The translations under genes and the position numbers were made by a program. Shown piece after piece: positions 1 through 64,000 of a DNA stretch of 64,000 nt; position 1 is the stretch's first letter, and every line of letters begins with the position of its first letter. The notes beneath the pieces were generated by a model that saw only the letters and a list, made by a program, of their open reading frames with translations, did no database searches and was not told the DNA's origin. The DNA comes from Antedon bifida. Taxonomy: Eukaryota; Echinodermata; Crinoidea; Comatulida; Antedonidae. The DNA is taken from positions 3,906,001-3,970,000 of the forward strand of contig OY727093.1 in assembly GCA_963402885.1 (NCBI GenBank), in the 5' to 3' direction.

Positions 1-3000
1 ATCGAAAGTAATTGTAATTCATAATTCTTTCGCAAATCAACAGCCCAAAATGGTAATTTCTACAAATTAGTTCATCTCTAGAGGATAAAATTACATCAAT
101 AAGAAAATCAGTAGTCGTTCCACTGTATGCGCTGTCTAGTTAGACTGTCTTAAAAATAGAAACAAGATAAGTAATGAGGATGATGATAGATGTAGGTTGG
201 AGCATGTTGGAATTATGATTGCAGTGACCATCTTTCAATTGCCAAATATAATCAATCAATCTTATTATCTTATAATCACCGCAATGCGCATCTTCTTTTT
301 AGGTAAAAGATCATCAGATACTTAGGAATTAGTACTATGAACTAATAATGAACTCATAAGAAGTCGTACATTAAGTACTAGAGAACTCCAGTTATATTCA
401 GTACTCTTCTATTAAGGGGACACCCTATTCAGCTGAAACCCCTATTAAAGGGACACTTTTTCGTGAAACAAGCAAGGGGTAATGTGTGAACTACAGCCAA
501 CCCCTATTCAGAGAAAACCCCTATTAAAGGGACAGTTTCCGTGAAACAAAGGAGGGAAATGAATGTCAACCTTACCAACCCACAAGCCTACTCAGATCTC
601 AGACACACACAATATGTTCTAATTAACTGCTATAACGGTTTTTGAGAGTGGATTTTTTTTGCCATGAGAAGAAATCTTGGCATTACACAGGAATTGAACC
701 AGAACCTCTGAATTGATAATAAATTATGAGTCAGCTTTTATTAAGTTTGAGTGAAATTTTGAGTAAAACTGTGAAAATCTAAAAAAAAGATTCTATTAAA
801 GCAAAAGTAGTGGCGGAACATTCAGATTTGGAAATTCATTATTTTCTATTCATAATCCACACCCCCCCCCCCCCACCCCCCTCTCCCCATACGCTTCTCA
901 GAGGCGTTTCAAATGTAGTTTCATTGAAACTTCGTAATTTGATATGTGTATTGATGCGTGCAATAGCAAAAATGTAATAATGAATAATGATAAGATAGAT
1001 GTTTAGGTGTTGATATATTCAAAGAAAAATATGGCATCATTAATTGAAAAATAACGCCATGCTATTATTTGAATATATCAACATGACCTAACATATACAG
1101 TAATTATGAAATTCAGATTTGAGATTCATTTGAAAAGGAATGTAATAATACACTTTCTTTCTTGATTTTTTAGTTTCAAAATCTGAACACTCCACTGGTA
1201 CTTTCAGAAAAACAAATTTACAAATAAAATATATAATATTTTAATTTGTTCATTCCATACAAAGATATTTTTAAAATTAAAGGGTAACTCGGTGTTTAAA
1301 ATGTACATTATAAATAAATACATGTTTATTATAAATAAACGTTTTTAAATTTTTTTTCCCACGGTGAGCCCTTAAAAAAATGTGGTACTTTTTAGTTATG
1401 TTTTATAACAGAAATTTTACTGATTTTCAAACAACATTACATATTTTACTTATTATTTATAATAAACATACTATTTTCCAATATAATGGTTTTTTTTGTT
1501 GCTTTATATACTTTTTCTTTAAAATGTCTCAAATTTACAAAATGAAAGTAACTTTTTAAAAGTGAATTTTCTATCTCATAAAACCATATAAAAAAAAGTC
1601 CAGTAGCACCATTTTTCACTTACTTATTTCACTACACTTGTTATATCTGCTAGCCTTCGCCCACTATCGAAAAATAAGTGGGGTTTATCATCAATGTTGT
1701 CCAAAGGTAATATTATATTTTATAATAAACAATAGGTATTTCAAACCCAGATTAAATTGACTTTCTTCAAATTATGCAAATTGTTGCGTAGGAGGACTTT
1801 GTTTACACGGTTTTAATTTTATAATCTGCTTTTTGAATTACCATTTGACAAACAAAATAATGAATAAACATCACACCTCATTTTAGGTATAATAATAATA
1901 TAAACACTAGATAGTACATAACAAGTTCGCCATGCTAAAGTGCATTAGCCTAGATTTTACATTTATTATTATATTAATCATTATTATATACTATATATAT
2001 TAATTAATTATAATAATTAATAATGTTAAATGCTCCTCCACTAAGAGCTATGTCAGTCATACACAGACGTTCAATCATCTACTGTGTCTGCAAAAGTGGA
2101 AAGCTGTTGGTGAAACTCCAAAATATGGAAATTTTCATTTACTGTTTGGACACTATTCTGCATACAAAATGTTTGACAAATCCCAATGTTCTTATATTTA
2201 GATTATATATAGATTATTGACATGATAGAGTGCCACGAGCAGCTACAGTATTGCCAATATTCTGGTCAAAAAAATGTCTTTATTTTGGACACAAAACTTT
2301 ATCTAATTTGAACAGTCTCACCACAACTATTGGCAAAAGGTACTTGGTGTGAACTAGTAAACTGGAGTATTCCTCTAATCATCTAAAATATGTACTGTAT
2401 GTGTACTTATAGATTATATTGATAGTCAGAGATGTACAGTAGCCTGGCTTCTTCTACTACCAGAACTATGAAACATGTACTAATGGTCTGTACATTTGGG
2501 TTAAAGGTTTATTATTATTTAAAAAAAAATTAAATAAATGCAAAAGAGAAAATAAATAAATAACTGCTTTATCTTAGTTACAGTAAGACTTTATCAAAGT
2601 TAAAACCAGAAAAAATAATTACAGTTGGTTGATTTTAAACAGGGCAAGGAATTTACTTTTTTAAATTGAGCAACCCAACTAGCAAGTACAGTAAGAACTT
2701 TTTTTGTAGTAAATTAATTATTTTTTACAACAACATTTAGAAGTGGAAGATTAAGCCTATTGTACCTATGCTAAACTAAAATTGTTCAGAAATTAAAACC
2801 AGAAAACATTAGCTTTAGTTTTCAGATTGTCAACGAGAAATTATGAAAAATAAAGGATGAATTTCAAGACCTGATGACAGACATTTATAATAATCATGCA
2901 TGCCAAATTATAAAATGAATATGCAATTTCACTATATTTTATAGTAGTTTGTTAATTTACAAAAATATGTGTTTTAAAGTTTTTATACAGAATTAAAACT

Positions 3001-4314
3001 TTCTATAATTTCAGTATGATCAATTTATTTTAGTATGTTTTACGGATACGAGTGACGACAATGCATATAGAGAACAAACTGTCTAGTTGTGCATCTCAAC
3101 CTGGTGGATGTTATTGCAGCATTGAAATACATAACCCTCTTAACCCAATGAGATTCCATATAGTCACCAGATCTATTTTCTTCCTGGATAAACAAACTAA
3201 CTACGAGTTTCTAGGCCTAAAAGATATAGAAGCTAACTAGTTCTAATGGATTAAAAATAATTTGATGGTACAGTACAAGAATATTGATGTAACCGTCGCA
3301 AACTCTTTCTTTTGCTAACGTCGAAAGGGTAAAAGTAAGGGGGGATTTCTGTAATGTTATTACAGCAAGCATTCCCCGGAGAGTGGCTTTGAAAACATCT
3401 TCATGGGAGGCTTATTCTGATTGGTTGAATATATTATGTTCAACGATATTTAGTCAACTAATGTAAACGCAGAGAAAGCTAGTATATAATAACACAATAG
3501 TTTCTTTGGTACAATCTCAATTACTTGCTATTTGGTAGCAAGGTAGTGGTGGGAATAACTGGTCATTATTTAAGTTACATAACTGTATGTATAATTGTAA
3601 TTCTATTGAATAATACAACATACTGTATAACACATTTAAAAATAAAAAGACAAAATATCAACATAAAATGTAATGAATGTCTTTGCAATGCTGTGTTGCT
3701 TGTTTGGTTTTACTGGCTCTTAAAATAATTGAATATTGATTTTTAACTGATGTTTCTCAAAGGTGTTTATTTCAATCGTTCTTGAAGTCAAAAACCGAAT
3801 TACAAACAAAACTGTTGGTTTTTTTTAAAAATCCATAAACATATTAACTTTAATCTTTTCTATCTACAGTAAGTTATATTACACTATTGTTTTACATTTT
3901 TGACAAGTTCATCCATAAATATGTTATTAATATTAAGTAATAAATAATAAGTGAGCTATAATTAATAAATTTAGGAAACTTACTGGTCTTCTCAGTGAGA
4001 TGTTTGTCTTGAACAAATATTACCTGGGACCTGGATTGCGGGTCTAAATAGAGAAATAAATAATGCTTTGTTGATGCCAATTTCTTCTTTTTAATTTGTA
4101 TTTGGCATTTAATATTGCTAAACTAAAATATTAACTATTACTTTATTATTATCTTTATTTAAACTTTTTATTTTACATTTTACCTTTTGTACATACAAGA
4201 CCAAGTAATCTGCAATTATTTGGTATTAAATTATGAAACTGTTAATTTTTTAACAGAATGTAAGACCCAAAGTTGAATTATTGTATATCTAAAACTTGTT
4301 TTCTTTCTTTTCAG
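1..4314. other. Upstream non-coding DNA
   Basis: I see no convincing coding exon. The small open frames here lack family resemblance and codon structure. The stretch holds a C-rich run near 862-880, copies of the CCCTATTAAGGGGACA-type repeat near 408-545, and a weak tRNA-like patch (a GAATTGAACC-type B box near 690-700). It ends in a pyrimidine tract and AG acceptor (4313-4314) just before the potassium channel leader, so part of it is probably a 5' UTR intron. Confidence 0.5.
408..545. repeat. GGGGACAC-type dispersed repeat
   Basis: Several copies of the phrase CCCCTATTAAAGGGACA are separated by a stretch resembling GTGAAACAAGCAAGGGG. The same vocabulary recurs near 13885, 15550, 17690, 32584, 34636, 39228, 42447, 48655, 57005 and 60045, often ending in GGTTCTACTGTA. 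This makes it a dispersed family, probably short DNA-transposon derivatives. No target duplication could be fixed here. Confidence 0.55.
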
Positions 4315-4422
4315 AACAACAAAAGTCAGCAAATATGACAGCGATTGAAGTACCTGAACATTTCTAACAAGATACTGTAAATAAAAAAATATGCACCAAA
4401 TGTCGTGACATACTCAGAAAAG
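4315..4422 (+). promoter_or_regulatory. K2P 5' leader with short upstream ORF
   Basis: A pyrimidine tract and CAG acceptor end at 4314, so this looks like the leader part of an exon that continues into the channel coding region. It contains a complete upstream ORF (ATG at 4335, stop ending at 4367, 10 codons) and a second, very short ATG frame (4391, then TGA). Upstream ORFs of this kind commonly reduce initiation at the main start. That effect here is inference. Confidence 0.4.
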
Positions 4423-7400
4423 ATGGAGATAGAAGAGCAGCCTCAACCACCCTATCAACTATCGAGAAAAGAAAAATTCCTGCATTATTTCAGGAAGTTT
4501 ATACAATGGCTATTCTCATATGTGGGACTAACAGCCATACTGGTTGGTTACTTATTCCTCGGCGCTATCATCTTTCGAGCGATTGAACAACCGGAAGAGA
4601 AGCGACTGAGGGAGGTTTTGCAAATTGAAAAGGAAAAGTTACTAAGAGGATTTTATAATAAAAGTATGGAGAGTAACGTTACAGAATGGATGGTTTATGC
4701 TACTAAAGAAATCAATAAATTTGATATGAAAATGAACCCAAATAATGTTACTTCAGAAGAGCCTAATGATAGGTATAAATGGTCTTTCTTCGGTTCAATG
4801 CTGTTCTCTCTTACTGTTGTTACAACCATAGGTAAGTACCACCATAATTCATTGTATTTGGCCAAAACAATTCAACTAAAACCCCATTGATTGGTAAAAA
4901 ATTTGACAATTTTTTGCTTTCAATACAGTTTTTTGAAAGAACATAATTTTTTATTCCAATCCAATATCAGCAATACATACTGTAATTTGTACCTCCTAGT
5001 CACTAGTATACAGTTCTATACCACCTAGTTCCTAGTATTCCCCTAGTCCCTAGTATCTAGTATTACTCTACCATTGCTAGTAGCACTATGATAAATTTAA
5101 ACCCATTAAGCTAAATATAGTACAAATGTAAAAGAAACACCACGTCAAGAAAAGCTGCAAATAAAGTTTTTGACCATTAAAAACAATATTAAGTGAATGC
5201 TTTAAAAATATCATTGCAGATTTGAAAAATAATATTTCAAAAAGAGGAAGATTTAGCTAATAAACAAATTTAAATGGAGATAAGCTTTTAGGCAAGATCA
5301 ATAGTACACAATGCACAGCAGCTAGGCACATCTGACATGAGTGGATGTAATCTGATGAGACAGATACTCTACTGGGGGCCCACAATTTAACAGTAGTGAC
5401 AAAATCACGAAAGATGATATCTTATTTATCTTGTTGGGCTGATGGTGTTCTGTTGGATTACGGCAAGCGCCGCAACATGTAAATTAGGTGACCTTATTTC
5501 TGGTGACGTCAATACTCCAGCAGATGTGCTTAGTGACTCATGGCTGGTATCAAAATGCCTACAATGTGTCCCCAAAATGAAACTTTTACCCAATACTAAT
5601 TGCTAATCTGTTTTCTTTTACATTACAATACAATTAAATAATTTAATTTCTTTCTGTAATAATAATGTAGCAACTAACAGTAATACAAATCTTCAAAAAG
5701 TAACCAGAAGTGTAACTTTTTATACACTATGGAACTAGGCATGTCATATTTCAGATTATAATTCTACACCCAATTATAATGTTTTGGTCCGAACACTTTG
5801 GGTTTTTTTATCCATTACATGCTTATTGTATTTTTCATTTGTGGAGAGGGTGTTTTATATATATTACTATCTCACTCTTAGAGAATAGGCTATTGTCGGT
5901 TTAACCAGGTAAGCTAGGCACGAAAAGCCTACATTATTATTCAGCCTAAAAAATTCAGTAATTTCTTTCTTGAAAAGGTTTCTTGAAAAACCCATTAAAA
6001 AAAACTAAATAAAATAAAAATACCTTTTATTTTATACTCTATGATTGAAAAATGTTCATGATTGTTAATACATTGCATCACAGGCTAAAAACAAAACTAT
6101 TCAAGACTAAAAAAGTGATAAAAAGCAAATATACATTTATTTCTTATGATAAAAATTCCATGTGGCTACTATTGTTTAAAAAAAAACACACATAAACATT
6201 CTCTGTAAAAGCAAAGAAAAAACTAACTATATAAAACATTGTGAAAATATTAATTTATTTCTTATGTAAAATGTTCATGTTGTTGCGATAGTATCCAACA
6301 ATAACAACAGCAAACCTACAAATTGGAGCTAACCAAGTTGATTAAAGCTAGCAGCAAGCTACAAAACAGCTCGAAATCAAATTAGTCAGCCTTAATGCAG
6401 CGCCAGGACATTCATTATCAGGCCTAAGTGAAATTTGTCGGCTGACTCGCTGCTCCCGAGTTTGAATGGAATTTGTACACCTGTGAGTGTCATGACCGCC
6501 ATAATTAGTATCGAAAATAATAACTTAATTAGCCATTATCTCCGTAATTTACTACCCATGTGAAATCCGTCTGTTTATTACTAACAAGAATAATGCTCTT
6601 TAAAAATGTTATTTTTATTCTATAGATATTCTTTTTTTGTCAACGAAATGATGAAAACAAGTGGTTTAAAAACAGTTATTTCTGTTGCATATCTTCAAAA
6701 TTTATTATTTAATTTCAACAATATTTCATTATGGTTTTCCAATCAGCTGAAGCTGATTAATAGGAACCCTCTTCAGAACAATACAGTATGACAAGATAAT
6801 TGAGAACAATGAGAACATGATTGGTTAAATTAAATGTGTTCCGCTTTACGTCGTTGTGTTGAACTTTGTGGGAACCAAGCTTTAAGTTATATACCGGTAT
6901 ATATATTACATTTTCAAGATTCTTCTTAGAGTAATGTAGTAAATTGATAAAAGTTTGATAGTGAAAGATAGTCAAATTAGTTATGTAGGAGTCTGTAATG
7001 GTGATCAGTATCTATTAACACCAATGGAGTTTAATTAAACTTTTGAGCAACTTTTACATACTTGTTTGTGTGTGTACATACAGTACTATACTACAAATAT
7101 GTGATGACAGTAAAATGAATGAGTTTTTTAATGAGCTGAAAGATTACAGACTTACAAAGAATTGAAAATATTATCCCCATTCAACAAATACACTTCATTC
7201 ATCTTTCATTATTTGTTTTAAAACACCTACAGTTCTGTTCTAGAGTAAACTTTTATTTAGTTAATCTGATGACTCCGATTGCATCGAATGCATCCATCGT
7301 ATGTTGATCAATGCTCAATGTGAAAAAAGAGGTGCACTGGTTTTGGCCGGCCCATTGGAAAAGAGTTATTTATAGATGGTACACACTAAGATTGGATTTT

Positions 7401-10400
7401 GATCATACCTTTAGGGACCTACATGAAAAAAGTGAGTGAGTGTGCAATAATACCTTCCTTGAGAAAAAACAATACATGGCATGTGATACAAAATCAACCA
7501 ATAAAATGACAATTTGATACTGTATTATTATACTATGAAATACAGTAAAATAACTTGTCCTGGTATGACCTCATTGACCCTATAGTACTTTCTAAATTAC
7601 ATTTTTTTTTATTATTAGTATACAATGGAATTATAGAGTAAGAGACACTATATTTCCGGTATAAAATTTGTTACAATACAGTGAATATGACACATAATTT
7701 GAACAATATTCATAATTAATTAATCAAGATGCCTTTGTCCATACACTCAAGTTCAATAAATCTAATTCATTCCACCATAAACTGAAGACAACTAATTGTA
7801 ATTTGAATGCCGTTGGGTCCTGAAAGACAGATACAAGACGGTCCAATCAATAAATCTGACATATGATTGGACGTTTGTCATAATACCAAATGTAAACTAG
7901 AGAAGCTATCAAAAATTAATTATTGGATTCAATGAATATATTTTATCACTGCAATCAATATCACTATCTTGGAAACTACTGTATAGGCTGAGATTAGTAG
8001 AGTACATAAACAAATATTATGTATTTCTAGTCTAGTGAGATCCATATCCATGTTAGATGTGAGCGCTCTTTCTTATGACATCTAAACTGAATAGTTAGTT
8101 TGTTAGTGCTAAAATCCTGAATTTGACCTCATTTACATACATGACAGGTCACATGTTGTTGAATTTCCTGTCTTAAATTCATTATAAAAATGTCCTGCAG
8201 CACCACTTTTTAAGAAGGTTTACTTTAGATCCTCATTCTATTTTACTGCTGAGCAAAAATAAGTGGGGTTATTATCTATGTTAGCAAAGATTTATTTTAT
8301 CAATAGAAATTTTAAACCCCGGAGCTAAACCCTTTAAGAGTTAAAATGTATGTAATCTGGTTTTGAACTTGTCCACATCACCTCTAACAAGGTTTAAAGA
8401 TCTTTCCAGCCCTTCATATCTACAAATTTAGATGTCTCTATTCCTCTAGGGACTTGGACTAGATTTGAACCCATATACATACCAAGCACTTACCTGTTAG
8501 TGCCAGAATGTCAAGTATACTTATTTGTCAAGATTAATTTGACATGAATTTTTTAAATGTAAATATTTAAATGTAATTTTCAACCAAGATAATATTTGAA
8601 TTATGTATGGTATTAAATACAGTAAAGAAGAACGGGGAATTTTGATGAGATATTGGAAATAATAGTTTGCTTAAAGATGTATTGTCCCCAAAAACATGAA
8701 AAATGAAGATTAATAAAATCGGACTTTGAATATGCCATTTTGTAGTTTTAACAAAGTTAATCATTCCCGTAGAAAAAAAGCCCAGAAAAAATAATGTTTT
8801 CACTTATAAAATGACAAAATAAATGGTCCAATTCAACTAAAAACTCATTGGCTGGCAGCCAATTTGACTATTTTTTGCTTTAAATTACAGTTTTTTCCAG
8901 GTAAATGCATTTTTTTTATTCCAATTTTTGTTCAAAGTTGAAACTATTATGTGACAATAAAATGGCATTCAACAAAAAAATAATAATTTTTTAGGGGGAT
9001 AATATATCTTTAAGGTACCATATACTGTACAGTACACAATTATTCTATTGCAGTTACTGCAGTAAACTACATTATCTCCCTCTTTTAAACTGTACTGTAT
9101 ATTCAATTTTTTTTGTTAATCATATACACTTGTTAGTCACTGCCTCATAAACTTCTACATTCTAAATCACACGTTAGTGTAGTAACAAAAATCCAGTTAC
9201 TGCAGTAATGGCAGTAGAAAACATTTTTAAATGCCACTTTAAGATGACATTTAAAAATATGTAATTTTGTTAAATAAATTATTTAAATATAAACATTAAA
9301 GTAATGTTAACGCATGTGTCATATGATAAAGAAATAATAAATTATATCTGGAGATTAAAAGATACATGAATATTTAACATCGATTGAGTTTGAATTCTCA
9401 TTTGTTTAGATTACTAGACAATTTGACGTGATATCTTCATTTAATCAAAATATATTAAAATATATTTTTCAAGATTCATTTGTATAGCTCCAGGGAAAAT
9501 ATTTTTAAATGTACTTTAATGCTACTGTACATTCCAGCATGGCTTATGAAAAAAATTGTTAAATAAAAAGAGAGACTCTTTTGTTTGTTTTATCCAATAG
9601 AAAGTAATTTGCCAACAAGGATGGATAAACTACCGTCCTTTGAAAAAATGACGTGTTGTATTTTGATGAGTAACGTACAGTTACATGACTAGATTCCACA
9701 TAAAAAAAATTCAAATCTTATTACACAATTTTTCAAGCTGCAGTATTTTTTCACCTCCTACATATTTTAACAATGACATTTGCACAGAATGTTCATTTTG
9801 TTAAATTTATTGTATGTCTGAAGTCATCTATTTAAGATGTAGTGGCTTTGTATTATATAACCTAAAGTCTTTGATCAGTAGATGGTTTTTATGATTTCCG
9901 TCTTGCAAACAAATACACAAGTAGTAAATACCCAATATGAAATGCTGAACAAATCGTTATCTACTGTAATGTCTTTCATCCCGTACTCTAATTGTGCGTA
10001 TAATACCAGTAAATGAATAACTGTTGACTTTGCAATCTCTTCATAAGGTTCATCCCGTACACTATATCTCTATTTTGTTTTGTTTATTATGTATATTTAC
10101 TTAAGTATTGTTTGAGCAATGAAGTCTAACATGAATTTCTGAAACGACCCGAACAAATCTGAATCTAAAAAAACAGACACATAACTCGTCCTCGGCAGAG
10201 TTAATCATTTTAAATATTTCTGTTGTTTATTTTAGGTTATGGTCACATAGCACCAATGACGATACACGGGCAAGTTATTTGTATCGTGTACGCACTCATA
10301 GGAATACCGTTGATGTTGCTAGTTCTTACTAATGTTGGCAGGGTTCTAGCAAACACGGCAAGGCTACTTTTCAAAATGTATTCAAGTCAGTTGTGTAAAA

Positions 10401-12241
10401 AAGTTCGTTGTCAGGATAAACGAAGTTTGCAGAGGCGGGCAACAAAAAGAAAATTATCCTTGCAAAGTTTGTACATTTAATTACAGTTATTACTTTAGTA
10501 TAGTATAGGAGCTATAGCATAGAATTGAGTCAATATTTTTTTAAGGAGGCTATTGGAACAGTGGGCCTGTAAAATGATAAAATGAAGTGATTTAGCTTAA
10601 TAAATGTCCAAATGCTACACCATACCACCTTATTGTTATGCATTTATTAAATAAATAACCAAATCAAGATTGATCAACAGTTGGTTAATGAATTTTTGTT
10701 TTCTGTAATAATATTAAATCATTTCTAATAATATTACTTTTTGGGTTTCAGGAAAACACTCAAAGAAACTTGAAAAGAAAAACTCAAGCAAGCGGAAGTC
10801 ACTGAAGCGCGAGCCAACATTCAAAGTGCCACCAGAAGAAAAAACTGACAGCATTGAATTATCGAAAGCTGCCACAATCACATATAGCTCTAAAATCTTT
10901 CAAGACTCTGAGATATTTGCCACATTATATTCTGAATGTAATGAAACCGAGGACCGAAAATGGTTGGATCGTGTTGATAGCGCAAACGATTCAACTTTAC
11001 GAGATGTGTCGTCTACGAACTTATCATGTGCATCTGAGAATATTTTTGATGCAAAGAGCCAATCATTGAACAATAACTTGCAAGAGGACGACACAAGTAG
11101 CGTGTTCGACGGAAACGACACAGACTGTGCGGAAATTCAGGAGAAGACGAGCATAACCAGACAAGAATCTCCTGACGGAACTCCTACTACTTTTGCATCT
11201 GTTGAAGACAGTTTCTTACACTCCTTACAACCAGGTTCTTGTAGCTCTCTTGCATTACCGGTCAAAAAAGAACCTTTGTTAGTCAAACGAAGATGTTCTT
11301 GCGTTGACTTGAGACAATTTGACCGGTCTGAATCAATGGAAGAAAAACCGAAAAAAGAAGATAAGAAACTAACAAAAGATACCATCCATTACAGCCTACG
11401 CAAAAATGAGCATGTTGATCGCAAGTTTTACATGAACGCACAAGGTAAAAAAATGACTCACTCAGAATCAATGCCTAACATTCAGCAAAAACAATCAGTA
11501 AGAAGTCAGAATAACAATAAATATAATTCTCTTAGAAATAAACGCAAACAAAGATTACATTCTGGTCTTGCACACCCGACGTTGGCTTCACTAATGAAGC
11601 CGATTGACATGAAGATTCAAAACTCGGCAACCGCGATTCGCCTTGCAACATATGGCAAAATCAAGGGTAGTAGTCGGGAAGACTTAACATCTGGCATATC
11701 GGAAGTATCTGATGAAGATACGCGAATGTTAGACTGGACGGAATCTGTTCACAGTCGAAAGCAACTATTATCGTCATCGAGTAACGCAAGTTTAGAAACA
11801 ATAAAGCGTAAAAAACGAAAACCAAGTAAGAAAAAGAACAAACCGGCAGATGATGAATTGTCAGATATAGCTGAAATTGACTCGGACGATAGCGGTAGTA
11901 ATATGAAACGTACAATAACAGAAGCCGATATTCCAATTACGCCAGTTTTAATTTTTTTCTTCAGTTATGTAATTTTAGGGGCTGTTATGTTTTATTGTTT
12001 GGAAAGCGGTTGGAACCTTCCAAACGCAATTTACTTTTGTTTCATTACGTTAACCACGATAGGATTTGGTGATTACGTACCTGATAGTTCACTTTACAGC
12101 CTTATTGCTTGTTGTATATATACAATGGTTGGTATGGCGATAACGTCTATGTGTATCGCATTAATTATGAAGAAGTTTGTACTACAGGTTAAAATAATAG
12201 GACGAAAAGTTGGTATTCTAAAAGATGAAATGGACGTTTGA
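4423..12241 (+). CDS. Two-pore-domain (K2P) potassium channel, TRESK/TWK-like layout
   Basis: Exons 4423-4831, 10236-10466 and 10752-12241 join in phase to 709 residues. This family passes background K+ leak current across the plasma membrane; two pore loops per subunit mean the channel works as a dimer. TM1 is about residues 29-52. An extracellular cap follows, with three N-glycosylation sequons (N79, N85, N108) and no cysteine. Filter 1 is TTIGYG (134-139), TM2 about 149-175, TM3 about 610-627, filter 2 TTIGFGD (648-654) and TM4 about 663-687. The first intron splits the glycine codon of filter 1 in phase 1, a position shared by many K2P genes. The start is the ATG at 4423; the frame is open a few codons upstream but has no ATG there. 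The TM2-TM3 loop is about 430 residues, rich in Ser and Lys, with RRCSC (393-397) and HSESMP (450-455), which resemble PKA and 14-3-3 sites. The long loop recalls KCNK18/TRESK, but orthology is not established. The exon 2 donor (GTTTGT) is weak and was chosen because it alone keeps phase. Confidence 0.9.
8671..9013. mobile_element. MITE with TTAAAGATGTATTGTCCCC termini
   Basis: The left end reads TTAAAGATGTATTGTCCCC. The right end is its degenerate reverse complement, ending ATATCTTTAA, with a TTAA at each border. Related copies lie at 20797-21066, 22083-22424 and 46825-48118. TTAA borders suggest a piggyBac- or Kolobok-like source; that assignment is inference. No coding capacity is visible. 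Confidence 0.7.
9050..9212. mobile_element. Short element bounded by GTTACTGCAGTAA
   Basis: The near-palindrome GTTACTGCAGTAA occurs at both ends, about 150 bp apart. A further single copy lies near 44463-44480, with similar neighbouring words (CTCTT, AACTTCTACA). It is probably a small non-autonomous element. The borders are approximate. Confidence 0.45.
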
Positions 12242-13884
12242 GGTCGGACAAAATTATCACTAGCAAACAAATACTGTAATATAGGTAATTTATTTCAATA
12301 TTTTTTAAAGGTTTGCAAGCTAAAAAACACTAGTAAAGTAAAGTTTACTAAAAATGTTAGAAAGTTGAGAAAGTATCAGAAAAAAAATCCTTCTAGAGCA
12401 ATTTGGTTTCACATTACTTCAGGATGGCTTAAAGACCTCACAATTCTGAGGATAATTATGGGAGTTCCCGATATTTTGAGTCATCATCATGCCTTCTGCT
12501 AGGGTACAATTTCCCAAATTGTTGTGGATAAAAAAAATTCCTGATAGAAGTACATCAATTTATAATTTAAGCAATGATTTCAAATATTTTTCAAGATATT
12601 TCATTTATGCCAAGGTGAGTGGACCTCTGCAGCTGTAGTAGTAAGTAAAAAAACTGAAACATTGACACATTCGCAACTTTAGGAATTACGTGGTGTACTT
12701 TAAAACCATACTTTATTACTAGTCAATTTTGTTATATCATCATCTCGATAATTTCCTAAATTAAGGTTAAAAATGTTGCTACAAAGTTAACATTAAACTA
12801 TTATTTGAATATGTATAAAAAATACTAAATCCAGTATTAAAAAAGAAAATTAATTTTAAATATTATTAAACATTATGCAATGTTTTTTGGGGTTTATTTA
12901 TTGTAAGAATTTGTCATTAGAAATTTTTTTTTTAAATATAGCATGGCAATTGATGTAAAAATAGTATAGAAATATTGGAAAATAATACTTCATTTGAAAC
13001 TAAATGTCTGTTTTCAATACAGAAATGAAAAAAGTCTAATGAAATTTTAAAATGGTAAAATGAAACAATTGATTACAATGTTATGATTAAATTACTTTTT
13101 GAAGTACAGTAGTAGATGATAGTAACTCTTCTTTTATTTAAAATTTGATGTTTAGCAAAATAAAATAAGGTAGTTTTTTTAACTTCAAAGGTCATTCCAG
13201 TAGCAATGAAATATATCTGAACAAATATTAAAACTTAAAATATGGCAATATACATCATCGTACTGTATAATCATAAAACAATTTAACTACTGTATACTAT
13301 TATATAATATATATATATTATAATTATATAATATATTTATACAGTATTATAGAATTATCATTATCAGTGTTTTATTATTAAATTAAAATATAATTATTAT
13401 AAATATACTCTACGCTATTCACAAAAAAGACTGTGGCAAATGGACTAGCACAAATTTGGATTCTTTGATGTGAAATACATACACATGTATGTATGTTAGA
13501 GTCACTATATAATGTTTGTAGACATTAATAATTATACAAATTATAATGAATGTTTTTTTTTCTGCATGGGAAGAACATTTTTATGTGTTGAAAGATTGAC
13601 TGTTCTAAATATAATAACAGTCAGGTTTTTTAAAACAGTTATCACCTAGTAACTGTTCTAAAGTTAACCTTAACCGCAGCACATATCAATTCAATGGAAG
13701 ACTAGGCCATTATTAAATGGTAGTGTTCTGATTTTGGCTACTTAGTAGAGCAGTTAAGACGCACACTACAAATCGGTTTTAAAATGCACAAACTTCTCTA
13801 GTCTTCATAGCACAACATTCTCAAAATATTTAAATTATTATTATAATTAAAATGCTGAATAGGCAATAGAACCTCTTTAATGGT

Positions 13885-13972
13885 TCATTTTAATAGAGTA
13901 GAACACTTTATTCAAAGGGGACACCTTCGGGACCCAACACAAATTGTCCCCTTAATAGGGGTTGACTGTATT
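13885..13972. repeat. GGGGACAC-type dispersed repeat
   Basis: A GTAGAACACTTTATTCAAAG start, AGGGGACACC, then CCCCTTAATAGGGGTT followed by GACTGTA. It is a short copy of the family described at 408-545. Confidence 0.5.
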
Positions 13973-15549
13973 AATTAACCAATCAAATGACAAGAATCAA
14001 GTGTGTTTAATTATAATTAATTCATTTTTAACGAATGCTACAAATTAAACTGTGTCATTCTTTCATCAATGGGACAAATGTATCTAACTAACGTTCACAA
14101 CAAAACATTTATTTTATTTTATTTATTTCATTTCCCAACCAACAGTGAACTCATGGTTCACCACTTACAGAAGGGAACATTTCCTTGCATACATACAAAA
14201 AAATATATTTTTACGAGACAACTCGTATTTCCAGTTAAACATATCGTAAAATAATTTTATTATCATAATTTTATTTACTAACAAGTATTTATGTGCTGTA
14301 TATTAGAGCTTTAGTCAAATACAAAACGTAGGCAGGTAATTTTGAAATATTTAAATGTTGTTATCACTTGTGATTATTTAAAGGTTATGCATCTGCTGGT
14401 CTGCCAAGTGATAAGGTAAAGTGCAATGCTAAATCTTTATTCTACTCCAGAGTCAAAAACTATTTATGTAATGTACAAACACTTTCAATGCGGAATGTGT
14501 AATTCCCATTCAACTACTATTTACACTAAAAGATATTACAGTAGCACCCTGTAGCTTACATTAGATTAATGAGTTTTAAACAAAAACGAAAAAAAAAAAG
14601 GACAAAAATATCGATCAAGCATATTATTGCGACTCTATAAATATTTATATTATGAATCGAAAGTGCATTTAGTATTAAGTAGAAACGTATGTGCAATTGT
14701 AAAACATTTAGAAAACAAACATCAATATAAAAAATGAATATATTTTATAGATGTTTAAAATATTTATTTGTAATTTATAGAATTACAATACACATGCAAC
14801 AATATCTTGAAATGAATATTAATAATTTTTTATACACAATTTTAATACTCAGACTGGGATAAATTCTAAAATTATGAATTCATAACCGAAGAAAAAAAGT
14901 CACATAAAAAAAATAGATTAGAGTGTAGATAATAGTGGATCTATTAGGGATTAATTTTACCAGTGTAGCATAGCAAAAAGCTATACACAACTAATTAGGC
15001 CTACTGCTACATATAAATAAAAATACAATATAAAACTATGCTTTTTACAATAGACTCTAAATTTTCATTAGCAGTATTGCTATTCTAAACAAATTTAAAA
15101 TGAAATTGTTCCTGTCTATTTAGCTACTGTAGATTCCCACTAGGGCACAATGAAAGTTATTTGACCAATCACAATGTAAAGGATCATCCAAACTCTCACT
15201 TAGCCTACCTATGATTGGTCAACTCACTTGTGTTGCATGCATGCCCTTGCGTTGTGTCCAAGTTGGCACCGAAAAGTTTATCCAATACACGAATTAAGAT
15301 TTTAAAAATGTATGTGCTAATTAATATGAGAATAATTATACTATATAAATCATGTAAACTTCTGTGGTACTGGTACATAATTGCAAATTATTGATCTTTA
15401 TTGATCTCAACTATGTTAATAAAAAAGTACTTTTATTTTGCTTTTTATTCTTATTATAGGCCCTAATAAAACAATGGATAGCAATCTAATATTACAAATA
15501 TATTAAAAAATGGATTAAAAAGATAACTTTTTTGTACAATATTTAATAC

Positions 15550-15763
15550 AGTAGAACATCTAAATTTAAATAATTTGGTCCTAACAAGGGCTCAACGAAA
15601 GGACATTAATGTAACACCAGTAATTTGACCTACATGTACCTATTGATTCATGATTGGTAAATTGGTTTGCGGTATGTTTATGTAACAAACTAAGGGGACA
15701 TCTCCGAGAACCAACAAAGTGTCCCCTGAATAGAGGTGTTCCAAAGGAGAGGTTCTACTGTAA
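15550..15763. repeat. GGGGACAC-type dispersed repeat with TACAGTAGAAC ends
   Basis: It begins CAGTAGAACAT and ends AGGTTCTACTGTA, so the termini form an imperfect inverted repeat about 210 bp apart. Inside is GTGTCCCCTGAATAGAGG. This is one of the clearer copies for defining the family's ends. Confidence 0.55.
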
Positions 15764-16140
15764 TATTATCTATTTATTATTTTTTTCCGCTTCTGCTATG
15801 TAAAAGTGAGATTATGTCGACTCAACTTAAATCAACTGTCAACAAAAAATGTCGACATTATTATTAAGCTTAGTTACTTTCAGTTGCCCATACATAAGCG
15901 CTTGCACATTTTTCAGTTCGAATTCAATTTAAATCAATTTATTAAATTTTAAAATGTACCATTTCATTATTGGTAAAGTTTATGCAAAATAAAGAATTTT
16001 ATTCCATCTTCATATTTTAGCCAAGCAAATCTCTGGGCATCAACACAGCGTTTTGTAAGGTGTGTACATTGTGTACTAGGCAATGTGAAAGGGACATTAG
16101 GCTACATTAATATTAAACTCAGGAGTTTTGTTAGTGATGT

Positions 16141-16172
16141 CACACAAAGTTTGATAGTGTAGACAGAGCTTT
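16141..16172. mobile_element. Solo end of the GCTCTGTCTACAC MITE family
   Basis: AAGTTTGATAGTGTAGACAG, then AGCT, matches the right terminus of the copies at 21928-22515 and 29597-29751. No matching left end lies within a few hundred bases, so this is probably a truncated copy. Confidence 0.5.
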
Positions 16173-17289
16173 ATATTGTTGTCAAAGATCAAGCACTTTG
16201 TCTGAGATGTCTCGATCTTCAATATTGAACGCGAGCATTAGAGGGAATATAATGTGTATGCCATAATGTATGCAACCCTACATTGAGAATGATGACAGAG
16301 CTCGAATACAGTAGTAGCAGTAGTAGTAGTATTAGTACAATTTCACATATTGTAGGTTATGACAGAAAAGGTTTTATTTGTAAAATTGCGTTTTTTGAAA
16401 GTACTAAAAGTACATTTTTTTTTCATTGTATTTTTTTTCTTTTTTCAGTTTGAAAATCTAGTATCAATTAAGCAAAACTTGAATTTCAATAAATTGGACT
16501 GAGTGAGAAAAAAATGTTGTTTTTTTTAAATTTGTTTTTATTCGGCAGAATTGAAGTAAATATCATGCAAATGTATATGCCATCCGCAATACCAGATTTT
16601 TAGGTTGATTTTATTATATTACAATAAGTGTAATATTATTAATAAATGAAATTAAAATCAACGGTCAAACGAAAGTGCGAAACATAACGCAGTCAAAGTA
16701 ACTGGATTCCTACGTTACTGTGAATATACTCCTTTGATCCATAAGCCACAAACAGATTAAAAGACTCCATGCATTAATTCATTATTGTATTGACCAATTG
16801 ATAAAACCTATTGCCAGCCTAATGGCCTGCTATCAATATGCCGACAGCTTTATTTGGTATCGCATTGCATTAGTACTTGATAAGTGTGCCACTTATTTGC
16901 ACAGACTATAAACTGAAGCTTTTATCATGGGAAGTCTATAAATCTTAACTTAACACATACTTAACCTATAACTCTAGTCATGTACTATTACAAGTATATA
17001 CAAATTGTGTGCTATAATAAAAGCATTTAGGTACATGGACTATTGGACATTATCCTACAAATCATCGACTATTATAAAGTATATTCTTCTGTACACCCCT
17101 GACCCCAATCTCTTCCCTAATTTTTAAAAATTACAGTGCAAAGGGTAGGAAATTAGGTGAAGTTCAATTTGTATGCCCCTGAGTGAAATCCCTATAGACA
17201 GACCTCTGAAGAAAATATCTTAAATGGAATATTTAGGACAAACCTCTATGCCTCTATTTTATTGTGATTACTCTACCTGTTAAGAATAG

Positions 17290-17625
17290 TATCATCTTGA
17301 TGATGGTGAGAATAATGGTAATAATGATGATGACAATGATGTGACAATGATGATGACAATGATGTGACAATGATGATGACGAAGATGGTGACAATGATGA
17401 TGATGGTGATGATGATGGTGAGAATGATGGTAATAATGATGATGATAATGATGACGACAATGATGTGACAATGATGAATGATGTTGATGACAATGATGGT
17501 GACAGTGATGATGATGGTGATGCTGACAACAATGATGGTGTTAATGATGGTGATAATAATGATGATGATGATGGTGATAATGATGACAATGATGGTGATG
17601 ATGATGCCATACTGTGATGATGACA
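17290..17625. repeat. GAT/GATGGT microsatellite
   Basis: About 330 bp of interrupted GATGATGGT, AATGATGATGAC and ACAATGATGTG units. The open frames on the minus strand (Ser/Pro-rich and Ile-rich translations) come entirely from the triplet repeat and are not genes. Confidence 0.9.
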
Positions 17626-17689
17626 AGATGATTATTGAAATGCGATAAATAAAAGCGATGATTTACTACAGTTTGGGACCCTCCTCTTA

Positions 17690-17802
17690 ATAGGAAGTGT
17701 CACATGAATAGTGGATCCTCAGTGTTATAACATATTGCCCCTCGTTTGTTTCACAGAAAAGTGTCCCCTGAATAGGGATGTCTCAAAGGAAGGGTTCTAC
17801 AC
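17690..17802. repeat. GGGGACAC-type dispersed repeat
   Basis: It contains AGTGTCCCCTGAATAGGGAT and ends GGGTTCTAC, with the TTGTTTCACAGAAAAG block seen in other members. It lies directly after the microsatellite. Confidence 0.5.
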
Positions 17803-20011
17803 TTAGCAAATTCCCATTACAATTAAAAATGTCCAAAATTAGAAACAATTTTTTAAACAATTGTAAAAAGTAGAGACATTCTTTTATAATGCGGTCTTTT
17901 AGTTACAAATCAATATTTTAAAAAAACAAAAGAACTGTACAAATGAAAAATATTCTACAATCGCAAACTAATGACATTCTGAATTCTTTAAAATGCCGTC
18001 TAGTCTACCAAATATTATCCTTATTAACATAAATTACGTCAACTGTTCAGTTTTTCTCAACCGATTTGCACGTTCACCGAAACAAACAGTATCGAACTAT
18101 AACAGGTCTGTTCGACAGCTGCCATTAGTCAGCCTTTCCTAGAAATCAAAGCATGGCTGGGCATTATTATTTTACTTATTAATCTATAAAAATACTTCAG
18201 AAAAATATAGGGGTCAAAGGACAATTGTCATAAAATATTATTACATATATTATGTGGGGTAATTGATGGTCAGTTTTACCATTGGTCAGACAGCTTAGAA
18301 TAATATCAAAGGTCATCTAGTCTTAAATAAGAAGGAATGTAAATGATAAAATGTCTACATATCAATAAAAATTAATATAAATAAAAGGAATTTTTGTGGT
18401 AAAGCATAAAGCTAAATTTTTTGAAATGAAAAGTTTTATGACAACTACGATACATTATTCTTTTGTTGAAAAGTAAAAAGCAACATTATTCAATTGTACA
18501 AAACCAGAAAAAATAGTTTCACTAAGATTACTGTAAAACTAAGGGAATTTTAAAAATATAATGTATCAATACAATTTTTTTGTATGGTTGAGTCTTTGCA
18601 ACATTATATAACCACAACATTTTTTTATTGAGAATAGAATAAGGGAGAATTATTATAACTTAATTTGCAAGATAACCTTTACATAACAAACCATCTGTGA
18701 GGCCTGCAAGAAGTGTGTGATGATTGACGAAATGGGATCAACGTGTCAACAGTCGGGTCAAGACAATAATTAACACGCTTATCAGTTGCTTAATTGATAT
18801 TTTATAGCTCCCAGAGAAATATGTGTCATGACTTAGGCTACTAGAGGACAATGGTAATAAACACAATAAAGATTTTAAAAGATATCGTAATTTTTTTATA
18901 CAGTATTATCATATTTATTCATAGTGCAATGAGATACTGGCTGAAGTTAGAAATTAATTTTTATGTGAAAGCTAGCTACATTTTAAAGATTTAAAAATTA
19001 TTTTAGAACCATATAAACTACAGTATACTTTTATTTATTTATTTTTTTAATTTATTGTTTTTTTTAATATTATATATAGTGGCAGGCCTAATTAGCAACA
19101 GATGCTGTTAGTCACTCCTTGGGGCAATCAAGCAATTTCTAGCTTTGTGTTTGCCGAAAATTAATAAAATAAAAAAAATTAATTGAATAATTGGCAAAAT
19201 GCTGAAAGACAGATAGCATGCTCTACATTTACAGTTTACAATTTTGCACCAACCTGCACAAGAATACAAAAAATGGCAAAACATATTGCTATTCTGCAAC
19301 AACAATAAATATATATCATTCAATAAAATAATTATTTTTTGTGTGTAATTCTTTTGTACTGGCTTATTATTATATATTTATGTTGTTCTTAATAAGAAAA
19401 TATACTGTACAATAATAATAAAAATGTAACTGTATTCATTATAAATGGCAATAATAATAAACTAAATGATTTTGATCAATTGTAATAATAAAGTATTGAA
19501 TGATTTATGTTCAAATACATTTATTCAAATCTAATATAAATATAATAAAAATCTAAAAAAAAAAATTTAATAAAATAATGATTATTTTATTTTATTTTAT
19601 TTTTTATTTTTAAAACCAGAAACAACAGCAGAAACAAATCCGTCACTTACAGCTTGGTTTAACATATACAATACAATTACAACAACTCAGAAGCACTTAA
19701 ATTACGACGAAACAGATAAAGATTGGAATTAAAAATGTCAATATGGGGATGGGCCTGGACTAAACTATTATAACATAAACTTAATCTACTGATGTAACCA
19801 TTCTTTAGAACATTGACTCTACAAAAAGGAACACAAAGGATATTGTTGTTTCTTAAGTTATGGGCGGGAACACGAATACTGAAATTGGAGATAAAGTTGC
19901 AGTCAAAAATTATTATATGAAATAAATAATAAATTTAATACTATACTTACATTACATATTGATGGAAGTTGTTGGTTTTTTTAAAGCTGTTTTTTTTGTG
20001 TGCAATTTTGA

Positions 20012-23000
20012 CTAGCATAGCGGTTTGATGTGGGAACTGTATATATATTGTAGCCCCAATCTTGTGAATTTCTCATCTAATTCAGACATGTCTTCATATT
20101 CAAACATCTCCAAATCAGTCAATTCACTAAAAGAATAAAATAGTAAGATTTTACAAAATAAAAAGTTATTCGTTGGACAGATCGTTTGTCTATTATCTAT
20201 GTACTTTACTCATTAAACTTGTAAGAGGGTCGGAGTTCAAGACACCTTCAGTGCCATCATGTTTGTTTGTTTTGGGGAAGATGCTAGAGAGGGATACATG
20301 ATATAATATATACACATTATTAACAGTTAGTTCAGGACTAAAGATAGTTCCCTTTCATGAACATGGGCCTATATGTTTTGTTAAATCCAAAGGCAATTTA
20401 CCAAAAAAAATGACAATGCTGTAGGTATCAGTGGCAAACAAAATAAGCAAAAAGCTATAACAAAACGATAGAGTAAAACAGCCAGAAAAAATTAGCAGAA
20501 AAAAACTAGCCCTTCTTATATTGTTCATTTTTTCCAATATTGAATTGTTATTCATAGGATATCACATCTTAAGTTTTGCTTATAATGGTGCCCGTTTCCA
20601 TCAATCAATTAAATATAAATGAATGTGCACATGATTATTAAATAAATGTAGCATGATACTCATAGTTTTGACTATTGTTGTAATAAATGCATCATCTTTT
20701 ATCTGTAGGCCTAAGACAATATAATTTATCACAATCTGTAAGTAAAGTTTTATAATGATTTATTTTGTTTGTATTATTATTTTTCCGTTGATTTTTGTCC
20801 CCCTGAAATAATATTATTTAATATGAACAAAAATTGAAAAAAATATTTATTTACCTGAAATGTAATTTAATGCAAAAAATATTTAAATTGACTGGTTTTG
20901 GTTGAATTTGACTATTTCTTTTGTCTTTTTATAAGTAAAAACATTAGTATTATTTTACGGAATTGATTAATATTAATCAATTATTAATAACTGCAAAATG
21001 GCCTATTTAAAGTTTTTTTTATTAATCTTCACTTTTCATGTTTTTTGGAGGACAATACATCTTTAAATTATTATTACACATGACGCACAAACGATTACTA
21101 TTGCCATAGGCAATGATGATAATGAAAAAATGTATACCTATCAATATAATTTATCACAATATATGTAAATTGTTTATAAATGGTTATATTTATATATCAT
21201 CATTTATTTTCATTAATTTATTATTATATTCAATATTCTTGTACTTTCGTTTTCATTAATTTTCTTGTTTAATATTATTTATCTTAGTTATTATTATTAT
21301 TTATAGGCTACTTGTAAATAATAACTGTACTATATTTTTATTATTATGATATATTAGTATGATTAATTAATTATATGTAATAACAATACAGTACATGTAT
21401 TTTATACCGTCATGAATGCCTGGTCCTTCTAATGGGACATTTACGCTATAAGCCAATGCACACAAAAGACGCCAGTGTTATTACGAAACAGAACTGGGCA
21501 CACTTGGAATCACCTCCTAGCCTGCTCATCATTAGCTGATTTTTACTACAGCTGTGTGAATCTGTAGAGGGCCTAATACTAAAACAAAAGACAGCCCTCC
21601 TATAACATTTGAACTTCAATTAATCATATTAGTTCAAGTACCATGTCTTAACCATGGATGAATTACCCAAACAATTAGACATGATACATGGCCTTTGACC
21701 TAACATTACACTGTTGCTCGACATTTAGTTCACATCATACATTCTCCAAGACTATTGCACATCTGCTGTTTAGTACATTGACATTTTAACAACCTTTAAT
21801 TACTAAACACAATCTCGCATTGTGTGGGATGGCCTCCTGCATTCAAAATGTTTATGAAATGCATGACTGCAAGATATACTGTTAGTACTGTAAATCATTG
21901 TTTGGGAAGAATTTGGACCTAGGAATCTTAAGCTCTGTCTACACTATCAAACTAGTTTGACAAAAAAAGTTTAAATGAGTCCCAAAATAGTATTGATATG
22001 ATGTCATCGTGCCCATATTTGGGCACATTGCATTTTTTTGTCACACAGTTTCTACACTATCAAACTACGGTAGTGATATGCCTTAAAGATGTATTGTCCC
22101 CCTGAAAAAATAATTCTTCAAACATTTTTTTTTAAATATTTCATTTTAATGTAACAGAATAGTTATCCACTTTGACCAAAAATTGGATCTAAAAAAAATG
22201 TATTTACCTGAAAAAAATGTAATTTAAAGCAAAAAATGGTCAAATTGGCTGCCAGCCAATAGATTTTGGTTGAATTTAACCATTTATTTTGTCATTTTAT
22301 AAGTGAAAACATTATTTTTTTTCATTTTTTTTTCTATGGAAGTGATTACTACAAAATAAAATATTCAAAGTCTGATTTAATTAATCTTCATTTTTCATGT
22401 TTTTGGGGGACAATACATCTTTAATATGGAGGTGATATGATATCATCATGCCCATAATATGAGCGCATCACACTTTTTGTCACATAAAGTTTGATAGTGT
22501 AGACAGAGCTTAAGACAAACATTTTTAAAAACCAAGCTACATCACAAAATTTAAATTCTTATATAGCCAAAAGCACATTTATGGAGATATTAGACACTTT
22601 GTTTTAGAATATTTGATGTTGTTCCAATATGTATGAAACCAAAAAAGATTACCACAAGGGAGATATGCATAAATTGTAGATTATTCTTGATACACCTGTC
22701 AAACCAATGAATATAACCCCTGAAGAATGAATAGGATTTGAAGGAAATTCTCAATTAATCAAACATTACAATGTAAATTGTTATGATGATGAATGTGAAA
22801 AAAAAAAGATGTTAGTAGTGTTCGATTTTCAAGTCCACTGGCTAATGGCCAGTAATCAATCAATCAATCAATCAGATTTATATAGCGCCAGTATCCATAA
22901 TAATGTTCAGAGGCGCTTGACAAAGTTAAGCAGGAAATGCCTCTGTGTAAAAATGGGTTTTTAGTCGTGTTTTAAAAGTGTTGATGTTTTCAGATGTCTT

Positions 23001-25351
23001 TATGTCGATTGGCAGTTTATTCCACAAAATGGGTGCTGCACAGGAAGCACGATGGCCATATGTCTGAAGTTTCCATTTAGGAACATGAAGGAGAAGTTTA
23101 TTAGATGAACGCAGTGAACGAGACGAAGTGTAAAGAACAAGAAGATCAGCAATATACTGAGGTGCAAGTCCATTTAGAGCTTTGTATGTAATGAGAAGCA
23201 GTAAATCCTGTGAAAGGTCTAAAATTCTCCCAAGTACCAATACTGGTTTACCATTTACAAATACTTTTTCGTTGTGTACTTACAGTAAATCGTTTGAAGG
23301 CAATTCAACCAAAACTTTCATCATTCGTTCTTTACAACTTTTTCCATGCGAGTCCACATCTACGTTTTGAGTTTTCTAAAAATTCCTGAAATTAAATCCG
23401 GGTTAAGATTAATAAATATTAATTGAAATTCCATGGGGCCTGGCTATCACCTTTAGGGGGATGATGATGATGTTCAATTGTGAGTTTCATAGCTTACAGT
23501 ATTAATACTAGGGAAATTGTAAAATTAGCTACTAGTATACAGTAGATTTCATTTATAAGGAGATGGAAAGTATGTATAAATATCACTGAAAAATGAAAAA
23601 AATCTTGCCTTAACATTTGTTTGGCTACCATTAAGTAATAAAAATATCAAGTTTTTCACAAAGAATATTCCACCTCTGACTGACAGGTCGAGTGCCCACT
23701 TACAAAGCTTCTTACAATACTTGGTTCGAGCCCGCATGTGATCAAGTTGACATAGTACTGTACACTCTAATAAAAACAAATATTTATTAGTTCATTATTC
23801 AAGAAAACATTGTATTAGTAATTAAAAGTGGATCATAATGTTATGGTTCACACTTTTTTTTATCAAAGCAAAGCCTAGGGAATCTATGAAGTGGTCTAGG
23901 TCTACACTATCAAACTAGTTTGACAAAAAAAAGTGCGATGTACCCAAATATATGGTAGTGATATGACATCATCGTGTCAATATATAGCAACAAATATGGA
24001 AGTAATATGACATTATCGTGTCCATATATGAGCACATGACATTTTGTTGTCACATAAAGTTTGATAGTGTAGACAGAGCATTAATTTCAAGGTTCCAATG
24101 CAACATAGATATACAATGCATTGCAAGTAATTTGATCAATCCTGTTGCTATAAATCATCCAAACTGTCAGAACCAAAAAGGGAAAACAAACAGGCATTTG
24201 GATACTTCATTTATACATGTCAAGTCCCACACTTCTGGCATGAGGCTCACGCTTTTTTGACCAGCCTCAAGCTCTCACACCCCGCACTAAAATTCTCACG
24301 CTTTTTCACCAATCTCTCTTTCACCAATATTTTCTTAAAAGGCTTGAAAACATTTCGTCCAAATTTAGGAGGAAAAAATGGTTAGGGCCGGAGTTGGGGG
24401 TGTAATAATTTTGATATCTTAAGCCAGCAGCAATGGCAAACTTGACATGAACTGTATGATACTTGTCTGTTATTGGAGATGTGCACTAATATATTGTGTG
24501 AAAATATTAAAATTAATAATTTAAATAAATTACCAGGCTGAGAGCTTGAACCAGCGATCTCCACAGATGCTGCTCCTGTCTTTATGTACTTTCCAACATT
24601 TTCTTGCACCCACATTACCTGATCCATTATCATAGGTCGTGACCTCAAGTCTTCAGAATACACCAACAAGTCGTGTTTCAAAGAATCAAGGAATTTGCGA
24701 TTGAGTTCAGTTGATGAAAGGGAAATCTCAGGCAAACTATTTGGGTAATCTTGAAGCAGAGTAAATGTTATTTGTAGGTTTACAGGGCAAACATGATGAT
24801 TGATTTCTTCTAATTTTATTTGAATTCTAAACAACTTGTTTGGTGAATCTGAAATTTGATAAACATTTATTTAATATATACATACTCGAGTCGTTGTTCT
24901 TTTCTAATTTATTTAAGATTTTTGGCTTATTTATTTAGGAGCTACTGTGGTATTAATAATAAATAGGCCTAGGCTTAGATTAGTTAGGCAGGCCCTCTAG
25001 TAGTAGTTATTAAGTAGGTCTCTAACTATAGGCCTAGCCTACTTGGCACTGTCCACTACGGTGTAGGCACTACGGTGTAGGCAGAGTCCCAGTAGTAGGT
25101 AAAATAGGCCTGGGCCTGGCCCAGCAGTAGTAGTAGTGATTACCAGTCCAGGCTGGGCCTAGCTACTAGGGGCCTACTAGGCCTAGGCTAGGCCTAGTAG
25201 GCCAGACTGAAGAATAGAAAGAAAGAAAGTAGGGCCTAGCTAGGCTAAAATGATTCGTACTTAAATCTGACAACTCGGTAAATTCTCCATCTCCACTGAA
25301 AATTGCCTTTAATGCTTCTAATTCATGAGAAATATCGTAGTTGTCAATCAT
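20012..25351 (-). CDS. RWDD3: RWD domain-containing protein 3 (RSUME)
   Basis: Five exons, read from high to low coordinate: 25351-25261, 24848-24534, 23757-23609, 23375-23284, 20126-20012. They join in phase to 253 residues, close to the roughly 267 of the human protein. Vertebrate RWDD3 (RSUME) binds UBC9 and promotes SUMO conjugation. Residues about 1-115 form the RWD fold, with the YPNSLPEISL stretch typical of the family. Exon 3 carries LDHMRARTKY and exon 4 KTQNVDVDSHGKSCKERM, both strongly recalling the C-terminal half of RWDD3. Exon 5 ends with an acidic segment and the stop. The start is the ATG at 25351; an E2F-like site lies about 40 bp upstream. Intron 3 begins GC, not GT (AAG then GCAAGA), a recognised minor class that keeps the phase exact. 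Intron 4 (about 3.2 kb) holds a LINE tail and several MITEs. Intron 1 has a GGCCTAG-rich palindromic tract (about 24960-25230). Confidence 0.9.
20405..20530. repeat. Short dispersed repeat shared with 63841-63960
   Basis: ATGACAATGCTGTAGGTATC, then AGTGGC, AAATAAGCA and AAACAGCCAGAAAAAA occur in the same order near 63848-63940. The two stretches are diverged copies of one unnamed repeat. The open frame on the minus strand here is part of it and is not supported as a gene. Confidence 0.5.
20797..21066. mobile_element. MITE of the TTAAAGATGTATTGTCCCC family, left end lost
   Basis: The right end GGACAATACATCTTTAAA is clear. The left side begins inside the family at TTGTCCCCCTGAAATAA. The internal phrase TTTTGGTTGAATTTGAC, with TTTTATAAGT downstream, is shared with the copy at 22083-22424. 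It lies just inside intron 4 of RWDD3. Confidence 0.55.
21928..22515. mobile_element. MITE with GCTCTGTCTACACTATCAAA termini, containing a second MITE
   Basis: The left end is TTAAGCTCTGTCTACACTAT and the right end ATAGTGTAGACAGAGCTTAA. TTAA is present at both outer borders and may be the target duplication. GATATGATGTCATCGTGCCC-type sequence appears in both halves in inverted order. A complete copy of the other MITE family (22083-22424) is inserted in the middle, so this one is older. Confidence 0.75.
22083..22424. mobile_element. MITE (TTAAAGATGTATTGTCCCC) nested in another MITE
   Basis: Near-perfect termini, TTAAAGATGTATTGTCCCC and GGGGACAATACATCTTTAA, about 340 bp apart, with TTAA at each border. 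It interrupts the MITE at 21928-22515 and is the best-preserved member of this family in the window. Confidence 0.8.
22853..23240 (-). mobile_element. 3' fragment of a non-LTR (LINE) retrotransposon
   Basis: The minus strand encodes the last about 100 residues of a reverse-transcriptase ORF. It has the typical LLLLITYKALNGLAPQYI and ILWNKLPIDI stretches, which lie downstream of the RT domain in CR1/L2/Jockey-like LINEs. After the stop comes GGCGCTATATAAA and then a TGAT tetranucleotide run (22853-22873 on the plus strand), a tail seen in CR1/L2-type LINEs. The fragment is 5'-truncated and sits in intron 4 of RWDD3, in the same orientation as the gene. It is not a host gene. Confidence 0.8.
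23898..24080. mobile_element. MITE of the GCTCTGTCTACAC family
   Basis: GTCTACACTATCAAACTAG at the left and AGTTTGATAGTGTAGACAG at the right, with the shared GTAGTGATATGACATCATCG interior. It lies in intron 2 of RWDD3, just upstream of exon 3 on the plus map. Confidence 0.7.
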
Positions 25352-25390
25352 TGCTAATTCGATTTAATTATTAAAAAACACAGCTGTCAG

Positions 25391-25404
25391 TTTAGCGCGC
25401 GAAA
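25391..25404. promoter_or_regulatory. E2F-like palindromic site upstream of RWDD3
   Basis: TTTAGCGCGCGAAA contains the TTTCGCGC core on one strand and a near match on the other. It lies about 40 bp upstream of the RWDD3 start codon in otherwise AT-rich DNA. A CAGCTG E-box is at 25381. Binding is inferred from the motif only. Confidence 0.4.
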
Positions 25405-25565
25405 TGTTCAAAACAAATGTTTACAAATCATTCATGCGAGCAAAAATATGTTGATGCTGCCCTCTATAGTGTGACAACTTTTTTAGCCCAACCCTCTTTA
25501 GTCTTAGCACTTTTATTTCTTTTGATCTAACTTGCAAAAGTAATTTAAATTAAAAAAATATTATA

Positions 25566-28500
25566 ATAGTATCCCTATTTTAAGTCTAAAAAGGGCCAAT
25601 CTGGGAAAAAATTAGAAACAAGTGTTTCTCAACTGATTTGAGTTATATAGGTTCTATATATCCACCAAAAAAAAGTTCCAGTTCATCTGGCCTGGGGAAA
25701 GCCGCCATTTTGGATTTTTAAAATGGCCGCCATAAAATACATATTTTTGCTCATATATCAGCTTCCACATCATGTATGGATATGATTTTGGTGGCAAAGT
25801 ATATGTTTTGAGGGTCAATGAATCCAAATACAGCATTTTGAAGTTTACTGAATGTCCGCCATCTTGTTTTTCAAAATGGCCGCCATAAAATACAGATTTG
25901 TACTCATCTCAACTTCTACATCGTGTATGAACGTGATTTTAGTGACAAAGTGTAGTTGTGAGTGTCAAGAAATCGAAAAACAGCATTTTCGTAATTCACT
26001 CAATGGCCGCCATTTTGTTTTTCAAAATGGCCACCATAAAAATACAGATTTTTGCTCTTATCTCAGCTTCCAATCCATATAATGTATGGAAGTGATTTTG
26101 GTGGCAATGTATATATTTTGAGGGTCAAGGATTTCAATTACAGCATTTTTTTTAAGTTCACTTAATGGCCACCATTTTGTTTTTCAAAATGGTCACCATA
26201 AAATACAGGTTTTGCTAATTTCGTAGCTCATATACATAATGAAGACATGATTTTGATAACTAAGTCTATGTTTTGATTGTTACAGAATAAAAAATCAGCA
26301 TTCTAAAATACAGAGTCGGAAAGTGATCAGATCTTCTTATTCCATTTAGGACCAAACTTCATAGTTGAAGGCTTCTGCTCCACTGGCTTTAGATGTTGCT
26401 TTTTTTTAATACAGTTTGTTAAATACAGTAATAGTTTTAAAATTCCCAATCAAACTGGCACAACATATAATAATGACAACATTTATGTACAATCCCCTTT
26501 GTCTAGTCTCCGAGATCTATCGCTATTACAATCCTCATTATTACTATGTCAACGTCGTGAGTTAATCACAAGATCGAGTTCCATACTGATTACGACCAAA
26601 GAGGTACACAAGAAGATACCAGAGAGTGTACTGTAACTATCATTCGCGAGAAGAAACTAATAAACAAGATATTCTAAAGAAGTTACATAGACATGTAAAG
26701 ATATTTTCCAAATATAAAGAGAAGCATGGCCAACTTGCAGTTAAAAGTACAACTTATGGATAAAGCAAGTAACATATCTTAAGAATACATGGTAATACAC
26801 TGGGAGATCAACACTAGTCACCCTAAATGGTCTGCATTTATGTTTAAATCTAGCTGCTTATCTGCCATCCTAATAACCTTCGATCAACCAATGTGACGTA
26901 AAGTAATGCAAATAATTAGAGAAAGAAAACTGGCATTTGTCGTCAAACTCGAAAGATTCTTAAGAGCTTTCTGGGAAAGTCAAAAAGATATCAAGAACAT
27001 TTAAGCTGTGGCTGTATCATTAGATGGTATAACTTTTTAGGCATGATTGTGCAATTGGGAGCTCCAGGTTCAGATATAGCATCTACAGTATGCTTTCATA
27101 TTTGCAGCAGCTGGTCATGGCCAAAATGCCAAAAGTGGAAGGCTATATCTGGAAATGCTGAAAGACAAATTTCAAGATACATAAGGTTTTCTCTATTGTC
27201 ATGTGCTCATGTCTGAAAACTGATTCTTCACCATTATAACACGTTGCATGATATCCATTCTTTTGGAACATCTTGTATTGTATGTATATGGAAATTTGTC
27301 GTTCGGGCATATTGGCCATCATGGTCAATTGTCCTATACTGTGTCTATATCTGGAGACAAAATGGTACATCCTCATCTCGTGTCATCATTATATGATACA
27401 TAGCTGCATCTTCTAAGATCTTTAGAATATACAGCTCTCTTTAAAGTAGGTTATGCACAACTTCAAAACCTCAAGCCACCAGTATGTCCAATATAACCAA
27501 GAAAGCTCCTGAAAAGATAAACTCCTCCGTGTCTGATTATTATGACTGGTAGATGAGCAGCTAGATATACGTTTTCAGAGTGGCTGTACCATTGTATAAA
27601 CTGTTGACATGTTAATTGGATAAAAAAGAATGATCGGCATAAACTATCGTCGATTTGTCCAGTTATCGCATTATACCTACATGCATAAATCCAGACCAGT
27701 TATGGTGAAGTAGTGTTAGTCCCCAGTGTATTAGGTAACCATACATTCAGTCACATAAGATATGTTGCTTTAAATTGCTTTATCTATAATGTATCTGATT
27801 GGAATATGCTTAACTAAAATTGGCCATGCTTCTCTTTAGGATTTGGAAAATATCTTAAAATGTCGTCTAACAAACTTTTTTAGAATATTTTATTTTTAGG
27901 TTCTTCATGCGAATGATATAGTTACAGTACATCGCTGATATCTTCTTGTGTACAGTATCTCATGGGTCCATAATCATTGTGGTTCCCATATATTATCACC
28001 AACATATTGACTTATTCTCGTCATCACTTTCCAACTGTATTTCAAAAGCTGAATTTTGTTTTTATTCTGTAACCTTCAAAACATAGGCTTAGCAAAATCA
28101 TAATCATAGTAGCTCATAAATTAGGAAAAACCTGTAGCTTATGGTGGCCATTTTGACAATCAAAATGGTGGCCATTGAGTGAACTTCAAAAAGCTGTATT
28201 TAGATTTCTTGACCCTCAAAACATAAACATTGCCACCAAAATCACTTCCATGCACCTTCCATGTAGAAGCTGAGGTACGAGGACAAATCTGTAAATTTTA
28301 TGGCAGCCATTTTTAAAAACAAAATGGCGGGCATTAGGTGAACTTTAAAATACTATATTTGAATTCCTTGACCTTCAAAACATATACTTTTCTACCAAAA
28401 TTACGTTCATATGATGTAGAAGCTGAGATATGAGGAAAAATCTGTAAATTTTATAGCAGCCATTTTGATTTTTAAAATGGCGGCCATTGGGTGAAATTCA

Positions 28501-28917
28501 AATTAATGCTGTATTTGGATTCCTTGACCGTCAAAACCTACATTTTGCCACCAAAATCATGTCTATACATGATGTAGAAGCTGAGATAAGCACAAATCTG
28601 TATTTTAAGACGGCCATTTTGAAAAACAATATGGCGGTTATTGAGTGAACTTCAAAATGCTGTATTTAGATTCCTTGACCCTCAAAACATACACTTTGCC
28701 ACCAAAATCATTTCCATGCATGATGTAGAAGAGGAGATATGAGCAAAAACCTGTATTTTATGGCGGCCATTTTGAAAATCCAAAATGGCGGCTTTCCCCA
28801 GGCCAGATGAGCTGGAACTTTTTTTTGGTGGATATATAGACCCCATATGACACAAATCAGTTGAGAAACACTTGTTTCTAATTTTTTCCCAGAGAAAGTG
28901 TAAAATGGGGATACTAT
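25566..28917. mobile_element. 3.35-kb foldback (long inverted repeat) element
   Basis: The ends read ATAGTATCCCTATTTT and AAAATGGGGATACTAT. From these termini inward the two sides are diverged reverse complements almost to the centre, near 27,240. Paired blocks include CTGGCCTGGGGAAAGCCGCC (about 25690) with its complement (about 28790), and AGAAGCATGGCCAA (26720) with TTGGCCATGCTTCT (27820). Each outer arm holds four or five units of about 150 bp carrying ATGGCGGCCAT-type blocks, followed by AAAATACAG and a GATTTTGGTGGCAAAGT segment. No transposase frame is visible. The short open frames inside are not supported as genes. The left end is about 215 bp upstream of the RWDD3 start. Confidence 0.8.
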
Positions 28918-29596
28918 AAATATAAATTGCCTATTTAAAAAAAAAACAAAAAAAAAACAAGAGTGTAATTGTTACATGATGTGCAGCGATAACAAAATGA
29001 ATCAATGGAAAAAAATATCAAGAGAGTCTGATAGAGGAAATGTGATGTGTTCGATAGATGATTTTTTTATTCTGAAAAAAATTAAAACATCCAGGTATAT
29101 TTTGGATCTGCAATGATGTATGTAGCTGAGAAGCCGAGACAATTTGATTGTTATTTCATTAAGTAGCAATACACAAGTGGGGTGGTGTTATGGAGGAGGA
29201 GGAGGGGGGTGGGGGGTGCATACCTGTTTCAATACTGTTGTTTTGTAGGACAATGAGACTAATCCAACTTTTTGGCAGAGCCCTTGAAACGGAAGTAAAC
29301 AACACAACAGAAAATGAAACAACAGTAGCCAAAGCTTTATCATTTTGCAACACTGAATTTTATTCTGAATAAATTACCAGCACAATCACTATGTATAACA
29401 TGCACATCTGAAAAAAACAATGCAAATCACACCAGGTGATGAACATCTGAAACCTTGCCTAGCAGGATAATATATCCAGGGGTGCTTTGAAAAAAAAAAG
29501 GCTCTGGATAAGGCCCTAACAGGAGTACCCTTACTGGATACACCTAGGCCTACCCTATTATTAAAAAGTGATAACCAGCACCACACTTGTAAGGTA

Positions 29597-29751
29597 AAGC
29601 TCTGTCTACACTATCATATATATTTATGTGATGTGCCCATGAACATGATGGTGCCCATGAACATGATGATGTCATATCACTACCATATTTGGGCACATCA
29701 CATTTTTTTTTTGTCAAACTAGTTTGATAGTGTAGACAGAGATACTTGTTG
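29597..29751. mobile_element. MITE of the GCTCTGTCTACAC family
   Basis: AAGCTCTGTCTACACTATCA at the left, GTTTGATAGTGTAGACAGAG at the right, about 155 bp overall. The interior has a short tandem repeat of GTGCCCATGAACATGATG and the family phrase GATGTCATATCACTACCATA. Confidence 0.75.
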
Positions 29752-30219
29752 AATATTCAAAAAAAAGCTAAACTTATTAATTTTGAACCATCAAACATAG
29801 CCAACTGTTTCAAGGTATTTTATAATTTTATAAGAGCAAATAAAATTAGGCCATATAATATTTAAAGCTTCTAAAGTTTAAGCAATCTGTCATTTAATCT
29901 TTATATATTATTTACATTTATCTATTGACACTGTACAATTTGGAATATTCCTTATAAAGTATGCAAGAATAAAATTATTGTTATAAATTATTTACTTTGT
30001 TCCAAGTATCAAAATACATTTTTGTATGAAAGAAAGACTTTATTAATAATTTAGTTTACAAAGTTAGTTTTAAAACAATAATCACAACACTTGATCTGTA
30101 TTTAATTATTAATAACATTATTTTAATTGATTTTTTAAGCAGCTTTAATTAAAACATTAAAACAGTAAAAAAGGGATAGACCACATGATTTGTAATGCAT
30201 TTTAAAAATTACAAAAGTA

Positions 30220-30385
30220 CAGTATCACAGACAAACTCTGTGATACAGTGTCACATGTGAAGTCCCTTATGATAAATGTGAGACTGTATCATAGAACTTA
30301 TCTATAACGGAAAGATACTGCCATAATTGCAGATATAGCGGGTACATATTAGTCACATGTGATGCTGTATCACAGAACTTGCTTA
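30220..30385. mobile_element. Palindromic repeat with CACATGTGA core blocks
   Basis: ACAGTATCACAGA and GTCACATGTGA at the left are mirrored by CACATGTGATGCTGTATCAC at the right. A similar, tighter palindrome is at 59594-59727. It is probably a short DNA element. The borders are approximate. Confidence 0.5.
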
Positions 30386-31511
30386 TGAAAAATAATTCCA
30401 AAATGTTAGATACAGTACCGTACTTGTTAGAGTTAGTATAATTAGTAACTTTGTGCTAGTTACAGACATTTTATACATAAACTATACATCTTATTTTGAT
30501 CAATCTTCAACCTTAAGTTATTTGATACTATGATACAGAAAAAATATAGAATTATATATTATATTTTCTACTGTTATAAATATAGACATTCATAATGATG
30601 TCATCGCCAAACATACAGCAGTTATTGCGACCTAATTATAAATAGTAACCCAAATACAGAAAACTAATATTATTAAACTAATAAATAAAAAAGAAAACAA
30701 ATTGTATAGTAATAAAAATATAAAATGAACTAGTAATTGTTTAACAAAATACAAAACTAAATACTAAATAAAACAAATGCAGCATCAGTATAAGATCTGC
30801 CAAAATTCTTCTTCAACATGTCCAAACAACTGGACTAGTTTCATTGGAAGAATAAAAAACAAATGACATTTTAGAGAAAATATAAGAAATGGAATGGAGA
30901 TGGACAGGAAACACACACAGTTAAACTGGACAGTGAAGGTAATGAATGAGTCTATGACATCAAGAAATATTGTATAGTTGTGGATAAGAAAAGGTGGATA
31001 AGATGGAAAAATCCTGGAGAAGGGATTTATACAACAGTGGGTAAAAAAGCCTCACGATCATCATAACGAAGAGGATAACAAGAAAATAAGAACAAGAAGA
31101 CCTTGTGGTGCCAACAGATAGTTGTCATATTTCAAGTAGACATATTTAAATAATATATATGAAGTATCACACACTATTAATTAAATAAATAATTTTGGCT
31201 GACTAAGCCCATTGTGAGTGGATTAAATAGACTACTTTAAAATTATATTATACAAAAATAACTGTATGTAAGTAAAAAATTCAAAATTTAAGAATTATTA
31301 ATATCCTATTCAAGATATTATATGTTTTAAATTGATCAACAATTTTAAACAATTTATTTATTTATTACTGGCATTATAAAAATAAAAACGAGTGAGAGAA
31401 AAGGTGATAGGAACTGATAGCTGAGACTTGCTCTATGGTTCTCGTATAAACAGTAAACCCACCATGCGTTTGCCCTAAAAAGACCAACTGTAATACATTA
31501 TTTGAAATTAG

Positions 31512-31553
31512 TAGGGAGTTGGGTAGCCGAGTGGTTATAGTAAACTTGGAAGA
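31512..31553 (+). repeat. tRNA-like fragment (possible SINE head)
   Basis: GGTAGCCGAGTGGTTATAGT resembles the 5' half and A box of a Ser/Leu-type tRNA. The 3' half and T arm are not recognisable, so it cannot be a functional tRNA. A tRNA-derived SINE remnant is the likeliest explanation. Confidence 0.35.
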
Positions 31554-32285
31554 TATGGTATCTATTTCACCTTAAGCACTCCAAATGAAACAACGTTAAA
31601 GAAATGTCTGATTTTATTACGGTACGCAACAGGATAATTTCCGACAAGTACAATGTCAAACTATCTGTTTCACAGACAATAACTCATGTCCTACACGCAA
31701 AGCATACACAATTAGTAATTGTATCATTATTATATTGATTTTTAAAAAAGGAATGTTAAGAATTGAATTGTTAATGTAGAAAAGTATAAAAGTTCAGAAC
31801 AAATCATATAAAATAGAGCTTAAAAAATAATAATACTGAATATAAACTAAAATCAGCTGAAAATCAGATTGCAATTTAACTTTAAAAAAAAAAAAAAATC
31901 GAAAATTGTAAATTTATCTCCATTATCAAAAACACTATATTGCTTAAATTAAATATTAAAAAATAGTATCAATGTACAGCTTGAGGTTGTGAAGATCTTC
32001 AATTATAAAAGATTGGCTCACATTGTTGAGAATGATGATTTGTATGTACTGTACAGCATGTATTTAAGTTTCCACAACTGCACAAGAGTTGAGCACACCA
32101 TATACTTGAATACTGCTCTAAACACAAATTAAGATTAGGCAGCAATTTTAAGAAGTCTTCTCACAACAAAACTGGTGGTAACTGAGAAAGAACAAACCAA
32201 AAATGAGAAATGCTGAAACAGTACAGCCTGAGGTTGATCTTAAGAAATGAAGGCTGATTTTGAACCCAGCTTAAGTAAAATACCG

Positions 32286-35200
32286 CTACGAAGTCTCCGC
32301 CAGACTAACTTTCACTTGGCATTGAAGATAACTAAGCGCTGACCAGAATTGAGTGACAGTGAACCCATGCTGGTTGATCTCAAGGAACGGCGGCATGTAG
32401 TCTTGCAAGAACGCAAGGTGGTAGTAGAGCTTGGCCACAAGTCGTGGATCACCATGAAGCAGGAATAGTATTAAAGCTGTCAGAAGATCTTCACCACTTA
32501 ACATATGAGTTTTACCACCTACTGAGAACAAAGCAAACAAAAGAAAAGTCTTAAGTATAAATCTCTATTTAAATATCAATTGCAGGAGAACACCTATTAA
32601 GGGGACACCTTTAGGAACCACCAAAGTGTCCTTTTGATAGGGGTGGTCACTGAAATAGGAGTGGCCCCTGGAATAGGCATCCAGTTCATAGAATTGAAAC
32701 CATATATAAAAATTCTTTCTGGTTATTAAATTTCAATGACAAGTGAGGTCACATTTCACTCTTTTTAGACAATTTTATAAATTCCAATGATAATTTAAGT
32801 GACATTTTTGGATAAGTCTTAGATGTCAAAGACGAACTTAATTCTTTTTGGAAAATTCTCAAATTTAATGACAATTCAATCACATTTTTTTTGGAAAATT
32901 AAATGTCATTGACACTTCAATTCACATTGCTTTCTTGTTGACAATTCTTAATTAATTTCAATGAAACCTCAAGTCACATTTCTTTCTTTGTGGACAAATC
33001 TTAAATGTCAATGACAATTCAAGTCACATTTTATTGGAAATTCTTAAATTTCAATGATAATTCAATTCACATTATTTCTTTCTTTTTGGACAATTCTTAA
33101 AAATGTCAATAACAATTAAAGTCACATTTCTATTTTTAAATTGTCTTTTCTTGCACAATCTTGCAATATGCTGCAGAAACATTACTTACAAGAGATCTGC
33201 TTAGATTTTCGTTCAGCAACCGTATTCACTTCCTTTATACACCTATACAACCATTGGAGCTTGGAGACAGGTACTCTGTCCTCAACAGCAAGGCTTAAAT
33301 ACTGAAAAGCGGTTCCATAACATTCAAGGAATTCTGTCAGATCAATACCATCTCTCTGTCGCGGCATCGATTGTGGAATCTCTCTTAATAATATACCGGA
33401 CAAAGAAATTGGTCCATTAGGTTGATGATCGTTATAAAAAGTTGAATGTTTTAGTTTCAATGGTTTGTGTGAATTTTGGTTACAGAGTTCATTGTTTAAA
33501 CGTTCACAAAAAACACCAGAATCGTCTGTTATACCATCATCCGTAGTTACTGGCGTTATCACTATTCTTGAGAGAAGAGTGCTTCCACCGTTCATTTTAT
33601 CTTTCTGACTCAATGAAGGGTATGTCCTTTCTGGAGACACTAGTCTCTCCTTACCGGTAGAGTTAATTTGGAGGCCAACGCCAACGGGTAGAGTTGCACT
33701 CGTTGTTGGAACATACATTCCATCGATAATAGCGCTACTACGATTTGCTCGAGATTTACGTTTTTCGGATTTTGGCTCAGAAAGTAAATTTGATTCAGGA
33801 GGCGATATCGATGACGTTCTACTGATAGTGCCTGTACTGGCTTGCGAATCCTCTCTACGCAGAGTTGACCTGGCAGACGGTGGGTCATCAGTCATGCTAA
33901 TGCCAGACTCGCATCGTTGAGGCAACCTTGTCTTCTCTGGGTTGCGACCACGTCTTTTTTCAGGTGATTTGTCTTCTTTGTTTATTCGATAAAGTCCCAT
34001 AATGTTCAGAATCCAAACATCAGTCATCTGCAATGAGTCTAGGCTTGCTTGGCTCAAAATGATCTGCAGTAGATTGGTTTTGCTGTTGTACGCTTTCTAC
34101 ATAAAACATAAAAAAGTAATTTTAAACTGTTCCATTTTATAACAGTCAGTTTTAATCACAATTTTGACCATGATTTCCCTAATAGACCTGGTTTTCTTTT
34201 TAAATTCTAATAAAAAAATCTATAAAACCATTCACACAGTCTATATGTACATGTCAAAACCTTAGGTCATTCAGAAATTTGTAAAAGAAATTATCAAAAG
34301 AATACTACTATCGTGTTTATACAGATTTTAATTACTAAATAATAAGTTGTAAGATATCTAATATACCAATATTGAATTTACAAATTCTTACTTCATATAG
34401 GTCCAAAATGGACCTGCTGGTGAGGTGAAAGAAACATCGTTCATAACTCGTCCAAAGTCTTGAACGATTTCTTGATTGGATGTCTAAATCTTCCATTAAA
34501 CTTTCCACAACCTGAAAAGAAGCACAAAGCAGATTTATTCTCCAACTCATTCTAACAGTTCTTTCCCCTCAATAAGGATGAAAAAGAACAAACTTTTTTC
34601 TATTTAGGCACTTTACTTTTGGAATCTTTTACAGAAGAACTTTTATTAGTAAGGGGACACCTTCAAGACCCTAAAAAGTAAGTAATTAATAGGGGTTACC
34701 CTAAATATAGATGGCTGTAAACATATATTTGCCTTCATTAGGAAAGGGTTTCCCTTAACAAGGGGTGTCCCCTGAATAGAGGTTCTACTGTAATTTTAAA
34801 TCCTTTTTGGTTAAAAAATTGATTTAGCCAGGTTAATTTGTTTACCATTTTCCTTTGATAATGATGTTTGAATTGGTGCATTATTACTGACTGCATATTT
34901 ATTATTATCATTAATATTATTGATCATGTTCTACAACTAGTGAATAGAAAATGATCTAAATTTCAATCCCTGGAAACAGAAAAGAAAGCTGATTTCAAAG
35001 ATCCATTTTTCAGAGATCTTTCCAACAGTTGTTCCAGAAGAGTTGCAATAAATAATATAATATATTTTATTTTTACTTTTGAAAGGCCAAGGCCAAAATA
35101 TTATTTAATAAAGTAATTCCTTTATAATCTGTGGTTTCTTTATTTTTCCTAAATTAATAATGTAATATAAATATATAATATAAAAGAAAATGAAATTTAT

Positions 35201-38200
35201 AGACTTATGCAGAAATAAAAACCAAGCACCTCGATATTATTTTATTATTTGTAAGAGAAAAGTACAGTAAATCAAAAATCTACATATCAGGAAATCTAGT
35301 AATATATATTTAATTTGATGCATTAATATTCTATATACTTATTTAATAGATATTAATTTTCATGGCTAATGATACCAAAAAAGTGAACCCACGAAAAGAG
35401 ATAAGCATAGTTATTTATTAGTTTAAAAGATGTTTTAAAAATAGTTAAATAATTTTTAATAATAATATTTTATCTCACAATGTACATGGCATTGTGGGAT
35501 AGTTATATAACTTTAAAATATTAATATTATTGCCACCAAAATGGAACAAGATATTTATGTATAACATTCATTTCAATCCATCATATGATTTAAAAGCCTT
35601 TGGGCACAAATTGTATGATAACTGTGCATTATAGTATAAAGTGCTACAGAGAGTATACTATAATATAGTGGACTTACAATATTTATTGTAATATTTCAGA
35701 ACAAAATTAGATAATTAATTACTCACTTTATCATAACCTTTTTGCTTGTCATCAGTTAAATTTTCTAGTTGTTCATACATCGTGTTACCACTAATGATCT
35801 TAATTGAAAATTACAAACATGCGATTGAAACATGCAAACATAACAAAGGTGATGGGTTAGTATTGTAAACATAGCATGCTTTTAGATAAAGAAGGCAAAA
35901 TGAATGTTTGGACAATTTTGCACACATTACATTGTTGTTAAGTAATACACAGGCGCAGGTATAAGCTCGCAACCTCGGGTATAAAACCTATCTGCTACAT
36001 TTGATCAATTTAATAAGCACTTAGATCCTGCATTATATTCTGAATCCAGAATAAAACTAGACATAACTTCTGTAAGCCTAGCTCAGGTAGGCCTAGCCTA
36101 GAGTTGAATTTGTTTATAATAATATTTTCAAAAATATATATTGCTTGTTAGTATTTTGTATCAATATTATAAATAAGAAAGAATTATGAAATTCCTAAGT
36201 TGTAGTTTTTAAAAATTAGCAAACAAACATTCTTGCGTCTTCAGTTGGAGAATTATGAGCGTTTGTATCATATATGAACTTTGTTATTGGAACATTAGTA
36301 TTTGACAATCTGTAAAGCTCTACACTATCAAATATTATGTGACAACAAATGTGATGTGCCCATATATTGACATGATGATGTCATACCACTACCATTGAGT
36401 ATATCACTACCATATTTGGGCATATCACAGTTTTTTGATAGTGTAGATCAAGCTTTAAAATAGATTTTTACTTAATTTACCTTCTCAAAATGATGTCGAA
36501 CATCTTTTTTAATCTTTTTTGTTATGCCTTTCAGATGTTCCTCGGGCATGCGGTCATGGATTTTGCTTAACATACGTTGTACGGCCGGTGGTGAATGCGA
36601 AGTAGGAGAGCTGGCACCGCCTGCGCTATCTGAGTTAACCTTTCAATAAAAACAAAAGTAATTAATTTATCGAGTCCGACACATGGTCAAAATGAACAAT
36701 AGTTGTGGAGATAACAAATCAAAGTTGGCTTGTTTCAAAGGCAATTATTAATATTTATATAGATTTTAAATTGTTCATGTACTCAGGGGTAAAGAGATCA
36801 GAGTGTTAAATCTAAAGTAAAAGTATAGTCCATGCAAACAGTGCAATTAAAACTACCCTAGATTTTTTTCATCATCTTAACTTTAATATGTCATTCAATG
36901 TGTAAAAACAAAAAATAGTTTTAAAAAGCTGCAAAATAAAGCAGCCAGCCAGTATAGAGCAATTTACACATATGAGCGGTAAATGGTGAGTAGAAAAGAG
37001 AAAATATAGAATGTATGTTATTTATGATCATGTATTTACACACAAACGCAGAGCAGATGGGTGGTTGAGCGGAATCTGCTCAGGATAGATACAGAATCTA
37101 AATGGGACAAGCTATGCAGGTTACAGCTCGTCTGTGTAAATTGGCTTTTATGTGTTCATTGTTCCCAGATCACCTTCCTTGTATTTAAAAATTCTAACAA
37201 TTTAATTTTTTTATGACACTTTCATTTTTATCTATTATTGTTCTAATGAATTTGAAAATTAATCAAACATATTGGAAAATAAAAATTAAAGATAGCTGAC
37301 CTGGACAGGAATAGGTCGTGAAAGGTCAATAGACTGTCTGATCCACTCGTCACCACCGCTGCACGCCACACGGCATTCCTCGTTCACGGAATTACAAAAT
37401 AAGAGATGAACATGGCTTAAGTTAAATGAATCATCTTCAAACAGCTAAAAAAAAGATAAAAATAAATATTGTATTAATAATACTGTAATTTAATCACAAT
37501 CATCATGATCATGATAAAAAACTAAAATTCATATTTTATCATATTTTAATAAACAATTATTAAATCAGCAGAATCATTGTTGTCACCACAATTGCTGTTT
37601 AAAATATCAATTTATGATAATTGTAGTTGTCATTTATAGAATACAATTTGTTCATGACTTGCTCAAATTAATGTTAACCTACATCCAATAATGTGTTTTA
37701 ATTAATTTAACATGTAGATTGGAAGTTTAAGGGCAGCAGGAAGGTTTTTCCAAACCCCCAAACATCTCTATACCCATCACCCTTCCCCCCAACACAGCAC
37801 AATCTTCTATCGTACAGTACTGATATGACATTTATGTAACCTTCGTCTCATTTAAATTTGTTCTGCTTGTAAGGTCAAGATTATAAATATTATTAAATAA
37901 AATTGAGCAGTATTCAAAATATGTCTACAGCCATTGGCTCCACAGGGACATGTTATTTTTAATGACCTACAATCGCACTATACGCAAATTTAACATGTGA
38001 CAGACCCAAAATGAGCATGTGACTGTATGTAAGCTGTCGTCAACCTTTGATGACGATAACATTGGCGATGAAAGGAAAAGTTATGACTTTGCAAGAATTA
38101 GAAGAAAGACGAGTTCACATTTGCAATGAATCAAGGGGCCTGTACGTATCAAATGCATTTATGCGTAAGTTTGTGTTAAAAAAAACATGTTTAAATATGT

Positions 38201-39185
38201 GGGTGGTGGACACAAAAAAATGTTAACATTAATTACCCAAATGCACTTAAAGGTCAACAACGTAATTGTGTATTGTAGCTAAAAGTTTCAGAGCAATCCA
38301 GTAATAAATGGTGCTCAAATTGATGGGTCGTTTTTTTTAAAAACGTTATTTTTAGAATGTGATTTAACCAGTTGTTTGAAATTTGTTCCGCTTCTTCTGC
38401 CAAGCAATCTATATTCTGTCGTGTAATTTTATTGTTTCAAAAGTTTGTTGAACTTACGGTAGTTACTTGTGTCTGCAATGTTTCCCATTCTTTTGGGTAA
38501 CTTCCAGGTAATAGAACTATAAATAGAAGGGAAAAAAATCATACTATAAAACACAGTTCTCAAAAGATTTGTGCTCCAAAGTCTTTCAAAGTATTTGATG
38601 GAAGAGTTACATACATACCTATATTTTGTTTAGTTTCTATGTTATTATCATTATTATTTATTATTATTTATTCAGGCAAAAGATTTTACAAAATATAATA
38701 CAAATCAACAAAGTAAACAAACATGATACAAGGAGAAAATATAAAACCATAGTCACACTGCCAGGAAAGCACAAAAGCAGTCTGAGGCATTGTCACCAAT
38801 GAGAAAGATGCATCTTTGAAATTAATCATTACTGGGTTCAGAACATTTATTTTTTGAAAAGGAAAGAAGGAAAGGGAGGTGTGGGGGAAGGGAGTGGTTG
38901 AGGAAGGGATTATCACAATAAATTATTATTTTCATTTTTCCATTCAAGCCAAAAGATTTAAAAATGGACAATTTATATATAAGTTATTCTGGACATATCT
39001 GGAACAATTTTGCTGAGTAAGAAAATAAATTTGCGGATCTAAAGGAACATGTCCAGATTAAATTACTTACTATCAGTGGATCTGCCAACACCGCCAACGC
39101 TGTGTTCAAATCCAACGCTATCCTTTCCTTCCTTTAATTCTTTCAATGTATTCACAAGGGCTTCACGGATACTTGTTGCACAAAC
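32286..39185 (-). CDS. VPS9-domain-like protein, 3' exons
   Basis: Eight exons, from high to low: 39185-39071, 38516-38458, 37444-37301, 36639-36481, 35798-35727, 34511-34392, 34096-33190, 32521-32286. All have GT/AG borders and every junction keeps phase. Two more exons of the same gene lie at 59864-62181. The visible protein has 669 residues and is 5'-incomplete. It begins helical. The 907-bp exon has a long Ser/Lys-rich, probably disordered part, with runs such as RTSSISPPESNLLSEPKSEK. The C-terminus (SGEDLLTALILFLL, then HGFTVTQFWSALSYLQ) matches the pattern of a VPS9 domain, the Rab5-family GEF fold of Rabex-5, RIN and alsin. The usual DLLP proline is Thr and the GYYLT segment is GFTVT, so GEF activity is uncertain. 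I do not recognise the specific family. The fold is the main clue, and Rab5-type endosomal signalling is inference. Confidence 0.75.
32584..32690. repeat. GGGGACAC-type dispersed repeat
   Basis: GAACACCTATTAAGGGGACA, then GTGTCCTTTTGATAGGGG. A short copy in the last intron of the VPS9-like gene. Confidence 0.5.
32725..33135. repeat. Minisatellite of TTCAATGACAATTCAAGTCACA units
   Basis: Six or seven diverged units of about 50-65 bp. Each has AATGTCAATGACAATTCAA, then GTCACATTTCTTTCTTT and TGGACAATTCTTAAA. The array fills most of the last intron of the VPS9-like gene and contains no gene. Confidence 0.75.
34636..34797. repeat. GGGGACAC-type dispersed repeat
   Basis: TTAGTAAGGGGACACCTTC at the left, GTGTCCCCTGAATAGAGGTT and CTACTGTAA at the right. 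Inside an intron of the VPS9-like gene. Confidence 0.55.
36313..36453. mobile_element. MITE of the GCTCTGTCTACAC family, diverged
   Basis: AAAGCTCTACACTATCAAAT at the left and TTTGATAGTGTAGATCAAGC at the right, with ATGATGTCATACCACTACC in between. Both termini carry small deletions relative to the copy at 29597, so it is an older copy. Confidence 0.6.
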
Positions 39186-39227
39186 CTATGAAAAAATAAA
39201 TACATTTAACAATAAAATATACAATAC

Positions 39228-39405
39228 AGTAGAACCTCTATTAAGGGGACACATTCTGAATCAGGACCCAACCAGGTGCCTCTTTAACAGGGATTGGTCG
39301 TACTGTAAATGCTAAAATTTATATTTCCCCCAGCTCATTTCACAGGAAGTATCCACTTAAATGTGTTCACTCAATAGGGGTGTCCCACAGCAGATGTGCT
39401 ACTGT
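39228..39405. mobile_element. GGGGACAC-type element with TACAGTAGAACC ends
   Basis: It starts ACAGTAGAACCTCTATTAAG and GGGACAC, and ends CAATAGGGGTGTCCC, then GTGCTACTGTA. The ends are inverted copies about 175 bp apart. Of all members this best shows the complete element. Confidence 0.6.
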
Positions 39406-39628
39406 AATTCATTCATTCAGCCATATGCCATATTCTATTTGAATTCAATTTTGTAGGAAATGTCAAATGTCAAAGTTCAAATGTCACCAGCAAATCTGGC
39501 AAAAAACTCACAGATGATGAAATATTGGTGAGGAACGATTTCAAAACCAGAAACGGATAGAATGGGATGAAAAATATAGTTCTCAAATTTTAAAGCTCCA
39601 AAATTTCAGTTTTGAAAAATATAATAAA

Positions 39629-41222
39629 CAAACTAGAATTTAATTCGTCACTTTGACGAATTATAGGTGATCATTTTTATCATTTTACTGAAATTAATTT
39701 TTTTTTAAACATGCACGTACGTTAACATACGATCGGAAAATGTTGATGTATGCCATCCTATTATATGCTTATAGTGCTGAGTTGTGCCTATATGCCATAT
39801 ACAATATGTACAGTATATACTGTATATCTATATACAGTGTAGCATAGGTGAAATTACGGGACACACATGTTCTAATTTTTTGGCATGATGACGTTATCAA
39901 ACTAAACTTTAAGATGACAATTTCGAAAGATAATTAATTGAGCAAAAAAATATAAGATTTGGAAAAAAAATTGGCACCTAGAAGCGCTGTGCGCGCTCTT
40001 TGAATTGTGTATAACTTTGACGAAAAATATGAAAAAACTACTTTTTCACTTCAACTGGCCATATGTTAACGTCACAACATCCGATAGGCTTAATTTTTAT
40101 ATGAATTAATATCTAAATTTTATCAGCTTTCATAATAAATTATAATCATCAAGGTAACCTTTAATTCTGAAGAGCTGTAAGATATTCAAATTTACTGCGA
40201 AGGTGAAATTACACGGCCTACGTTATTCAAGTTTTTACGCGTGATGACGTCATTAAAATGAAGATAGTGTCAACTCATGATAAAGATAATTAATTAAGCA
40301 AGCACATACTGAAAGTTGTGCGAAATTCGAGCACACATAACCAAGATGCGCTCTGTTGAATGTGATAATCGACACAAAAAGATAACAAATCCTAATTTTT
40401 AAATTCAAGTGGCCATTTGATGACGTCAAAACATTTTGTACGTAAAATGTGTACATGAATTCATATCTACAACTCAATGGCTTCCAGAATAAGTTAAAAA
40501 AATCGGGGGTCATCTTGCATTCTCAAGAATTATTTTCATTTTAAAAAAGACCTATTTTTCACCATTTTCAGAACTTTTGTAAAATTAATGTGCGCATTTT
40601 GTCATTTTTAACGTGCTCGTATAGCGTTATTATTTTAAGTCGGAACTGACTCAAATTTGGTGAATGTACTAAGGATGGTGAGTAGAATGAGATTTGTAAA
40701 AAAAATTCATATTTTTTATGCTTTTTAAGTATCGCGCGCGCAAAAACGCATTTTTGCGCAGTAATTTTTTGAAACACGCAAATGGCCTAATTCATGCTCT
40801 AAATTGATCAAAACTTAATTTTGAGCGTTTTAAATTTTTAACGCGCGATATCACGCGCATGAACCTACGTGCGCGTGCGTTTTTATTTGCTAATATTTTT
40901 ACCCTTGATCTGAAGTTTACGTGTAGTGAATTTCATTAATATGTGATAATGAATTATGGAGATATGATTGATAATGTGATTTCGCAAAATGGCGTATAAA
41001 TGTCGTCACGGATGAGTGATCACGCTGGAAAGCTTATTAGGATTAAGTTATATTATTTGAAAGATATTCTGAAATTTTTGTAATCATTGACATTAAACTT
41101 TTTGAGATAATTGTTACACAAAATAGTGTACAGAAACAATAAAAAGAAAAAAAAAAATAATAATAAAGATTTTATACAATAACAATAGGTGATCATTTTA
41201 TTCTAAATGATCACCTAATAAT
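39629..41222. mobile_element. Unclassified repeat bounded by AGGTGATCATTT
   Basis: TATAGGTGATCATTTTTATC near 39663 and AAATGATCACCTAAT near 41207 are inverted, about 1.55 kb apart. A second copy (TAGGTGATCATTT near 41187) makes the right end a hairpin. The interior is unusually CpG-rich for this window (GCGCGCGCAAAAACGC near 40735). It contains two diverged tandem units beginning AGGTGAAATTAC (39847 and 40201), each followed by a GATGACGT block. Just outside the left end is the 9-bp-stem hairpin AATTCGTCACTTTGACGAAT, repeated at 42784. No coding domain seen. Confidence 0.45.
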
Positions 41223-41639
41223 AAGCGAAATAATATCTAATTAAAACAATGCTAGACTAAATGAGTTTATTTATTGGTTTATTAACTACAGATAAATGAG
41301 AAAACTGTGAAAGTATTATACAGTACTCATTTTCTTGGAGTAAATATCTAACTTCAATTTAAAATAATCTTTCACTTTCAAGAAATCATAATAATATAGA
41401 ATATAAAGTGTTGTGAAATTGATTTAGTTTTCATAATAATTAGATTGTAATACTTTAACACGTTGAAGTTCTTCAAGTTGCTTTCGTAGTCGTTTCCAAT
41501 CGTGCTGTGTTTTCAGATAAGCCTCTTCTGTGGGACTCAGCTGTTGAAATAAACAGAAACAAATTTAACAGATAAATTAATATGTGTGTGATCAACTCAG
41601 GTATAAGCTTAATTCATAATCAAGTTATTGATGAGTATA

Positions 41640-41850
41640 AGCCCACTCTTGAGTATAAGCCTAATCCTAAATAATATCCCACTATGAAATATAAGTCTAC
41701 TATAAGTATAAGCCTGTATACACCCAAGTACTAGTTCAGTGCTTAAGTAGGCTTATAAGCCCACTCTCAAACATGAGCACACTCTCAAACATGAGCACAC
41801 TCTCAAATATGAGCCCACTCTCAAATGTAAGTACACTTAATATAACACAC
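41640..41850. repeat. Minisatellite of AAGCCCACTCTCAAACATGA units
   Basis: Variants of the unit AGCCCACTCTCAAATATG, followed by AGTATAAGCC, are repeated about ten times with a period near 18-20 bp. Low-complexity, non-coding. Confidence 0.7.
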
Positions 41851-42446
41851 AATATAAATACTGTACACTTTTAAATATTAAAGCCCATTCTTGACTATAA
41901 ATAGGACTTCTCAAGTCACTCTGTATTAGTATTACTCTTATATATAAGCCCAATCTCTAGTATCTACTTTTGTTCCATTTTTATTATACAGTAATATAAT
42001 GGAGCCTACAAACATATTACACAATTTGATAAAATATTATATAAAACCTAATTTCTTTCTGGGCCCAAATGGCCTTGTAAAAACAGAATATTTTAATTTA
42101 TTAAACACGATGATATCGAACAAATGTGGAGAAATTCCAAATAGGTTAATGATACCAGATTACTGGAGACAGGAGCCAAATGGATACTTTAATGTAATTA
42201 AACTATATATCTAAAAGAACATTGCAGCTGGTAGAAATTATGTCACCAAAACTTGGGTTTATTAGTACATAATTGCTGGACAATGGATCATGTTCAGTTT
42301 GCATGTCAAATTATAGCATAGCAGTTAATTTAGTTTCAACAGTTAAAACAATGAGGCAAGTGTAGGGCTTTTCTCCTATAAACTCTGAAAGCAGTTTGGT
42401 TTTCACATGTGCATACATGGTATGTAAATGAATAAAAATAATACAG

Positions 42447-42535
42447 AGAACCCCTATTAAGCAGGTACCTTCGGGCAAAAACGTGTCCCTTTAAGAGGTG
42501 TCTCTAATTAGGAGTTGCCTATTATAGTGTATGAA
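42447..42535. repeat. GGGGACAC-type dispersed repeat
   Basis: GAACCCCTATTAAGCAGGTA, then ACGTGTCCCTTTAAGAGGTG. A short, diverged copy. Confidence 0.4.
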
Positions 42536-42654
42536 CATATATTGTGATCATTGGTGTGATGCTTGAATACACAAAAATGAGGAATTTAATAAGAAAATAA
42601 TAGATCTCCCTCTGAAATATTATGTCATATTAATCAATAATTTACTTTGTCCCT

Positions 42655-42735
42655 GAAAATGATTTGAACCAGTGACCTAGTCACAATTAAATACAGTAGT
42701 CAGTGTTTATAACCTTGACCACAGAACCACATTGT
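42655..42735 (-). repeat. tRNA-like SINE fragment
   Basis: Read on the minus strand it has TGTGGTCAAGG (A-box-like) and, about 50 bp later, CACTGGTTCAAATCA (B-box-like). Stem pairing of a true tRNA is not evident. It is probably a tRNA-derived SINE or a tRNA pseudogene. Confidence 0.4.
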
Positions 42736-42773
42736 TTTAGGCATATTTTTTAATAATGAATGATAAACTAAAT

Positions 42774-42800
42774 TTTAATTCGTCACTTTGACGAATCATC
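42774..42800. repeat. Second copy of the TTCGTCACTTTGACGAA hairpin
   Basis: ATTTTAATTCGTCACTTTGA, then CGAATCATC, has the same sequence and orientation as 39648-39670 and forms a 7- to 9-bp stem with a CTT loop. Three kilobases separate the copies. Confidence 0.5.
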
Positions 42801-43639
42801 CTGATCATTATAATTTAAGATAACTTTTCTGACATTTAATACAAAAAATAAATAAATTGGTAAAAGCAAATGAGAAGGGACTACAATTATAAGCTACCAT
42901 AACAAAAAATAGAGCTGTCTTGTTTCGATTTCAAATCAAATCACTCATAATTCATAAAAACTACAATTACTTCAAACATAATCCCCTGGGCTTTATATAT
43001 CCACTGCAATAAATCTACACACAAACCCAGGGACCGTTTAACCAACATGTGACCGCAGAATAAAAAACGGTTTTGGGCCTTGCGATATTGAGATTAAGCA
43101 AAAATTGTGGTTGTGAACTCAATGTCTCATGACATGGTGCGGACCTATTTTTGGAATTTAACCACGAGGTTCTGTCAAGGCTAATTAACGACAAGAGACA
43201 CTAATTCCCAACTAGATAGCCTCACAAGTCACTCAACAATCATACCTATCATCTCAACCTTCAATTTTTTTTAATCTTGAAGTTATCGCTATTAAGAAGA
43301 ATTTCTGACAAAAGATTATAATATTTTAATTACATATTTTAGAAACACCCTAAGTCAAGTTTGTTCAAGGTTAAAAGCACAACATTCAACATTTTATGCA
43401 AAAAAATACAAAATCATTTTAAAATTAAAATGTTCTATTATTATTTATATAAAAGTACATATAATGTAATATTTTATGTGAAATAAACCTGAAAAAAAAA
43501 AAAATTAATTAAATGCTTTTAGTTAATTTAAAGTTTATACTAGCAAGAAAGTTATCTCCAACAGTTTTATAATTTAATTAAAGATAGATATCGTATGCAT
43601 CAGAATGATCAAATACAGTATAGAAATGGAGATTTATTG

Positions 43640-44060
43640 GGAATGCAAATGAGAATTATAAAATATGCAAACGAGAAGACCGAATGATAATGATAATTAT
43701 GAAATATGCAAATGTACAGTGACTACTGTAGTAGAAAATGCGAATGATGAGGCATGCAAATGAAAAAGATCAGATATGCAAATAAGAATGGCCTACAATG
43801 AAAATTAGAATGACCTGGTATGCAAATGATAATGATCAAGTATGCAAATGAGACTGACCAGATGCAAAGAGAATGACCTGGTATGCAATATGATAATAAT
43901 CAAGTGTGCAAATGAGAATGACCTGGTATGCAATATGATAATGATCAAGTGTGCAAATGAGAATGACCTACTATGGAAATAAGAATGATCATTCGAAAAT
44001 GATAATAATCAGATATACAAATGAAAATAATCTGATAATGCAAATAAGAAAAATCAGGAA
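43640..44060. repeat. Minisatellite carrying ATGCAAAT octamers
   Basis: Units of about 22-45 bp, typically TATGCAAATGAGAATGACCT and GATAATGATCAAG. ATGCAAAT, the consensus octamer of POU-domain factors, or a one-base variant, occurs roughly ten times. The open frame 43951-44166 is produced by the array and is not a gene. Confidence 0.75.
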
Positions 44061-45348
44061 TGCGATGATAATTTATATACAAATTAAGCTAAATAAATTA
44101 CAAAGCAAAACAACAATAACTACTAAATTGATTTTACAGAATGCTAAATATATCCAATTTTGGTGATTAATTTTCACAAAGGAAATACGTAGAATGGTCA
44201 TAACTTTATGGCAACTGATAATAATCTTTATTTTTTTCACCTCAATTTAGTTAAACTTAATTGGTATGACGCATAACTGTTATCTAACAGATTAGAGGTA
44301 CAACTTTATTTCATGATACACACAGTAATTACAGTGCGTTTATTGTTTTCTATCAAAGTGATGGTCGAAAATGGTACAATCATTATTAATAATTGGATGC
44401 TCTAAATAAAACAATAATAATGTTTTATGATTATATAGGGATCATCAAACTTTAAATTCTATTACAGTTACTGCAGTAACTGTTGGTTTACTCTTGCTTA
44501 AATTTTTATTAGGATAATCATGCACACAATACAATACAATGACTCCTTGATAAACTTCTACACTAAATAAAACTAAAATCTTTACTTATACATTTTTGCA
44601 TTAAAACATGTCATTTTTTTTTTATTGAACCATGTTTCATGAGGGTAGCCCATCCAGCAAAAATGAAACTATTGAAGTAGAAAATTACATACAGCACTGC
44701 ACTATTATGATGACGAATATTATACATCTGTACGTAATATATTCGTCAATGGCGCGCATGTTATCAGATTAGTGACAATTTATAAAGAAGCACGTGAACG
44801 TTGAATAGATTAGCTGATCACTGGTGTGAGCCCGACTGCTGTACCATATCAGCAACACTACAACTTCACATGACCTAGACTAAGTAACAGGTGGATAGAT
44901 ACCTTGAACTACTCAATCTCACAAATAATAACATTAAAATTATATGACAAATTCATATTAGTAAAAGTATAGAATTGGAGTTGAAGACTGATAGCATCAA
45001 GAAATTGAGAAAGAACATATAGGCCTATAGTTTTGATAATAGTATTATCAATGGCAATTTGAAACTATGTAACAGTAATTTAATTTTGTGTATAGATATA
45101 TTGTAACAATTAGTTTTATTGCGAGATAATGTCTTTCATTATCATTCCTTGTTAATTTTTCTTATCTGAATTAAAGTTAAAGTTTAAGTATCAAAGGTAC
45201 AGTACAGTATGTACAGTTGATAAGGCCAACAGAGTTTGTCTCTCTTGTTTGCAGAACAAATTAGTAAAGTAATTCAATTCAATAAAATTTATTATCCCAA
45301 ACCCCAAGGAAATTCATTTGGTTGTGGTAATAAAAATATTCATAAATA

Positions 45349-45739
45349 CGGTGGCCCACAACTGTCACGCACAGTATATAAATCATATTCACACAATTAA
45401 AGAAGAATCACACAATTAAAGAAGGAATCACACAATTAAAGAAGAAATTGCACAATTAAAGAAGAAATCGCATATAAACAAAAGAAAGCATGAAAATATA
45501 AAACGAAATGCACAAATAAAGAAGAAACGCGCAATTAAAGAAGAGCTTCGCACAATTAAAGAAGTCCGCAACAAATTCGAAAGCTCCTCGCACAATTAAA
45601 GAAGTCCGCAACAAATTCGAAAGCTCCTCGCACAATTAAAGAAGTCCGCAACAAAATCAAAAGCTCCTCGCACAATTAAAGAAGTCCGCAACAAATTCGA
45701 AAGTACCTCGCACAATTAAAGAAGTCCGCAACAAATTCA
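45349..45739 (+). repeat. Left terminal inverted repeat with subterminal arrays
   Basis: After CGGTGGCCCACAACTGTCAC comes a TATATAAATC box (about 45374). Then come about eleven copies of CACAATTAAAGAAG, first every 20 bp, then as four full 40-bp units (starts 45549, 45589, 45629, 45669) plus a partial one. The 40-bp unit adds TCCGCAACAAATTCGAAAGC. The right TIR has the same order in reverse. Such dense repeats are typical transposase-binding sites; that role is inference. Confidence 0.9.
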
Positions 45740-45805
45740 ATTCCTCACTACTGCAAACGCACAAATTCAATTCCTCACCGCAGCAGACGCACGTGTTCAA
45801 CTGAG

Positions 45806-48800
45806 ATGATGTTTTTTTGTCAAGCTTGTGGTAAACATAGGCCTATTCAGCACAAATTTTGTGCCAATTGTGGGACCAGTATTTTTGGTAAGTTTTATTA
45901 AGTAATATTTATTTGAGGGATATGTTCCAGTGGGTTGCCTTTTTACTAGGTGGTAGGTAGGCCCTAATGCCGGGGGAAGGTAGGTTTGCATGGCATGGAT
46001 GGATCATGGCTCCATGCATGGATCTAAACGGGCTAGAAGATAAGCCTGTTGCTATAAAAGCCCAATACAGACCTACCATATACAGGTACGTCTCCCTCCA
46101 ATTAAAGACCCCTCTAATCAGGGAGGTATAAGCTCCCTGCTCTAATTAAAAACTCCCTCCAATTAAAGATAGGGATACCGAGAGCTGACTCCATTTTCAT
46201 TACCACGATTAAACAGCGCGCACGTTACTACGCGCGCAATGTCATTGACGCGGTGTTTTTTTTACTTTGGTAAACACTTTTTATTAGGTAATTATTTTGA
46301 AAATAAATTAATTATGAAAATATCCTTTTGAGTAAATATTTATTTACCTATTATTCTATAAGATCAAGTATTTTTTATTTCCATTTCATTCAACCAAAAA
46401 TGTGAATATAAGTGGTTAAAAAAGATTATTAATATCGCCTAGCGCCTATAGCTTTTACTACGAAACCCTCGGAAGGCTCAATGACCTACCATTTTCAACC
46501 TTATTTTTTTAGTTCTCTAGAGATATCGAAGTCGCATATTAAGGGGACACTTTCCTTTCAAACGAGGGGATATAGGGCCTAATTAATATTTTAACACACG
46601 ACCAACCCCTATTTATATTCCATTCTGGTTATATATATACATATACATGTACATATACATATTCATGTAATACAAAAAGGATCTCGGTGTCAAGTCTTTG
46701 ACTTTCCAGTCCGACATTGTCCAATTAAATGTAAAATGTTATGACATTTTTCATTGGCCAGGCCTAATTGTTACCCCACTTCGTATCACCAACATTGTCA
46801 ATTTTGGCCCTAATTAGTAATATATTAAAGATGTATAGTCCCTTGAAACAGTACAAATAAAGATCAATCAATTTCAATTTTGAATAGACCATAAATATAG
46901 TTATATGAAAGTTATACACTTTACGTCTAAAAATCGAGCGAAAAAACAAACAGTTTACATAAATACGGGTAAATTAGTGTGATTATATTTCGTCCTAATA
47001 ATGCTACTCCGTAAACCGTTAAAACAGAGATTTTTTAAAAAATGTAAAAACAATGCATTACTATAGAGAATCGCTGTACAAAATAAACGCGTAGAGCCAG
47101 CCAGAGCCGTTAAATTGAATGGATTAAAGCTATTTTTTTTTGGTTTAAAATCATCAAAATAATGTTATTATTGTTTTAACAAAAACCTTTAAACAAATTG
47201 ATTCAATCCATTCAAAGTCGCAACTCTTTATGGCTCTGGGTTTGTTGATGTACTACGCATGCGCATGTACGTGTGAACAGATTGTATAATTAGGGCGTTA
47301 TAACGCCCTAATTACGGCGTTATAATGCCCTAATACGGCGTTATAACGCCGTATTTTTATAAAATAATTTTTTTCTTTGGCGGAAATCAGCCACCGTACG
47401 GATCACTGGCCACGTTCGCCGACAATGAAGAAATACGTTTCCGTGATCGCTTGATGAATGTTGACCAACCATAGGCCTATAAATGGATTTAAAAGGATGG
47501 AATTCTAAAATAGGCATTACTTCCTCAGCCACATATGATCATTATGTGGCCCTTCATCATCCCACTGCTAAAACAGACCGGGACCAACTTGCCCAAGTTA
47601 TTTTCTCGACGGTATAACATTTCCCTGGCTGCAGTCGAGGCCTCATCCTCCTAGCCTAAGCCTAGGGTCGGATACCCGCCCTAACTTATTTCAACCTTCT
47701 TTCTATTTGTATTGTATAGGCCAAGGCATATGGAATTCAATTTAAAGTAACTATAGGCCTATTGTGTTTAAGTGTTCGATTGATTTATCAGAGTATTATA
47801 CCAGGCCTACTAGGAGTTTATACGAGTCGCATTCAAGTTAAGTTTTCGCCGTCGACGATATCGGCAGCAAAAGTGTTGTGTTTGCATAATTCATGAGCAA
47901 CGCATTGCAAGTCGGAATATGTTTTACTTAAATTCCGCTTGAGAAACGCTGTCTGTCAGACAGTTATTTTTTTTAGAAATTAGTCTGTATCTCTTTTTTT
48001 CAAGCTATTTTTTGGTGAAAGTTAATAACTATTATGATATTTCAAAACGGCAAATTTCATTTCAAAATCTATTTTTTACCATTTTTAAAATTTATTCAAA
48101 GGGACAATACATCTTTAAGGTTGGTTCAAAACTGCCGCAACGTACGCAACGCAACGTAAGGACTGCTCTTCCGACAATATCGTTACAAAGTACATACGGT
48201 TCCCACTTGGGTCTCATGCGAACGGAACGCAGTCATTTCCGCGGGAACATACCTCTTGCGTGCACTTGATACCTTGCGTCTCGTCATTGCGTTGTGTCCT
48301 AGTGGGGACCAAGCTTTATGATGATTGAAATTCCCTTGTCCCTTTGAAAAATGACTTGCACAGGATTTCAAATTGCAACGCAGCACCCTGATTCACAATT
48401 TCCCAATATCATCATCTTTCCATTGTTTGTATGTCATTTCAAAAACTTGCTCATACAATTGTTTTTTTTTATTTTAATCTTAAATGTATACTGTATGCCT
48501 ACTTTGAAATTGCATGAAAAGTATTGTTACAGTATATTAATTAATTAACTCTAATGATGGTTACTCATTTTCAATTAAAATAAAAGAAGAAGAATCTATG
48601 TTTATCATTTTCACTTTGTTGATTTGTTTTTTCAAGAACACGCTAAGTCTCCCATGGGATATCCCTATTAAGGGGACACTATTGGTGTGGTTGAGTTTTT
48701 GATGTTCATGGAAATTGATCCAGGCTAGTTATTCATATCATAGACTTTACTGCCTTACTGCAATCGCTGTATAAATCACCTACGGTACTACTTCATAACA

Positions 48801-50938
48801 TTTGTTGTATTATTATGTAATGTTTTTTTGCAGATCTTGACAAGCCAACTACTAGTACAACACCAGATATACCACCATCATCAAGTTTCATGCCTACAGG
48901 TAATTAGACAAAAAATAGGATCAGGCATACTGTAAGGCTATTGAAGAAGACGACGACGACATTAAAAAAAATGCGAAACCTCACTATTAGTAGTTAAAAC
49001 ACTGTTACTTAATTTTGAATTACTGTAGCCTACCCGTAACTGGTTTTAAATTTTTATTTTTTAGGTAGTGGCCCAATTAAATCTTTTGAATCATACAGAA
49101 AAGGTAAAGGCAGAGAGTGGAAAACAAGAGTGACCAAGAAAAAAGATGATAAAGATAGAGACCAAGATGTTGTTATCACGCTTGGTCTTCTTGAATGGTC
49201 AGCGCAAGGATTATGCCTAAAACAAAAGCGTGGTCAACGATTGGCATTGAGAGTGAGCACAAAGGATTCTTACAAGACAATCCTTGACAAAGCAGAGAAG
49301 AAATGGAAAGACTACAATTGTGATTCATACACTGAAACAGAGTACATTCTTGCATACAGTAATGGTAAATGTGCACAGTTTATGCCAGGGACATTTCAGT
49401 TTTTTGACTTGAAGAAGTACAGAGAAGAGGTGGGAAAGGAATTCAAGCGTATAGTGTTCTATCTGTGCACTCTGGAAGACCATCTCTTGGCAGAAAAGAA
49501 GGATATTGATAGTGAACACGATTCTGAACCTCTCACTAAGCAGATGAGAGTATTTGATGAATTTGATATCACTACCTTTGATGATAATGCATTTACAGCA
49601 GAGTCATTGCTAAGCAACGTACAACCACAACATACAGCCACTGAGAACAATCACAGCTCTACAGCAATATCCACAGAAACCACAAATCCACCAGTAGCAA
49701 CAAACGAGCAAGTGATAAATACATCATGCACAGAAGTTGAAGAATTTGACAGGAAAGAATTGTCATTCAAAGAGAAACTGGAAAACATTGGAAAGGCATT
49801 TCAAGACAGTGGTGATCCGGAAATTCTATCTGTACGTCGAAGGAAGCTCTGGCAGGACACTGCTCAAAAACTTGGTCGTCTTTATGCGAATTGCATAAAA
49901 CCATTCAGTGTGTCATTCATTGGAGAAGCTGGTATTGATGCCGGGGGCCCGAAAAGAGAATTCTTTTCTTTACTTTTTGATGACTGCAAAAAGCATCTCT
50001 TCGCTACTGGTGATGGTAGCAGTTTCACCTTACTCCATGATGTTGAGAAGATGAGAAAGGGGGAATTTCAGCTACTTGGTAACATGATTTCTATTGCACT
50101 GCTGTATGAATGTGCAGGGCCACGTTGCTTCACCCCCTCATTGACTGCATGCTTACTGAATGGTCCAGAAATTCGACCAACCATTCAGGAGATTCCCGAT
50201 TTCGAAATTCAGGAGAGATTAAGATCTTTAATGGCAGCAAAAGATGATGAGGAATTTCAGGGTATGATGTCAACCTTTGAAGAAAGGTTTTCCTTTGGTG
50301 TGACCCGGTTCAAGGTTCCCTTTTCTGAAAGGGAAGATATGACCAGAAATATTGCCCAGCATTTTTGTATTTCCGCTTGCAATGAAGAAATACAAGAGGT
50401 TCGAAGAGGAATGGAGGTTATCGGGGTGCTTAAGGTTTTAGAAGAGCATTATGAGGAAAGTAAACATGAGTTCCTTCTGTCAGAAATTCAGAAAGCTTCA
50501 AGTATTCTCGGTATATTTACCAGCATAGAATACACACATGTGAAAGAAGGGGATTCGCTTGATAGGGGGAAAAGAGATTTGGAAGAAGACATATTTTATA
50601 ACTTCACAAACTGCATGGAGACTCTACAGCACGAGGGTACAATGGAATTACCCCTTATCATCCTTGAAGATGATGGCTCTGAGAGGGAAATTAACACTGT
50701 AATTACTTTGCAGGAAGTAACAAGATTTGTCACAGGATCAAAATATGTAACGGCGTCATTAGAGGGCAAAGGCACGATTTGCTTCGACCACTTGAAAAGA
50801 AGTGGCACACTCATGGTCAACACATGCAACATTGTATTGACTTTTCCTGTTTTGGAGAAATACTATGGATCTCCAGATGTTTTTATTAAGAGTTTCTTTG
50901 AAGATATGCGTTCAGATTCTGGCTTTGGTATGGTATAG
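45806..50938 (+). CDS. Transposon-encoded zinc-ribbon HECT E3 ubiquitin ligase
   Basis: Exons 45806-45887, 48834-48899 and 49065-50938 join in phase to 673 residues. Exon 1, starting directly inside the left TIR, encodes a zinc ribbon (Cys 5, 8, 19, 22; CX2CX10CX2C). Exon 2 is a short Ser/Thr/Pro linker. Exon 3 has an N-terminal domain of unknown function (about 85-190), an acidic linker and a HECT domain (about 300-673). Visible HECT hallmarks are GEAGIDAGGPKREFF (from 336) and VNTCNIVLTFP, whose Cys637 aligns with the thioester-forming cysteine. HECT ligases take ubiquitin from an E2 onto this cysteine, then pass it to a substrate. The domain recalls G2E3-like HECT proteins found in many copies in animal genomes. 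Two ATGs open exon 1 (45806, 45809); the first is used. A poly(A) signal (AATAAA) is at 51368. The role in transposition is unknown. Confidence 0.88.
46086..46172. repeat. CTCCCTCCAATTAAAGA repeat (inverted copy at 54045-54122)
   Basis: TACAGGTACGTCTCCCTCCA, then ATTAAAGACC, occurs here. Its reverse complement (GGTCTTTAATTGGAGGGAGA and CCTGTA) lies at about 54100-54125. Both copies are inside the mobile element at mirrored places, so they may belong to its subterminal structure or to a separate short repeat family. Confidence 0.4.
46825..48118. mobile_element. 1.3-kb element of the TTAAAGATGTATTGTCCCC family
   Basis: The left end TTAAAGATGTATAGTCCC and right end GGGACAATACATCTTTAA have TTAA at each border, 1.29 kb apart. 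The interior is longer than in the 340-bp copies and includes hairpins at 47291-47352. It lies in intron 1 of the HECT gene. It could be one long member or two copies that lost their facing ends. Confidence 0.5.
47291..47352. repeat. Perfect palindromes GGGCGTTATAACGCCC and GGCGTTATAACGCC
   Basis: TAGGGCGTTATAACGCCCTA (47291-47310) is a perfect 20-bp palindrome. ACGGCGTTATAACGCCGT (47335-47352) is a perfect 18-bp one. A partly matching block (ACGGCGTTATAATGCCCT) lies between them. Confidence 0.8.
48655..48690. repeat. GGGGACAC-type fragment
   Basis: GGATATCCCTATTAAGGGGA, then CACTATTGG. A fragment only, in intron 1 of the HECT gene. Confidence 0.35.
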
Positions 50939-51367
50939 CATGTTACATAACATTTGTTACACATCAACACATTTATTTTACATCATATAGTATTAACATA
51001 GTATAACATGTGATAATTAATAACAATCATTACATATCATAACCATTTTGATGATTATTATTACATATAACAGTTTTTATCGTATTCAAACTAAATTAAG
51101 CTTGAGTCGTTCTGTGACAAAACGACGTAACTTGGAATCAGTTTCTGAGAAAATGTATACAGTCATGTGATAATCAACATTTCAAAATTTAAATATAAGT
51201 ATAAGTAGTAAAGTAAAGTGATATGTCCTTTTTACAGTAACAGACAGTTATTACACTACCGTATTAGAAAAACATTGTAAAAATAATTGGAGGCCAATTT
51301 CACTGCTAAATTTATGACTACAAAATTGCTTCTAAAGTGTTGTCCTCTATAGTCAGTCAGTAGGCCT

Positions 51368-51373
51368 AATAAA
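51368..51373 (+). terminator. Probable poly(A) signal of the HECT gene
   Basis: AATAAA, 430 bp after the HECT stop codon. Chosen as the first clear canonical hexamer noted downstream. Confidence 0.4.
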
Positions 51374-51460
51374 GAGTTTTGTTTTCATTTATTACGTATA
51401 CAACGATTTCCCAACGTGTCTGTCTTTATGATGTGCTTCCATTTTCTGTTTCTTTAGGCT

Positions 51461-51608
51461 AAAGGCGGGTTTCCATCGGGCGCGGTAACGGAGCGCGGAG
51501 CGGAAAACCTAATTGGAACATAAAATGAGAGCGAATTGTGTTCCAATGGATTAGAATAGCTTTTTCCGCTCCGCGTTCCGTTACCGCGTCCAATGGAAAC
51601 CTGCCTTT
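51461..51608. mobile_element. 148-bp GC-rich palindromic MITE
   Basis: AAAGGCGGGTTTCCATCGGG at the left, and CCAATGGAAACCTGCCTTT at the right. Arms of about 50 bp (GCGCGGTAACGGAGCGCGGA in the left arm) pair almost fully. It is one of three adjacent foldback elements between the two transposon genes. Confidence 0.8.
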
Positions 51609-51609
51609 C

Positions 51610-51800
51610 GGGAGGTTTAGCTACCAGTACGTGGTACGCGTAGAAAATGTGCTGACGTCATTGATTTTGCGCACATCTCAATCAATTGTTACGCATGGAA
51701 CATTTACGCGTAGATTCCAGGCATTCCTGAGTAAAAAGCGCAACAAATTCTACCCGTAGGCCTCCCCTACACATACCTAGCAACGGGTAGCTAACCTCCC
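51610..51800. mobile_element. 190-bp palindromic MITE
   Basis: GGGAGGTTTAGCTACC at the left is mirrored by GGGTAGCTAACCTCCC at the right. It also contains paired TACGCGTAGAA/TTCTACCCGTA-type blocks. It abuts the preceding MITE with almost no spacer. Confidence 0.7.
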
Positions 51801-51830
51801 TATTGACAAAGCCTAACGTATGTCTCGCAT

Positions 51831-52346
51831 AAAGGCCTGTTTATGACTACAACGATAACGATCGACGATAAAAAGATTAAAGCTATTTTTCCTATAGAAA
51901 ATATAAGAAGTAGTTTTTATACCAGCATGATTCAATAACGATTTATTGTGTACACGATAAAAAAAATTTCCACAAATCAATTTAATTATATGACGTCACA
52001 ATCATGGAAAAACGATGAAATCGTAGTAGTACGTACAGACAATTTTATCGTTTTTTCATGAATATGACGTCACTTTATTCGATTTGTGAAAGTATTTTTG
52101 TATCGTATACACGATGGAGAGAGGCATTATATACCAATAGATAAAAGCTTTGGTCCTCTCTCCTTCATCTTTTTTTTTTCTTTGTAATGTATTATACCAT
52201 ATGGACAATTGTCTGAAATAAAAGTTGAATTGATAGATCGTTATTGAATCGTGCTAGTATGAAAAATTCTCTTATTTATTATATTTTCTATAGGAACAAT
52301 TGCTTTTTATCGTCGATCGTTATCGCTGTAGTATAAACAGGCCTTT
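51831..52346. mobile_element. 516-bp MITE with long TIRs
   Basis: AAAGGCCTGTTTATGACTAC, then AACGATAACGATCGACGATA at the left; the right end is its reverse complement (TATCGTCGATCGTTATCG, then GTATAAACAGGCCTTT). Pairing continues inward through TTTCCTATAGAAAATATAA and CAATAACGAT. No ORF is visible. Confidence 0.8.
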
Positions 52347-52624
52347 AGATACCAGGTTTTCTTTGCAGTGATTCTGCACATGTAAACAAGCAAAACAGTG
52401 ACTACTGGTTCTCCTCAGGTCTTATAAACATAATTGAGTGCAATTTTGTTTTATGTGATTAGAGTTAAAGGGGCCTTCAACAGCCGGAATTAGATGACTT
52501 TTCAGGAGAGTGGCGGACGTTAATTTGTTGATACATAGGTGGTATTCAACATTGGTTATATGATAAATGAATGGTCCATCGGTTCTTTGAAAATCCTACA
52601 ATTTATGAACAATCTATTTCCGTA

Positions 52625-52630
52625 TTTATT
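52625..52630 (-). terminator. Probable poly(A) signal of the recombinase gene
   Basis: TTTATT on the plus strand (AATAAA on the minus strand), about 70 bp past the recombinase stop codon. Confidence 0.5.
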
Positions 52631-52697
52631 ATTAATAGTTTAGAAAATAAATAAAGCTGGTGCTCAGTGTTCATCATTATTGATATGTCGCATGAGG

Positions 52698-54763
52698 TCA
52701 ATTAATCCCTACTTCAGAAATATGCAACAGGGTCTGATATCGGTTGAGGGCTTCACTCCAATTGTTAGAACGAGGGATCACCGCAGAGTTTTGTACCATT
52801 GTGAAGTAATCTAGGTATTCGTTGGACGTTTCTGTCAAGATAACATGTTGACTAACATATTCCAATTCAGGCCTTTCAACTTGCAGTAGAAGGTTTCTTT
52901 CACCACCGTGGATATCCGGTAAAAAATACAATGAATTTGGCCGCCCGTGCACTGTATTATGTCGAGATCTTCTTATGAAATGAGTATTCCAATGTTCCTT
53001 TACGTTGTCTAGGTCTCTTTGCAGCAGAGAAGAGAAACAGAACCACAAGCATTCTTTACTTATTATTGATGACATGTCAATGATACGCCTAAATTCAAGA
53101 TCTGCAAAAAAGGTTCTCCACCATGACGCATACTGCCTTGCAAAGAAAGACCACCACCCCTCTATACGTTGATTTCTTGGCGATGGTACATATCTATGAG
53201 ACATATCATTATCACGAAAGTAGCACTGCATTGCCGCTGCAATACCATTTTCTGTACCTAGGTCCGTTACTAGTTCAACTGGGCATCCACCAAGCTCTTT
53301 GACGCTTTTAAGATACATAGCAGCGATGTTGTCAGGAGATTTATTCGAATCCGTGACATTGAGCCACAATACACGCCTGCTGAAGCCATCGATGGAGCCA
53401 TGAATAGGGAAACCCCAGGGCTTCAGCTTGTCATAGCCGTCTATGTGCCATGCATAGTTTGGCCCAGGGTTTGTATACTGTCTTCGACGTAGTCGATGTC
53501 GGCGCCGCAAAATCGTTCCTGCTGGATCAATTTCTTTCAGCAATGCCTCCACCACTGAACGGGGACAACGAAGTCCTTCCATTTCTAAGGTGTGCCAGAT
53601 AGAACGGTAACCACTCAAACTTCCTGGGCCATTGATAATTTCGACGATTCGCTGCCGTATGTTAGTTAATTTGGTGCGAAATTCATCAGTGTCTCTATTG
53701 CAACGTCTTCGTAGCCCAAGCTGGCGAAGTCGCCTAAGAAGTGTACTGTAGCTCATTGTTAAACCGTGATACCGTTCAAGGAATGCAAGTATTTCGTTGT
53801 ATTCGTAACCGCTGTTGAAGTAATATGAGATTGCTTCCTCCTCATTGAAATTGTTTTCAGTTTCTTCAGTGTCGACTTCATTCTGTGGGTCAATAAGCTG
53901 GAGCTGAAGATCTGTAATGACCAAAAACAATCATAATAAGGTATAATTAAATAAAAGATATACATACTGTACGTTACATCATTCCACAAAAACAAAAGAC
54001 CACTTTTCTGTTACACCAATGGATACCAAAGAGGCAGTCCTTAATAAAGTGATTCTAATTAGAGACTAAAGACCGCTAAAACCCTGGTCCCTAAAGTGGT
54101 CTTTAATTGGAGGGAGACCTGTATTAACTAAGTAAATAGTTGTCCCAGATTTTACAACATCTAGTAGCATGAACACTCAGCCTGAAGTGAACCTGAAATA
54201 CAGCTGAATTAAAATAAAAACTGTAATTTATTCAGTGACTCTACAACATATTCATTACTATTCTATAAATTGTTTTGCTTTAATTATTTGAATTTATATT
54301 ACTATCACCTATTAAAATCAACATTGTTCAAGCAAAGAACCGATTTTAACTAGTCCAGCTATTATTAGTACTTGTATTGCAATTACAGTACAGTAAAATA
54401 GCTATTTTCGTCAACAGAGGGCGCTATTTCTGATGTATTTCCTTATGTTCAAATAATATTTTTTGCAGCTAAAATTTCACTTTCTCTTTATGTTTTGGAA
54501 GTGGGATCAACTGAATTATTAATTAGATACATATCAACTATACATTTACATTGTATCATCCAATCTTCCTAAGACTAAGAGGAGATCACAAAATCCACTT
54601 TCTAGGCCTCTTTTTCAGGCTCATGCCCCACAGTCTATATAGGGCCTAAGGCCTACGCACGGTTTGCCTATCTACAAAGCTAGAAAATGTACCCACCGTG
54701 TCCACAATGATGGCAAAAATGAGAATCTTCTGACAGGGATGTCCCACAGATGTCACAATACAT
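52698..54763 (-). CDS. IS3/integrase-like DDE recombinase with N-terminal zinc ribbon
   Basis: Exon 1, 54763-54697 (donor GTGGGT), and exon 2, 53911-52698, join in phase 1 to 426 residues. This is the likely transposase of the 9.9-kb element. Exon 1 encodes a zinc ribbon (Cys 3, 6, 17, 20; CX2CX10CX2C). After an acidic linker come a helix-turn-helix-like segment (about 55-92), an IS3-type region (GYRSIWHTLEMEGL, about 123-136), a basic stretch and the RNase H-fold integrase core. Candidate catalytic residues are D180 (WHIDGYD), D239 (VTDLGTENG) and E273 (QRIEGWW), with about 58 and 33 residues between them, close to integrase/IS3 spacing. The ORF is intact. The start lies about 120 bp inside the right TIR, mirroring the HECT gene. 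Homologues annotated only as integrase core domain proteins exist in many animals; the IS3EU label is inference. Confidence 0.88.
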
Positions 54764-54879
54764 TTTCACTACGACCAACGAAGTTCAAGTCCATCAAATC
54801 GCATCATCTTGACTGGCTGCTCACACACACCACCTGTCATCCATGAAAGCTTACACCAAAGGACCAGGCCACGTCGAGT

Positions 54880-55225
54880 TACTTTCGAATTTGTTGCGGA
54901 CTACTGTACTTTAATTGTGCGAGGTACTTTCGAATTTGTTGCGGACTTCTTTAATTGTGCGAGGAGCTTTTGATTAATTTTGTTGCGGACTTCTTTAATT
55001 GTGCGAGGAGCTTTCGAATTTGTTCCGGACTTCTTTAATTGTGCGAGGAGCTTTCGAATTTGTTGCGGACTTCTTTAATTGTGCGAAGCCCATCTTTAAT
55101 TGCGCGTTTCTTCTTTATTTGTGCAATTTCTTCTTTAATTGTGTGATTCCTTCTTTAATTGTGTGATCCTTCTTTAATTGTGTGAATATGATTTATATAG
55201 TGTGCGTGACAGTTGTGGGCCACCG
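54880..55225 (-). repeat. Right terminal inverted repeat
   Basis: Reverse complement of the left TIR. The outermost 25 bases are identical, then one G/C difference, then about 30 more identical bases. CTTCTTTAATTGTG motifs and five 40-bp-type units follow. It is slightly shorter than the left arm, lacking a segment near 45460-45500. The high identity suggests a fairly recent insertion. Confidence 0.9.
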
Positions 55226-56194
55226 TAAACATTTAAAAAGTACACAAAAGGCAAGCACAACATTCATAATAAAAATTAAGAAAAACAAATCTGACCAACT
55301 AATACTGTTTTCAATTGATGATGTGCAACATACAATTTTAATTTTTTGCCAATGATTACAACTTAAATGTTTCTAAAACTAAATGTATTCAGAACAACAT
55401 ATAATTTGAAAGTTTACATGGTGAAAGTTTACTGTGTTTAAAGTCAGCTTTAATTACCAATCAAATATTCACAAATTAACAACAAAACAACTCATTTCAT
55501 TTGAAAATAATAACAATTATTGAGACAAATTAACAAATGTAGTTTTGTTTTTACAGTTAATTTGAGCGGGACGAGTGGGTGTAACTATTTTATTACTTGA
55601 ATATATATAAAAACAAACCACAGTGTAATTCTTTCCATACATTTCTGTATCAAACATAATTCCTTGCGGTTTACTCCGAGACATTATTCTTATATTATAC
55701 TCGTTTCAAACTAAAAACATGCTTTATCATTCCTTCTCAATGTTCCCAAGATTAAGTTATCGACAGAGAGCAAATGAATCAAATATTTTAATTTCCTCAA
55801 TATGTAGAAAAGGATAGGGTATGTGCTACTGATAGACGCCCTATCTCAAATCACTCTGAAACAAGTTTACTAATAATTTAATATACATACTGTATTCATA
55901 TGATTGCAATATATAACAAAATTCATAATTAATTTTTCTCCGTAAGTTATTTTTTTTATCAAACTAGGTAATCTATATGCACATTCTAAATCATAATTTA
56001 TTGACAGGCTCATATACTAAGATTTTTTTATTTGAACTTGAAAAAATGAATATTTTAACAAGTTGTATATACAATATAAATCTATAGACATTTGCATAAT
56101 TTATTGGAAGTCTACTCAAGAAGAAATTCAATTCTTGTTATGTGCAAACCTTGAAAAAGTTAATGGAACGAAAAATTACTTGAAAACAGTTAAG

Positions 56195-56560
56195 ACAGTG
56201 CAGCTTGCAAATGTAATAATAATAAGCAATAAGATTATTTTAGATTTACTCAAAAAGATTTGTATGGTTAGTAACAGTACAGAAACGGTATTCCTAATTT
56301 TCAAATTTGTTTACCCTATATCTTAATAATTGGATCCGTAAAGAGTTTTTCAATATTCAAACAAGGCCAATAGTCAAAGACAGATGCAGCTTGCAAATGT
56401 AATTAAATAAGCAAGAAGATTTTAGATTTACTCAAAAAGATTTTTAATGTTGGTAACAGTAAAGCAACGGTATTACTAATTGTAAAATTTGTTTACCCTA
56501 TATCTTAATAATTGGATCCGCAAATAGTTTTTTCCTTATTCAAACAAGGCCAATAGTCAT
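56195..56560. repeat. Tandem duplication, two units of about 180 bp
   Basis: GCAGCTTGCAAATGTAAT starts each unit (56200 and 56386). Both continue through GATTTACTCAAAAAGATTT and CCTATATCTTAATAATTGG to AACAAGGCCAATAGTCA. The copies differ by scattered changes and small indels. Confidence 0.85.
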
Positions 56561-57004
56561 GATTCATTTTTATAAAAATTACAATATTGTATTAATCATC
56601 TCTACAGTTTCTCATTAACATCGAATGATATATTATAGATATAACTCAATCATTAAAATCAACAAATAAAACAACTATTTATATAGAAAAGCGTTTCAAA
56701 TTTTGTATTAACCAGTGTCATTATTGATAAGTTCAATGAGCAAGTATTTTTTCTCAAGCCTATAAATAAACAATGTGGTTCCATAAAGCTTTTTTTTGCT
56801 GTTTTATAAATGCATTATCAGATTTTAAAAGCGTTTTATACCATTAATCGTGACAAGTTTGAATCTGCAGGCAATGTACAAAATCCGCAGGGACATCTGT
56901 AAATTTACAAACATGATCATGTGCAACATACTATACCCATAGGCAAATAATAAAGGTAAGTCTATAATTATCTATCATTTTTATTGAACCTCATGAACTA
57001 TAAA

Positions 57005-57432
57005 ACAGTAAAGCCCCCATAAGGAGGATACGGGATACCACTATTCAGGAAACACCCCTATATTGAGGTACAATGTTTTTTAATAATATTTACTGTGAAG
57101 CTAATGGGGGACAATATGTAACACTATACATACAACCTTTATTCAGGGAAACCCCCTATTTAGTATTAAGGAACACTTTTCTGTAAACCAATGAGGAACA
57201 ATGTTATAACACTATCCTGCAGACAACCTTTATTCAGGGAAAACCCCTATTAAAGAACACCCATTGAGACACTGCTGTAATGAGACAATTTCCTATGAAA
57301 TGAACCAGGAACAACCCTTATTCAGGAGACACTCCTGTAAAAGAACAAGGAACAATGTTTAACCATAGAGCTTTAATTAATTTATAGCTCCAAGTGCTCC
57401 TTTTTCAGGGGATACCTGTTAATAGGGTTTTC
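57005..57432. repeat. Cluster of GGGGACAC-type repeats
   Basis: Repeated phrases such as TATTCAGGGAAACCCCCTAT, TTAAAGAACAC and AACAATGTTATAACACTAT in four or five rounds. It looks like local amplification of the family described at 408-545. Confidence 0.55.
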
Positions 57433-59593
57433 TGCTTTAATAAAAATAAATAATAACTTAATAATTATATAATAATAAACTTCCCATCCAGCCCATCGTA
57501 AAAAAATATATTGCCATCCAGCACATCATTGCACAGAAGCCGTAGGCTACATGTACAAAACGGTGTAAACTATCTGAAATATACTTATTGATTAAATGTG
57601 ACATAACGCGAGGTTATATTACCTACAGGCTTCTTGTAGATTTCTGTCTACTTGTATCATTAAACAGTTTCACTTTCTTTAATTCGTAGCGGAAAAAACT
57701 CAATCTAATTTCAACAAAAGTTAGTTAGTTTATAATTACAAATTCATGTATTTTTAACCATTTTCAATAAATAAAACAACATTAATTGGAAAGAAAGTTG
57801 TTTGTACCTTTAGGGTGTGATCAACCCATGAGAAAAAGGTAATCTTGTGGTTAGTACAGTTTTAAGTGCAAAAGGTAAACATTTTGATATTTAAAGTGTT
57901 GTTTATATTCAAAACAAAACTGTTTTATTTTTGTATATATAATTTAATTTATTAAGTAGCAAAATTCCCACTTCGAAATCAAAATTTAAACTTCCTGCAA
58001 TATTTTTAATTTGTTTGTAAACAAAATGTATAAATAATACCAAAATACACTTTTCTGTTGAAAAATCTTACTTTATAATATTTACTTTTAATTTTACTTT
58101 TTTTTCTTACTCAGTATGTTTGGTTATATTTACTGATATGTACACTTCTCATGGAAAACCACATATAAGATTTACTTTTAAAATGCAGAATTTATTATTC
58201 TTACCAAATATAGTGTTTTGTGTACTGTATATGAGAAAGAAATCTAACCAATATAAATTTAAATCAGTCAGTAAATCTGATATTACTGCATAATTTTGCT
58301 TTTTTTAAACTCTTTTAACTTAACTTTTCATGGAAAAACACCACTTAGTTTTAATACAAGCTAATATAGAATTTATCTTTGAAAAAAATCTAACCAATAG
58401 AAATCTAAATCGCTTAGTAAGTCTGATAATACTGTATACTGTATTCTTAATTCTCTGAATTCTTCAACTAAATTCTCTGCCAAGAAATATCAAAATCATT
58501 GAAAAAAAAAAGAAATATACAAAAATCAATCCAATATGTATTATTTTTTTATAACAACAATAATTGTGTACGAACAAAAATTTAGATTTTCTCTAGTAAT
58601 CATCTAAATTGTCATAAACATAGTCCACCTTTAACATCAATAGACATTTATTTACAAAATCTGAATACATACAGTAGGAAAACAAGAAACAGGATTGAGT
58701 TTCTTTCGATTTGCAACAGCGAAAAATTAAATGTTAATTCACTGTGCGATACAGGGATATTAGGACATGTTCCCCATTCCCCACCACCTAGGTCCAGATG
58801 ATGACCGACAAAATACCCATTAACCTGAGCTACAGTACCGTAGAGGTTGTTGGTTAATTACAACACGACAAAATATTTGATCATAGACACAAATTTATTT
58901 GAACGTATTTGAAATTCAGAATAGTAAAACAAGAATACAACTTGAAAGTTCCGTTTCTGTTGAAAGTTTCCATTTTTCATGAATTGTAGAGCAAATAAAT
59001 AGACTAATAACTTATCTATTTCCTGCTGACCTTTCTTTAGAGGAATTATTTCCCAAAAAACTTGGCAAAGCAGATTCTTTGAGATCTTACACCTACTGGA
59101 TGTTAACCAACAACCAATGCAATAAGTGAATCATCATAAGATAATACTTAGAAAACATATTGTGCTATTTATCTTATAACAATTTGGCAGGAAGCAAAGA
59201 TTCCAAATGACGTCATTGTCAATATGATGGTAGTGTTGCATCTCTTTTTTTTATTACGTGATAGAGAACATATCATTTTCAAAGACCATGGAGAAATATC
59301 TACTGTATTTCACCATGTACTAATCTGTGAGGTATTTAAAATGAACATTTGGGGAAGACCTCCATGATCTCAATAAATCAGGGGGAGATCTAGGATTTTT
59401 TAAATGCGGGAGCAGTAACGATAATGTTAATTATCTGTCAAAAATGGATCTCAAAATGTTTATAATTTCATTTTGGCTGTCAAAAGGGGAGCGTGCATTC
59501 GCCAGAATGTGCTGTGGAACAACCGTACAGTGGCATGATAATGGTAAAACTAAATAAATTCTCTGTACATTTATCTCTACATATGGTCTTTAC

Positions 59594-59727
59594 AGTATCA
59601 TAGGAAAATTCTGTACTACAGTGTTACATGTATCACATGTGACACCTGCTTTATTTTAAGGTTTATGATACAGGCGTCACATGTGATACATATGTGACAC
59701 TGTATTATATAATTTGCCTATGATACT
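59594..59727. mobile_element. 134-bp palindromic element with TCACATGTGA blocks
   Basis: AGTATCATAGGAAAATT and ATGTATCACATGTGACACC at the left pair with GCGTCACATGTGATACAT and AATTTGCCTATGATACT at the right. It is a relative of the 30220-30385 repeat and lies about 140 bp downstream (in gene orientation) of exon 59972-59864. Confidence 0.7.
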
Positions 59728-59863
59728 AGGCAAATTATAGATATACTATAGTAACCGAGAATCAGCTATACTTACTGTATTAATAACAAAACTGGAAAAT
59801 TAAGATAACAAAAGATAAAAATCTGTTAAAGAAGAATTTAGTTTTATATTTATTTTATCTTAC

Positions 59864-62181
59864 CGTATGATTTGGTTGGAACTGTCTTTGTCTGAAGAGC
59901 ATCTTTATCTCCTCAATCACATACAGAGCATTTGTGATATGGTTAACAACATTATCTCTGGTTTTTCTACACCTGTGAATGCAAACAAGAGGAATTAAAA
60001 TTCACAAATGTGTACAAAATGGACAAACCATTGGATGAAGTTAGAGTCGAACCCCTATTAAGGGGACATCTTTGGGACCTTAAAAGTGACCCGTGATAGG
60101 TATATTCCTAGTATAGGAGTTACCTAGAGTAAATGTTACACCATCCTCAATTGTTCCACAAGAAAATGTTTCCTTAATAAATTGCTAAATAGTTAACATT
60201 TCAATTTTCGATTCAATTAATTTCAACCCATATAGGCCAACCAAATTATAGGCCAACCCAAAACTGAATATAAATGGAAATGCCATAGACGTGCATACTA
60301 GTAGAAGTTCATATCATCTTCATGCATATAAAATCTTAATTTAATTTTTGACATTGTAAAATAACATTAATAAAGAAAACGTCAAAATGTCGCCAAAGGT
60401 AATTTTTTTCACTAAAAAGTGTGAATCATAGATCCTTAGGTAAGTTTTGGCCCATGGTTCATTGTGAATGATGTTTATGGTTGAAAGGAAGGTCAGCACA
60501 AAATGCTTTATGTGTATTAACTGTCACGTCCAATGGGCGCCAACATTAGTAATATTCTTGAAAATCTGACTAGGGCTTTGAAAAAGAGAGATGCATGAGT
60601 TATGTATTGTCACATATATACACTGTTTTTTTTGTTCTTTGTCAGACCTCATTTCCACAACAAAATCCTTGGTGGGATGCAAGTTGAAAAGAACAGTTTC
60701 CACCAAGGAACCCAATTTTCTTGTTGTATTTAATGCAAATAAATGTGTAAACTTTTAGGGTTGTGACAGTGATACATACGATTATAACCAGGTACCATGA
60801 CTCATTTGATATGAAAATTCAACCTCAAACCCTCTTCTTGGGTCAGTAAAGTCAGTTCAATGTAGTATTTTTATCGTTTCACGATTTTGGTGAAGTGAAA
60901 GGACTGAATATGTTGTTATAGCAATATGTGAAGGGGAAATGTGAAGGTGACATGCTTCCATGCAATCCAACATAGACTTTTAGTTTCATTAATGCTGCAG
61001 TGCCTATCCATGCAGTTAAAGATAATCAAGCCATTCCATAGAGACTAAAATAAATAAATTGTAGGATTGGTTCAACATACAGTAATACAAAAGTCCATAG
61101 TAGTCTACACCAGCGATCAGCAAACTTTTTATTTCGCGGCCAAAAATCTGGTTCCCGGGACCAAACCGTGGTCCAACCACCCAGCTAGACCAATGTATTG
61201 ATCAAGCTAATATAAATTAGTCCGGCACCTTAACCAATCATAAATTGCATTGTAATTGTCTTTGGAGGGTAAAACTTGTGCTGATCCACCAGCCGGACAA
61301 TCAAGAAAGAAATCAGTGCAGCCTGAGGTTTTTCCAGTGTAGGCTTCAGTTAACAACTTTTGCAAATTGCAGAAAACCAGTTTGCTGAAGTTACTGTATG
61401 CCAGTGTAGACTAGGCCTCTAATCTTTTAAGGTTATACGCATGACCAAACCCAGAAGGTACTGATTCTACCCGTCGGTCCAAAGGGACATGATCATTAAT
61501 CTAATGAATGGCTAGTGATGTCACTCAAGACATAGTGTAGTTCAGGATATGATTAGCAGGTACAGGCTACTGAACATCTGACAGACGACACTTCTTGGCT
61601 AGAACAAAGAATAACAGACATGCACTCAATGCTTTAGTTTTTAAAAAAAACATACCATTCCGTAGGCCTCTGAACGTAAACCATATATCCAGAATTGATC
61701 AAAAGTACATGGTGTACTGGCAGCATAGAGTAAACAAAAATATTCTGATTTTCTCAATGCTTTTTAAGTTATGTATGTTAAAATAATATTCCTTTTAAAA
61801 TGAATTAAAAATGTGGATCTATTGTATTCACAGTGGCGGTGAGTCTCATAAATTATTGTGACAAAATTTTAGACAAAACAAAAATGGATGATTAGATATA
61901 GTGCAACATTTTTTTCCCCATGCTTTTTACGTTGTACTGTATGCTAAAGTATTTTGAATTCTTTTTTCAAAAAATTGATATTTTCACAGTCGTTGTAAGT
62001 GGAAGTGTCTCAGATAATACAAAAATGCAATCGAACAGTGCAAAATGCAAAATTGTGTTGCCAGTTATGCAAAATTATAAATGTTAAATACTTTGATGAC
62101 TTGAAGAATACGGCCGCTGCTTTCTTGACCACGAGCGCATTGGCAATCGTTTGACAAACTTGATTTCGCAATTGACGGGCT
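59864..62181 (-). CDS. VPS9-domain-like protein, 5'-most visible exons
   Basis: Exon 62181-62092 (acceptor TTTTAG, donor GTATTT) ends in phase 2. Exon 59972-59864 (acceptor CACAG, donor GTAAG) starts in the matching phase and ends in phase 0, which fits exon 39185-39071 across a 20.7-kb intron. Their peptides resemble each other weakly (RNQVCQTIANAL and RDNVVNHITNAL), as in repeated helices, and read smoothly into the next exon. In exon 59972-59864 only one frame is open, and it is the one that fits. The donor at 62092 is weak but is the only one keeping phase. The exon supplying the first two bases of the split codon at 62181, and the start codon, were not found in the window. Alternatively these two exons could belong to a separate gene, but phase agreement favours a single one. 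Confidence 0.6.
60045..60180. repeat. GGGGACAC-type dispersed repeat
   Basis: CGAACCCCTATTAAGGGGAC, then CTTTGGGACC, GACCCGTGATAGG and a weak right side. A diverged copy between the two upstream exons of the VPS9-like gene. Confidence 0.45.
61105..61425. mobile_element. Possible hAT-type MITE
   Basis: AGTCTACACCAGCGATCAGC, then AAACTTTTTATTTCGCGG, resembles the CAG-starting termini of hAT elements. About 300 bp later, CAGTTTGCTGAAGTTACTG and GCCAGTGTAGACT give a partial inverted match. Family and borders are inferred. Confidence 0.45.
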
Positions 62182-62454
62182 CTAAAACAAATTAAGCCAA
62201 ATACATCGTCCTTTATTTTTAGTTAAAAAAAGTAACATTAATTTGTATATTATTGTTTATTATTCAAATTCAGAGCAGATTTAGTATTTTATTACACTAA
62301 ATTATGCCCAAGCTAAAGCAACAAAATACAAGAAAAATAAAATGTTAAATTCTGGATACATAATTTGCTAGAATAAAAAGAAAAAAAAACTTTGTGCAGG
62401 ATATAATAGTAGATTCTACAAATATAAAAATGTAATAAAATGCTCTTCATTTTT

Positions 62455-62665
62455 TAATACCGTATATCCTCTCATGTATAATCCTACCCCCTAGAACACG
62501 AAGTTGAGTTGTCTTTGCGTGGGTAAGCATTTCTTGTAATAACGCATCTGAATTAGCTGGAGAGAGGCCTACATTCAGACCAATAGTCAATACTGGGACT
62601 AAATACCCGATGATATACGTTTGTGGTTTACTTGTATGGAACTTTAAAAGTGTATACGGTATAAA
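62455..62665. mobile_element. Short element with ATACCGTATA ends
   Basis: AATACCGTATATCC at the left and GTGTATACGGTAT at the right are roughly inverted, about 200 bp apart. The left is followed by CATGTATAATCCTACCCCCT, a phrase like those at the ends of small invertebrate DNA elements. The 125-residue minus-strand frame across it has no splice-compatible phase with exon 62181-62092. Confidence 0.4.
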
Positions 62666-63974
62666 GAAAAAATAAATAAATAATAAGTTATCATATATAA
62701 TAATACTGCAGCGATATATACACTTCATAACGCACCATTTATATTCCTGTACAGCTTTATTTGGTCTCGATCTAATTACTATTATTGTTGTTTTTGTTTT
62801 GTTTTGGTTGGTTTCATGTGTCAATATTATTCATTGTTTTAGTTTACTATTATAGAGTAGTTTTAATTATGATTTTTTATTATAATTGTTGATGTTAGTT
62901 TTAGTTTTTTATTCTGTGTCAGTTTCTAATACATAACGCCATAAAAAAAAAGTTTAAAAGATAACCTGCATTTCTAGTAAAGTTTGTGTTCTCAAAAAAA
63001 ATAAACAAACAATAAAATTATTAAAATGCAATTCACTCAGCCGGGTCAAATGGTAAGATGATACATTAGCTGGTTCATGGTCAAGTTTTGTCAATCAAAC
63101 ATCAGTCATCCCGCTGAAAGGTACATAGTGCTAAAACTTGAACGCAACGCAACAACATAGGTACAATGTAAGTAAGTTGACCAATCCCAAGTGACAGTTC
63201 GATTGATTCATAGCATGGTCAAATTATTGCTTTGTCTTTGCATTGCATCCATCAAGCTTAACTGGTGTTCCAACACCAGATTGATTTTTAAAATGTGTTT
63301 ACTATTATTTAACCACTTATTTGAAATTTGTTCTGTTTTTACTGCCAAGACATGGGGTAATTAATTCACATAATTTTAAATTCAATTAGTTATGTGCACG
63401 CAGCAGAAACAGGCCCTAAATGTACAAACTTGTTTGTTATTCTTGCTTTATCATACCACAATATTCATTCCTAAACAATTTGAATATCTGAGTTGAACTA
63501 GCTCTCTCTCTCTCGTTTACTGTTTCCTATTCATTGACATTTGCCATTTTCTGCATGTCTGATTCATCTTCCTGAAACATCTAATTCACTTAATAATCTA
63601 TCTCACATTCTGTAAAAAAAATTACTCCAATCTAATTAAAAAGTGATATAATATATGTGTTTTGTCTTGTTATGTTGTATTTCAATTGTTACACAATATT
63701 TACAGGCATAGAACAAATTGTAAACCGCCCTGTGATATATATACTGAAAATTATTTAATCATTGTTAAATGGTTAAAAAAGGACTGTGAGATCTGTGAGA
63801 ATGAGAAAAAATATACAGTATAAATCCAAAGGCTAAATTACTGAAAAAATGACAATTCTGTGGGTATCAGTGGCTAGACCTCAATGGAGATACAGTAGAA
63901 ATAAAATAAGCAGAAAGTTCAATCAAACAGCCAGAAAAAAGTTTTCAAAACACTAGAGTACTAGAAGAAAAATT

Positions 63975-64000
63975 GGGCTCTTAAGCTCTGTCTACACTAT
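63975..64000. mobile_element. Left end of a GCTCTGTCTACAC MITE, cut by the window edge
   Basis: TTAAGCTCTGTCTACACTAT are the last 20 bases of the window and match the left terminus of the copy at 21928. The rest lies outside. Confidence 0.7.

Follow-up and report, generated by a model that had tools for sequence, protein, structure and literature searches.

A gene for a predicted HECT ubiquitin ligase accompanies a DDE integrase gene in a probable IS3EU/GingerRoot-type DNA transposon of the crinoid Antedon bifida

The IS3EU elements have TA..TA ends and usually produce a target duplication of 6 bp (PMC10045372). Enzymes of the OTU, Ulp1 and C19 types are known to be carried by transposons, and the authors of the Ginger study proposed a role for ubiquitin in transposition, arguing from such ubiquitin- or SUMO-stripping transposon enzymes that the pathway may join in the process (PMC2836005). 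The window analysed here, a stretch of 64,000 nucleotides from the crinoid Antedon bifida, contains a cut-and-paste DNA transposon with two genes that both look intact, one for an integrase and the other for a predicted HECT ligase (Table 1). Its features, rather than a tree, indicate that it is of the IS3EU/GingerRoot kind.

By sequence alignment, the transposon spans positions 45347-55227 and has the matching ends TACGG..CCGTA, 2 bp outside the limits given in the original prediction. That prediction placed long terminal inverted repeats (TIRs) around exactly two convergent, spliced genes, which was confirmed by the alignment and by a survey of open frames. The two TIRs are identical in 326/332 aligned columns (98.2%), with another 69 gap columns, and the identity runs inwards from TACGGTGGCCC. 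They consist mostly of tandem units of about 20 bp, then 40 bp, around CACAATTAAAGAAG. Each gene starts no more than about 130 bp inside its own TIR, the two genes converge, and no third frame of at least 110 codons was found between the TIRs. The longest open frame has 632 codons; when the element was shuffled 200 times by mononucleotides, no frame exceeded 196. The codon-position GC of both large exons was little informative. All three introns in the element have GT..AG ends, the gene structures being read from the sequence alone.

A perfect target duplication of 3-9 bp flanking the element, a point on which the original prediction is silent, was not found. If the ends are taken as TA..TA, the flanking 6-mers match at 2/6 positions, and if they are taken as CGG..CCG, the match is 5/6 (TAAATA/TAAACA); random local 6-mers reach 5/6 in 1.5% per draw, and 16 combinations of two ends and eight lengths were examined. 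The TA..TA termini are present (45347/55227), although the TA could instead be part of the target. Further inwards, an inverted repeat sits in the first introns of both genes, and a longer ancestral TIR covering both first exons was considered for this reason. The intervening stretch aligns in short runs only, and the longer TIR remains an idea.

Table 1. Positions of the transposon features in the window, and contig sizes common to HECT and integrase relatives elsewhere.
Feature	Position or contig size	Strand	Description
Left TIR	45347..45738	+	11 copies of CACAATTAAAGAAG-type unit, spacing about 20 then 40 bp
Right TIR	54887..55227	-	8 copies of CACAATTAAAGAAG-type unit (counted with one pattern)
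Possible left target-duplication copy	45343..45348	.	TAAATA, 5/6 match to right copy; candidate
Possible right target-duplication copy	55226..55231	.	TAAACA; candidate
Inner inverted repeat, left copy	46090..46116	+	Inside intron 1 of HECT gene
Inner inverted repeat, right copy	54092..54118	-	Inside intron 1 of integrase gene
HECT exon 1	45806..45887	+	Start codon with second ATG at 45809, CxxC..CxxC zinc ribbon, phase-1 end
HECT exon 2	48834..48899	+	Linker; sequence-read gene structure
HECT exon 3	49065..50938	+	N-terminal region, linker, HECT domain, Cys637, -4 Phe, stop
Integrase exon 1	54697..54763	-	Start codon, zinc ribbon, ends in phase 1
Integrase exon 2	52698..53911	-	HTH_21-like region (under cut-off) and RNase-H-fold DDE core (rva_4)
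Candidate pair	1550588-bp contig size		P0122 (HECT) / P0002 (integrase)
Candidate pair	6118-bp contig size		P0123 (HECT) / P0004 (integrase)
Candidate pair	3844-bp contig size		P0126 (HECT) / P0005 (integrase); integrase P0045 has the same size too

Smaller repeats and other genes were also observed in the window. The region 51846-52332, between the two genes, contains three nested pairs of inverted repeats (97%, 88% and 84%) and has the appearance of a small non-autonomous element that has inserted into the transposon. A 47-bp inverted repeat at 51461-51608, close to where the HECT gene ends (3'), is 91% complementary with 54 bp between its arms and is possibly another small nested element. 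The first HECT intron seems to hold dispersed repeats, since its pieces 46825-46914 and 47994-48120 resemble positions 8671-8759 and 22081-22197 of the window (72-73% identity). Elsewhere in the window, the frames 4381-4890 and 10718-12241 match the ion-channel domain PF07885, the first under the cut-off and the second at 7.7e-16, and look like exons from a gene for a two-pore-domain potassium channel. A frame with an RWD domain on the minus strand (24382-24870; PF05773, 9.2e-13) is probably an exon of a host gene.

The spliced integrase is predicted to have 426 amino acids, and the complete DDE triad previously claimed for it was found at D180, D239 and E273. The earlier label "IS3-like" was likewise borne out by matches to the NCBIfam families IS481 (7.9e-7) and IS3 (1.7e-6), at scores far below the equivalog cut-offs (28.9 of 224 bits and 27.5 of 160 bits, respectively). 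There is no HHCC family among the 15 families listed for the first 93 amino acids, which match CCCC zinc ribbons instead. Single-sequence and profile searches with the integrase found no relatives among solved structures, whereas a fold search did find some, the Foldseek matches of the model being weak (best 3.1e-4). No relative was found in the viral contigs with the integrase, the HECT alignment or the terminal 25 bp. The genome contigs yielded a single locus with an integrase match (L001), on a contig of 3.8 kb that is catalogued as that of a sponge symbiont. The match is fragmentary, with 43% identity over residues 124-253, and no HECT-like frame was noticed when the 21 frames at this locus were looked over without a profile.

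The spliced HECT protein is predicted to have 673 amino acids with the catalytic cysteine at position 637, the same position as in the original prediction. The N-lobe of the HECT domain was recognised by sequence, and the whole HECT fold, with both N-lobe and C-lobe, by structure comparison of a model of middling confidence (pLDDT 59.7). The Pfam match to the HECT domain is 18.5 bits, which is under the cut-off of 23.9 bits, and the sequence match of the C-lobe by itself is non-significant. Among five HECT homologues scanned, the HECT model was matched by two. Cys637 aligns with the cysteine of the HTC motif in UBE3A, in a stretch that is weak when taken alone, and the motif reads NTC rather than HTC in the window protein. 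The weak Pfam score, the NTC motif and the middling model would suit a HECT fold that is inactive as a ligase and has been retained for binding or regulation. This appears distinctly unlikely, as the catalytic cysteine, the Thr-Phe-Pro that follows it and the phenylalanine at position -4 are invariant in 10/10 rows of an alignment with nine homologues that share only 25-62% identity with the window protein, and HTC is present in P0124 and P0125. The product of the HECT gene is probably an active ligase that is used by the element.

In the N-terminal region of the HECT protein, the predicted order of strands and helices resembles a beta-grasp fold, with low confidence. A distant relative of about 25% identity, P0131, keeps both this region and the cysteine, which suggests that such HECT proteins form another subfamily as well. 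Another relative, P0128 in EukProt, has a predicted length of 850 amino acids and a different N-terminal part, and is probably a fused gene model.

A feature absent from the original prediction is a short CxxC..CxxC zinc ribbon at the start of each of the two proteins. In both genes the ribbon has the first exon to itself, this exon ends in phase 1, and the following one opens with ATCTT, giving Asp-Leu. The integrase ribbon is over the Pfam cut-off (Zn_ribbon_3, 1.4e-6; Zn_Ribbon_1, 5.9e-6), and the HECT ribbon is under the curated cut-off (DZR, 1.2e-4; Zn_Ribbon_1, 5.9e-4). An N-terminal ribbon of the same form was identified in 5/137 proteins retrieved, namely the integrases P0080, P0083 and P0114 and the HECT proteins P0121 and P0129. 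To judge from their sources, many of the others were probably translated from unspliced DNA as single open frames, in which a ribbon could not be seen. The ribbons of the HECT protein and the integrase are likely to be homologous, but such ribbons are widespread, and their likeness could be convergent.

To assess whether the two genes also occur together elsewhere, we compared the sizes of the longest contig listed for each of their relatives. A contig size is given for 13 of the 17 HECT rows, which yields 12 distinct sizes. Three of these recur exactly among the 120 integrase matches listed (of 1712), compared to an expected 0.02 under the assumption of log-uniform contig sizes, the contigs being paired by identical size only and their DNA unread. 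If the contigs are indeed the same, the paired genes lie within 6.1 and 3.8 kb on the two short ones. The first two pairs are 88% identical to each other in the integrase and 81% in the HECT protein, and since they are close kin, the association represents two further lineages and not three. The third pair is the nearest of the pairs to the window proteins in both genes (integrase 68%, HECT 62%), and the order of divergence across the pairs agrees between the HECT protein and the integrase. With regard to the original view that the genes form one transposition module, the recurrent size-matched contigs and the matching order of divergence uphold the part according to which they look like one inherited unit. 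It is very probable that this is one co-inherited transposon that includes the HECT gene.

These observations bear on two other explanations. Two unrelated elements or genes might by chance be nested between TIRs that belong to only one of them, as could be indicated by the fragments of other repeats in the first HECT intron and the intergenic space, by the lack of a perfect target duplication around the whole element and by a weak inverted pair (31 nt, 71%; 51067-51097 and 54197-54227) that brackets integrase exon 2 alone. However, integrase exon 1 lies outside this pair, which does not stand out from other pairs in AT-rich sequence, and both the symmetric gene starts just within the TIRs and the recurrence of the association elsewhere make such a nesting extremely improbable. 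Transposons capture genes, and the HECT gene could be a captured host passenger with no role in transposition, for which the far smaller number of HECT than integrase relatives would speak. The conserved active site, the position of the first exons of both genes so close to the inner edges of their own TIRs and the joint occurrence of the genes, with divergences that agree, in two more lineages, as judged from size-matched contigs, argue against a passenger, which we regard as very unlikely.

The association may nevertheless be restricted. The original prediction held that, if the pairing were general, the many G2E3-like HECT genes and integrase-core genes in animals would be transposon genes, a generalisation that was not supported by the counts of relatives. 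Single-sequence searches with the same cut-off, each scoring about 8000 best candidates, identified 1712 integrase relatives and 11 HECT relatives, the latter increasing to 17 with a profile. Because integrase relatives outnumber HECT relatives by about 100 to 1, many integrase elements may lack the ligase, although part of the HECT shortfall may be explained by the lower conservation of the HECT protein. The closest HECT relatives (P0132, P0133, P0134 and P0136) are 73-81% identical partial frames from contigs of 2699157, 2008108 and 1859, and the closest integrase among the matches listed (P0003, 87% identical) is from a contig of 1609078, which differs from those. Since the HECT relatives are few and the closest ones are on non-matching contigs, the HECT gene may belong to one sublineage only. 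The sole vertebrate-named row of the 17 is P0137, zgc:112970 of Pygocentrus, which shares about 112 HECT residues. What the data do suggest is that some annotated HECT and integrase-core genes in animals may be transposon genes. G2E3 was among the proteins matched by unclassified candidate repeats in a study of Cottus fish (PMC5638112).

How might a ligase serve the transposon? In general, DDE transposases attach to subterminal repeats, cleave the transposon at its ends and link these to a target. Here, the integrase would do so by binding to the repeated TIR units, and the common zinc ribbon would bring the HECT protein to those ends or to the integrase. The HECT protein would then ubiquitinate a component of the transposition complex, in all likelihood the integrase or an end-bound host factor, and the modification would set the transposase level, the disassembly of the complex or repair. 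The substrate could be the integrase itself, with a parallel in the unfoldase-driven disassembly of the Mu transpososome, or host repair or silencing proteins. Self-regulation is also possible, because the TIR repeats adjoin both gene starts. We consider this explanation as a whole, a two-gene transposon with a HECT protein that acts on the transposition complex, to be reasonably likely, and the particular step in which the ribbon directs the HECT protein to the transposon ends is put forward tentatively.

The HECT protein could also be a working part of the element that operates elsewhere than at the ends and eliminates host silencing or restriction factors. Such counter-defence would be consistent with the cysteine kept in 10/10 rows despite the low identity of the nine homologues, and with an identity that is lower for the HECT protein than for the integrase in 6/6 pair comparisons, as expected for the tracking of host targets. 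It leaves the common zinc-ribbon first exon of the ligase and the integrase unexplained, there is no known host target, and quicker divergence has other causes, so that we find it unlikely and prefer an action on the transposition complex.

A search of the literature, including few subscription papers, found no paper on a HECT gene in a DNA transposon among the papers listed, and a description in Repbase only is possible. Such a gene would be a new addition to the transposon-borne OTU, Ulp1 and C19 enzymes. A transposon enzyme that adds ubiquitin would provide a direct handle on the role of ubiquitin in transposition, because a single cysteine mutation separates the roles.

Similar to the described IS3EU/GingerRoot elements, the element in Antedon bifida has a eukaryotic host, TA..TA ends and a DDE transposase that is related to IS3/IS481 and lacks an HHCC motif (PMC10045372). 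It differs in that it contains a second gene for a HECT ligase, which is unmentioned in section 3.3 of that paper, the main text of which has no word starting with HECT or ubiquitin, and in that a 6-bp duplication would be matched at 5/6 positions and only with CGG..CCG ends. In the Kolobok lineages KolX, KolobokD, E, H and P, too, one transposon encodes both a DDD/E transposase and an accessory protein particular to the lineage, but they represent another superfamily, and their accessory proteins are described as nucleases, a helicase or KolX, and not as a ubiquitin ligase (PMC9587614). The HECT protein shares the N-lobe in sequence, the HECT fold in structure, the catalytic cysteine and the -4 phenylalanine with UBE3A/E6AP, HUWE1 and UBR5, with 11-20% identity in the structural alignments shown, and differs from them in its N-terminal zinc ribbon, its own N-terminal region and its location in a transposon. 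As in Ginger1, with its OTU and Ulp1 domains, an integrase-like transposase is allied with an enzyme of the ubiquitin/SUMO pathway. However, the Ginger1 transposases have an H2C2 zinc finger and a GPY/F motif, unlike the integrase of this element, and their OTU and Ulp1 domains remove ubiquitin or SUMO and are located within the transposase, whereas the enzyme predicted here would add ubiquitin and is encoded by a separate gene (PMC2836005). It is possible rather than probable that there is a lineage of animal DNA transposons with an E3 ligase of its own, aimed at the transposition complex by a zinc-ribbon module of the integrase type, which would be the ubiquitin-adding counterpart of the OTU and Ulp1 domains in Ginger1.
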